Shown here one piece after another: positions 1 through 64,000 of a stretch of DNA of 64,000 nt (position 1 is the first letter of the stretch; each line of letters opens with the position of its first letter). The notes beneath the pieces were generated by a model, which was not told where the DNA came from, did not search any database, and saw only the letters and a program-made list of their open reading frames with translations. A program made the translations under genes and the position numbers. The DNA is from Pelecanus crispus (lineage: Eukaryota > Chordata > Aves > Pelecaniformes > Pelecanidae). The stretch covers positions 5,034,372 through 5,098,371 of the forward strand of contig NC_134655.1 in assembly GCF_030463565.1 (NCBI RefSeq), written 5' to 3'.

Positions 1-361
1 AGAATTTTGACAAATACCCCACCCTGTTCACAAGAAAATCTTTTAAGGGGAAAACCAAGCCTTTTAGACTTTCTTTACCATTCCGAAAGATGCAGAAAGG
101 GCTTGAGCCCAATATTATTTTCCTTGGCAGGTTATGTCTAGGGTACTTGCATTTTGTGGCTTTTACATTGACTTCATTCTGAACTCTGGTGTAAAATGGA
201 GGTCATTAGCAGAAGAACGTTTAGGGTGCAACTTGATGAGGGGAAGTCAGCACTGTTTGTGTTAAGATACTGCCTGCAACAGTTACATCCCATGGAGTAT
301 TTTTGCATGGAGTAGAAACTCTTTGTGTAGCTTCTGACGTTATCGTTTTCTTGTTCTTTAC
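1..361. other. Left-edge non-coding sequence, probable intron
   Basis: No coding segment is recognisable here. The stretch ends in a good + strand acceptor: a pyrimidine-rich run followed by TTTACAG at about 340-361. If the candidate exon to its right is real, this is the last intron of a gene that extends off the left edge. Confidence 0.35.
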
Positions 362-509
362 AGGTTTGAGCTATGGCATCTCCGTGGACTGGATGGACTC
401 CACGCAAGAGGAGGTGGCCTTTTGGCAGGAGATGATGTCGGCTGCCAATGAATGGATTGAGGGATTGCTACCACTGCGCTCACTGGCAGGGAGGAAAAAA
501 CTGAAATAA
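362..509 (+). CDS. Candidate terminal coding exon of an unassigned gene
   Basis: A strong 3' splice site (TTCTTTACAG) is followed by an open frame of about 48 codons ending in TAA at 507-509. The frame enters with one base carried over from a previous exon. The peptide contains the acidic, tryptophan-rich stretch [20 protein letters not shown] and ends in a basic GRKKLK tail. I do not recognise the protein. In human the gene upstream of RAB39B is CLIC2, and this peptide does not look like the CLIC2 C terminus. The other two frames after the acceptor close sooner, at about 28 codons or almost at once. It could be a chance open frame behind a cryptic acceptor. Confidence 0.3.
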
Positions 510-1987
510 CTTACCATTCGTGCCATAGAAAGGCTGAGTGTGTGCGTTAGAATTAGGAAACTTCCTACACTGAGGTGATAGAGATCATCCACGGGGCTGG
601 CAAGTGTCAGGTTAATAAGGCCATTGATGGACAGCACTTTGGAGATGTTAAATGTTAAGTACTAGTTCCCTGACAGAGGACATGGAAGATGCCAAACTGA
701 TGCTATACTTGATTTTGACCAAGAAGAATCTTCATTTGCCTTTTTATTTTAATCATTTATATTCAGCATCTTTGCATTCCATTAAGCTCTGGGAACATTG
801 GCAGAAGGAAAAGGAGATATAGATATTTTTATTTTTTTACCGTTTCTTGCGCCATTTGTTTTTTTTCTGTGCAGAGATGTAGTTGTACTAAAGCAGCAGC
901 ATGGTATTATTCATATTCCCCTGCAAGTGGTACACTTTGTACTTGATGTAGAATTGCTCCAAGTCACCAGCAGCACAATCTGAGAATGGGAGCTTTGCAT
1001 TTGTCGCTGGTGATAACATGTCTCTAACGTGAGGAAAATTGAGATCCAAGGTGAATCGAAAGAACGAGAGAACTATTTGAAGCAGAAAATGAAGCAACCT
1101 GAGGAGGATAACAATGAGGAATTTAATATATGAATTTCTTTCTGCTTTAATATGAAAGAGAGAAGCGACGGTCCTGCAGCTAGTGGGATTTTGCAACGAG
1201 GGGCTGTTTTCCTAGTTTTCCCACAGGCTTCCTCAGAGACCTCGGGCAAGTTTCTCTATGAAAGGACAGTTTCAGTGCAATATAAACTAAAGTGCTTGCC
1301 CAAATGTAAAATATGGTTACATTGCTAACGGGCCTAATCGCACCTTTGAAATGCCTTGTGTGCAAAACATTTCAATATGAAATAATGATGTAGGAAACAG
1401 TCTCGCGTTAGCCTGGCACAACAGGTCAAGAGAGAAAGGTCAAAACCACACTGCAACGCGGGAGGTGTTGGGAGCCAGTGGGAGAGGTAAGTAGGGAGTG
1501 ACCGAACGCGAAGGGCAGCGGCAGAGCTGCAGTTGCCCGGGGTGGTCTCCTCCCTCTGCTTACCCTGCTGCCCGTCCAGTCTGCCTTTCACCTGGTGCCC
1601 GTCAGCGAGGTGTCCATGGCTGGAATTTCCTTTTTGCCAGTAGCTTGCAAGAACTTCACATCTGGCACATTAACTGTGGCAGAGCGGCGTTATGAATGCA
1701 TTTTGAAATGCAGCTTTGTAATTTCTGTTTGGGATGTACATGTTGTGATTAAATAGAATGTTTTTCTTTAGTCATCAACTGGTCTCCTTGTACCTATTTT
1801 TAGCATGGTCTGAGTAACAAAAAAGCAAGCATAAGAGGTGTTAAATTTTGTCATGTCAAAATGAATCATTTTTGCCCAAGGGTGAATGAAATGTCACGGA
1901 GAAATATTTTTTGTAGCTATCCTACCCTAGATTTTGGCTCTGTGAATATTTTTATATTCTTCTTTAATGTCTTGATTTTATTTAACT
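510..1987. other. Intergenic or 3' UTR sequence without recognised genes
   Basis: No exon, RNA gene or repeat is recognisable. If the exon to the left is real, the first part is its 3' UTR. No canonical AATAAA is seen in the first kilobase after the stop. Short open frames on both strands lack splice context or family similarity. Confidence 0.5.
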
Positions 1988-2443
1988 CATGCTCGGCGTA
2001 AAGCTCAGAGAAGGGCAACAAAGCTGGTGAAGGGTCTGGAGCACAGGCCTTGAGGAGCGGCTGAGGGAACTGGGGTTGTTCAGCCTGGAGAAGAGGAGGC
2101 TGAGGGGAGACCTGATCGCTCTGTACAACTCCCTGAGAGGAGGTTGTAGTGAGGTGGGTGTTGGTCTCTTCTCCCAAGTACATAACAATAGGACAAGAGG
2201 AAATGGGCTCAAGCTGCGCCAGGGGAGGTTTAGATTGGATATTAGGAAAAATTTCTTCACGGAAAGCGTAGTCAAGCAGTGGAACAGGCTGCCCAGAGAG
2301 GTGGTGGAGTCCCCATCCCTGGAAGCGTTCAAAAAACGGGCAGACGCGGCGCTCTGGGACATGGTTTAGTGGGCATGGTGGTGTTGGGTTGATGATTACA
2401 ATGATGATCTTAGCGATCCTTTCCAACCTTAATGATTCCTAGT
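1988..2443 (+). mobile_element. CR1 LINE 3' fragment (end of ORF2 plus 3' UTR)
   Basis: This is a 5'-truncated chicken-repeat-1 retrotransposon in + orientation. The open frame at 2076-2369 encodes the familiar C-terminal end of the CR1 reverse-transcriptase protein, with the [12 protein letters not shown] block, the [15 protein letters not shown] block and a final DMV before the stop. A degenerate CR1 3' UTR with a TCCAACCTTAATGATTCC end follows. The element lacks the endonuclease and the catalytic RT domain, so it cannot move on its own. It identifies the genome as sauropsid and most likely avian. Confidence 0.93.
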
Positions 2444-2502
2444 TTTTACTTTCATTATAAATGATCCAGCCACCAAGCCAGGAGGCGTGGGGTTGCTACT
2501 TA

Positions 2503-2618
2503 CCCTTAATTGGTTTAGTGGTGGACTTGGTAATGTTAGGTTAATGGTTGGACTGGATGATCTTAAAGGTCTTTTCCAACCTAAACAATTCTATGATTCT
2601 ATGATTCTATGATTCTAA
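2503..2618 (+). mobile_element. CR1 LINE 3' tail fragment with ATTCTATG microsatellite end
   Basis: A short CR1 copy holds only the 3' UTR, starting at the GGTTTAG that overlaps the ORF2 stop. It includes GGTTGGACTGGATGATCTT and TCTTTTCCAACC and ends in three or more ATTCTATG units. It is in the same orientation as the larger CR1 copy 60 bp to its left and is a separate insertion or subfamily copy. Confidence 0.92.
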
Positions 2619-5600
2619 ATTTTCAGCTTAGCAAAGATGGTTGTAAATAAATGAATGGAAAAATGTACACTTAAAATAACAAGACTTTTTTATGCAATGA
2701 AGACATTTGGGAGATAATCAGCAGCTTTCATGGGGAAAAAAAATAAAGAAAGAAGATGGTTTTGCAATTGGAAAAAGATAATACTTGAAAATGTACCAGT
2801 CATAGTACTGAAAGCACAAAGAGAGAGTCCGTAGAGCAACAGAATTAAATAACAGCTGTCTAATGAAGGACCTGATGTATATAGCACGTCAGCCCAAAGA
2901 TACTTTGTGCGGGCTCCAGCCTGGCATGTTTTGTTCCCTAAGGTTTGGTCATTTATTGCTTTTGTGGGATAAAATAGCAATATTGGGCCTAAGATGAGAG
3001 TTTTTAAATTATTATTGTTAGCTGTTTAGGTGCTGAACATGTGACTCTTCATGCACACTTATAACTACTACGAGGAGCGCTGCTCATCGGCGTGGTGGCT
3101 TGTTGCAGCGCAGTTACCCGCGGGACTGCTGCTCTCACCCCGAGCGCTTCCTTATCCCGCAGGGTGCTCCCACCGGGGGGAATATCTGCTGTGGCTGTGA
3201 AAGCGGTCGGTAACGCCGGGGGCTTCGGCTCGGGCAGGTCTGGGTCTCTTCCTAGAGGGTTCAGCTGACTTCTCTCCATCGCAAAAATGGAGCTGTCCTG
3301 CCTCCTCTTCCTCTTCTTCATCCTCCTCATGTGCAGTATCAGCACATGCGGTTGTGACGATGTTGCCAAAACTGCTGTTTGCGTCAACGGAGCTGGAAAT
3401 GTTTGTGTTGGTGTCTCAGAAGATTAACATCTGTTTCACCGGTGGTGCCAATAAGGGGAGAAAAAGGGTGTCAGTGGGCCAGTTCCATCCCAGCGCAGTT
3501 GCTTTTATGGACTTGGCCTAGGACTTTGTGAACAGACTATTTTTGCGTTCAGATTCCATTGAGGATTTGTGTTAATCTTTTGGTGGCTTGTTTATTTAAA
3601 TTAAGCCCCGATTAACTTAAGAAGCTTTCTTTGGCATGTCATAGTTTATCAGAGTAAAAGATTACCCTGCCAAACCACACGCTCATTTGTAACGCAGCTG
3701 TATCCGAGGTAGTAGAACTTGCTATGCCGTATCTGTTTCGCTTACTGCGCAGAAAGCGCTTTATCAGAAAAAGACCTAAGGCCCTTTTATTGTCAGTGTC
3801 ATATGGGGGAGTGGAGGAGCTTGTGAGTATGAGGTTAGCGGCCTGTTTGTGTGTGGCTTACGATGTTGGCATTTGTTGCCTGTGAATGCTGCACGTAACA
3901 GAGGCTCAGGCCCGTAGGCGTGTGCCGATGATAACATGAGTTGGGTAGTAACTGGTTAAAAAAAAGAAAAAAAATAGAAGGAAAGTTTTCTGACTGTATT
4001 TACTAGTTCTTTGTAGAATGGGTTAAGCAAAGTTCCATAAGAAGGTAAGACTTCCTCCATCTAGTAAATGTGGTTTATGTCCCTCATTTCCCTGAATACG
4101 AGCATGCAGGTACCAGTGACGCAGTGGGAGCTGGCTGCGGTCACTGAGCTCTGCCTGGATGCAGAAGTGACCCCAGGGGCTGAGTAGGTCCACAAAATGC
4201 GAGGTTACAGGCTGGGACCCTTAGGCACTGTCCTCTTAATATAAAATACAAACCTCGGTATCTACCATAGAGCTGGGCAGCTGCTTTCCGTGAGCGTTCT
4301 GCACTTGAGAGTGAATGTGCTTCCTTTGAATTATGCCTTATTTATATAACTTGGGAACCTTAAAAACAAAAAAAGGAGAGAAAGCAAGAGTCTAGAAAGT
4401 ATTTCTACCCCATCAGGCAAATAGAATCTGTGGCCTATGTCCATTTAAAACTGTTCATATTACAGGTATCAGAAAATATTGAAAATAGTTTAGAACCTAA
4501 CTAAAGAAGAGAAAGAATTGTTGAATCTTGAGCATCCAGTGAATGAGTGTCTCAGAGGAGGTGGAAAAGAAGTGGTTGAATTAATTATCCATTACTAAAT
4601 ATTTGCTCAGCTTTATCCTTCACCAAGACAGGAAAAAAATATTTGAAGTACTGTGGAGATTCAGGGAGAAGATTATGCTGGCTAAATAAACCCACGTAAT
4701 AACGTGATCTATTGAAATAAGAAATGCTGTATTTTTGCAGGCTTGTTAAATTAAGTAAAAAATGTTTCAAATAGACTGGCATATCAAAAACTGAATAAAC
4801 AAACACACTTCAGTTCCTGATAACTAAGAGTGAGCACATTCAGCACCAGGTTTGGTTGGTTGTTTTAGTTGGCTGTTTTGTACTTTAATATGTTTCATAG
4901 CTTAATCTTTTTCCACCTGCCTACTTTCCACCCCTCAGGTGTCCTGGTCATCTGCTGTTACTGTTAAAATGGTTGCCCGGGAGGAGATGTCTCTCTGAGC
5001 GCTGTCGCAGAGGTTGTCGGAAGACATTGGGAAGCTCAATGTAAAGCACCGTGCAAAAGCATGTTTGCAAAGATGCCGTAAGGTATGTGTTACTGGAGCC
5101 GTGCTGCTCTCAGCAGCATCGCTACTGCGCAAGATCCTACTGACCTGTGGAAAGCTCTTGAAACAGAAATCCCTTCCCATGGGGTCGGCCAGGAGCAGCC
5201 ACTTTTTCCCAGGAGCTGCATTTTTTGGGAGGCTCCTTGTACTGGGGGCTCTGCCACGAGGAGCAGCTCTCCCAGTGAGGGTCAGGGTGAAGTTCATGGG
5301 GCTGCAGGAGGACTCTGAGAGCATTTTGGTACTGCAGTACCGGCTCCTGGCCTGTCATGAGCAGGAGATGGCTGATTTGTAGCAATGAGGTTTGAGCAAG
5401 AGCTGGCAAGTCCAGGGTGGCCGTTCCCACTTCTGGGGCATTTGCCAGCTTCTTCCACCCTTCTGAACATGTTGGTTGGTTGGAGGGTGCTGGGTCAGCT
5501 CACAGCAGCACAAAAACTGAGCTTCAGCCTCCAGGAGATGGAGAATTTCCCCATGGAGAAATTGCTATTAATGGCTTGTATGAGATCCCTTTCTTCTGAG

Positions 5601-8600
5601 AGAGGGATGGCCATGGTGGAGAGCTGGAAATGTCTCCTCCAGGGGCCATACAGGAGTTCAGCAGCCCTAGACCAACCTCCTTTTGGTTTTGCATTAATCT
5701 GCCATTTGCTCAGCTGAAACGCCTCGTGTCGGATAGTAAAATCTGAATGAAGTTGGGTGAAGCTGTCAGCAGGCAGCGACATCCTAGGAGGAGTGGAAAA
5801 ACACGAACGGGAGCAGGGTCTGAGCTTGCCAGGTTTGCTGGTCACACCAGGTTCGTGCTGGAGGGCTCCAGTTAGCATTCCTGCTGGAGAGGGGCCGGTG
5901 GTGGTACAGTCATTGCCCTGCAAGCGAAGTGAAATAGGTGCTCGCTTGAGCAGGCAGATAGATGCTTTTTAAAATGCTGAAAAATCCTATTATGGCTGGA
6001 CTTGTCTCTGGGCTGTGGCAATCCAGCCTCCACTGTAGACCCAAACTAGCTAAGCCAGCCCTGCTTTAATAGATCATTTTAGGGGGAAAGGAAGGAGTCC
6101 TGAGTATGAAGGCATTTCTGCTGGGTCAGTTTTCCTTTTTTTCCAGGACTGCAGTCATGGTTTAGCGAATTACTCGGCATCCTGTATTTTACAAAATGGA
6201 AAATACACAGCACCACAGAGCCACAGTCCTACGCCCTGCAGCTCTTTAAAGACCCCCACAATTAGTCCTCAACAGGCGTTGCAGCTTCTGATAAAAAGGC
6301 ATGTGTTTAGCCGTGTTGAACAGAGCAAATGCAAGTACATTTTGCCTTTCCTCACTCTACAGACCTGCCTGTGCTGCCGCTAAACTTGGGACGCTACCAG
6401 TAGGAACAGAAATGAGATTTCATGCATCTTAACAGCCCGTAATGCCATCCTGCTAGTTACTAACAATCCAAAGTAGCTCTTGAGCTGTAAGCAAGCAGCC
6501 TGAGCTCTGGGCTCAGAGGGGAAGCTAGGGAGCTGTTCTCTGGCAACATAAGTAGCTCAGGCACCCGCTCTGTAGGAAGGAAAATCACAATAACCTCTTT
6601 TCCTCTCCTCCTCTCTCTCCCACTCACCATTACTAATTTATCCTGATTGTAATGGCTTCTATTTGCTCTGAGCAGATCCTGTTCCCTTCCTGGTAAGGCT
6701 TGAACAGCTACAAGGAGATAATATTCCCAGTGGAGGATCTGTTCTTGGGTTCAGGCAGACTCAGGCAGATACAATGATCTCTTGATGGGAGCCCCCCCGG
6801 CTTTTTCGACTGGCCAACCCATGACCATTTTAATGTGATCATAATCTGAAATAAGACACCGGGAGCTGCATCTGGAGTTAGCCATCCCATGGTAATGAGC
6901 TGGCATTTAATTTATTGTCACAAGGAAACGTTTTGCAAATGTTTTACGTCTCTTCAGAAACCCGGCTGACTCGTGCTCCATGCGCAAGCCGGTGGGGCTG
7001 GAGGCTACGTCCTGTGGGCGCTGTGTGGCACCGGAGGGTGGCCCTGCCTCTTGCAGGGATGCAGGGACAAGCTTATCCTCTGCGCGCGTCCACCCATGTG
7101 GATCACACTGTACGAGAGTTCAATCTTCCCTGTCCGTTCAGGCTGCAAAGCAAATGCTAACACTGCCCTGGAGCAATGTTACTGATTCAAAAGGCCTCTC
7201 CGGTTATTTCTGAAGTTTCTCCGCATCTGCGTCTCTCCCACATTTCTCCCATCGGCACGGATCCTGGCTGGCTTTGCAGCCCCATCTCTGTGGCGTTGTT
7301 AAGCCCCTTGGGAGGAGGCAGAGCCTCCTGCTCAGGGGATGGGGCAATTCAAGCTGGCTGAGGTCGGGCAGCTGCTCTGTGCTGGGCCCTTGGTTCCTCT
7401 GTGACCAAGGGAGAGAGCAGTGGTGGTGGAGGACGGTTCATCCCATCGAGCTGAGCGGGATAAATGGCTCTAAAGGTGTTTTGCCTCTCTCTTGGCTACA
7501 GAAGTAGCCTGAACACCTAGTGTAGGAGAGACATTTAGGTAATGTGTTCCTATATTAATGGGGGGACCATTAATGGGACAGCCAGCATCACTCAGCCGTG
7601 ACTATATTTACCAAGCCTGCGTCTGCTCTCCTGCTCTTGACTTGAGCCCAATGTGACCAGTGGTGCCTCTTTAGGATGCCAGCCCTGGAACCCCGACCAG
7701 GATGCTTGGAGCCGCCTCGGTGTGCAGTCCTCCATTGCGGACGAGAAGCGTTCTGCCGACAGGTTGGCGTCTGGGGAGGGAGGTTACACAAGTTTCCTGG
7801 GGACAGGGGCTGCCAGTCTGCCGCAGAAGTCCACCGCTACAAAAGGCACCTGAGCCCAGCCAAAAGCCAGGGTGGGACAGAAGCTTCACCACGTGCCTCC
7901 TGGCATTCAGCCCTGCCTGTGCTTCCCTCCTGCTACTGCGGTTGGAGGCTCTAAGGCTGTCACCTCATCACAAAGTCCTAAATTACGCTCCCAGTGCCTG
8001 CTGTCAGCTGGGCTGTCAGTTCCTGAGCACCGTGTGGTGCCCTTGGCTTTACGCTTGTCTGCACCACCCTGACTAACCGTGGGCATCATATAAATAATAA
8101 ACATTAATTTGCTTAATACCTTCCCTCTGTCCTGCGTTTTACAGTGGCACGCATCGGCTAGCAGGTCACGGGCACGATCACGTCCCTGTCAACAGTGTAA
8201 TCTGTCTCCATGTCGCATCTCCTGGGCAGGCCTAATTTAACAGGGATGTTTTTTTGGAATTAGCTAATAAATCGTTTGCTACGTGTGGTTAGCCAGCCCA
8301 GTTCTCAGCACTCCCATCACCCTGGTGCGTGGCCCGTAACTGTTCAGTAAGTGACCGGTCTCTGGCCTCTTGGGTAGCGTACGCTTGCAGGGCTCCACTC
8401 GGGTACGGTTTATCTCTGCGGTGATGAGCAGCTCCTTTGCGAGTGGGGCTGGGATATAAAACCTACGAGGACCGGGGACGTCAGCCTGCGGGTTCGGGTG
8501 CTCTGGTTCACCAGTGTGTTGCGATGGCTGCACCTTCCCAGGCTGGGGGGCAGGCATGGGCCCTCTCGGGCAGCTGCTGTGCAGCCAGGGATTGTGTCTG

Positions 8601-8993
8601 ATTGATCCTTTTTTGTATCCTTGGAAACTGAAAGGGCATTAAAATTGCATGGTGCGTGCAGTGCTGATGCACTCCCCTCCTCGTAGCGCTGCCACGGGCT
8701 TGGAGATGGCTTCAGCCTCCAGCTGCCAGCTACGGGGTGTGAAGGGCACTGGCTGGTTTTGGAGGAAAACTAAACACTGAACGTCAAACTATTTAGAGGG
8801 AAGTACCTCTGTGAATCGCGGTGCTGGTGTCCGGGGGGGGGTGTCTGACTCCTAGCCAGCCCTGACCACGGCTCAGTACGGTCTCTGCTTTTGTCCCAGC
8901 TTTCCTGCCTTAAAATAAATCTACTAAGTAAGAAATACCCACTCCAGTGGCTGATGTGTGGATTTGTGCAGGAGCTGCATGCAATTACTCTCC
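2619..8993. other. Intergenic region without recognised genes
   Basis: About 6.4 kb in which I see no supportable exon or RNA gene. There are several GC-moderate stretches (about 3050-3420, 5000-5950, 6950-8080) whose open frames overlap on both strands and have no splice or family support. A CT-rich tract lies at about 6598-6625. It may contain distal regulatory DNA for RAB39B, but nothing in the sequence proves this. Confidence 0.6.
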
Positions 8994-9095
8994 CCTTAAT
9001 TGGTTTAGTGGTGGACTTGGTAGTGTTAGGTTAATGGTTGGACTGGATGTTCTTAAAGGTCTTTTCCAACCTAAATGATTTTATGATTCTGTGAT
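8994..9095 (+). mobile_element. CR1 LINE 3' tail fragment
   Basis: This CR1 3' UTR piece is nearly identical to the one at 2503-2618 and in the same orientation. It begins at the same point (CCCTTAATTGGTTTAG) and ends with a decayed ATGATTTTATGATTCTGTG tail. No coding part is left. Confidence 0.92.
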
Positions 9096-11428
9096 TGAAC
9101 CCACGCTTGGCTGTACGCAGCACGGGGCTGCGTGGCGGTGCTGCCGGCACCGCAGCTGCCCTTGACCTCTTGAGGCAGCGCTGGCAGCGGGCTTGCACCC
9201 CGTTTGAGGAGTCCTATGGGTGCTGCCAGATGTGAGAGCTCAGCCCCTGTGCACCAGCGTGGGTTCAGCCGTGCCCTCACTGTGCTGAGGTCGTTTCCAG
9301 GCAGCTCTCCCCCAGCACTAGCAGTTGTGAGGAGAAAGGGGCTCCTCCGGAATCGCCCCCGGACCCACAGGAAGGAGCGCTGAAGGGTTGCCCCTAGTCC
9401 GGGGCTGCCGACAGCCCGCAGAGGCTGCTTGGAGCGCTGCTGTCAGTGCGCACGCTCCCACGGCTTCTCACCAGCACCCACCATCCTGTCCCCAGCCAAC
9501 AAACCTGCTTTTGCATCAAATCTAGATTACTCTCTGTCTCTCTCTCTCTCAGACACCAGATTTTTCCATTTTCTAAGACGGTACCAGAACAAAGGCTCTC
9601 CCAGGATCTCATTTTCTCCTACCTTCTCCGTTGCTGCTAATTAATATCGTGGCTGCCTAGTCACGCAGCCTGTGTTCATCTATATGCATGTGTTCAGAGA
9701 AGATGAAAATAGTATCTGCATCACAGGATCCTGCGGGTTTATTTGCTGGGGAAAACAGGTCCCTGATGCTCCAGGAATTCCTCTAGCTACGACAGCATCT
9801 GCTGGGCACCAGCCCACCCCTCGGGGCTCTCCTTGGCTCCTCACAGCCCTGCGAGTCAGGGCGCTTCGGCTGCTCCCAGTCGTAGCTCACGCTGCTGCCA
9901 CAAAATGTCCACCGGCCCCTCTGCCTTGAGATGCCTCCCGGCGATGCCGCTGGTGGGTGACTTGCGGGGTGCGTTACCCAGTGCCGAGCGCAGTCAAACC
10001 CGTGGAAGAAAGGGAATGGGGCGACTGTGTGCATGCCAGCGCATGGGGAGGAGAGAAAATGGGTTAAGGGAAACCACAGTTCATTGTGGGCTTGAACTAA
10101 TGGGCTTCGAATACTCAGAAATCATACGGTAAAGTGCAACAGATCCCCACAAACCAGCGCTGGCAATGAGTCACTGGTTAATGTACTGCTAACTCGGATT
10201 TATAGGTTTAATATTCTTCTGTTGCACCGTTTCTGTTGCTGTGCAGATTGCTTCATCAGTTTTTCTCTCCTGTCCTGAGGTACTTTAAAATAGGATCTTC
10301 TGAGGTGGTTATTTTTTAATAAATATATTATATTTCAAAGGATATTGAAAAGATTCCTTGCCATTTAGTCCCCAAGACTTGAAATGGTCTCTCTCTAATG
10401 TCCTAGTCCAATTTGCAAGCTGGTTAACTACCTCATACGTAATGTCCTTTTCTTGAGGATCTAATGAATATAACAGCCACTGTGAACGTGTTTATTTCAA
10501 TAGTAGTCATGCAGGAGGAGCTCTTAATGAAACCATCTTTATTTTAAAAAAACCACCAACGCTTTCATAAATTTAAAAAAAGAAAAAGCATCGATAGGCG
10601 TCTTTTTATGTTTGACTTAATCCACACATTTTAGTCACTGTTTTTAATAATGTACGTGCTCATTTCCCTTCCAGAGAGCAAAACTCTGCTCTGGCAAGTG
10701 CTGCACAAGCAGGGGCTCGAGCTCAGCCGTGTCCGACGGAGCCACGCGAGCGCGGCCGTGCGCTGCGCGGCGCTACCCGTTTGGGACAGGCCGCGTTTGG
10801 GACAGCCCGGTCAAAACTGGGACTTACAGTCCAAGGTATCCATGTATATGCTGCGCGCCGTTCGCCGCCGCTCGGGTTCCTGAAGGCTGCGCTTCGCCCT
10901 GTGCAGCCAAGAACCTGCTCGAGCGGAGCAAGGGAGAAGGGATTTGTTAAGATTTGTGGTATTTCAGTTGCTGAGTACTTAATATCTGTAACTATTCATT
11001 TTTGAGACTGTGCACACATCATATACAGATACACACACATACACACGTGTGTGCATGTGGATGTGCTGGGTTTTGCAAGTCTGTTAGTAAGATACCTTAC
11101 TACTAGCATTGTCCCTTTCCAGACAAGGCTCGCACAGTGCAGGTGACCCGGTGCAGCGGTGCAGACGCTCTCCAGAAGTGCGAGCAGCACTTGGGGTCAT
11201 CCCCCCCCGTTAGATTTCAATGGGAACGAAGCCCCCAACGCGGTGGTGAGGAGCCTGAGCCTCTCCAGAAAACAAGACTCGGATTTAAAGCACGGAACGG
11301 TGCTGCGTGCCCTCCTCGACCCCCCTTGCTCTGGGGAAGAAGCCAGGAAGGTTAGCCTTGGCCTGTGCCCCTTAGTTTTGGCGTTTGCCTGGCCCCCCAG
11401 CTCCCTCTTGACCCTGGGCTTGGTGTGG
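9096..11428. other. Intergenic region upstream of RAB39B
   Basis: No gene is recognised. It contains a (CT)n microsatellite at about 9530-9552, an AT-rich stretch at about 10310-10340, a compact CpG-dense patch at about 10690-10930 (listed separately) and a short AC/GT run at about 11020-11055. GC content rises toward the RAB39B CpG island. Confidence 0.6.
10690..10930. promoter_or_regulatory. Small CpG-dense patch, possible distal regulatory element
   Basis: CpG dinucleotides are far denser here than in the flanks. The patch holds a direct repeat of the 12-mer CGTTTGGGACAG (10778-10789 and 10794-10805). It lies about 1.8 kb upstream of the RAB39B start codon and is separated from the main CpG island by AT-rich DNA. 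An alternative promoter or enhancer is possible. No transcript signal is visible. Confidence 0.3.
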
Positions 11429-12062
11429 CTCCCCTCAGCCTCATCTCCCCCTCAGCCCCGGGCTCCCCTCAGCCCCGGGCTCCCCCTCAGCCCCGGGCTC
11501 CCCCTCAGCCCGGGGCTCCCCCTCAGCCCGGGGCTCCCCCGCAGCCTGGGGCTCCCCTCAGCCCGGGGCTCCCCCTCAGCCCCCGGTTCCCCCTCAGCCC
11601 CCGGTTTCCCCTCAGCCTGGGGCTCCCCCTCAGCCCCCTGTTCCCCCGCAGCCCCTGGTTCCCCCGCAGCCTCATCTCCCCCTCAGCCCGGGGCTCCCCG
11701 CAGCCCCCGGCTCCCCCTCAGCCCCCGGCTCCCCCTCAGCCTCATCTCCCCCTCAGCCTCATCTCCCCCTCAGCCTCATCTCCCCCAGCCCCAGGCCCCC
11801 CCCTCAGCCCCCGGCTCCCCTCAGCCCGGGGCTGGCTCCCCTTCAGCCTCATCTCCCCCTCAGCCTCATCTCCCCCAGCCCCAAGCCCCCCCCTCAGCCC
11901 CCGGCTCCCCCCAGCCCCGGGCTCCCCTCAGCCCCCGGCTCCCCTCAGCCCCCGGCTCCCCTTCAGCCTCATCTCCCCCTCAGCCCCCGGCTCCCCCTCA
12001 GCCCCCGGCTCCCCCTCAGCCCCCGGCTCCCCCGCAGCCCGGGGCTCCCCGCAGCCCCGTGT
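11429..12062. repeat. C-rich 17-18 bp minisatellite upstream of RAB39B
   Basis: About 36 imperfect units alternate between the types CAGCCCCCGGCTCCCCCT and CAGCCTCATCTCCCCCT. Higher-order structure is visible: a 67-bp block at 11754-11820 recurs at 11844-11910 with one mismatch. The opposite strand is a nearly unbroken series of G4-5 runs with high G-quadruplex potential. On the + strand each unit ends in a polypyrimidine-CAG resembling a 3' splice acceptor. The unit length leaves several frames open, which explains the long uninterrupted proline-, serine- and glycine-rich frames that cross it. These frames are not proteins. Confidence 0.95.
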
Positions 12063-12304
12063 GCCCCCCGGCCCCGGGCTCCCCCCGGCCACCCCCGCCG
12101 CCCCCGCACGGTCCCGCCCCGCCCCGCCCCGCCCCCGCACGGCTCCCGCAGCGGCCGCGTTTCGGGGCTGGCGGCTCCTCCCGGCAGTGCGGTAGAGCGC
12201 GGCCGCCATTGCATCACGGCCGCGCCTCCATCCCGCAGCCCGGCACCGGCACCGGCGAGGGCGCTGCAGCTGCCGGGAACGGGCAGAGCGGGCTCCGCGG
12301 CAGC

Positions 12305-12368
12305 GGGGCGGCGACCCCTCGGCCGGGCCCCATCGCGGGGCGGCGACCCCTCGGCCGGGCCCCATCGC
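12305..12368. repeat. Perfect 32-bp tandem duplication in the RAB39B upstream region
   Basis: The 32-base unit at 12305-12336, beginning GGGGCGGCGACCCCTCGG, is repeated exactly at 12337-12368. Perfect identity suggests a recent event or a local assembly artefact in GC-rich DNA. It lies about 340 bp before the RAB39B start codon and may fall within the promoter or 5' UTR. Confidence 0.95.
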
Positions 12369-12491
12369 GGCCGGCGCCGCGGCTTCGGGGCCGCGCCGGC
12401 AGGGCTGAGGCGGCGGGGCCGGGGCTCGGCGGGGATGCGCCGGCGGTGACGGGGCAGCGGGGTGCCGCGCAGGGGGCCTGCGCCCGCCGCC

Positions 12492-12506
12492 ATGGGGCCC
12501 GCCTGA
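12492..12506 (+). promoter_or_regulatory. Upstream ORF 1 of RAB39B with ideal initiation context
   Basis: A four-codon reading frame (M-G-P-A-stop) starts in the context GCCGCCATGG, which matches the optimal vertebrate initiation sequence. It precedes the RAB39B start by 216 nt. If the mRNA begins upstream of it, it should be translated and would reduce initiation on the main frame. Confidence 0.5.
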
Positions 12507-12655
12507 GCGGCGCGGCCGCGGCGCAGACAGCGGGGCCGGCCAGGCCCGGGCCGCCGCCGGCCCCCGGGGCGCCGCCGTCCCGGCCTAGCGGCGGCTCCCG
12601 CCCGGCGCGCCCCCTGCGGGCGGGCGAGCGGCGGCCCCGGGGCCCCGGGCCGGGC

Positions 12656-12685
12656 ATGGGCGGCGCGGCGGCGGGCGGGCGCTGA
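12656..12685 (+). promoter_or_regulatory. Upstream ORF 2 of RAB39B
   Basis: A nine-codon frame (M-G-G-A-A-A-G-G-R-stop) starts in GGGCATGGG and ends 22 nt before the RAB39B start, in a different frame from the main protein. The short spacer after its stop leaves little distance for re-initiation. A CGG run of about six units separates it from the main ATG. Confidence 0.5.
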
Positions 12686-12707
12686 GGCGGGCGGCGGCGG
12701 CGGCGGC

Positions 12708-12922
12708 ATGGAGGCCATCTGGCTCTACCAGTTCCGCCTGATCGTCATCGGCGACTCCACCGTGGGCAAGTCCTGCCTCATCCGCCGCTTCACCGAGGGC
12801 CGCTTCGCCCAGATCTCCGACCCCACGGTGGGCGTGGATTTCTTCTCCAGGCTGGTGGAGATCGAGCCGGGCAAGAGGATCAAGCTGCAGATCTGGGACA
12901 CGGCCGGGCAGGAGCGGTTCCG
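12708..12922 (+). CDS. RAB39B: RAB39B coding exon 1
   Basis: It encodes residues 1-71 and two bases of Arg72: the P-loop, both switch regions and the DTAGQE motif. It is very GC-rich because it lies in the CpG island. The donor is CCG|GTGAGG. Confidence 0.98.
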
Positions 12923-15900
12923 GTGAGGCGGGCGGCGGCGGGGGCGGGCGGGCCGGGCTGCCCTTCCCGCGGCCGGGGGCTGGGGCCGGCGGCCTCCCCG
13001 GCTGCCGGGCCCCGGCGGCTCGGGCGTTTGGCGAGCGAGACAAAGAGTCCGAATGCGCCTTTTGTGTCCGTGTGTGCCCCCCTTCGTCTGATTTTTGTGG
13101 CCGCGCTGCCCCGCATGGCGCCGGGGAAGCGTACCGCCTTGTGCACCTGGGCTTCGCGGCCTGTGCCGGGCGGCGTGGGGCGGAGGTGTCAGGGAGGGGC
13201 CCCGCAGGCGCCGGCTGGGGCACGGAGGCCGAAGCAGCGCTGGGATTTGGGGGTGTTTAGCAGCCCTGCGCCGCAGCGAGGGGTTCTGCAGCAGGGGACG
13301 CAGCTCGGCAGCGAAAGCGCCCGCTCCTTCACGCCGTAACCAGGGCGTTTCAGAGCTGAACACAGCTTGGTTCGGGCTCGCTCGGCGCGGCGCGCGGTTC
13401 GACGCCGGGCAGGGCGGGGAGGCCGGGGCGAAGCCCTGGCTGTGGCTGCGCGAGGGGTGGCAGGCGCTTTGCGGAGCGTGCCATGCTGAGCGGGCGCAAG
13501 CGGTTTGAGAGGTTGAGCGACGGTAGCGATGGCTGGATGAGGAAAAAGAAAGGCGGCGTGTGGGACCGTGCCAAGAGTTTCCCACAGAACTGTGTGCTAA
13601 AAACAGCAGTCGCGGTTAGAGCAGGCTCGGCCCCAGCTGGACAGGAGGCTGGCGGTGGCACGGGCCGCGCGCTGCTCAGGCGGTGCTCGTTCGGAAGGGG
13701 TGCGAGCGTACCCTCAGCTCCCTGCCTCCCGTTTGCTTCTATTTTTCACGCATCTTTAACCCTCGGCCGCTCTTCCATCCTGCTCCCTCCGGGAGCGCTT
13801 TCCTTGCTCCGCATCTCTGCGCAGCTTCGCGCAGCTTCTGCTTCTGCGCTGTAATGACTCGCCTGAGAAATGTTTTGGTTTCATTCAATAGATGAAACCT
13901 CCCCTACCCCCACCCCTCTCACCGCCTTCCTCCGCATCTGTGGCGCTGGCGTCTGGCCCAGGGTGTGCAGTAGTCGGTCCTTACCCACTGGCAGGTTTTT
14001 CTTCGCTACCTTGCAGCCTCTCGGGGCGAGGAGCTGGTGCTTTATTCTGCTGAGAGAGGAGGTGCTTTAGCTTGCAGTTGCATCAGCTTCCACCTTTGGA
14101 TCTCGGGTTGAGGTGTGTAGAAAACACACCCGGGTGCTGTCTCCTGCTTCTGCGTTCGCTGTGAACAACAAAAACTGTTGGATGGCTTCAATTTCCTTTC
14201 TTGTACACATTAGGAAGTTTGGGGCCCTGGAGGCTGCTTACCCCTTAGTGCTGGTGGTTGACCCGGCCCGGCGCTCGGACCGGAAGCATGATGAGCAGGC
14301 GACCTTCAGCGCAAGGGCAGGCTGCACTGCTGCGATGGGCAGCAGCATTCAAAGGCAGGAAGAGTGGAAGGGGCAGGAACAGCGAGTGACATAAAAAAAA
14401 GCACATCGCGCAACTTTGAAATGCCCTTGCCAAAGCGCAGACTTAAATTCCCAGGGTGAAAAGCTAGAGGGAAGCGAGCAAACCCAGGTGCCTTTACGGT
14501 GCGCTCTGAAGTATGAAAAAATCAGGCAAAAAGTCTGTTTTGTGTTTATCCCTTTCAAATCACCATTAGCCCTGTGACAAATTGTGCCCCATAAAGACAG
14601 CAGGTCTTGGGCTCCTCCTGGAAGTTATTTTTCTTGGCAAAAAGCAAGATGTAGCTAGTACTGGAGTAAGCTGAAGCTTCTCAAGACTTGGGGGCATAGG
14701 CAAGAAGCACGACGGTGCGGGTGCTCTCCAGAACCCTTAAACCTTTTTGTCTTAGCACAGGGAATTTCTTAAGAAGGGAATTCGTAAGAATGAGCTCCGC
14801 TTCTTCACAGAGTTCTCTGATTTGAGCATTTCCAGTCTGCTTTGCGTGGTTTAACAGCTGCCCCACAAGGAAGAAACCACTGTAGTTATTTTGAAGACAC
14901 CTTGTTGGCATGCCCTGGTCTGCAGCTGTGCTTCATTTCTGCTCTTCCTGACCCCTGTTGTGAGCTCTTTCACTCTCCATAAATTAGAAGCAATTTCCGT
15001 GCAGTTAAGGCTTAAATTACAGTCAAGCACGTGCCAATTTATTTTGCCAGATCCGGCCCCGAAACATGCTGCCTGGGGCAGCGCTGGGGCTGCTTTGGAG
15101 CTGTAGAAGAGCAAGGTCCAGTTCTTCCTGGATCCAGCAGGTTTTGCCCGTCTCTGGTTGCTCAGATACTGCGATTTCCTTGTCTGAAACGTGATGTTGT
15201 GTAATGCTAACAAAAGCATGTGCAGCCCTCACTCCCTGGAACTGTGTACCACCACCTACAGAAGAGCTGTTTCCTTCCAGCCGGCCGCTCTCCCTTGGCC
15301 GAGAGGGAAAGACTCGGAACAAACAGGCACGGACCCCAGGTACGAGAGTCCCCAGACAGAGGCAATACCTTTATGTTAAATCTTGGCCAAAATAGGTGCA
15401 AATCCCCGTACTGCTCTGCATGAGCATGTATGAGCATGGCGGGAGGGGGGAGAAGGTAGGGGTCTCGGAAGGGAATTGGGGCGTGACGTGCAGCGTGAAG
15501 GCAACAGAGTTTGCTTCCCGCGGGTCGGTAAGGAAAACGGTCTGTGGAAAAGGCTTTAAAAGAAGGCACTGAGACCTTCACCTAGTTTTACCCCAAAGCA
15601 GCGTTCAGCTTAGATCCTGTCACGTCTTTCAGAAGTACCTGAGGCATTGTTGGTGTTGGCAGGAGGAGCCAGGGCTGATGGCACGGAACACCAGGGAGCA
15701 GCAGAAATGCCTGTGACAGCATGGGGGTGAATTCAGAGCGCTGATATCTGTTTGCAGCTGGCTAGATAGCAAAAGGCAGATCTAATTCCCTCAGTGCCAA
15801 ATGTGCAGAGCTACTGTTGTCCTTCAGCCAGATAATTGGGAGAGGAGAAATTACCCAAACGCAGCCAGCTATCTTTTTTTCCCCCTCTTCTGGCTCTCTT

Positions 15901-17510
15901 CAGCCTTGGCTGTGGATTTTCACCCATCACTGCATGTGTGTTGATAAAGCAATCCTTGAAAATACCAGTTAATCCTTTCTTGGGGCAGTTTTGCTAGATA
16001 CACACACTGCAGGACCAAATAACCCCTAAGAACAGTCTTGCATGTCCAAAAAAAGAACTTGTCCCAAGGTAAAAATGCAGCAGTGCTTACATTTTCCCAG
16101 CAAGGAAAGTTCAGGCCCGAGCGTGAATTCCTCCAGGGACTGAAATCGATCATTGCTTCTGGATTTAGAAGGAATCCCTGACTTTGCAGAAACACCACAG
16201 TTTCACAGCCTCTTGGTTTTTCCACGTGTAGTACTCACTGAACTGTGGCTCTGTTCAGCCTCATGGTCTCAGCTTCGCTCCGTCGCCGGCGTTAGCTGGT
16301 GTCATGTGCTGCCTCTGGCTGCATTGAAGCCTGCCCTCACTCTTGTGGAAGACTTGTGGAAGATGCGCTCCATTTCTCAGCCCGCGGTTCGGTAGTCTTT
16401 TTGGTTACTGTTTAACGTTGTTGGCATTTGGTAGGAACACGACCAACAGTAATGCAGCTTCCTCTAGGAAGCTGTTGTGTCATTTTACTGTTACGCAGGT
16501 GTTCAGAGTGGCTGTTCCTGTTAAGCGCGTTAGCTGTAACGGTACGTGCCGTCATTTTGACCAGCGGTGTAGTGGGAGGAAGCGTAAGGGTCGGTGGATG
16601 TCCCTGTGCCAAAGCCCTGGGTGTATGGAGGGGAGCTACAAGCCCATGGCCTGCCTTCCAAATCTGTAGCCGCCACCTTTTATGTGTCTGTCAGAGAGCG
16701 GGTGTTTGGTTTCAAATGAATCCTTTAATTTGCTACAGTACTTCTAAACCAGTGGGTTAGACAGGGCATTCAGAGAACTTACATGGCGGGGGACGGGACT
16801 CTTGAGGTCTTTTCGAACGACAAGCTCTACAGAGCACAAGCTAAAAGCAGTAAGACATTGCCTGAATGGTCTTCTCTGCCCTGTAGTCTGCAGGGGGGAC
16901 AGGGTGGTGGTAACACTGTTTCCTTAAACAAAGGTGTGTGTTCAGAAGGGCTACATTTGGCTTAACAACAACAACAAAAAATATCAGAAGAAAGAAACAA
17001 ACAAAAGCCCAGGTGAAACTCGCTCTGCCCTTCTTCCCAAGCAGCTGTAACTCATATTTTTGTTGTGGCTCATTCGTTTCCAGGTCCATCACCAGAGCCT
17101 ACTACAGGAACTCAGTTGGCGGACTCCTCCTCTTTGACATTACAAACCGCAGGTCCTTCCAGAACGTCCACGAGTGGCTAGAGGAGACCAAGGTGCACGT
17201 CCAGCCATACCAGATCGTCTTCGTTTTGGTAGGTCACAAGTGTGACCTTGACACACAGCGGCAAGTCACCAGGCACGAGGCTGAGAAACTGGCTGCTGCA
17301 TATGGTATGAAGTACATTGAGACCTCGGCTCGGGATGCCATTAACGTGGAGAAGGCCTTCACTGATCTGACTCGAGATATATACGAGCTTGTTAAAAGGG
17401 GGGACATTTCAATCCAGGAGGGATGGGAAGGGGTAAAGAGCGGGTTTGTCCCAAACGTAGTGCACTCTTCAGAAGAAGTGGTGAAATCAGATAGGCGATG
17501 CTTGTGCTGA
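12708..17510 (+). CDS. RAB39B: RAB39B, member of the RAS oncogene family (join 12708-12922, 17084-17510)
   Basis: Two exons encode a 213-aa Rab GTPase of vesicle traffic at the Golgi and endosomes. Loss of the human protein causes X-linked intellectual disability with early parkinsonism. Visible motifs are the P-loop GDSTVGKS (15-22), switch [10 protein letters not shown] (38-46), WDTAGQE (63-69), the Rab39-type base-recognition motif GHKCD (122-126) in place of NKxD, ETSAR (151-155) and a C-terminal CLC for double geranylgeranylation. The length equals human RAB39B. The N terminus MEAIWLYQF and the ending RRCLC separate it from RAB39A. The intron splits Arg72 (CG|G), with GT at 12923 and TTTCCAG before 17084. 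The start lies in GGCGGCATGG. The gene converges with VBP1, as in human. Confidence 0.98.
12923..17083 (+). other. RAB39B: RAB39B intron 1
   Basis: This 4.16-kb intron is CpG-rich in the first ~500 bp and then ordinary. I see no additional exon. An open frame that runs into exon 2 from 16938 is intronic read-through before the acceptor. Confidence 0.9.
17084..17510 (+). CDS. RAB39B: RAB39B coding exon 2
   Basis: It encodes the end of Arg72 to Cys213 and the TGA at 17508-17510. It carries the GHKCD and ETSAR guanine-binding motifs, the conserved [20 protein letters not shown] segment of Rab39 proteins and the prenylated CLC end. Confidence 0.98.
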
Positions 17511-20500
17511 GCTCTTCTAGTGAGGCAAGTGGTGATGAACTCTACTAACCAAACGTACTTTACTAAGTGAACTCGGTGTGACAGAAGGGAGAGCAACGCT
17601 CCCATTGTGAACAGCCTCCCACGTTGTTTTGGACACCAGAACAGACCCCGGAAAGAAATGTTCTGTTCCAAATAATCTTTCAGAACTGGGGGCTGCAAAC
17701 CTAAAGGAGAGTGAGTGAGGGTGCATGTAGATGTTGTAAGGAGACAGGAAGCAGAAATGAGGGGCTGCACGAGACAGGCGAGAGTACACAGCGAGCTGAA
17801 TGGGCTGGCACGTGCCAGGGTGCCCTACATGTCCTCTTCTAAGTAAATCCATAGCTCCATACTGGGTATTGAAGCCACAGTATGGATGTTTTAGTAGTAT
17901 GACAGATGGGCAGACAGAGAGAGAGGACTTCTTCGTTTGTGTCAGCTGTTATTGCCAGGAAGGTGTAAAGGCAGCACAGATACTATTTCCTCGTTAAGGC
18001 CAACTCCACAGGAAAAGTTTACTGACGTGGTATGCACACTTCTGAATTTTCTTTCTTATGTTCTTGAACCTAGTTCGATAGCAAAGAATATTCTGTGGGA
18101 TGTAAAGAGGAAAACAGCAGTTATTTGATTGGTAATTAAAATTTAAATTATTCCCCTCCCCACTAGTGCTTTTCTTGCTGTGCTGAACTGGGATTCTAAG
18201 CGGCAACTCCTGCTCCAGTAGTAATTATTGAATGCATTTTTACGCATTTACTGCCTAGGTGAGTACCTTGAAAATACCCTGAGTTCAGGGCTTTCCAGCA
18301 GAATTAAGTGATCAAGAGCATAACGAGACACCCTTGTCCTCATATGTTACATCTTAAGGCTGGGGTGTCCGGACATTTCTGTCTTGCTAACAGCACTGTG
18401 CTGACCTTCTGGTTGTCTTACCAGCCAGGTCACAAGGAGGACTGGAAAGGACAGGGGTGGGGGGGGACTCCCAACAAAATAAAAAAACTTAACTCAGGTG
18501 CATCAGATATCCTAAAAGGTGAGATTTGATTTTAAAGAAGTTAAATAGCATGGAAAGCGACAGCTTCCATCAGTACTTTCTGCTGTTAAAAGTGTCATTT
18601 TCTTTCTTGGCATCTGTGGAAGAAGAGACCTAGCACTGGGAAGGAGGAGCACACAACAGAAGGGTCTGAGCAGGTGGAAAGGAAAGCCACAAGACAAGCT
18701 CAAGAGTAAAGTTTGTTTTCCTCCATGTTTTAATTTGACAAAAGAGGATCCATCTCAGGTTGGTCATCACGGGCTGGTAGCCGCGTTACAAAGCTGTACG
18801 TAGGTGGATGCTTTCTGGGAATGCCATTCACCGCTCAGAAGCTTTGCTTCCGCCAAGTTTTACCTTCAGCTTTTGAAGTGCAGCAGGGTAACTGTGCTCC
18901 TGCAGCGAACTAGGGAAGTTGAGCCTATTAAAAGCAAACAAACAAAACTATAGGGACCTTTTTTTTTTTAACTCAAGTTTGCAAGCTTTATATACCAAAC
19001 GGCTAATGGGCGGGGGGCGATTAGGTAAAAACCACAGGAAGCATCTGGTGTTTGATTTTAGGCCTCTAAGTAGAGAAGAATAAAATGCTTGTTACAGCTT
19101 TTTAAGCCATGCCATCTATAAAAGCATGGGTCATCGTCATTGCTCTTAGGTTCAGCCCATTTCTCCCTTTGACCCTGTGCTCATGGTTTGCAGCACATGG
19201 GCAGGCCTGTATGAAGAGAAAAAAAAAAAAAAAACCACACACAAAACCAAACCCTGTTGTTTCTGTACAAAGCCAAAAAACAAAACCACAACAAACCCAA
19301 CCCAACAACCAAAACCCTGAAAATGGAAAAACATTTTTATTTTTGGTGTTCCAGGAACAATTTGAGTTCCTGGGCTCTGCAGGGGAGCAGCAGTGTTGCA
19401 CCTGCTGGGAGGGCACTGGGAGCAAATTAGGGGATGGGGGGAGGTGGCAGTGGTCTGGCACCTTGCAGTAAGCTTGTCACTGCTAACCCCTGAGCACTCT
19501 TGCATAGGCTGTGAATGTATCAAAAACCTTGCGCTAAAGCCCAGTGAGTTCCTGGCAGATTCAGCTGTGGTCAAGTTGCATGCCCTTAAGCTAATTTTAA
19601 AAAAAAAAAAAAATTCCCTTTACAAAATCTCTTTCTAGGTAAGCAAAGCTGGAGAAGACTGATGCAGAGAGCGCCACAGGAGCTTGGCTGCCATGGGCTC
19701 TCGTGGGCTGACGCCAGTGGAGCGTGCGAGGTTTGCTCGGACCAGGTCTGTTAGTCGTGTTGTCACAAAGGCAAGGACAAGCGAGTACAAGAGGGTTGGG
19801 TTCTTCTGCCTCTGACCGGCCAGCGGTCTGCCAGGGGCCGGCTGTTCACGAGGTGTGCCCTGGGGCGCCACACTGATGGCAGTTAGAGGTTGGATCAAAT
19901 GGCATTTTAGCAATAGTCAAATTCTGTAATTCTGTGTGCAGGAACCTGGCCAGCAGGGGAAAGATCAGTTTTCATGAGACAACCAATATTTTACTTAATG
20001 GGTTTTGGACATTCCCCTCTACTGCTCCCAGAGAGAAATTCCAGAAAGCCTAAATAAGTAAGTGCATTCAGGCCTTCAGAGTAAATCTTCAATTTAAAAA
20101 TACAAGTGTCATAATTCTAAAGAGGAACAGTACAGAAGAAAATGTACACAGTCTTAACTACTTAGAGGTAATAAATGGTTATACTAAATGATAGAGAAAT
20201 CATTATATACATCTTTTTCTAATTCCTTGCGTTTTCTAGACAGCTTATTAAAATATAGGAAATGTAGATTCATCTGTACAAAATTTGGAATGTTTTTTCT
20301 AAGATGAAGAACTTATAGGATATGCTAAGAATTCTTTTCTAACAACTGGTTTTAATGCTTTGACTTCTAGTGCAAGAGGCATTTAGAGAAATCGGAAGGT
20401 GGGTGATACCTTTCACAGGATAAAGGTCAGGAGCTCTTTTACTCTAGGACAAAAAGAAAAAAAAAAGAAACCGCTAACTTTCTGTGGTCTCTACCACATG

Positions 20501-20570
20501 TTAAAAACAATCTGCATGTTAGATTGAACTTGCTCAGAACCTGCAGAATAAAAGCATACTATACACTTTC
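17511..20570 (+). other. RAB39B: Probable RAB39B 3' UTR
   Basis: No coding exon follows the stop. Candidate AATAAA poly(A) signals occur at 19079-19084 and 20547-20552. The last is followed by T/G-rich sequence and is taken as the distal end, giving a 3' UTR of about 3 kb. Homopolymer A tracts lie at 19219-19234 and 19599-19613, and an A/C-rich stretch at about 19235-19320. The true end needs transcript data. Confidence 0.55.
20547..20552 (+). terminator. Candidate distal poly(A) signal of RAB39B
   Basis: An AATAAA in the context CAGAATAAAAGC. An earlier AATAAA at 19079-19084 could give a shorter mRNA. Confidence 0.45.
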
Positions 20571-21690
20571 CTCGCTTTCTGTTATGCACTGTAACGAAAT
20601 GTGAAAATAACGCTGTATTTAGCTGTCTGTATGTGACTGAAAATATGCTTGTATTTAGCAAAATGGTTACTACGTGATAATGTGAAATTTAAAACTTGTA
20701 AAGAAACTTTGGTGGTGGTTTGTTTTTTTTTTTTCTCCCCCCCCCTCCCCAGTTTTTATCAGGAAGCCATCTACTACCCCCACCACTTGCATGCTGCCAC
20801 AGCCATCTCCCCCCTGGCCCCAGCCTTTAGGTACCTTTAGAACCTACGGAGCGATTCCAGCTGGCGTGCTGGCACCCCCACCATGCAGCATGAGGTCGCT
20901 GGCAGTGGCACACAGCACACACTTTGCTCATGCAGAAATGCTTAACTCGTCATTTCATTGTGCGCAACACAGGCAGGCAACCGCTGCCTTCGGACCAGCC
21001 AGAGCCGGGGGAGCGCGCTTTAAGCCTGTTGGGATCTCGTTAACCTACATTGAAGGGAAAATTGCAAGAGAAATCAGGACCTGTTTGCAGCTGCCTTTCC
21101 TGTCATTCCTGATGCTCTTAAAAAATGGGAGAGAAGCAGCCCGCAGTCTGAGCAGCCCCCCGTTCAGCCTAGCGCAGCCCGTTAGTCAAGTCACGTGTTA
21201 GATCGAAACATTTCTCTGCTACAGCCAAAGATGCTGGAACAAACAGCATCGCCCTGCAGGAAAGGTATGGCTGAGCCAAGCCCAGGGACTTACTCGTGAC
21301 CGGTGGTACGGATTTACCCGGTTTCCACCCATCCCTGCAGCTCTCGCTCTTTTACAGCCACCGTGCTGTCGAATCAGTTGCTGGTATTCACCAAGTCAGA
21401 TGTGCTGACTCACGCTCCCCGTTCCATTCAAGCCGGCATTCAGCAGCTCCACTGTTCGCGGCTGCTGCTTCAAACAAATTTTTTCACCCCCCTGCCCCCC
21501 GTTAAGGGAGGGAAACATTATAAAAAGATCACACATCAGGTCGATGACTTTCTCACACAAAGAAAGATGCACAAAAATAGGTGTTTGCCACAAGGGTTTA
21601 GTTTTACTATTTTAATATCATGAAATAAAAGTACAAAAAATTTACAGGTATATTGTTTCTTACATGAAGATCAAACAGTTAACATTTGCA
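20571..21690. other. Short intergenic gap between convergent genes
   Basis: This stretch lies between the probable 3' ends of RAB39B and VBP1. A T10 and pyrimidine run sits at about 20720-20750, followed by a moderately GC-rich patch (about 20780-21200). No exon or RNA gene is recognised. Confidence 0.55.
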
Positions 21691-22699
21691 TTTATTTTGC
21701 AGCGAAACCTGTATTCTCAGTCACAGAATGTGAGTATTAGCCACTGACATCACCACTGCGCATTTCATTTTAGAAAGAAACTGGAGAGGTAAAAGGCAAC
21801 AATCTTGCAAGGCTTCATAAGAACCAAAAAAATACTCCAACTGCTAACGCCAGAAGTCATGCTTCAGTAAACCATCCTTACCTAATACAGGTTTCACCAC
21901 CTGGGAGGCTGAGAGCGTTAAGACATTGGAACTGGACGTCTTGTCTAAGGGATCGTAAATAGGGGGGTTCTCGTTTACAGGCTATCAGCGTTTTGGTGCC
22001 CTTGTTCGACGCGTTTGCAAAACCAAGCAGTGTGCGCGCACGTATGAAAAAGAACGGGGTGAGATCACCTGCAGTCTTGACATAGCTTGTGCTGTTTACT
22101 CCGTTCACCACTCTTCTCTGAAGACGAGTCACAAACTGTTGTACGTAAAGTGCTGAGAGTTCAGTAACAGGCAGTTAACTAACCAATAAATATTAAAAAC
22201 AAGTTTATCCAAAGTGGATATCCAGGAATGCTTGCAGATTGATGCTGCCAATTAACTGACTGAAACAAAATCCAAGACTTCACTGTATTTTTTCTGTTTC
22301 CTAGAACATTACAGCTGCATGTCTTCCCAGCCCAAGTCGACTTCAGCACCATCAGCTGTACACAGGGATGAAAAAGTAAACCCCTGCATTACCTTAACCT
22401 GCTAAAATGTCAGACCCCATTTCCATACATGCCCCTCCACTTTTCAGACAAGCTTTCAGGCAGAAATTTATTTATGACAGACTGGTCTGTGCGGTGCCTT
22501 TTCAAATAATTCATTTCATGAAGCATGCATGAAACCAAATTTTGAGTTTACAAATAAATAAAACGGTGCTCACCATTAGTTTTTATATATTTTACCATTT
22601 ACTGAAATGCTTAAAGTAACTCAGTCCCTTAAGAATGAACTTGGGGGTGTTTAAATAAAAAATATTTGGAAATTGAAACCGCATTCAAAATTGGCAAAA
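21691..22699 (-). other. VBP1: Probable VBP1 3' UTR, with two poly(A) choices
   Basis: On the - strand AATAAA occurs at 22472-22467, about 230 nt after the VBP1 stop, and again at 21696-21691. The proximal signal would give a short 3' UTR and the distal one about 1 kb. No coding potential is seen. Confidence 0.5.
22467..22472 (-). terminator. VBP1: Candidate proximal poly(A) signal of VBP1
   Basis: An AATAAA on the - strand within CATAAATAAATT, about 230 nt past the stop codon. Confidence 0.5.
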
Positions 22700-22770
22700 C
22701 TATGCTTTGTTTTTGGAAGGGTCTTGCTTGTTTCTTCTCTTTACATCCCAATTATAAACTCTAGCCATAT
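22700..22770 (-). CDS. VBP1: VBP1 coding exon 6 (last)
   Basis: It encodes the end of Asn175 to Ala197 (NMARVYNWDVKRRNK then a Lys-rich end) and the TAG stop at 22700-22702. The acceptor is ACACCCTCAG|AT. Confidence 0.97.
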
Positions 22771-25700
22771 CTGAGGGTGTGGAATTAAGGAAATCGCTCA
22801 TACATTCGGAAAAGAGAAAAAAAAGGGGAAAAGCAGGTTACACAGTTGGCCACACTTCATTTACTTGTAACAGTCAATACAGAAACCATTTAATGAAAGA
22901 GCTGACTTGGTGCAACGCCTTAACGCACAGGAACACTACTAACTGTTAATAACTGCAGCATTTATACCATTTACTTACAAACCTCCAAAAAGATAGTACA
23001 GAGAAACACGCTTTTCATTTTACTTACCAGCTACTCTCTTCTGATTTCAGTCAACCTGCCCATATCAGCTGTATCTGCCTATTTCAGGCATCCAGAACTT
23101 TCTGCAGCACTAAGATAGCTTAAATAGCAACTTGAGAAAACAAGTACTCCTGCCTTCATTTACTAAATCTAATGCTTCAGTTGACAGCTACCCTCATCAT
23201 TAAAATAGTTCTTAAGTAGAAAATATAAAAAAAAAAAATCCACACCCCTGGAAGTGGTATCCACACCCCTGGAGGTGGTTCATGGTAGTATAAAGAAATT
23301 AAAAAACAGTTAAGCAAGGCCTAAGCTAGCACTGAGCTTGCTGCAGCAGAGCTTGCGTGGCTGGGAGAACGCTGCGATGGGAGCTGAGGCGGGTGTGATT
23401 AGCAATAGCCCAAGCACAGTGTTTATACGCTCCAGAGAGGAAGGGAGAGCCGCTCTGCTTTGGAACTGCTCCTGGCCATCAATCCACAGCACCGATCCAC
23501 ACCTCCAACTCGCTTCCAGTCTCGGTTTGCCCCACCGCAGCCGGTTTCATGGGGCCCCAGTCACAAACGCAAGCTTTGCTACATCTAACGTGCCAAGCCC
23601 CAGCTCAACGCTGGAAACTCGATATCCCGTTTCACTGCTAGAAAAAGTTAAGTTCCTAGGGTGTTCCAGAATTTTAAGGGCAGCCAGTCTAAGATAAAAC
23701 CGTGTCAGGAAATGGGTCATTACCTGTATGTTAGCTTTCACATACACCTCTTCCCCCGCAAATAATAAAAAAAAAAGGATACTGACTTCTGTAGTGGTGA
23801 ACTGATCTCTAAGAAAATCCAGGTCTTCCTCTAGAAGATCAAGGTTTCTTGTGGCTGTTGACAAATTCTTCTCTAACAGAGCCTGAGCTTCATCAATATC
23901 ATATTCAAGCATCACATTGGCCTAAAAAAAGGAAGATGGATAAAAGCTTTTACTCTTGCATTGTAAGGAATGAGCCAGAGCAGGCTTATTTCAGGCTTTT
24001 GCTTGTAACTTATCACATTAACAAAAGGCTGTCCTGACAGGCCAAGGCAACAAGATTCAGGATGAGCAATGCCAGAATCCACTCGAGGCCTCCACCACTT
24101 CAGTAATAAACCCCTCCAGCGACTTAAAGTCCTTTTCCTATAGCTAAGCAACAAGGGATTTCTCTCCCTGTGGACTGCATTCAGCCTTTCAGGTATCAGT
24201 ACCTCATCGTCCCCATATTTGAAAAGCGAGAGACTTCACGTTTCTTAGCAGCACCTTTCAAGTGTCACACAGCTCTAGAAACAATTTTTGTTGCGTTCAA
24301 GATTAACTGTAGGATCTCTGTGTGGAACACTGACAAAGAGCCTCATGGCACTGGTTGCTCACAAGAAGTATTACAGAAGTATGAAAGTCCTATCCTATAC
24401 TGTGGTGGTTTTTAATCTACAAATCTTTATTTCAGTAAGAAGCTACCACACAAAGAGATAAAAGAGCAGTATCAAGCGAAGATGCACCAACGAAGCTCTG
24501 TCCCGTTAAAGAACTGTGCATTGAGCAGAGCCGCATACTGCTAACCAGCCACGATCCCAGGGAATGCTACACAGAGCGGCAAGAGTGAGATAAGCCGTTC
24601 TTTTAAAATGACTGGAAGGCATCGTTTCCCCAATAATAGTAATATGCATAGCCCAACATGCAGACTGTAAGCAACAAGGAGGACAAAGGCAGAAGGCCAA
24701 GAACACCTAAATATAATCAATTGCTTGTGGCATTTCATTATCGCTTCTCTGCATGAACTATCAATAGGATGAACTTTCTCTGATATTCCATTACAAAATA
24801 AACCTGGGATGCTCCATGAAAGTCAATGCTTGTGAATGCTGAATACAGTCTCCTAAAAGCAGCGGGTATCAGACAAATCTTCTCTTTTTATGACAGAAGT
24901 GGGAGAGGTTGGGAGCAACTGCCCAATCAGCTGCACGTCAACAATGTTTCTGTCCTAACCAAGTGGTTTTGCTTGGCAGCCAACACTGGGATTTGGGAAC
25001 ATCTGGGACTTAGAATCTGTCTCAAAACAAACATTAGGAGGTTATCTCCACATATAAGGAAGTCTCTGAATACAAAATATCTCAACCTGATATCACTTAA
25101 GTACTTAGAAATCTGTGTTTTGAGCTCTGATCCCACCGGTCCTTACCACCAATTCCACTCTAAATGCTGGCAGGTACCTGCGAGTAACAGAAATCCCATC
25201 TTTCCCTAAAAACATGCATGAAAAGGGAAAGTAAGATGCTAAGTACAAATAATGTAAAGAAGATGGGAAGCTACTTGCCAAACTAAGTTATTTTGCTGGG
25301 CACATTCCCATCCCAGGCAACGCTGGATGGTAATTCGAACCACAAAGTGATAAAAGCTATAAGGAAAACATTCATTAATATGCTTTTTGGAAAGAACAAT
25401 CCAACAAAATTACAATCCTCTGAAGTCTTACTGTTCAGGCACCACATAAAATCCAACATGAAACCTTTGCTAACGCGTTGAAAATTGTCTTGTTAGGTTT
25501 GCCCTGCTGACAGGACACAACTCCACTACGCACACCTGAACAGAACTCCGCCCATAGCCACTAGAAGGACACGAGACAGCAACGCGCGCTGTCTTTCATA
25601 AGCCTTTTATAAGTTATTTAAACAATTTCAGAGAAAGTTCCATTTTACTTACCCCCAACCACAAACAAACTTTATCTGTAGGAGGAACTGAAGCTTTGCA

Positions 25701-28700
25701 GTAGAGATTATCTGCCAATAAAAATCTGGTTTCCATTGGATTTGTGGAATCCTTAAGACAAATGATAAAACTTAAAATTGCTATTTTCACTGGAAAATTA
25801 TGTCAAAGACATAAAACGTACAGTAAAGAGCACACTTTTCTGCTTTTTACCATTGATACAGTATTAACTTTGGTGGAACTCTACATAATTTTACTTCAAC
25901 GCTAAAGTTAGAGCTCCAAGAATAAAGCATTTTAAAAAGATATATTTAAAAACAATATAGAAATCTCTATAAAGAATAGAGATGAAGTCAAAGCTTAGCT
26001 GCAATCTACGCGCTATTGAAAGTGAAGTTTGCATTACAAACATTAACTTTTTTTGAACTAGCTTTCAAAAAGTACTACATACCTTTAAAAACAATTCTGT
26101 TATTTATAAAGGCATATTAAGTGTGCTCTCCAAAACATTTCTTGCAATGTGTTCTGTTAGGGTGGAAAGGCAGTTAGCTTTTCTCATACTCATTAGATAT
26201 TCAAAATAGTTTACCTTTTTCTTCTGCATGTGTTTTAAAATTTCTAATGTCTGTTTAATTTCAGGAATCTGACTTTTTAGCCTGTGAATTAACAACAGTC
26301 ATAATTTATTATTTTACAGAGACACAAAGTTTCCTAAACAAGTGATCAGTTTCATTATACAATCCAGCCTCCATTTTAAAACCTGAAACTCTAACAGCTT
26401 TCCAGGCTTAGCAAATGCAGATTTGAAAGACATCAACGTAAAGGCATCTCAGCTACAGCTTCACCTGCCTCTTATACTGAGGCTCACTGGTTTTCTGAAG
26501 CAGAGCAATACATACAGCTTTCAAACTGGAACAAACACGTAGTAACAGATACCTCTTTGCTAAAATGGTCTGGTTTTATATTTCTGATCTCCCCGAAGAA
26601 GAGGGAAACCTCAGCAGAAATACAGATAAAAATCACTGTAGGTAAAACAAGACAAGCGTGTTCCTTCTGAGGTCCACAAACTACTCGAACAGTTTAGAGC
26701 GACAAGACTTGGCACTGTTAAAATGGAAGCTCTCTCCAGAGTTCAGGGCATCCCCCTCCTCCACAGCCCTCGCAGCAGCCCCGCAGAGCTGCTGGGACCC
26801 CCCGGGCCGCCCTCCTCTGCAGCCAGCGGAGACTGCCCAAGCAGGCCTCCAGGTGGGAATTACGAGGGGTATCTGTCCATGAAAGAAGTTTAATCTAAAT
26901 AAAATATTACTTGAAGCTTTGATTTTAGCCTTTAAAAATTTGCTTCTTGCCTAGCTTCAGATCAAGGCTGAAGCTACTGAAGAGAGACGAGATTACTAAA
27001 CCAGAAGTTACAGGCTTGATACAGTAGTCATTTGACAAAAACGTATTCTTATTTACACCAGGCTGACAAAATTAAGAGACTATAGCAGTACTTTGTGGCT
27101 TTAAAGGCTAAGGACCACTTCAGCAATACGGTAAATTCTTCTGCACGTAATTCTCGGGAAGAGGGAAGAAAAAAAGCTAGGCTTTCCTGAAAGTACTGCA
27201 AAGATTAGCTCTCCTAACATCAACTTTATACTTTTGGGGATATTTAAAAAAACTAGACAACTTAAAAAAAAAAAAAAAAAAAAGAACTGTGCTAAACATT
27301 TCCCAATTCTGCAAAAATTATGACTTACCTCCTTTTCTTTTGAGCAAGATTAAGTTCCAAAAATTTATACTTCTGATACTGCTCATCCAACTTCTTAAGA
27401 ACTACATCTGCTGTCTCATTTCCAGGCTGTTTCATAAAAGAATCTACATCTTCCTTTAAGGGGAGAAAGAAACCCTCAGTGTTAGAAGAGTTTTACAGAA
27501 ATCCTAGATAAAGTAATGCTATCATCTTACTGCAGCTAAGTCTAGAGAGGTTTTTATATGTAAACAAACTTATTTTTTTCTGCAGTGAAGTACAAAATAA
27601 TTTTGTTTCCTTTCTTAGTTAGCCACCTTTTTGCTCCCTGCCCACCCCCACCCCCCCTTTTTGGTTGGGAACTACAGAATAGGTGCAAGGATTATTTCAT
27701 AACCGTATTTGCTAGTACCTTGTTAGTGGTGCTTTCGGTCCCGGCCAATGTCAAATGACACCTAACAGGGATGGATATCCTCAGACTATGGCTAAACTTT
27801 GGTTTCCTATCTGTAAAGCAGGGATAATGCTTCTCTGTGGCTAATCGGATTACAAACTATTTAGGATAAGACTGATGAAGGAAAAGAATCACGGCCTGAT
27901 GAAGCACGTTGTGGCAGAGAAAGAGGCAAAGGGAGGAAAACTGTGGTACCTGCCTAGGCAGGCTTTACAGTGGTAAACAGCTTGTCTTCAAAAGCTCCTT
28001 CTGTAGCCAGCAGGAAGCCACAGAAAGCTCTAGAGAACAATTCCAGCCAGTCCTACCATCACCTGGAAAAGTAGCCAGAGAAGACAGGCCTGGGCAGGCA
28101 AGGACGCTGACCTCTGCAAGTGCCTCCTTCAGACTCCCAGGAAGCAGTTCAGCTGCCTGCGGGCAACGCTCGCAGCCTCGCGAAAGCCACGTCGGGCCAC
28201 AGATCAACCGCGCGTTTCTGACCGTGACAGCATTTACCTACGTATAATTCAAGATGACCACACTGTGCACTGTGGTAATTCTGTCTTTGTCTACATAGCT
28301 CTGTAAAGTCTGATGGAAGCCTACCACAGGCCTCTTCAGCTTCTCCTTTTCAACTAGGTGTTTCCATTCCAGTAGTTTCACATCAGAAGACTGTAATACG
28401 TTACTAAAGTAATATCAGACATATAGTTAGTTCCTCTCATTACGACTCCTAAGCTCTCTTGGCTAAAGAAACTTACTATGAAATTACTGAACCTGGTAAG
28501 AAGTCACCTGCTTTCCTTATCATTAAGGAAATTCGCAGCAGAAACACGAACTCCACAACCGACTTCAGCAGGCAGCATCATCTAGATGGTACACCAGAAC
28601 TCAACAGACTGCATTTCAGACTAAGTGCCTGAGGAATGCCTTCAGCTACCTACCGACGACAGAACGAGAAGCATTCCTGCCTCCTGATGAAGCCTGTAGA

Positions 28701-31700
28701 GAAGCTTTAACCAAAAAAACCCAAGGATTAGATCCAGGCAAGATTGTAGAAGTGAGGCTTGAGGATGTTCTGATGGAAGGTATTCTGCTCATGTAAATCA
28801 CCCAAGACAGAAAAAAAAAAAAGCAGGTGGGCAACAACTCACCCCACACGCTGCCCGGCACCCCACCTCTGCCTCAGCTAATGTCTGTTTGTACAGGCAG
28901 ACAAGACAGAACCCAAGTCCTCCTGAAACGAAGATGCCAAGAAATGAATCCAGGGCCCCTGTATACTGGTGATCTCCTCCCACTACATAATGCCCCAGTC
29001 CAAGACAGGCTCAGATTGACCACCCAGGTTTTCCAACTGCAACTTCCAAGTGCCGCTGGTTGGGCTTTGGGCCCATCTTACCCAACTGCAAGGCTGACAC
29101 GCGGTCACTTCTTTGAGCTTGAATAGAACAGCTTTGTAGCAGAGCTGGGCGTCATATTAAGATCCCTGCTTCATGGCGTGTCACGCAGCATCTGAACCTT
29201 ACAGGCTCTGCAAGGACCTGCCAAAACTCATCTCTATCTTTTTAAGAAAATTCACTGGCAAAACACCATTGTTGTATACCGTAAAGGTAACAGAGTCTTT
29301 GCAAACTTCAAGCCAAGCCACACGAACTCTCTGTGAAAGCCCTGAAATAGAGCAGGATAGCACATTCCCGTGCAGCCTTATGTTTGTCTTTCGAGCGATG
29401 ACCCAAACAAAGAGCTGCAGGCACTCGCTCCGCTTCTGCGGAGACCTATCACCACCTATGGGCATATACAGAGAACATGACAAGAGAGACACGTTTTCAG
29501 ATTTACATCCCCTGTCCTCTCACTCACACGCATGCTAAGGCAGGCAGAATAGGGAAGGCATTTTATTTGGAAACATCTGGACAACAGCTCAAAAGAAATC
29601 AGAGTTCAAAGTTCTGTTTGGAGCGGTTTTTGAACTCCAGTGAATCCTTGAGTTAGTGCTTAATGTCACTTGAAATCTGGAGAGGCACAAGAATCCACAG
29701 ACCAATGCCTAAGAAAAGGTATCCGCCATAAACTGCTTGAAGAGCCTTTACTGAATCAAGACACTTAAAGACAACATCTCTGAAGACAAGATTCACAGTA
29801 AGACTGCCCATGTAGCACGTGGTGGGGGGAACGTCAAGGAAGTGATCAGGAAGTCTTTATCTATACAATGTTTTTGAAACAGAAACCTATTTTCTGAAGA
29901 AAAAACCTCTAATAAAAACCAGCCTCAAGACACTAATATTTTCACTTTGTGGAGCAGAATACCATCAAAAACTTCTTAGCATATGCTTATGTTGAATAAA
30001 AATGTCTCTTAACATCTACATCCAATGCTCTAAGATCATCATCGAGGATCTCTTCTGCAGAGACATCTGTATTTGATTAGAGCACCTCTCAAAACTGAGA
30101 ATTAGGAAACATCAATGGGTTTTAGATCCAGACATCAGGTTATGAAGAACTGAACAGAAGCACCAAGCTGAGCTACAACCCCCAGAACTCTCCCAGGTCG
30201 CACGTGAGATACTTCAGACACAATGATCAAAAGGGAACAACGTGGAACCAAACATGAACTGCATCAACAACTACCAGCATGAACATGAGGGATGCGACAG
30301 ACACCCTCAACACGTTTGCTGAGGCCGGTTATCTCCTGCTCCCTGCCAGCGGGGCTGCCTCCACTGTAGAGTCAGCGCAGACCTCAAGTTCTCCTCTGTC
30401 ACGACAGTCAAGGTCTCGCAGGGCAGCTGAAGCCATGGCCCCTTCCTTTCGCTTGCGTCTACACCGGTCTCCCATAAGGGGGTGGAAGGAAGTCAGCCGC
30501 AGGCAGCAGCGGTTTTACATCCCAGTAAGATTTGCCAGACCCCAATAAGCATTAAAGAACCTTAAAGAACAAGTAGGATCTGGATGCACTGAAAGCAAGC
30601 ATACTGTACCCGTCTGTTCAGGACCTATGCCCTAGCAAGATACATAGGTAATACAAGCACTACACCTAGAAATACCAAAACGCAACTCGAATCAATTTAT
30701 TTCTATAAGAGCACTCATACCTGAGCAGTCCAAACAGCTCTGGTAAAGATATCAAGACAGATCTGAGATATATAGATTTTCAAAGTCCAAGAAAATCTCA
30801 GTAATAAAGCAGTGCAATAAACAGAGCACTCAGGGCAGACATCTGATGTTGTTTCAAGATGACACGAAGGCAGCCAGGTATAGCCAGTCTGATCAATGCT
30901 TATTGATCAAATGAACAAAAGTAGCGATCAGCACAGCACACCAAGAACTAGCTTATAGCAGAAAGCGAACAACGGATGATTTTGACATTACATCACTGTG
31001 TAAGTCAATGAACTCTTCTTTTCAACCAGTCAACAGAATTATTAAACACTTGGTAAATCAGTTTTTAAAAGTCGGATAAACAAGTGCAGCCTGTTTTCCG
31101 AAAGACATGCATTTGTTGGTTTCCGAGAAGTCAGGAAACCTAGCTGGACACTGCGGTCGCTTCAGAAGACTGATTCTACTCAACAGTCAAGAACTAGATT
31201 GTGAGAGGAAGATGCAAGGAAGGGTGCTAGGAGCGCGGTACGGCATTATCTGAGGTGAAACAGAAGCGATAACGTTGTGCTCTGCAGGAGGAACCACCGC
31301 AAGGAACCATGGCTTAGTACGTGGGGCAGGAGGGTTCGCTCATCACAGGCTCTTCGCTGGCACGCGAGTTGGCCAGTGAATTAACACGGTAACGCTTAAA
31401 ACGGGGATTTGAGTTTGCTGTAAGGGGTGTTAATACTCAAGAACGCCAAGACAGAATCCAAATAAAGCAGCTCCCCCGTGAAGATCCTCAGGACTAAGGC
31501 ACCCCCGCCGCCCCGGGGCACAGGACCCCGCCCGCTCTGGAGGGAAGAGAAGCGCTGCGGCCCGGGGCCGGCGCAGGGCGAGGCCGCAGCAGGGCGGCGG
31601 GCAGGGCAAACCCGTGGCGCTGGGGGAGGGCGGGCGGCCCGGGGGAGCGGCGGGGAGGGGAGGGGAGGCGAGGCCGCCGCAGCTCCCCCGCCTTGGCGGG

Positions 31701-32024
31701 GCCGGGCCGGCGGCTCCCGCCCAGCCCCACAGCCCGGCGGGGCGGGCTGCGAGGGGCAGCGCCGCCGCCCGCGCTCCCTCAGGCACCGCCCGCCCGCCAG
31801 GCCGCGGCCCCGCCGCAGGTGCCGCCTGGCAGGGGTCGGGCCCGGCTGCCGGAGCGCGGCCCCCCCTCCCTCCCCCACCCCCCCGCCGGGGCGGGGCGCG
31901 GCCCGGCCCGGCCGGCGGAGCCGCCGCTCACCACGAAGACCGCCTCGGGGATGCCGAGGGGGCCGCGCTTCTCGCCCGCCGCCGCCTCGCCGCACCCCGT
32001 CTCGCTGCTGGTGGCCGCCGCCAT
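22700..32024 (-). CDS. VBP1: VBP1, prefoldin subunit 3 (von Hippel-Lindau binding protein 1), six exons
   Basis: Complement of join 22700-22770, 23783-23921, 25653-25751, 26215-26281, 27329-27453 and 31932-32024. It encodes 197 aa, the length of human VBP1. The product is an alpha-type subunit of the hexameric prefoldin chaperone, which delivers nascent actin and tubulin to the CCT chaperonin; it also binds VHL. Recognisable blocks are GIPEAVFV (24-31), the first coiled-coil arm with KKLDEQYQKYKF, the IPEIKQTLEIL segment, the hairpin region ADNLYCKASVPPTDKVCLWL, the second arm LEYDIDEAQALLEKNLSTAT with LEEDLDFLRDQFTTTE, and the basic tail VYNWDVKRRN. All splice sites are canonical and all phases agree. 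It converges on RAB39B. Confidence 0.98.
22771..23782 (-). other. VBP1: VBP1 intron 5
   Basis: An ordinary intron of 1.0 kb. It contains the 21-bp tandem duplication at 23238-23279. No other feature is seen. Confidence 0.9.
23238..23279. repeat. 21-bp tandem duplication with CR1-like wording
   Basis: Two copies of a 21-mer beginning ATCCACACCCCTGGAAGTGG differ at one position and follow an A-rich run. The text resembles the CCATCCCTGGAGGTGTT motif near the CR1 ORF2 end, so this may be a duplicated scrap of a CR1 element. The scrap is too short to be sure. Confidence 0.6.
23783..23921 (-). CDS. VBP1: VBP1 coding exon 5
   Basis: It encodes residues 129-174 and one base of Asn175, forming the C-terminal coiled-coil arm of the prefoldin fold. 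It ends DQFTTTEV before the donor A|GTATCC, an acceptable but less common donor. Confidence 0.97.
23922..25652 (-). other. VBP1: VBP1 intron 4
   Basis: A 1.73-kb intron. I see no repeat, RNA gene or extra exon. Confidence 0.9.
25653..25751 (-). CDS. VBP1: VBP1 coding exon 4
   Basis: A phase 0-0 exon of 33 codons (96-128) encoding the beta-hairpin part: METRFLLADNLYCKASVPPT followed by DKVCLWLG. The donor is GGG|GTAAGT. Confidence 0.97.
25752..26214 (-). other. VBP1: VBP1 intron 3
   Basis: A 463-bp AT-rich intron without other features. Confidence 0.9.
26215..26281 (-). CDS. VBP1: VBP1 coding exon 3
   Basis: It encodes the last base of Arg73 and residues 74-95, LKSQIPEIKQTLEILKHMQK then KK. 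The acceptor is TTCACAG|G and the donor AAG|GTAAAC. Confidence 0.97.
26282..27328 (-). other. VBP1: VBP1 intron 2
   Basis: A 1.05-kb intron. It contains an uninterrupted A20 tract on the + strand (27264-27283), directly next to the end of exon 2. Confidence 0.9.
27329..27453 (-). CDS. VBP1: VBP1 coding exon 2
   Basis: It encodes residues 32-72 and two bases of Arg73, the first coiled-coil arm from EDVDSFMKQPGNETADVVLK to ELNLAQKKR. Confidence 0.97.
27454..31931 (-). other. VBP1: VBP1 intron 1
   Basis: A 4.5-kb intron. The end nearest exon 1 (about 31480-31931) lies in the CpG island. A modest GC-rich patch at about 30290-30545 has an open + strand frame without splice support. No other gene is recognised. 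Confidence 0.85.
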
Positions 32025-32420
32025 CTTGGGGAACCGACGGTGCGTGCGCGGCCTTCGCCGGGACGCCGGGGTCGTACGTCATCACGTCAGCGCCGAACGC
32101 GCCCCCGTCCATTGGCTGGCAGGCTGTGAGTGACGCGGTGCGGCAGGTGAGCGGGGTAGGCGGGGCGACGGCCGGCCCAGAGCGTCGCCCATTGGTGGGC
32201 TGGGGCGGGGGGCGGGACCGGCCCGGCTGCGGCCGCTCCGGCCGGGCCGGAGAGCGGCACGGGCGGGGGGAAGGCGGCGGGGCCGGGGCAGGCCAGGGCG
32301 GGCCGGGGGAAGGCGGCGGCGCGGCGCCTAAATCCGTCCCGCCGCGGGGGTGGCGAGAGCTTCCGAGCGCCGGGCCGGGCCCCAGCCGTGCCCCCGCCCG
32401 GGGCGGGAGCCCGGGAGGGA
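31480..32420 (-). promoter_or_regulatory. VBP1: VBP1 CpG-island promoter
   Basis: A dense CpG island surrounds exon 1. Upstream on the - strand lie two CRE half-sites (ACGTCA on + at 32076-32081 and 32084-32089) and two CCAAT boxes (ATTGG on + at 32111-32115 and 32191-32195) 80 bp apart. No TATA box is seen. Long open frames on both strands of this island (about 376 and 400 codons) come from the lack of AT-rich stop codons. Confidence 0.85.
31932..32024 (-). CDS. VBP1: VBP1 coding exon 1
   Basis: It encodes residues 1-31, a low-complexity Ala/Gly/Glu leader and then KRGPLGIPEAVFV. The start was chosen because it gives the human length of 197 aa and lies in CAAGATGGCGGC. That sequence is also a YY1-type element across the start codon, common in housekeeping genes. 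The donor is GTG|GTGAGC. Confidence 0.95.
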
Positions 32421-33610
32421 GGGGGGGGGTTGGGGGGGGTGTGTGTGGGGCGGTGTGGGGGTGGGGGTGTGTTTTAGTGTTACTTTTTCTAACCTCCACT
32501 TGTGCCTGCGGAGGGAGCGCTGCTGCTCCTAGACGCCCGCCTTTACCGCCGGTACCTTCCCCCATCCTAGCACGGCTCGTGTCAAGCAAGCAAAGCATGC
32601 ACGTATAATACAGACACCGGCAGAGAACAGGAGTAACTCATTTAGTGACTTATAATGAACATTTCTAAAGGATCAGCAGTAAAGCTCACCCTTTTACTAG
32701 GAACGGGGCCAGCTCGCGGAAGGCCCAAGCAGGACGGTGCCGCCGCTGCCGCCCAGGGCTCTGTGAGCGAGGGGAAGCTTTCGGCTGGCCGTGACACAGC
32801 AAGAATTAGCTATTAAATAGTTCAAGCTCCGAACTGGCAACCACTCTCTACAGCAAAACGAAACAAAAAAGCAGCTATTAAATACAGTTCTTCAAGGCTT
32901 CCCATTTAGAAATAAGAAACATCTGCCCAAGACAGACCTTGCGAGCATGTCTCTTCCCGGCCCTTAGTGCTCCTCTGAAACGGTGACCTGGTTGGGGAAT
33001 TAATCTAACTTCAGGCGTGCTAAACCAAAACTAACGCGCCTTCCCAAAAGCCACCCGCAGTCAGCAGCAGACTCAGGAACAGCTCCAAGCAATAACCACT
33101 CCGCAATTCAATGTTTTCATGCTGCTGACTTCTGATCTTAAGACTTCTTACATGGTAACACACAGCTCTATGAGAACAACCCTTACGCTTCCCACACTAT
33201 AGGGACCCTACGGGTACAAAATTATGAGAAAGCCAAATATTGAACTTCATGTTGGGCAAGGCCTATTTCCCACCCGGATGCAGTGAGACACCTCAGGAGA
33301 GAACCAGGAGCCACCCCCATGCGACACAAACAGCCACGCGTCTTCCCCTCCACCGCCCCGCAATCAAGCCCGATGATCCGGCACAGGAATAACCACTCAC
33401 TACTTCCCAAAGGAAAACTTGTCAACTGCTCAAGTTAAGCTACACTGGTAGTTTGAGTAAGGCATAATACTACTTTAAGCGTAGTACTACTAAAGTACTA
33501 CTTTAAACATAGAAGAGTAAGAAACTAATCAAGCACCCGAACTCAGCTGTTGCTGTTAGCATTATAGAAAGCCTTAAGCCTGAGAACACATTAAAGAATG
33601 ATCACATCCA
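32421..33610. other. Intergenic space between VBP1 and the CALM-like gene
   Basis: About 1.2 kb between the VBP1 promoter and the 3' end of the next - strand gene. It begins with a G-rich run (about 32415-32475) and is otherwise plain. Short direct repeats of AGTACTACTTTAA are seen at about 33465-33510. Confidence 0.6.
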
Positions 33611-36600
33611 CACACACCTTCCATGTGCCAAAGTTTATTTTTTTTCCAAAACTTGTTTCATCAAATAATTGGATATGAGCAGTTTTTAAAAAACAAACAG
33701 TTTGTGTTTTAACAAATTGTGAAGTTCCACAATTAAAATATCAACACAGCCGGTCTTGTGCTTAGGCTTCTTTTTAAAAAAATTATTAATTCGTAGAACA
33801 TAAACCCTCAAAATTTTTTTCCAGTTTGTGGCTAGTATATTTTCCACACATTCTGTATTCTTATAAAAGGAAGGAAGTCATGTAAAGGAACAGCTGTACA
33901 AGAATACATCTGAAGAAAAGCCTGAACAACCTAAATTATAGTAGCTCCTTTTAAATAAATATCCAATAAAAGGCACAAACCTGTTATGGGGAAAAACATA
34001 ACATACAAAACAAGACCTATTAAATAAATAAAGTGTGGGTTGGGGTGAGGGAAATCTGTTCCAGCACCTATTTTGTCATTGCTCCAAGATGAAATTCCAG
34101 CCAAACATTTGGTAGAGGATGAAACTTAATCACAAGGATACACCTTTGAGATATACTGAAAGATCTGCTGTTACAATTCCTGTTGTAACTGTACCAGTTA
34201 CTACAATCTCTTTAAATAAATGATCATGAGAATCTGCGTAGTGATGCATATATCAATGACAAGTCAAATACATCTTCAGAGTAATAGCAACAGGTTTTCT
34301 ATACTCCTAGCTATCAGTAATATATAAATGATAACATGTACAGTTTCCATTGCTCAAAAATATAATCTTTTAAATGGAAATAAATGACTGATACACAGTG
34401 CCTTTAGATGTTGTCCTTACAATACAAACTACCCAAAACAAAGTTTTCCTTTTTATGTACAAATTAAGCACCGATCCACAGTGCCTACTATTCTAATTGT
34501 AACCCCACCCTCCCTGCCACACATCAAAAAACCCAGATGGGGATACACCCTGTATTCAATCTTGTAGTCAGAAGTTTTTTTGGTGGTGGAGTTTTTCGGT
34601 TGGGGTTTGGTGGGGTTTTTTTGGGGGGGGGGGAAGTCCATTTGTTATTTTTACCTACAAGTATTCCACCACTATGTGCACAGAACTGAGATTTCTTAGT
34701 ACATGTGTCCAAAAAAAAAATCAATTCAATAACTTCTTGGAGGCAAAGTCAAACTATATCTAGAGAACATTAGAAAATCCCAGTTATTTAAAAAGAGGTA
34801 CACTTTCAAGTCCAACAGGCCTAACACAATCAACCTTTCCAAATCGCCCAGAAGTTATCTTACAGTATATCCCATGAAAGACAGCCTCCCTGTAGCAGCA
34901 TGAAGTCCCAACAGTTAGGCTTGAACGACCCACTGAAGTACAATAATGCAAAGCACACAGCATACTTCAGGTCTCCTCCTTGTTCAGACAAACATGGAGT
35001 GACATCTTAGTTATCTTTCTGAAGTATTCAGAACAGGATTCTGATCAAACGAGTTGGAAGGAAACAAAAGGGAAAGACACATTTATATACACCTCTCTTC
35101 AGTGTTTTACTCATCACAACCACTATTCGCAACTCTTGCGGGCTATTACAGTCACCCTCAAGAACAACCTTTGTCTTCAAAGTGGTTTTTTTGGAGAACA
35201 AGTTCTGAGCCATAAAAGCCTTGACAGCATTTTAAGTCCTCGGTTTTTACTTCTGTATGAACTATGTTATTCAAAAGACAGTACTCTGCCATTTTATGCA
35301 TTCCAATATGTGCACAAGGAAGAGGTTGGCAAAAAGCAGTCCTGTGCACTTTTGTGCAGAGAGAAGTGTGTAAAGCAATCTTTTCTTCATAAGGATAAAT
35401 CTGAAAGCCGTGTTTTAATGTATCAAATGTTCTGAACGAGACTAAAAAGAAGGTAGCTTGTAGTTTTTAGGACATACTTTGTGGCTGTTTCTCCTTTTTT
35501 AATAGTAAATAAATTGGTATCAGACAGCTTTGCTACAAGAAAGCGTACCAAGGAACCATTAAAAAATCCAGAGCAAATCAGAAGTAGTGCAAACTATACC
35601 TAGTACTAAATCCATTTCTGAGTGAAGTACATTCCAGATATTCAGAATGCTCTGCAATAAAATTATAACAAATATATACTGTTTGCCAGGCATTTATTTG
35701 CATATTTTATTAAAATAACGGATTATTACTTACACAACTCAGTATGAAAGAGAGACCTAACAGCTTACGGTGCTAGGAACTGCCTGATTGTAGCACTCTC
35801 ACCTCTGTCATTAATGCCCAGACATTTATTACTACATGTACTAGTCTCATTTGAACTCAAAACTTTTCAATGCTGAACAAATCAATGGAATTCACTATTT
35901 CTTACTTAAAACAGTCCCCTCAACACAATGACCCATTCTAAATGGCATCTATTCCCTCATCAGGTGGAGGGTAACTCTAGGCACTGAAGAGCTCATTGGC
36001 TTAAAATTGTACAACTGTTCAACCCAATAAAGGTGGATTAAAGCTTGAAGCCCTTTCTAATTTGAACATTAAACTGCTATATACCAGTCCAAATTCTTAA
36101 AAAAAAAAAATCAATACACATTCAGAAACTAGTTTTAAGTTTCTGCAAGGTTACATTTCCCAGGAAGTTAGTGGTTATAGATTGCAAGGGTTGGGGTATG
36201 GTTTTGTATTTTGTTTCTTTTGAGTTGTTTCACTTGGCAAAAATATTTCCATAGGGTTAAGAAATACTACTTTTGCACTCTTTGGACAGAATTAAGCATT
36301 TAGAAAAAGGGAAGGCTTGTTCCCACTATGAGGAAAGTGCTGTATTTCAGAAGTTCTCTACAGGACAGTTTGACAAGATTCTCAGGCCTATTTGCATTCA
36401 TAGTGAGAGTCAGAGATATTTCTGCAATTATAGACTCCCCAAAAGATAAAAGACATGCTACTCTGGAGGTCTATTTATTGTATCAATAGAAAACTATTCA
36501 TTTTTTGGAAAACACAGCTTTAATATTAATCCTTAGTAGGAGTCATTTTACAGGAGAGCTTTTCATTGCATTCTGCCACAAAGCTTCTGGAAGAAAGGTG

Positions 36601-37494
36601 GCTCCCAATTCCATTTACTTGTTAATAACTACTTTTTGTTTTTTAATGCTATCACTTTTTATCAGACATTGAAAAATACAAGATAAGGCATTTTCATAGC
36701 TGATTTCAGTTCTGGAGGAAGATTGCTAAATACAAAAGGCGTGCCAGAAGTCTGTACGCATCTGACCCATCAAGAACAGCATACTTCATAAATTAGTTGA
36801 TTTAAAAGATTTTTCTCTCAAAAAGAGTCTGGATTTCTTAACATAGCATTTTTACCTTGAAATTACTACAGAAGAAAAAGATTACTGCAGCATTAAAGAA
36901 AAGATTATCTAAAAGTTTGCACATATTTACACATTTAAAAATAATTACTTTTATATGGTTTACAACTAGGTTCTTATTTCAAAAAAGCAGCACAAGCTAT
37001 TCTCTACAGCTGGATAATTTCAATACAGTTGCCAGTTCACAAGTGTCAGCACTATTGCAAGGTTTGCTTCTTTTGATGTAATGGATTTTTAAAAAAAAAC
37101 CCTGGATCTCTTGCCTCTTTTGCAGTTAGCAACAAGATTTTCAAATTGTTCCCATTTGCTGCTATTGGGGATACCTACATACCCTGGCTCCCAAAGCTAC
37201 TCTTCCTTGAGCTATGAAAGATGCTATCTGCAGAGAAGACACTCGATGGTAGCGCAGCTGCTGTCCCCTGTTGGAGGCTGCACATACCGTTCAGTAACAC
37301 CCTTGTTTCCCCTACTCCATCACAGACTTTCAGCCCGTATCAGAGCCTGGCTCTTTCAACTAACCATATAACACTGACATACCAATGGAGCAATTTATTA
37401 TTTTTATATATATAGATATACGTGTAATGTGTATGTATCTCGTTGATTCACAGCATTTCAAACTCACATTATAAGTTTGCAAATTACTATTAAG
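33611..37494 (-). other. Probable long 3' UTR of the CALM-like gene
   Basis: An AT-rich 3.9-kb stretch on the - strand lacks coding exons and holds several AATAAA signals. The most distal, at 33639-33634, is taken as the likely end. T- and G-rich homopolymers lie at about 34570-34632. The assignment depends on the last exon being correctly placed. Confidence 0.45.
33634..33639 (-). terminator. Candidate distal poly(A) signal of the CALM-like gene
   Basis: An AATAAA on the - strand, followed by GTGT-containing sequence at 33605-33620. It is the last strong signal before the intergenic space next to VBP1. Confidence 0.45.
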
Positions 37495-37803
37495 CTATTC
37501 TAATGTAAAAAAGCTGTCTGATTTCACACAATATTGGCCTGATAATGCAAGCATTGCTCTACCAGAGTATTTATTAGAGCACATAAAAATTTTATTGCTC
37601 AACTTCACTTGTGTTTTGTCTTGGTTACAACAGCCACAGAATTTATGGAGAAAATAAATAGCTTTGACATCCTCAATTAACTTCCTCAGGTAATCCACTG
37701 ATGAATAAGGTTGTCGAGCAATCATGTAACCCCTCTTCTCAGCTTTGAAGATGATAATCCAGCTTGCACCTTCCGAGTCAACCTCAATAAAATAAGTTTT
37801 CTG
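37495..37803 (-). CDS. Candidate last coding exon of the CALM-like gene or of an unknown gene
   Basis: A pyrimidine-rich run ending CTGCTCAG is followed by a 102-codon open frame to TAG (37495-37497). The first 55 or so codons look protein-like: TYFIEVDSEGASWIIIFKAE, then GYMIARQPYSSVDYLRKLIE, then a cysteine cluster FCGCC. The acceptor is phase 0, which fits the candidate exon at 38478-38516 and the end of the exon at 38637. I do not recognise the sequence. It has no counterpart in PICALM or SNAP91. Two AATAAA motifs lie inside the frame. It could be a lineage-specific C-terminal extension, an exon of another gene, or a chance open frame in the 3' UTR. Confidence 0.35.
   Translation of the reverse strand, partial: QKTYFIEVDSEGASWIIIFKAEKRGYMIARQPYSSVDYLRKLIEDVKAIYFLHKFCGCCNQDKTQVKLSNKIFMCSNKYSGRAMLALSGQYCVKSDSFFTLE
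37502..37540. repeat. 39-bp dispersed repeat, copy A
   Basis: It matches copy B at 38922-38960 at 35 of 39 positions in the same orientation. Copy A forms the end of the open frame in the candidate last exon. The matching stops abruptly on both sides, and it resembles no repeat family I know. Confidence 0.85.
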
Positions 37804-38477
37804 CTGAGCAGTTTTTAAAAACAAAACAAAAAAGTATCAGTGAGGAAACATGACTTCACACTGCAGTGACTGTTATAAACAAGAATCTCTAAAGCATTGC
37901 AATTCAAAATATTGTATTATACAGGGAAGAAACAGTTGCCCTGTTCAGGAATACATCATGGAAATACTGAAATTCAGTCTTTTCTTTTTTTACCAGTATT
38001 TGGTTGTTCTCACATCTTGCTGCTTTGGCGGCTCTACATAAACTGTATCTGTGAAGTAGAGATTACATATTAATGCCACTTACATACATGGTTTCTCAGT
38101 GGTTTAGAATTACGAATCTAGTCAACTGCCTTGTTACTTGAAAGTGAAGACTATAGGTTTTGGCACTTAAAAAAAAAGTCCCCAAAGAACATTAAGACCA
38201 ACATACTTGCATGACAGGAGTACACAGTTTTTTTTCAACTTGAATGATCTCTTGCCCATGCCTTTTTCGCCTCCCTGCCACCTGACCCTCGGAAAGCTTC
38301 ACCACTGCTCTACGCAGTATGACTAAACCAAGTATCCAGCTAATGTTATAGGAAGTCTAAATTCTACTTATCTTCACCACTCCCATTTTCTTAACATTCA
38401 GACAGTAAGAAGTTAGCCACTAAATCTTTACTCAATTTTTACTGTCTTCCTTGCTTCCTACATTTGCATGGTCTTAC

Positions 38478-38516
38478 CATCTGAATTCGCTTCCTCGCAA
38501 AAGCTGTTGCCCTTGA
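38478..38516 (-). CDS. Candidate small coding exon following the NPF exon
   Basis: A phase 0-0 stretch of 13 codons (SRATAFARKRIQM) lies between GGTTCCTCAG and ATG|GTAAGAC. The donor is good and the acceptor tract is short. It would insert a basic segment after the NPF-containing exon. PICALM instead ends with a tiny terminal exon encoding IQFM. Confidence 0.4.
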
Positions 38517-38636
38517 CTGAGGAACCCTGCACTTTGAAATGCGGAAATACATTAGTAGCCCTTCACAAAACGTTATTCTTGCTTCTACCAAGACTAAAGT
38601 TCCAATAGGATCTCAAGATTAAAGAAAACAGTTCAC

Positions 38637-38744
38637 CTGAGTTTCAGAAACAGGTGCAAAAGGATTTGTTGGCCTTAGACCAGGTTGCGTATACATCATT
38701 GACTGGGGTGCCATCAAAGGAGCAGCTCCAATCTGAGGAGGTAC
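38637..38744 (-). CDS. CALM-like exon 22 (NPF exon)
   Basis: A phase 0-0 exon of 36 codons: [20 protein letters not shown], then [13 protein letters not shown]. It aligns with the next-to-last exon of PICALM, and the NPF is an EH-domain ligand. If the donor (CAG|GTGAAC) is not used, the frame stops after five more residues, a possible alternative C terminus. Confidence 0.92.
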
Positions 38745-41700
38745 CTGTTAGAAAAACAAAAATACCACAAAATAGATATAGAAAATTCAAACTAATTCTA
38801 GAAAATGCATCTTTTCGCATTGTAATTATAGTAGAAAATAAGCATATAGACACACATGTAGTAAAGTCAAAGCTTTTAAAAAACTTGCTGTGTAAAACTT
38901 GAGTAATCTTTTCCAATGCGCAATGTGAAAAAGCTGTCAGATTTCACACACTATTGACCTTATGAAACAATACCTACAAGTTGCAGAATGATTTGAGCAT
39001 AATAATGCCTGCCATGAAACCCACGGGAGGATACAACTAGGTTTTTCGGGAATACAAGACAATCACATTTCTTACCATTCCATATATAGGCACTTGAGGT
39101 GTGGTCAGTGGGTATGCGATAGGAGCAGGTACCTTTAATCAAGAAAATTTTAATGTATTTTAGACAAGCTCATGCATACTAATAATATATATCTAAAACT
39201 GAAAAATACATATTTTTCAATACTTAAAATAACCAACATGTTTACAAGAAATTGACTTACATATCCAGGATAGTGTACTCCATTCTGGCACAGCAAAAGG
39301 AGTAAGGACAGAAAATTATTTAAGAAGTATTCAAACTGGAAATTCTAACCAAGGGACGGATTCAAGTCCAGTACCATAACTTGTCTGTAACTATGCTCAA
39401 CCCATTTATTAAAACAATTAAAGTGGGAGGAAAAAAGTGCAAGGACAGTAACATCAGTAACTATGCCTGTTAACTTGGATAGGCTCCCTGCCTAGAAAGC
39501 TATCACTAGTAAGACTTACAGCAAAAATAGAAATTTTAGTAAATCTAGCCAGATTTGAGTATATTGCTTGCACAAACATTTCTGTGAGATGCTTTTAGAG
39601 GGCACAGCATGCAATATTGCTTCTGCCTCCCATTATGTGTGAGAAGGGCATAGAGGAAAAAAAAAAACCAACAAGCAAGGAAGCCAGTGACCATTCAGCT
39701 TAAGAAACAAAACAGCAACAGATGTTTCATCAGGTACATGTTGCTCACATACTAATTTCTGATGTCTGCAACATATCACAATAAGAAAAAAGAAAAATGA
39801 AGAGCATCTTAAGCTGGTAATAACTTATATCAGGTTATGTTCATAGGCACAGTGATGCATGCATTTCACATTGCCATGCATTGTCAAGTAGTGCTAATTA
39901 TATTAAAAATGGAGTGCTAGTTAAAATACTTCACTATGAAAGAGTATGCAGACTATACATGAATTGGAGGATTAGTACTCTGAATGCCACAGACCAAGCT
40001 AGGACAGTTAGACCTTTCCAATACTGGGGCACTGATTTTAAAGATGCTCATAACTGAACTAGTTCTTTGCATCATTAATTGTTAGAATCCCAAGCAAATG
40101 AGTGAGCAGATACCTGGCATAAAACACTCAAATGCTTAGACCAGAAAGTATTAAACATGAACACATTAAAAAAACCCCCACACAACCCAAATCCACAGTG
40201 ATCAATGTGTACTAAGGTGCCCTCTATCTTCCAAAAATAAGAATGCATCAGCACTCTTAACATGTTCTAGAGCACCAAGAGGGGATAGAAAGATTTAATG
40301 GTCTCAGAAGTCTCACATAAAAGTGCTATACAAATGAGACATCCTTTCATCTGAATTTGAGTTTCATTTTTGAGTCCAATAGTGGATTTAATATTCTATT
40401 CGACTTTCACAATTTTGAATGAGCATACACATAAGATGAGGAACATAGGCATTACAGGCAAAGCTATTCTTATTGGAAAATAAAAGTCAGACAGCAGTCC
40501 AAAATTCATAGCAAATATGGCAATTACCCTAGTTGTATATGTAATAGAGATGAACATTCTAATTCCCTCCAAGGCAGCTATATTTCAGAAGTGGTTTGTA
40601 TTTGTATGAATATATATGAATAGAAGATACTTGAAAAATCTCTTTTAAAAGCATAGGAAGAGTCAGTTGCCTACAAATATCCCTCTAGTAAACGAAAATT
40701 CTTCATTTAACTAACTATAAAACTTCCACTTAGTATTTTGTACTGTCTTAAAAATATGAAGTTGCTGTTGAGCATTTTCAAAAGTCAAAAATGCTGCTTG
40801 ACCTGATAATTAAGGTGCCTTACAGGGGCTGCAGCAACATTTCATGTGATAGAACTGAAAAGGGGGTGAAGACTGGAAGGAACAGCAGTGTTGCCCTTGA
40901 AACACATTCTTAGGATCCTTAAAGGTGCATATGTGTGCATGCGGGGTCAGGGGTGAGGCATCTCAAACACGCACATCAGAAATTTTCTGGTTTGGGGTCA
41001 TTTTTTTCAATTAAAAAAGCACTTATGAACTGAGGTATGTCTCAACTGAAAGGCTAGTTATTTAAGTCTTTAATGGACAAGTTTTACAGTGAGGGGAAAT
41101 AAAGCATACTAAAATCTCTACCTCATTCAGTTTGACACGTGATCCTACAAGCATTGCCCCCTGCCCCCAGTCTTGTCCCAAACAGCCTTTGCTATTCTTA
41201 GTTAATTCAAGCAGGGAAGTAACATTTTCTAGAATGAAGCATTTCAATAGTACAGAAATTACCATATGTGGAATAGTGGGTAAGGGAGTAGGGTTCCATG
41301 TGGTCGATGTGCTTGTTTTTGCTTGCCAGTTTGTTCCACCAGTAAGTTTTTTCTCCGTAGGCTGGGTCCACTGCATATCTGATCTAAACCAACACTGTAG
41401 TATTAGTTTTCACAAAGTCAACAGCTAGAGTAACAACAACATAATGGAAAACCAAAACATGCCTTAATACGTGTACATAGCTGAAATCTACAGATGGAAG
41501 AAACACTCAGTATTTCAGTAACTATTTATATATCTCTGTTCCAGCAAGTATGAAGTCTGGGGGTTCTGTTTTGTGTTAAAAGTAAACTATCATTACTGCA
41601 CTGTATAGCGTAACAATTAATTGGAGTTTTATGTAACTGCAAGATGGTACTCCACAAAAATACTTAAATAGAAACACAGCAATTGCAAAACTAAAGTGAA

Positions 41701-44700
41701 TTACTTCAAAAGATAAGGTCAACCATGTTATGGTGACTAACCACAAACTCACTGTTTCAATGCTGTACTTCATAGCAGATTACTTTCAAGAGTTGAGACT
41801 CTTGCCATGTTAGTGCTGCTAAACTGTGCCAGAGACTACCAAATAGTTATGTAAGAATACTCTAAGTACATACATGCACTTACTTTTTGGATGGAGTTCC
41901 TCCAAAGCCGAGATCTGGAGGGGAAAAAGATACAGACAAAATCCCTAAGTATTTTTATTTTTGGGGGGAAAAAAAAGCTTGGTTTGTTTTCAGCAACAAA
42001 TGGGAAAGTTAAGTTTAAAAGCTTCACACTTACTTCCCACTAGATTAGCAAGTGAAGAATCGAGGTCATTTGCCAAAATTTTTCCACTTTGCTGGTTGGC
42101 TAAAGTGGCTCTTTGACTTTGTGGTGGTACTGTGGGTTGCAATACATCGTCTAGAAAGTTAAAAGCTAAACAAAGAACATAAAAGCAACTGTTAACAGAG
42201 CAGTTACATTGCATTTAATAAGAGACATCCATAAGCCAGGGAGGTTATTTTCTTTATAGAACACTTTAGTAGAGTGTTTATATGTGGAGGTTCAACATGC
42301 TGGAAGTGTTTAAGGCTTAGACAGAAGCACAGTTTAACCTCTTATTTTTTTATGGAACTACACTGTAGTTACTATCTAGTAGAATCTTTAATTTTACTTC
42401 AGCAGTAACTGATGGTATTTTTAAATGTAGATGAATCTCCCCTAAAACTGCAGAAGAAGGAAGGTTGTTAAAGGTAGTTTCAAAGTATTCTTTTAACACA
42501 ATATAGCAGTAGTTTCATGATGCTGCTAGTATCTTGAGTGTACACAAGAGCTCCTTTGCTATATATTCATAAGGACCTTGAATACATAGCAAAATAGCAC
42601 CAACAGAAAGATCGTAACTCAGTTATTCTTCAAGCAACATACACAGAACGAGTTATGCATTTTTATAAGTACAACGCCTCTCAATGAAGTTAGGGGGGAC
42701 CTCATTATGACATATCAAGAGAAAACACTCTAGTCATAAACACTGAAAACAGATTTAACATAAGCTTACCCGTTAAAGAGATATCCAGTGGGCCACGTTC
42801 AAAGTTCATTCCCCCAAAAAGAAAGGAAACTGTCATTACACAGTATATAAAATACGTCAAAACTAATTTTAAAGTAAATAACTACAAATGAACTGATTGC
42901 CTGTTATCTTATCAGCCCTATAATCAGCTTGCAAATGTATTAAGTTATTAGATTTTGAACTGCAATAGCAATTATGCTAAATTGTAAAGCAACTGTTACT
43001 TGTAGGGTGTAAATTAGTCATAAGATAGTTTTTACCACTGGTAGTCCTGTACTCCGGTGCTGCAGATTTTCCTCCAAAAACAGCATCAAAGTCCACATTA
43101 ATTGTTGAAGAGGTGGTACTTGGAGGAGCCGAATGAAGAGGAAAACCTAAAAAAAAAAGTTTAGAGTAATCAAATACACCCATGGAGTAATACCACTCAT
43201 TACAGTGAAACTAGAAAGTTAAAAAGAAAATTCAAATTACCATCAACAGTCAGAGGATGATACACAGAAGCATATGTAGGTTTATGACCACTAAAGTCAT
43301 CTTCGTAGTAAGAGAGAAGAAAATAAGGTCAGTTTAAAAGAGAAAAAGGAAGAGGGGACCCCAAAATTAAGTCTGCAGTTAAAAATTAAGGATTTTTAGT
43401 AATAAAAAGAGGATTGTTTAATTTAACAAATTTGAAGCGCTCAACTAACTCCTGCATTCCCCATTACAAAAGAGAAAGGAGGCTGCAGTTTGGAAGAAAT
43501 CAGCAAAAATTCCAGCAATATTGCAAGTCTTAGGATGTCTAGGTTGGGCAAGCTGAACAAAATGGTTAGTTATTTCAATTGTAGAAATAAAGCTTTAAGG
43601 AAACAGATAATTTACTACATCTGGAATTAATGCATCCTTTTCACTTGTTACTAACAAGTGAAGATTGGTCCAAACCACAAAAAGATTACACAGCCCAGTT
43701 TATTTAGCATTATCATCTCCAGTTGCAAAGAAATTACATGGGGTTTGTTTGTTTGGTTTTTTACCACTAAACAGTTCCACAGTTTGTTTGGAGGAAAAAG
43801 TAGAATTGATGAAAGGGGTGGTAGATTTTACAGCTTCTTCAACTGGCTTCATGTCAAAGATGTCCAGATGAGGTGGAGAACCAACACAACCATTTGAGGA
43901 CGAGAAAGGACCTTTCAGATGCAGAAGTGAAGAAAAGAATACAGACCACAAATAATGGAAAAGAAAAACAGACTGAAATGACTGAATATGAGAATCTCTA
44001 GGTAAAGTCAAACTGTAAACATTCCACCTAGTGACCAGCCCATTCTTATAGTTTCATATAAAAATCCTAACAGCTCTCTATTTAGGGAAAATTATTCTAG
44101 TATTGCCATTGGGTGGGAGGGGGAGAATGACAGAACATTATCCAAAAAAAAAGTTAGATACTACATTTTTGGCTTCAAGAATCTACCTTTGAAATAACAC
44201 ATAAGGGTATCAATTCCACCTATTAAAATACCAACACTTACAATGGCGTTAACATCGCCTTATTTCAGCATTTAAGACATTTCTTTGACATCTATCCCGA
44301 CTATTCTTTGGAGGGATGGGTGGGGGTACAGAGAATGCTGTGTCCAAGAAACTGGGAACGACAGCTTTGTTGTAGGAACTCTGAAGTCACCAACACCTTT
44401 TAAATGAAAAATGTATTAAATATCACTTAATGGAATGGAAATTCCATTAGCCCAGCATCTTTTCAGTTACATCTGCCTATTTTATATTTTGCAGCATTTT
44501 TAAACTTTGATTTTCAGTTACATTTCTTCTACCTGCCCCCTTTACTGAATAGCTCCTTCATTCCATCTACTGAACACTGATACTACTGCTACGCGTTAAA
44601 AAAAGTAACTTTTCTGTAACAGTTTGCCAGAGCTTTCAGATGACTTATTTTATACTCTGTCAAAGACAGAAATGTTTGGATGCAAAGTAATTAAGGTTTA

Positions 44701-47700
44701 AGATGTAGATTCAATTAAGTATGAAACTGTAATTTATTCTTGTATTCTAAGAGTTCACCCATCATTTAGACAGCCAAATCATCATATCAGCTCACCTCCC
44801 CAAGCACTGCTCGCTGATGTTGATATAGCTGGAGTACTCTGCACAGTTGGAACAAACGCAGGCTGAAGATCAAAAAGATCACTAGAGAGGTTAGGCATGC
44901 TGAAAAAGAAAAAGCGAGAGAGAGAAACATGAAGATATGCAATAGGCATTGTATTCTTGTGCTATACAAACACTCATACCAATCTCACACTCTCTTGTTC
45001 ACTAGCAGCCCATCAATAACCGTGGTACAAAACAAAACCAGTAATTAAGCACTTTTTATTGACCGACACCAAAATCCCTGTGAATACACCAGGGAAGCAT
45101 CAGGAAAAGGTTATTCTTGAAAAGTACTTGAGAAGTAACTAGGATCAGTGTTTTGCAGTTGATTGTGGAGCTACAGGCCAATGCAGTAATATCTGCTCGC
45201 TTCAGAAAGCGAAGTCTCTCTCACCTGTTTGTTGTGGGCGCTGGTACTGCAAAGAGGTCAACAGCTGCAGTGGTATTCACGCTTTTTCCTGATAAGGTGC
45301 TTGGGGATGCTGATGTGGAAGTGGAATTTGGTACTACAAAAATCTCTCTCAATCGCTGCTCCTGAAAGACGAGATACACAGTTCGCGTTTTAATTTTATT
45401 AATTTATTAACCCTTCAGTCCTGAAGACCTTTTGCAAGAAAAAGTTTCAATTATGGTCTTAAATAAACCAGTTACTCTTCTGTGAAGTCCTGAAAGCAGA
45501 AAGATGATTGAAATGAGAGATAAGAGGATTTGCTTTAACAAAGCCTTTAAAAATCAAGGTGGGACTTGAGGTTTTAATAATTTTTTTTTTAACTATCTAT
45601 AACTGCCTAGAAGTAAAACATTTCTAGTCAAGCTACACATTCTAGGCTCCCTTTATAGTCACTCAGAAAAACAGGTCGATGGACCTTTGTTCAGAAAGAC
45701 CCATCTCTCTCTACTGTTAAGATCTCATTATAGTTCAATTCAGATGACCAGAAGTCAGACTGACAATGTGCATCCTAATAATATCCATGTGGTGTTGCTT
45801 TTAAACTAGCAAAATAAAAATCTAGTTTACGTTGTTAATTTTAGGTTTACATCCCTCATCACTTCTAGATATGCCCACTGCATTTATACAGCACAGGTCA
45901 AAGCACAGGTGTGTTTTACACTGCTTACATTCCTCAAGTACAACATTCAGTGAGCTTCCAAGTTTCCCCACCCCCCAAATGAGAATTTGTATCAACTGAT
46001 TTAATTATTCTGTTACAGCAGCTACAAGTCCTATCACAGTAGACATGGGACAGTGAAGAGGGGAGATACCCGATGCAACTCGTGAAAACAAATAAAAAAC
46101 CAAACCCCAACCAAAAAAGAACCAAAACAACATCATAACACTTGCTGAGATTCAAGTGAAGCAGTTCAGCAGCAGGCAGCAAGGCACACTAAGATTGTAG
46201 TCTAATAGCAAAAAAACCTGCTTCACATTGATTTGAAAAATAAACCTTATACTAAGTCAGGAAAATGGAGAACCTTCAACAGACCTCTATAACTCCAGAG
46301 ATGAAACTCAACTCTGCATTACCACCAGTTTGCTTTCACACTCCAAACAGTTTCAAGGCTCTCGTAACATTGCCTCCAGATGACAGGATCAGAGTTGCTT
46401 CATTGTTTAGGTGTGTCTAGAGATGCTAAAGCAGCACCAGAAAAATTCCCAATTGCCCCACTTGCATGTGCCTGGACATAACAGAACTACAGTTTCAGCT
46501 TTCAGCAAGAGAAGCACCTTGCCTTATTTGAGATTTCATACTGTGTAAGTTCTCAGGAAACAGTGTGATAAACAGGTTAAAAGGACCAGGATTCAGGCCT
46601 CGAGAGGGATGTTACTACAAGGAGTACTCGAAGTACCAATGAAGCAAAGGATAGAGCATTAAGGAACTAAGAGAGAAAACGCTGATTTTCTTTCAGATGT
46701 GTTACTATTCAAAGTCCATAAATTATACCTAAATATATATGATTTCAAACACTTTTTTAAACTAAATTATAGAATTATAAATAAGGGCAGTTAAATGTGG
46801 ACAGAACTGTAGCGTATATTCTCATTATGAGCAACATGACTGAAGAATCACACCAAAGCCATATTCCATACATCATGGGGAAAAATAATTCCCTCCTACC
46901 AAAAATCAGTCTTACAGTAGCAATGCTCTATGTTCAGCTGCTGAGATGGAACCTAGAAATGCTGTATACTCATTTTGTGAATCTTTGAGATGAATAACAA
47001 TCTCTTGTAAGGAAGAATATAAGTGATCTACATCAGCTGTCTGCTACTCAAATCCTGGTAGAAGGGTCACCACATACTGGCAGCCATTGTACCTGCATCC
47101 TACAGAAGATGAGTTTCCTCCACCATACACTATTTTCAGCCAATCCTGATTTTCACCTGTATCCAGTAAAAAAAAAAAAATCTCAGAATACGAACTCGTA
47201 AAAAAATATTGTACCTTAAGTGCCTGCAGTCTAGCTTGTTCCTCCTCCAATGCCTGCTGCTTTTCTTTCTCATCCATCCTGCTAAATGACATTCCTGTAT
47301 TGGCAAGTGTGGAAACAGCACTGGACAGGGCACTAGCTCTAAAAAACAGTAATAATTAAAAAAAGTTTTATTAAGAAAAACAGTCAGGTATACATGGCTT
47401 ACAGTTTAATCATCAAGTGCGTTATCTAGCTGTGTGTCATTCCCCCTCCACTTGAGTCTTTTCTTCCCTTACTCTCCGGTACGGAGAGGCAGACAACCCG
47501 ATAATGAGGGAGTTTGGTGAAAAAGCAGCATGAGTACACAGGACTACTCCCTCAAGTTTCAGCAGGACGAACTGGAAAGTGTAGAACACACCAATTGTCT
47601 TTTTTCTTTAAGGTCATATAGACTAGACTGGAATTCTATTCCATTCAAGTGGCAGAGGCACAGAAAGCTCGTTTGTACATATTATACATATAACAGTAAA

Positions 47701-50700
47701 CAAAGCACAGAAGTTATTCCCTATATAGTATACTTTTTAGCAGAATACTGTGATAGTGAATCTTCAGATACTTCCAAAAAAAAAAAATCTGAGGAGCAAG
47801 ACAGCAACTCAGGAATGTAGCTTATACCGATACATTTATAGTTACCAAGTTTCTGCGGGAGAATCCCTATGCCAAAAGATCTCTCGCTCTTTAGTCAGTA
47901 GTACTGTTCATACCTACTGATGCCGTACTTGACAGAAAGAATAACACAATTCCTGTCAGCACAAAGCATCTAAGTTAATTTGGATGTTCTGAGAAGGGAT
48001 TGAAGAAATTTTATATAAGCAGGTTAAGATAAAGTCGCAGTCTGAGAGGTAGATAATTGACAATAAAGATAAATACCATCCTATCTTGGGCAAAAAGAGC
48101 TTCAAAACCCAAATACCTTAGAAGTCTTGTAAGCCAAAGAAATTCAAACAATTAAAAGCTGAAAAAAGATAATATACAAGGTCTCAGCTCAGTGGTTTAT
48201 TACAGCATAAGAAGTCTGTCAGAGACACAGACAGACATACGTAGATTTCAAATGTGACTAAGCTATCAGACTACTTACTCACTAGATGCTTCATTTATAC
48301 TTCTACGAAGATATATTTGGAAGTTAGTAAAACTCAAGTAGAACACCAAATGACTGAATCCTGACAATTCTTAGTATGAAGATGACAAATCTCAAGTGTA
48401 GGCAGCATTGTAATTCGTTGCATGCTCACCTGCTGGCAGCAGAGACTTCTTTTGTTTTCTTTCCCTCCACAGAAGCCAAATGCTGTTCCAGTGCTTCAAG
48501 CAAGCTGCTGGGTGCCTAAAGTCAAATGTATTTATAAAACACTGCTTCTAGACAACACATCATTGTTTAGTACACAGATTAGCTTCCTCACCGACTAAAA
48601 CCAAATAGAAACCCACACATCAATAATTGTGCCTTTGGGTTTTGCTGCCATCCTGCACACCTGGATTCTATCTACCCACTTGTGGTTCTTTAAAAGGAAT
48701 GGCACCACAGAGACATGAAACAAGGATTCCCCCAGAGCAGGTCATTCTTCGTTTTGGCAACATATTTGCTATGTTAAGATGAATCCAATAATCACAGCTG
48801 ATTAAGCAGTATTCCATTAAACTCGCAGAAATACCAAAATGAAGCCTTTACAGTTTTGATCCCCTTTCCCCTGTAACAGCGAAAAGCCAATCGCTTTCCA
48901 TTCAAATGTTTACAGTCAAAAGGCTTGCATTAGAAACTCTTGACTACAGCAGAATGTTAAGTTTGATTAAAAAAGGCAATCAAATTCAACCTGATCCCAA
49001 CAACACTATTGCAGACTGAGTAGCATTCAACACATGACTACACAATAAACAAACTCAATTACTCCAAAGCCTTTGGTAGCCTAAAACACTAGAAACCAAC
49101 AACATCACTTCAAATAAAGTTGTTTTCTGGCAGATGCCCCTGCCCCCCCCCCCCCCCCCCAAAGTGTTACCCATGAGAAGTTTTTAAACATTAAGCTGTT
49201 TTAAGATTCAAAAAACCAGGCTTCTTGCCACTTAAATCCAGCAGGAAGTCAGGCACTAGACACCTCAGCTAAGACTTGAGACTAAATGAGCTAAATGAGT
49301 TTTAGGTGACCAATACTCCTAAACTTACCAAGACTTTTGCGAACACAGCCATGACATTATTCAGTACCCAAAACAAAGATTTTAACTGGTAAGTAACAGA
49401 AAAGAGCAAGTTTTGAAATATACAGACTAAGGCACACCAGAGCTGCTTTGGTTCCTACAGAAAACAAGAAAAAAGTGCCAATCATAACCTGCCTTCTCTC
49501 TGCCATATACTTGTATCCACTACAGAAATACTTCTTCCATACCAAAGGAAACAGCTTCAAAGCTCAGAATAAATTTGAACTCATCTTAATTACAGAGTCT
49601 TAGTAGGAAGTAAGATTTCTCCAAATCATCCTATAAAAACAACTTCCATCAAGCAAAATAATTAGGCTGGCACTTTTGGAAGAGTTCACTGCCTTGCTAT
49701 TCTAGCCACATTGCTCTTGTGGCTTTTAACTACATAGTCCTAACTCCATAAAACAAGTGAAATAAATCCTACTGCAAATTCAGGTGAAGGGAACAGACCT
49801 CTAAAGTTTTAATCTACTTGACAGCTCAGTCCTCATCTGGCAGGGTTTCAGAGACATTAAGCCTCTCTTGCCACTTTCCAACTTTCAATAGGTGGAACAA
49901 ATATGATAGGCATTGTTTGGAAGAAAAACAAACCTGCCCTTGCTAGCCCTTCTGTACCAAAAGCCAGACCAAAGTATTTCCGGGGAAGAAGAAAAATGTG
50001 AATCACAAGGGTTTGGCAAGTTCCCCTCTGAAATACTGAGCACAACTCTGGCTTCCCACATTCAATGAAGGCCAACTCAAGCTACAAGAGATGCAAAGAA
50101 AAGCAATTAGAATAATCCTATAAAACTGCTTGTCTTAGAGTGAACACCTGAGTTGGTATTTCTTTCTATAAATAGAGCTAGGTAAGCTAAGACAGGGTAG
50201 TTACCTCAACAAAAGCTCATGAATAAACTCAGCGTTCAAACTAGACAGCTAAATCCCAAGGGGGAACATTCTGAAATACCCTTCCGGAAAAGTATCAGAG
50301 ACCAAAAAAAATCCAAATAAAAACCCCCCATACTTTTACCTTTCAGGAGGAACAATAGTTTGCAAAAGGCATTGCATGACATAGCCAGACACATAACCTT
50401 AATAACAGGAGACTATACCCTAAGTCCAGAAAGTTTTTCCTAGTCCTCATTTTTTTTTTTTTTTGAGGCCACTCTAAAACTTACCTGTATGGACAAGCAT
50501 ATTCTACACTTAGTGTTTCTAAACCCCTCTAAACAACCCCCTGAACCATAAAACCTAAAACCAACAAACCTGTAACTTCTCTGAACTTTCTCATTGCTGC
50601 AGACATCCAACAAAACATCAGAGATAAAACTACTAAGATCTGTTCGAAATTTCATGTCAGAAAAGATGCCTGGGCTAATACAGACATTATGACTTGAAAA

Positions 50701-53700
50701 AGGCTGTATTTGATGACTCAGCCTCCTTCCCCCCAAAGACATCTGAGAGACTAACATCCATACAGAGGAAGGTGACCCAGTTGCATTAATGAAATACAGT
50801 AACAGCTATAAACAGAAATTAAGCAACATCACTATGAAACAGGGCACCTACAAAGAAAAATATTTTCTTTACAGGAACTGGCAAAAGTGGCAGTAGTGTG
50901 AACATTAGAATCAAGGAAGAAAAACGCTTATACAGCAGCAGGAATAATAAACCTCTAAAGAGACAAAACTATTGTTGTCAGGAACAGCTTAAGGAAACTC
51001 CGAAATATGCATATCCCACAACAGAATATACACCAGAAATGTAAACAAAGTATCTGGAAAGAAATTAAATACAGTAGACCAGAATAGACACAAAAGACAT
51101 GATCCTTTCAGAACTTATTTCAGAAACACAAGCACACTGAAAATTAGATCTTTGTGAAAGCCTAGTATTAAGAAATTTTAGCAAATTCTTTTAATGTGGC
51201 ACTAAATTGATGTACAATTACTCAACTCTTATTAAATGCCATGAAATTTACTATGGAAGTGGAATGCTTAACAGTGGCACTGAAACTGCCAAAACACACA
51301 GGATGCTGACATCTACCACCACAGTTCAGAGAGGTGCCTTTCATGTCTAAGTGCACTTAAAACAAAATAGCTGAGCTATTAGAAAAAAATGTTGTGAGAA
51401 CAGTAGATAGAAAGGGTTTTGCTCATGGAAAGTTTCAGATATAAAGAGCACCAAAATGAAATTAAATCCCCTATTCTTAGTAAATAAAAAAACCCAAACC
51501 TGCTTTGCAGAGCCTTATAATGACCCAATTAACTGGACAAGTGCACATAAACCCGGTGAAGTATAGCTTCAGACTTGAATATAATTTCATTAGCATAATA
51601 CAGACCAGCTGAATACTGCAGCACTAATCAAAAGACAGAGTAAGATGCTAATATCAAACACCAACAGAAAACATCAAGCTACTGTTTTCACTCATTACCT
51701 GCCCTTACCCTGCTGGTTACAGTCATATCTCTTTCCTACCACAAAGACCTAGAAGCTCTTAAAGGTGTTAATATTAATTTCTAGGAGCAAGTATTAGAGA
51801 TTTGTACTTTGAAACATGTATGATTTCAGATGGAAATCATACTGTAGGCAGTAATGAACAACACTGACAATGGAAATTTGTGGTGTAGATTTGATTTCCA
51901 TATTAAAAAGACACTGATGAAATTTAGGCAAATCTTCACAGTGGATGTATTTTTACAGGATTAACTCATGAAATTTAATTTTGTGAAGGTAGTGTAGGAT
52001 TAGATTTTAACTGTTTCACACTGACTCCACTTAAACAGCTCAAGTACTCTAGACAGAGCTCTAAGGCACTCCAGTCTATTGCCTGAGTCTCCTGACAGAT
52101 TGCCATTTATTCTACCCATCAGGTTACTCTGCGCTACAGAAAGAATACCAAATACCTCTGTCCTGTTGGGTTGGCCCTAGGTTAGAAATACAATGCCCCT
52201 ATGAACTGAAGGAACTTGCAAAGAATAACTCTGTGCACTTCTGGGGACTATCAGTGTTTCCTGTTCACTGGTTGAACCATCTTTCTCACCTCCTTTCTGC
52301 CCCTCAACTTAGCCTCACTAGAAGGTATTCCCCTGCATTCCACTTTTTAGACTAAATGTTCCAGTGCACAACCTGTACTGCACATGTCCCTCATACTACG
52401 GAGTAATACTGAAACCAGCGTTCAAGTGCTGATATAGAAACATCAAATCTATTCAGACCTCAGGGGAAAGAAAAAATTCTTGACTGAACTAGCTAACTGT
52501 AATCTTTAAGTGTGTTGGAAGACATGGCAAGATGCTTGTGGCTTACGTGCCAGTGAATCTTCTGTAATAAAACCCAGAAGTTCTTGAAAAATATTTTCTG
52601 TGAGTTTTATTGCTTTAAACAATAAAAAAAAATCTTACCAAGAGCTGTAAAGTGCAAGTACTGAGTACGTTTAATCCATGGGAAAAGTCACCATATATAT
52701 TTCTCATATGTAAATACATAGAAGAGAATACATTCTCGAGATGAATGATTACTATGATACACACCAACCTTTAAAAATGCAAAGAATAAAATAATTGGGT
52801 TAATCAATATGATATGTACACTGACCTGAGTAAGATCTGGAATGTCACCCTGATCAATTCCAACTTGCTGGGTTTACAAAAGAAAAGAAGAAAAAATGTA
52901 CATTACTACTTGCAGTGGCAAAGAAAATAAAAACTAGTGATGTCTGAATGTTACATAGAAACTAACATATTAAAAAGGGATATTCGTAACTTTCTGAACT
53001 GGTACAAGTTTCACTAGGAACACAGCTTAGAAATCACAAGTGCATTAAATTGCATCTCAACAGAAGCCCAACTTATCATCCAGCCTAACTTTTCATGCAG
53101 AAAAGCTTACAGGGAACATTAGAAACACCCACATTACTTACTGGATCTACTTCTCCATTTTGAGCAGTTACAGTAGAGCACTTCAAATACACTGTAACAT
53201 TCAGTTCATACATTTTGGACCATTCATGAAATCTGTAACGCTTCAGAAAATTTACTGTGGTGTTTGGCTAATAAAAAGGATACCTAAGAATCTCACTTCA
53301 TGTTAATGAGCATATACAATCTTTAAATACCTAATCTGTAGAATACTTCCTTGTATAGCAAAGTTAAGCCAACATTATTCTGTTTGTAAAGTTGTTATTA
53401 AGAAATTAGACTACTGTACCAGTACAGACAGCTAAATGATATCCTTTCCATAGTTGTAGATCTATTTACCTCTGCTACTTTGAGGAATTCTGACAATTTG
53501 GTCATTCTGGCTAGAAATTTCTTGTAAATATCCAAGCCTTCTTTGCACTGGTTCTTCTTCATATCAAAATATCTTTCTGAGGATGCAAATAAAACTCTTG
53601 TAAAATAACAGCCTCCCCAGCAAAAAGCTGACACAGTATTTTAAAAGTTAATTTGAGACAAGCTTCAGAGAGAGAACAGACAGGAGTAACTCAAAGCTAT

Positions 53701-56700
53701 TCAGATTTTAAAGTTTACATGAACACCTGACACCTTTTGTAATAAATCAGTCAACAGAAAAACATTGATTTTTCTATTTCAGTATATTAGAATATAATGC
53801 AAAGCTTTATTAAGCATGGATGTGAATCACTGCAATTGTTAAATTAGGGATTTAGGGGGAATATTTTCAAGAAGTCAGCTTAGTAGCTGGCAATGAGGCA
53901 AATTATCATTTGAAAATATTCCTGGTATGTATTTACATTTTTAGACCCTGTATCAATACGTTTTGATGTCTGTAAATGGCCTCAATATCCAAAAGACATT
54001 AGAATGGCTAATGAAGCACTACATATACCGAACGGACCTACCAAAAGGAGTATCAACCAGATCCTTCACTTTTTATCGTTTTGTCCTATACGCTTATAGA
54101 TATTTCATGGAGTAACAACTAATGGATTAACAGAACAAACTGATCAGATGTTTTCATTCAGAAATTTGCCTGAATAGCCATTGCAAGGCTTTGCTAAGAG
54201 GTTACCACTCGAACCAAAACCCTACATGTCATCTACTAGGCTCATGTAGATTCAGGCACCAGGTAAAAGTGAATAGTCACGCTATAAAGAAAGTACAGGA
54301 AACCAGAAGTCAGTCATACTGTGACTATACTAAATACTCAAAATACCAGGTGTCTCACATAACCTTTGGCAATTGGACTGTAAAAGTATCCACTGCACAT
54401 TTATGGTATCTTTGTTTTAGTCTCACCAGTCACCCTCTCATCTCAATTTCTGTTTCAAGATGTATTCTTCAAGGTAGAAGCGTATATTTAAGCCTATGCT
54501 AGTTGCCACTGAAACCAAGGCAGGCTTAATTTAATGGTAATTGAGCAGAGACGATTTATTTGGAAATTGCAGTCAGAAATTGTCTATATTCTTTAGTTCT
54601 TTCAATATCTTTCACAAAAGTTCAAAAGCTAAAAAAATTCTCACCTACCTAAAAGATTAATAATCCCCTCGTTGTATGCTGCAAAAAGTCTAATGGAATC
54701 TTTAAAGAGGAGCATGAAGGCAGCATTTATAACACCATTTGTTAGTTCATTTGGATTTGCCTGTGTAGAAAGTAATGAGAACATAAATTAATATTTAATA
54801 AAATAATGAAACTCTCACTTCAAAAATGAGAAACTTACCTAATGCTGAGCTTAGAGTACTTACATCAAAATCGAGGAGCGCGTCAAGCTGGTTCTGTATG
54901 ATTGGAAGGGTTTTCAGAAGCTTTTCAGCATTCATGGTTCTCATCACTCCATCTATCCTACAGAGTAGAAGACACATGTTTACAAGTTACCAAGAGACCT
55001 CAGCATATTATGCTGTTTCCACAATACTGTATTGCTTCAAAGGGCCAAAAGGAACACCAATCTACAATAAGCTCAAGAACAACTGGTATTTTCCTGCCCG
55101 CCCCTCCCCCCCATGAAAGACCAAAGAAAAGCAGCAGTAACAGTCTTACCCTCTTTTCATTTTGGTGAAGTCAACTGCTACAAGTCTATATGAAAGTGCT
55201 TTTTCATTCAAGTATCTGCTATATCGCCTAATGAAGGTAGACATATCATAGCCTAAAAGTTAAGCATTTGTAAGTTAGACATTTTGAAGGGGTACAATTT
55301 CTTCTAAGTTCTTTTCAAGAACTATTCTCCTACTAGCCCATTTTACATCAGCTTGCAGAAAAAACACTTTCCATCTTGAGACTCGCTATTTTTCACCTTG
55401 AGATGTAATGTTACAGTTTCTTCCCAACTTGCTAAGATTAAGAAAGTGTTCATTGCAATTATGCAAATAAACACCTAAACACATTAAAATATTAGGCAAG
55501 AACCAAGCAGCTCTTATTAAGATCTTCTCAAAATTAGACTGAAAATTTATTCCCAGTAAAACGCTGAGGACTTTGGTAATTTACCTGCAATGCCTCAAAA
55601 CCACATAAAGACCCAAAAATATTTTCTACCATTGGCAAGTAATTAAAAGACTTCTTGGAGATTTGAAGGAGTTCTCACTATTTATATAGCACATCCTAGT
55701 TACCATTCCATGCACCTTAACAGTAAGCATTTACTCCTGAAACACTAAAATGCAATGGCAAAAATAGATCATATTAATCAGGTTTATTCTAGTCAGCGTT
55801 AAGAGTTTACTTTTTAAAAATTTACAGCTGTGTATGCACGATACATACGTTACAGACAAACTTCTAGCACTCAGCTAGGTAACTCAGAATCTCACTTTTC
55901 TTGCGTCTACATTCTTGGTTTGCCCCTCTTTGGTGCCTCATGCAATATAAATCGTAACACCCTTTCATTGAAATGCCATTTGTCTCCTAGAGTGCACTGA
56001 CACAGGCGCTACCCCAGAGCAAAAAAGCAGCAGCGTTATTTCCTTCAGTGAAAGATCCTTACCCTGCATGGCACTTTTGTCCAGGTAGTTATTTAAATTG
56101 AACAAAGTGTTTCGGGATGCAAGATACTGGATAAAGCGCTGTTGGTGAAGAAAAATTTGAGAATATCATTGCTGTGAGTCAAAACATTTACGCATATTCC
56201 AAGAAAACTACACTTACCTTGTATTTCTAGTAACCTCTATCAACAAAAGGAATTAGTTAAAAGGGGAAAATTTAAAGTAAAACTTTAAACTACTGATTAG
56301 CAAAGCCTCTGAAATACTAAACTATTTGGCAAAAAAGTAAATTTAAATAAATAAAAAGACATCGCTGCCATGAATAAAAGACTAACAATCCTAGAGGAAG
56401 CTGCTTAGATTAACTTTGTAGCTTAGAACAGACAAGTTGGAAAACAAAACCAAAATACCGCTTGCATTATCCAAGCTTCCAAGGTTTGCATAGAGCTACT
56501 GCTGCTGTAGAAGTGGGAGACAGGCTTAGTTACAAAGTTTAAAAGTAATTCGTTAACAATAATGCTACTGGAACTGCTGTGAGCAGCAGCAACGCTGGGT
56601 TATAACTACATGTACACGTAATATTTTTTTTTAATATATATATAAAAAAATAATGCAGTGATCCAACTAATTATTTCAGTTTTGACAAATAACTGGCTCC

Positions 56701-59107
56701 ATAAATAACGCAAGAGTAAGAGACAAACAAATCCAGATAGAAGGTACTTTTAAAAGTTTCTCTGTCACTGTTCCACACAGATCTCCTATGATTGCGATTT
56801 CTTTACTTTCTTGCTGCTTTGTATGTGTTTTAGACCGTAAAAGAGGATTATGATCACTACGGCTTAAGTGACTTGTTACATCTTTGATCTGAATCCCTCT
56901 GCTGCCACAGCACGCAAGGCCTGTTCATTCACCCTTCACGGTGGAAATCCACCTGCCTGCCAGGTTTGGGCTATCGGGCTCTGCAAAACTAGGATTTTTC
57001 CAGTCAGGCTCAGTATAGCACCTGCTCTTTGGGAACTGTAACGAGGGCTTAGCACAGCAACAAGAAAATTCTCCTCAGAAGTACTACTTAAACCAAAAGC
57101 AGTACTTTCACCTTCCAAGAGGCCCAAATGATTCCCCAACTTTTCACATACCACCTCATCGGTAACTCCGTATGTGTTCTCAGCCTATAGCTACAGAGTT
57201 CACACAAGTCTACAACACGCAGCTTGCCTACCAACACTTCTGGCACTGTTTTAACTTCTTATTCTGTTTTCCAGTCGGTTTATCTGGTCTTTGTACATCT
57301 TAGTACTGCATTCAAAGAGATACAGAAGAGGAAAAACAGTTGGAACATAATCAGGAACAGAACAGTGATATTCAAAAGGTATCTATACACATTTCAAAAC
57401 TAGCTACTGTTCTGAATCTCATTTTAAAAGGGCCAAGGCTAACTCTCACTCTCCAGATGTCAGGGGTCTCGTGCTGCACAATGCACAGTTGAGAGTTTTA
57501 ACCTGTTTCACCCAAAACTTCATCACAAGAAATAGGTAGTCACATTTAACAAGAAACTGCAAGACAGTGATTGCTCAAACAACCTTTTGACCTTCTGCTA
57601 TATTTACCTGTACTTAAAATAGAAGTCCAACACCTGATAATTTTTACCTGTTTAAGAAAAAGGCCTCTTTTAATCTATTAGAGGAGTGAGGAGTACACTC
57701 ATGTTCCACCTGAAATTACAGAACTAGTGTTCCAGCCACTTTATCCCAGCTGGTGTAAAGGAACACTTTTTCAAGTTTCAAATGTACCCATTCAAAGCTG
57801 GTGAGCAGGTTTGGTATAGACATAAAAATTCAACTCTTCTGCCACTACAAAACACTGTATGGGCAAACAGATACTGACTGGTAGCCCAGAACTCTAACTT
57901 TCCATTTCCTATTCTACAATTCAGTGTTTGCTTTTTCCTTCTCCCCTTTCAAGTTTCAGTGTGTAGATACGAACTGTACTGAAAGAAGAGAGCATAAAAT
58001 ATACAATGTGATTTACAGCATTCAATTTAGCTTTATACTTGGAACAAATAGTGAATTCCAAGCAGTGAATTTTACTTTGTATTATCCTCTAATTCCAGCC
58101 TATTGTCTGCTGAAACTACAATTTAAGCACATAAACAACGTAGCGAAGTGTGAAGAGCACACTATGTTATACAGGTCATTTCAATTAAGTTCACAGAGCC
58201 TTGGAGAGAGGAGGCAACACTAAGTTTTCAGAGCAGTTTAATGGCTGGAAGCAATACCTTTAAGACTCATCATTTCAGTATTACCACTAGTCAACAGTCA
58301 TTTATTAGGTGAATGACTACACACAAGTTCAGGACTAAACTGTCACCTGACCACGACAAAGTTTAGTTTTTAACGGAAGGACTGTGTAAGAGAGGCTACC
58401 TTTCTAATGCCATGTTATTGTCTGGGAAACTTTTAATAAATAGTGATGAAACAATTTAAGTGAAATAAATGCAATAGAAACCTGTTTCGGAGGAATGTTA
58501 ATGACAACAACATATGAAGATTTAGCCCATTAGACGATGATTTGCAAGATCAAATATTCTAGTCACCATATTCCTCCCCCCTTTAGTAAGTATTCTTATC
58601 TGTTAATAGGTTGGCTGCACATTTATGGAGTGCTAACAAGACTCTTTTGCTGTGCTCTTACTGATAAGCACTCGCCTAATGAAGTAAAGCTCATCAGAAG
58701 TTTTTCAAGTCTTTATTCTAGAAAGGTCACTAATTATTCCCTCACAGCCCAACCCAGATACCTGCAGGTAAATTGCAAACACTGCTATATTTTGGTATTA
58801 AAATAATGAAGGAGTACTGTCATCTTTGGAGAAGTACTGCACAGCCATCAGCAGAGGAAACAAAGACCTTTGAAAAATTGAAGTACATATCTAGTGCTTC
58901 ATAGATTGAGGCAATTTTTTAAAACACTGTCAAGGAGGCTTTAACAGCACTAATCATGTCTTACCTCGTTTCCATACATCATGAGGTGGTGTGTTGTAAT
59001 TAGAGCTTTGAACACTACAACCCAGCTACTGTTTGCAGTTCTCTCAAAGAGTGTGTCTGCCAACTGCGGAATATTCACATTCATTTCATTTGTGCACTGT
59101 ATTAGAT
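38637..59107 (-). CDS. PICALM-like clathrin assembly protein (AP180/CALM family), 5' exon outside window
   Basis: Twenty-one consecutive exons join in frame to 660 residues, beginning at the equivalent of Tyr44 of CALM. The family binds PIP2 through an N-terminal ANTH domain and recruits clathrin, AP-2 and SNAREs through an unstructured tail at the plasma membrane. The ANTH part (exons at 59107-52826) is very close to [92 protein letters not shown]. The tail keeps the family order: [51 protein letters not shown]. It is otherwise much diverged, so this is a paralogue, neither PICALM itself nor SNAP91. Every exon has canonical splice sites and matching phases, so it is not a pseudogene. The PIP2-binding residues in exon 1 are beyond 64000. 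Introns longer than 300 bp not listed separately (38745-39075, 41384-41883, 42166-42769, 43301-43764, 43912-44795, 44900-45224, 47339-48429, 52868-53469, 53577-54648, 55253-56062) show no other feature except repeat copy B in the first. Confidence 0.93.
38922..38960. repeat. 39-bp dispersed repeat, copy B
   Basis: The intronic partner of 37502-37540, with four mismatches in 39 and the same orientation, about 1.4 kb away between exons 21 and 22. Confidence 0.85.
39076..39132 (-). CDS. CALM-like exon 21
   Basis: Nineteen codons, phase 0-0: [19 protein letters not shown]. It aligns with the APPVMAYPATTP segment of PICALM. The donor is ATG|GTAAGA. Confidence 0.9.
39261..39284 (-). CDS. CALM-like exon 20, 24-nt microexon
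   Basis: Eight codons, NGVHYPGY, between TTGCTGTGCCAG and GTAAGTC. It is symmetric (phase 0-0) and so can be skipped without frame change. From memory, PICALM has a similar alternatively used NG-starting eight-residue segment at this position. UGC motifs just upstream of the acceptor resemble those of SRRM4-dependent neural microexons. Confidence 0.85.
39285..41262 (-). other. CALM-like intron 19
   Basis: A 2.0-kb AT-rich intron in which I see no exon, repeat family or RNA gene. Confidence 0.85.
41263..41383 (-). CDS. CALM-like exon 19
   Basis: It encodes [20 protein letters not shown] and a Thr/Ser/Pro-rich end. It corresponds to the family block WSQPGEKKLTGGSNW. The acceptor TTTAG|ATCAG restores the frame from exon 18; a closer AG would not. 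Confidence 0.93.
41884..41914 (-). CDS. CALM-like exon 18, 31 nt
   Basis: A small exon encoding (N)LGFGGTPSK(K), matching the NLGIGNGTTKND block of PICALM. It takes one base from exon 17 and hands two bases to exon 19. The acceptor is CCCCTCCAG and the donor AA|GTAAGTGC. Confidence 0.92.
42034..42165 (-). CDS. CALM-like exon 17, with tandem 3' splice site
   Basis: It encodes [16 protein letters not shown] through [12 protein letters not shown]. Two acceptors lie 15 nt apart in frame: TTGTTTAG (exon from 42165) and TAACTTTCTAG (exon from 42150). The longer form keeps a 12-residue match to the FDELGGLLKPTV segment of PICALM and is preferred. The short form would remove five residues. Confidence 0.92.
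42770..42829 (-). CDS. CALM-like exon 16, paralogue-specific
   Basis: Sixty nucleotides, phase 1-1, encoding (V)[19 protein letters not shown]. The donor ACGG|GTAAGC is strong and the acceptor AATGACAG has a weak pyrimidine tract. I know no counterpart in the main PICALM isoform. Frame and phase fit exactly on both sides. Confidence 0.65.
43036..43146 (-). CDS. CALM-like exon 15
   Basis: Phase 1-1, with the family block [13 protein letters not shown] (compare NVDFESVFGNKS in PICALM) after a Ser/Thr/Pro-rich lead. A clean T-rich acceptor precedes it. Confidence 0.92.
43241..43300 (-). CDS. CALM-like exon 14, paralogue-specific
   Basis: Sixty nucleotides, phase 1-1, encoding (D)[19 protein letters not shown]. 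The acceptor (CTTCTCTCTTACTACGAAG) and donor (G|GTAATTTG) are acceptable. The main PICALM isoform has no obvious equivalent, so it may be alternatively used. Confidence 0.7.
43765..43911 (-). CDS. CALM-like exon 13
   Basis: Phase 1-1, 147 nt, starting (G)[20 protein letters not shown]. It aligns with the PICALM exon that begins DPFSATVDAV. The AP-2-binding DPF is changed to GPF here, while DIFD remains a possible clathrin- or adaptor-binding motif. Confidence 0.88.
44796..44899 (-). CDS. CALM-like exon 12
   Basis: It encodes [20 protein letters not shown] and a Ser/Ala-rich end closing with AWG. It matches the NDLLDLQQPTF to STWG segment of PICALM. DLFDL is a candidate clathrin-box motif. 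Confidence 0.92.
45225..45361 (-). CDS. CALM-like exon 11
   Basis: It starts EQRLREI, matching EQRLKEL of PICALM, and then becomes a Ser/Thr-rich linker with VDLFAVPAP. The Lys-rich KKP of PICALM is replaced by FVVP. Confidence 0.92.
45362..47214 (-). other. CALM-like intron 10
   Basis: A 1.85-kb AT-rich intron; no further exon, RNA gene or repeat family seen. Confidence 0.85.
47215..47338 (-). CDS. CALM-like exon 10
   Basis: It encodes [20 protein letters not shown] and then the charged helix [20 protein letters not shown], equal to the [20 protein letters not shown] helix of PICALM. Confidence 0.95.
48430..48515 (-). CDS. CALM-like exon 9
   Basis: It encodes [20 protein letters not shown] and TKEVSAASR, the end of the ANTH-proximal region, nearly identical to PICALM. 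Confidence 0.95.
48516..52825 (-). other. CALM-like intron 8, largest within the window
   Basis: A 4.3-kb intron. It contains an uninterrupted C18 run (+ strand) at 49143-49160 and a T-rich run at about 50449-50464. No exon, RNA gene or TE family is recognised. Confidence 0.85.
49143..49160. repeat. Homopolymer C18/G18 tract
   Basis: Eighteen consecutive C on the + strand, preceded by CCCCTG. Such long C tracts are rare in vertebrate introns and are common places for length polymorphism and sequencing error. Confidence 0.9.
52826..52867 (-). CDS. CALM-like exon 8, 42 nt
   Basis: Fourteen codons, phase 0-0, [14 protein letters not shown], a hallmark of the ANTH C-terminal region in this family. 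Confidence 0.95.
53470..53576 (-). CDS. CALM-like exon 7
   Basis: It encodes (E)[19 protein letters not shown] and [16 protein letters not shown], an ANTH helix nearly the same as in PICALM. Confidence 0.96.
54649..54760 (-). CDS. CALM-like exon 6
   Basis: It encodes [20 protein letters not shown] and [17 protein letters not shown], a conserved ANTH-domain segment. Confidence 0.96.
54864..54957 (-). CDS. CALM-like exon 5
   Basis: It encodes [20 protein letters not shown] and [11 protein letters not shown]. The MN-EKLLKT wording follows PICALM rather than SNAP91 (MAPEKLLKS), supporting closer kinship to PICALM. Confidence 0.96.
55150..55252 (-). CDS. CALM-like exon 4
   Basis: It encodes [20 protein letters not shown] and [14 protein letters not shown], part of the ANTH helical stack. 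Confidence 0.96.
56063..56138 (-). CDS. CALM-like exon 3
   Basis: It encodes [20 protein letters not shown] and KSAMQ. It differs from PICALM mainly in [10 protein letters not shown] versus SNFLDKSGLQ. Confidence 0.96.
56139..58964 (-). other. CALM-like intron 2
   Basis: A 2.8-kb intron. A T/A-rich run with short TA repeats lies at about 56620-56650. No further exon or TE family is recognised. Confidence 0.85.
58965..59107 (-). CDS. CALM-like exon 2 (first coding exon inside the window)
   Basis: It encodes (Y)[19 protein letters not shown] through [20 protein letters not shown] and HLMMYGNE, only a few residues different from PICALM. It starts with two bases of a codon split with exon 1, exactly as in PICALM. 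The preceding exon with the initiator and the PIP2-binding lysines is not in the window. Confidence 0.96.
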
Positions 59108-62100
59108 CTAAATTAAAGGAAAAAAAAAATCAAAGCATTACAATGAGTTATATGCTCAAAGAGGATCATCATGTTATTTTGTGTTTTTACATTGAGAATT
59201 CATACTGGAAGCATTCACTTCAGTTCTTTGTCTAAGAAATAATTGAGCTATTTCACATTCCTTGCTCAAATTCACTGCATTTTACCAAAATATTCCAAGT
59301 ATGAACTTCAAAGCCATTTCAATAATTTTATGGAGTCCCAATATCCCATCAATACATAACATGCTCCAGTAGAAACTCTATGCCTGGCCCAAGTTATTGT
59401 CCAAATTATTGTGCAAAACTTCTGGATGCTCAATGCCTGAAGCCATTCAATCTAACAAAAAAAAAATTAGAATCAGAGAAGCAAGGAAAAGCTGAGACAT
59501 CTATACCTCATGAGATCAACAGGCCAGCAAGTACCCTGCAACTCTGACATAAGCCTGAGTACTGACACACGACAGCAAATGAGATGCTACAAACCTGTAA
59601 TAGGTCTCTTTTCTCTAAGAATTAAGAGCAAGAATTTGCATCTACACACTTTTCCACTTAGCTAAAATAACCTAATCACCAACCTACTGAGTATTTTGTG
59701 GTAGATGATGGCAGGTCTCAGGCTTTTGTATAAAAAAAAGCTCTCTGTGTCCAAGACACAGTTCAATAGTAGAACATTAACTTGAGAGGTCAGAGACAGA
59801 GAGCTTCAAGCCTCTGCCCGAGTACTAGTACAAAACCAGAACAGGCTCCAGCAAACACATGGGAAAAAAGCCTGCCTGAGAATGCTAGTGAAGGCACTTG
59901 CTGAGAAGAGAGCAAAGAACTGAATCCAGGACTATTCTAAACCCCTCAAGACATGCACATTAGACATTTATTCTCTCTCTGAGCTAAATTTGGCTCAGGT
60001 GCGATCAAAGTACACCTTAAGGACTGGGCAAGGCCAGTAAAACAAACATCTAGTTTGAAAAGCTTCCTTTGTGGCCTCTTATTTAAGCCAAGTCTGTGAG
60101 CAGCCTGTTGGTTGCAGAGCAGCATTGCTGTTTGTGTGGTTTGTGCGAGTCCTTGGAGAAGGGTAGGTGCTTGGGAAGTTGGGCAACAACCGAATACCGA
60201 AGTGTCAGCACCACCGAAATGGCCAACTTATTTGTCTTATTAGCAGTATGTAGAGGAGAGACTACATTATCATAAGCAATTTAAACATAAACTTAGAGAT
60301 TACACATTGATAGTTTAGGACAAAATACTTCACAGAAATGCTGCACTTAATTTATATCTGTTCTAGTGCACAGAATATATTACAGATGTGCCTTTAATTA
60401 AAGATCTGTTTATTAAGAACATGAAGTCCTTTAATTAAGGATAACCGTTTAGAATAATTTAATAACCAGAGTAATTTTAAGAGAGTAGAGTTTTAGATAG
60501 TATCTTGTTGAGGTAGAAAGCTATAAAATGCAAATTCTAGTAAGATACTAATTTCATTCTAACAGCAAAGGTTTCCAAATATGTAGAAAACATGCAAGCG
60601 GAGATGAAAACTTTCATCCTTATTAGTAAAACATGAAAGTGCTGAACTAACTGCACAAAGAGAGCCCTGAAAAGAAGTTTTAACCAAGCTATACATCAAA
60701 ACCTTATTGTTGAATAGTATTAAAATATTTCAATATTTACAAATGTGAAGATTCTCAAAACACAAGTAATTCAATAGATGCTGCTCACCACTCATGGCTG
60801 TATCATCACCAGATGCTGTGTCAAATTAATGAGTACTTCAAAATTTCTAGAAGCCCAAACAGTCTATAGACAATTGTTGCCCCATATAATGAAGCAGGTC
60901 CCAATTTTAGAATTTATACATAGAGAAAACTTGAATTTTAATTCAACAGCCTCAACTACTGAATCAGAACTTTGTTAGGACATTTCTAAGTAGTTCTCTC
61001 AAAACACATTAAGGCAAGTAAGTCTTCCTAAATCCAATCAGTTTATAAGCAAGCATTATGAAGATGTTAGGTCTTGCTCAGTATTTCTCATGTAACTGAA
61101 GCATCTGTAACCAGCACAGGAATGTTACAGAACTGTTACAAGTCATAATTCCTATTCTCAGTTTATAAAAACCAACCAAACAAAAAAGCAACCAATAAAA
61201 ACCCCACAAACTCTATACAGAGCAATACCTATAACATTACTGCTAGGTAACAGTTAAGGAAATTCCATTGATCTGCTGAGGTCAAAGACCACACAGATAA
61301 GCCTATCGAAAAATATATTCCTGCACAAAGCCCTTCTCCTTCACATGACCACTAAAGCAAGTCACATTTTTTACTGAAGAATTTCAATATTAAGAGTGCT
61401 TATTAAATAATAGATGAAACCGGGAGGGAAGATCCAGGTTAAAAACAAATAACTTTCTGCTCTCAAGTCAAACTAGCCAAGCTAGTATCATTCATATTTT
61501 GCTAGCACTCTCCACAGAGATTTCAATCTTGTCACCCTCCTGCAAGCTAAGGTGTACCAGCAGATATTCCAATAGACCCTAAGATGGTGCTGAACACCTG
61601 GGAGATCCCTTGCATAAACTTATGTCTAAGACTGATATCAAATGTGTTCTTATAGTGCTGCTCAGGCACAGTGTGACAGAAATCCTATTGTTAGCAACTA
61701 TATCAAATGATATCAACTATATCAAACTGATCACCTCTCCTTAAGCCACACAGCTTTGGCTTATCATGCCATCATAAAGGTTTATTACCACAAAGAGCCA
61801 TCCAGATGTCTACCTTCAGAAGGGAACAACTGCCTTGTGCTTTGGTACACAAGACTAAAAGAAGTCTTCTGTCAAGTGACAGTGACAGAGTGGAAGTTCA
61901 TAGACCCCTGGTGCATTTGAGAAGCTCATTATGTTATCGTTTTATTCCACAAGCATTGTTCCATGTGATTGAAAAAGTGCAGTTCCAGTAATTCTGTAAA
62001 AGTGCTAGTAAGGTTTTCCAGCATGCGCTACTTGCTTCTGCAAGATGTGAGCCTGACTATTTTAAAAGGCAACCAAAAGGAAATATTTCACATACGTAGG

Positions 62101-64000
62101 GCTACTCAGAGTCTAACTCAAGCTGTGCTTGAGGTTAGAGGACCTGAATGAGCTGCAAGTCCCATGCCCTTTAGACATGTGCTGAAGACACATACTGGCT
62201 CCCCCAAAGACAATTTTTATGGAAGGCACTTAGTACAATTGTGGTCTTTGGTTTCAAAATCTCCTTGAGTGCACAAACACAGAAGCCACGGTTGCCAACA
62301 CCAAAGAACACATGCTTAGGCAAACCAAACGTCTCTAAAATACTAAACTAAGAATCAACAGTGGAAAAAAATCTCAGTGCATTTTATAGGCCAAAACTGG
62401 ACTATCCTAAGAATGTATTGCAAAATATCCAAGTTTAAAAAGACTCTTTAATAAGGCTACTCAAGGCAATTTTAAAAATTATTATTTTTCAACTAGTAAT
62501 AACAAAGCTAGCATCACATTTGAATTCCAGCAATTGAGATATCTAACAAAAAAGGCAAGTGTCATTTCTCTAATATGCTTCTTTTAAGCCTGCAACAGGA
62601 ATATCTACATAGAAACAACTGTATGGATCCGTTGGCAGCAAAGGAGGAAAAGGCTATTAACACCATACATCTGGAAGTATAAAGGAACACATGTACCTGA
62701 GAGGCTGACAGCTGGGCAACTATGATATGGATGTTGGCAGCAAAAACTGGAATGAAATGTGTAGGGCAAGTGATGCTCATTTTCTTATCGCACTACTTAT
62801 ACAAACACTTTACAACTCAAAGCATTTTGCCAATTACCCAGAGGAATCATTCTGACTGCAAGTGAAACTGTGGTGCTATTTCTAGAATGGAATTTAGAAA
62901 CATGTTATCATCACACCGGAAAAAAAGAAGAAAAAAATCAAACAGCTTTAAACCAGAAGAGTACCATAGGTGTTTTCATGCAGCCTTGGAAGAGCTGTGG
63001 AAATCATACTGCCTAGAAGAGTACTGAGGATTTCTCTTCCACAGCTCATCTGAAATACTGGCACATCATCCCTATGAAACCATACAGCTCTTTGGAGAAC
63101 AGCATGCATATATTCAGATACTAAAAAGACATATGTATCAGGTTTTTAGAAAATTCTCAGCCAGGCACCACCAAAAAATGACATACTTTTCAACTTCCAA
63201 GTAACAAGAAAGTAACAATTTTCTTGATTCAGGAGTATCTCTTAAGAGAACTCTGAATACGTAAGTTGAAGACAACCATAACGGTTTAATATTCCCGTAT
63301 TTCTTCCACTTTGTCACAGGGCTCAAACTGCTTTAAGAATTAAGACCACCTTCCTTAACCCCAGCAGTCTTGAACAAAAACTTACCTTTTCTTTTTGGAA
63401 GTTGCACCATAAACTACAGATTACAAAACCATAAAACAGAAGAGCCACTTCAGCAAACTTTCTCAATATAGCCTAAGGAATGCAACAATTCTTGCTGGAA
63501 GACTTAATTAAAAGCTAGCACCTGACTGATACAAACATTTTTATGCCCATGTGCTCTTACAGTGCAGATTTGATAGCAATCTTTAAGTTTCATTACTATA
63601 ATAGCTAAATCTGAACTTAGAGTTACTTTATCAGAAGCAAAGCAATTCACCTATTCAGTCCCACTCCCCCCTAAACAAGGATACATGATGGCCCACAAAG
63701 TTTTTTAAAAAGCCTTAAGCGATTTCTAAATAAAAGCCACATTATAGATTACAAAAACATTAACTTATTTTTGTTCAAGTCAAATTTCATCAATTACCAT
63801 ACTGAAAAGCTTCACAGATGACTAAAGACCTTCATATTAAAGACAGCCACCTGTGGAAGAGTTCAGGAGTATTTCTTCATACTCTGCCACCACTTACATA
63901 CAACTTGCATATCTCTGCAAGAACCACACTGCATCAGCATTCACCCAACAGTCATGAGCTCTAGCTGCCAAAACTAAGAACAGGCAGATACAAAACCAGC
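59108..64000 (-). other. CALM-like intron 1 (partial)
   Basis: At least 4.9 kb of intron running off the right edge. I searched for the conserved exon-1 block ending GPKKKHLD and did not find it. A 28-nt segment at 63386-63413 has good splice borders but no family support. Confidence 0.8.

Follow-up and report, generated by a model that had tools for sequence, protein, structure and literature searches.

Combining gene modelling, genome-wide profile searches, phylogenetics and comparison of gene neighbourhoods, our work here describes a gene in a 64,000-nucleotide stretch of the Pelecanus crispus genome (C13:5034372-5098371, hereafter the window; the genome comprises 1.31 Gb in 310 contigs) that we consider very likely to be an intact third member of the AP180/CALM family, presumably left over from a vertebrate whole-genome duplication, probably the sister of PICALM (CALM), and at work as a clathrin adaptor. 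We call this gene CALM3. The family itself is already known, and it is the third gene that would be new: in the openly accessible literature that we searched, we found no earlier description of an AP180/CALM gene beside VBP1, although databases may list it as PICALM-like. The human PICALM and SNAP91 (AP180) sequences used throughout were working reference copies rather than database records, and the ANTH domain of the former agrees by eye with PDB 1hf8.

The part of CALM3 inside the window, modelled from sequence alone, consists of 20 minus-strand coding exons that run from 59107 down to 38034, with AG at 20 of 20 acceptors and GT at 19 of 19 donors; human PICALM finds exon-sized matches on the same strand from 59105 down to 38634. 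Joined in phase, these exons (2 to 21) yield 635 codons and a stop, residues 45-679, with no internal stop codon. Exon 1, which encodes MSGQSITD...KKKHLD plus 1 nt, lies 3.1 kb beyond the window at C13:5101604-5101475 (window coordinate 67233-67104) within a CpG island (surrounding 1000 bases: GC 0.74-0.80, CpG o/e 0.98-1.18), and completes a protein of 679 residues. The first-pass annotation had placed 21 intact, in-phase exons within 37495-59107; their intactness, phase and total stand, with the correction that 20 are in the window and the first is outside it. The product carries the CALM-type ANTH domain expected of it, with a Pfam match of 261.7 bits (E = 7.9e-78, cut-off 21.5).

The ANTH domain extends over exons 2 (58965-59107, 143 nt), 3 (56063-56138, 76 nt), 4 (55150-55252, 103 nt), 5 (54864-54957, 94 nt), 6 (54649-54760, 112 nt), 7 (53470-53576, 107 nt; bearing most of the VAMP-contact and two of the ubiquitin-contact residues) and 8 (52826-52867, 42 nt), and ends in exon 9 (48430-48515, 86 nt). 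It is followed by a CALM-type segment in exon 10 (47215-47338, 124 nt) and a DLF motif at residue 374 in exon 11 (45225-45361, 137 nt), each of these exons being as long as its PICALM counterpart. Beyond them, the alignments and the in-phase model place DLFDLQ at residue 392 in exon 12 (44796-44899), a 32-residue SNAP91-like stretch and DIF at residue 436 in exon 13 (43765-43911), and an FxDxF motif across the junction of exon 13 with exon 14 (43241-43300), whose 60 nt are optional for the frame. Exon 15 (43036-43146) leads to conserved blocks in exon 16 (42034-42165; 132 nt, the length of PICALM exon 15) and exon 18 (41263-41383), on either side of exon 17 (41884-41914; 31 nt, the length of PICALM exon 16); exon 19 (39076-39132) and exon 20 (38637-38744), with NPF at residue 666, precede the last coding exon 21 (38034-38048), which closes with IQFM-stop, the ending that we take human PICALM to have as well. 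Of the 19 exons modelled for PICALM, 13, the first 11 among them, have the same length in CALM3, and the lengths of the remaining 6 are off by multiples of three, so the copying took place at the DNA level.

Because the IQFM-stop exon sits at 38048-38034, the lower end of the gene as first annotated (37495) is best read as 3' untranslated sequence. The inferred 3' UTR (37394-38033, minus strand) has AATAAA signals at 37591, 37570 and 37394 and contains an open reading frame of 113 codons (37495-37836, minus strand), which we dropped as a coding exon in view of the upstream stop, these signals and the lack of any Pfam match above cut-off; its match to a circovirus ORF4 model (E = 0.031; 14.9 bits, cut-off 25) we attribute to chance. 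Scanned against Rfam at gathering scores, the window gave no match.

A search of the whole genome with the ANTH profile returned at least 15 exon-by-exon matches (all 26 candidates scored; the counts are lower bounds): 3 in PICALM on contig C1, 4 in SNAP91 on C3, 3 in CALM3, 2 each in genes on C12 and C11 that we take, from their peptides, to be of HIP1 type, and 1 in the ENTH domain of a presumably epsin-type gene on C11. The match at C12:13133135 is assigned to its HIP1-type gene by proximity only. The ANTH domain of the C1 gene is identical to that of human PICALM at 287 of 289 residues (99%), and exons 2-7 of the C3 gene are 96-100% identical to human SNAP91. We modelled 647 residues of the C1 gene with its last exon not located; the IQFM exon was not found in C1:220466001-220470000, a scan that stopped 612 bases from exon 19. 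With PICALM and SNAP91 both present elsewhere in the same genome, as the first-pass annotation had anticipated, CALM3 is a third paralogue, and the reading of it as the only PICALM of the species is ruled out.

At the level of individual residues, the surfaces by which CALM engages its ligands are largely kept. The phosphoinositide site is identical at five of five positions (K28, K38-K40 and H41), of which K28, K38 and K40 have been tied to PIP2 (PMC4406947) within a KKKH context (PMC4194041). Helix 0 (residues 1-18), which senses curvature, matches CALM at 17 of 18 residues. In the R-SNARE groove, L219, F240, M244, I247 and L251, tied to VAMP8 (PMC3267021), are identical in four cases and conservatively replaced in the fifth (I247L); the ubiquitin-contact residues F223, D224 and L274 are retained and the fourth is changed to glutamate (D276E; PMC8648300). 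Elsewhere in the domain, CALM3 has some residues in common with SNAP91 and LAP. At the position of I247, SNAP91 presumably carries V.

The tail has moved further and is 46% identical to the PICALM tail and 37% to that of human SNAP91, against 34-36% between those two. It carries DLF at 374 and 392, DIF at 436, FxDxF at 467 and NPF at 666, together with conserved C-terminal blocks. That the tail is diverged was correctly seen at first; that it was rewritten for changed partners is too strong a statement, since the C-terminal blocks of CALM are kept and exon 13 resembles part of an AP2-binding site of AP180, from which we would expect the same classes of partner, AP2 and clathrin, in a different mix.

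The resemblance of exon 13 to SNAP91 was first noticed in the alignment and tested afterwards. A gapless alignment with human SNAP91 covers 32 residues, 15 of them identical (PF..S.G.....P.LD.F.MKP), and its score of 76 exceeds that of every one of 2000 shuffled versions of the exon (maximum 56), whereas the score of 40 against the PICALM tail is reached by 72 of 2000. The corresponding SNAP91 exon on C3 gives 16 identities in 32 and a score of 81 that none of 5000 shuffles reaches. Searched against the whole genome, the SNAP91 segment finds SNAP91 first (3.3e-16) and exon 13 second of three, at an E value of 0.49 that is not significant alone. The site by which AP180 binds the AP2 beta2 appendage has two parts, DLFGDAF at 435-445 followed by residues 470-500, and FxDxF at 562-569 is a separate motif (PMC11246429). 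We found no counterpart of the DLFGDAF half in CALM3.

The start of exon 13 has the same position and phase in CALM3, PICALM and SNAP91 (G/xx CCN TTY, the slash marking the intron, encoding DPF or GPF), and both CALM3 (FS/DDF) and SNAP91 (FG/DLF) have an intron of the same phase within FxDxF. In the PICALM model, exon 13 is joined directly to the counterpart of CALM3 exon 15. Exon 14 initially seemed questionable, its matches in the loci first compared being at chance level; the SNAP91 FxDxF exon junction lends support that is limited to its start, and for the 137 residues of the SNAP91 tail beyond that junction all five genome matches fall in SNAP91 itself on C3 and none in the window. The simplest reading is that the AP180-like exon 13 and the split FxDxF are ancestral and were lost by PICALM, although convergence of short motifs may also lie behind the likeness.

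Where CALM3 belongs in the family is addressed by its ANTH domain, which is identical to that of C1 PICALM at 257 of 289 residues (89%) and to that of human SNAP91 at 230 (80%); PICALM and SNAP91 themselves agree here at 82%, near the published 81.4% for mammalian CALM and AP180 (PMC4194041). In a maximum-likelihood tree of six ANTH sequences (301 columns, LAP as outgroup, C3 SNAP91 represented by exons 2-7 only), CALM3 is sister to both PICALMs with support of 95.7/96, and the PICALM clade itself receives 98.3/99 (SH-aLRT/UFBoot). On this best tree the duplication would predate the split of birds and mammals. CALM3 is thus probably the sister of PICALM, a placement that is not decisive: the SH test rejects none of four trees.

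We regard it as unlikely, though less so than the other alternatives, that CALM3 is instead sister to SNAP91, or branched off before PICALM and SNAP91 separated and merely retains an ancestral likeness to PICALM. Exon 13 is nearer to SNAP91 than to PICALM, the ANTH residues common to CALM3, SNAP91 and LAP fit such a placement, and the AU test leaves the grouping with SNAP91 just at the border (p = 0.0501). Against it stand the support for the PICALM grouping, the CALM-like exon 10 and C-terminal end, and the shared derived sites, of which CALM3 has 9 with PICALM and 3 with SNAP91, with 1 uniting PICALM and SNAP91; for the early branch in particular, the AU test gives p = 0.026.

A very unlikely origin is a fast-evolving duplicate of PICALM confined to the bird lineage. 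PICALM is the closest relative of CALM3 in ANTH identity and nearly identical in exon structure, and the SH test does not reject this tree (p = 0.085), but the AU test does (p = 0.007). Moreover, the speed that such an origin calls for is not evident: C1 and human PICALM are 99% identical in the ANTH domain, and that of CALM3 is not significantly faster by Tajima's test (15 v 8, chi2 2.13, with SNAP91; 10 v 9, chi2 0.05, with LAP). A large-scale event is further indicated by the paralogous block in which the gene lies.

CALM3 is flanked in the window by RAB39B (plus strand, 12708-17507) and VBP1 (minus strand), in agreement with the location first assigned to it; these two were matched among eight neighbour probes, the other six (BRCC3, CLIC2, F8, MTCP1, FUNDC2 and CMC4) giving no match in the window and the loci examined. 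A GC-rich minisatellite (11427-12085), some 37 copies of an 18-bp unit with the consensus GGCTCCCCCTCAGCCCCG, lies about 600 bp upstream of RAB39B, which starts at 12708, and at 2031-2369 (plus strand) there is an open reading frame of 112 aa that resembles the C-terminal end of a bird CR1-type reverse transcriptase. The next gene found upstream of CALM3, on the same strand at C13:5.13-5.15 Mb, is of GAB3 type.

We probed three families, RAB39, GAB and the MTM1 group, picked as what we take to be pairs between human Xq28 and 11q, and all three have paralogues around PICALM at C1:208-223 Mb. On C13, RAB39B lies at 5.05, CALM3 at 5.07-5.10, a GAB3-type gene at 5.15 and MTM1/MTMR1-type genes at 9.2 Mb; on C1, a RAB39A-type gene lies at 208.8, an MTMR2-type gene at 214.5, PICALM at 220.5 and a GAB2-type gene at 223.0 Mb, these type names being our assumption. 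RAB39B finds its best other match at C1:208.8 Mb with 77% identity (31 matches, mostly to other Rab genes); a part of MTM1 gives 28 matches, of which only a gene pair at C13:9.18-9.22 Mb and one gene at C1:214.53 Mb exceed 55% identity; and the PH domain of GAB2 gives three, at C1:223.0, C4:15.8 and C13:5.149 Mb. Two adjacent RAB39-like matches with 54% and 50% identity, perhaps of RAB42 type, were also seen at C16:4630031-4632767.

A GAB gene is thus a neighbour of both CALM genes, as the next gene found upstream of CALM3 and at 2.5 Mb from PICALM, and the arrangement of the three families around PICALM is what a block from a whole-genome duplication looks like. CALM3 is most likely an ohnologue of that kind. 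The gene order is not peculiar to the pelican: on turkey chromosome 9, RAB39B, VBP1 and GAB3 follow one another in that order, in a table that is restricted to named genes and in which no PICALM gene is given (PMC8470100). The mammalian family has been described as having two members (PMC6912373), and if this count holds, loss of CALM3 in mammals follows.

We consider it exceedingly unlikely that CALM3 is a recently inactivated gene or an unexpressed relic. Its 2040 coding nucleotides contain no lesion, its splice sites are intact and its first exon retains a CpG island; if neutral sites change at 1-2e-9 per site per year, as assumed here, 320 My should have brought 25-50 nonsense changes, and none is seen. 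The strong constraint on the ANTH domain proposed in the first-pass annotation is borne out by comparison with C1 PICALM (NG86 dN 0.067, dS 2.12, ratio 0.032), and the tail gives a ratio of 0.13 (dN 0.48, dS 3.67); these ratios are rough because dS is saturated, and for the tail the case for constraint therefore rests on its conserved blocks. A retrocopy or an assembly artefact has next to no chance, being contradicted by the 20 introns, the PICALM lengths of the first 11 exons and the location on a contig of 25.5 Mb with VBP1 and GAB3 on either side, in the RAB39B-VBP1-GAB3 order also reported for turkey (PMC8470100).

CALM3 is most likely a working clathrin adaptor. From the ligand residues that are kept and the motifs that its tail carries, we infer that it binds membrane and R-SNARE cargo as well as AP2 and clathrin. 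The protein would be held on membranes containing PtdIns(4,5)P2 by helix 0 and its ANTH domain, whose groove would pick out small R-SNAREs (VAMP2/3/8) and possibly ubiquitin-tagged cargo as well. The tail would recruit clathrin and AP2 through its DLF/DIF motifs, the FxDxF that spans the exon junction, and the AP180-like segment, which corresponds to half of a site for the beta2 appendage of AP2 in AP180. CALM3 may thus join the cargo end of CALM to part of the AP2 end of AP180.

What such an adaptor would be for invites speculation. One improbable idea is that it serves bulk clathrin uptake in egg-laying vertebrates, for example of yolk by the oocyte, and was lost in mammals along with yolk. 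In the eel ovary, a Calm/Picalm-like gene and Picalm rise at the onset of vitellogenesis and Picalma and Picalmb are unchanged (PMC8834532); any of these may or may not be the orthologue of CALM3, and this is the sole hint in favour of the yolk reading. In a study of salmon maturation, a gene listed as 'clathrin assembly protein-like (picalm)' may be any of the paralogues, and the authors advise caution about it (PMC6377724).

The presence of a third, ancient and apparently working member has consequences beyond the gene itself. PICALM is well established as a risk gene for Alzheimer's disease (PMC6912373), and redundancy with CALM3 may confound PICALM comparisons and knock-downs in birds. If it was lost in mammals, CALM3 is a test case for what they did without. 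The union of a CALM core with an AP180-like exon in one gene is to us the most interesting part of the finding, and a testable one, as it makes CALM3 a natural chimaera in which the tail motifs that define an AP180 could be told from those that define a CALM.

Compared with known systems, CALM3 stands apart from HIP1 and HIP1R, which also carry an ANTH domain (on C12 and C11 here) and are defined by a talin-like C-terminal domain: in a Pfam scan up to E = 1 the CALM3 protein matches ANTH and ENTH only, and no talin-like domain. Drosophila LAP (PDB 1hx8), the single fly member of the AP180/CALM family (PMC6912373), is a more distant ANTH homologue. AP180 is closer, with 80% identity in the ANTH domain, a match to exon 13 within the latter half of the extended site at which it binds AP2 beta2, and the same intron phase at FxDxF; in contrast, the CALM3 tail has 390 residues and human SNAP91 618, with 3 and 12 D[LI][LF] motifs and pI values of 5.4 and 4.05, respectively, and the CALM3 tail has an NPF. 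The nearest system is CALM/PICALM, whose solved structures include 1hf8, 3zyk and 7jxv, among others: the ANTH domains are 89% identical, the first 11 exon lengths are the same, C-terminal blocks are shared and, with human PICALM, so is the IQFM end. The two differ in the tail (46% identity), where CALM3 has DLF, DLF and DIF in contrast to the DIF and DLL of PICALM, reads GPF for DPF, lacks the first of the two NPF motifs of PICALM and possesses the extra exon 14 with its FxDxF.
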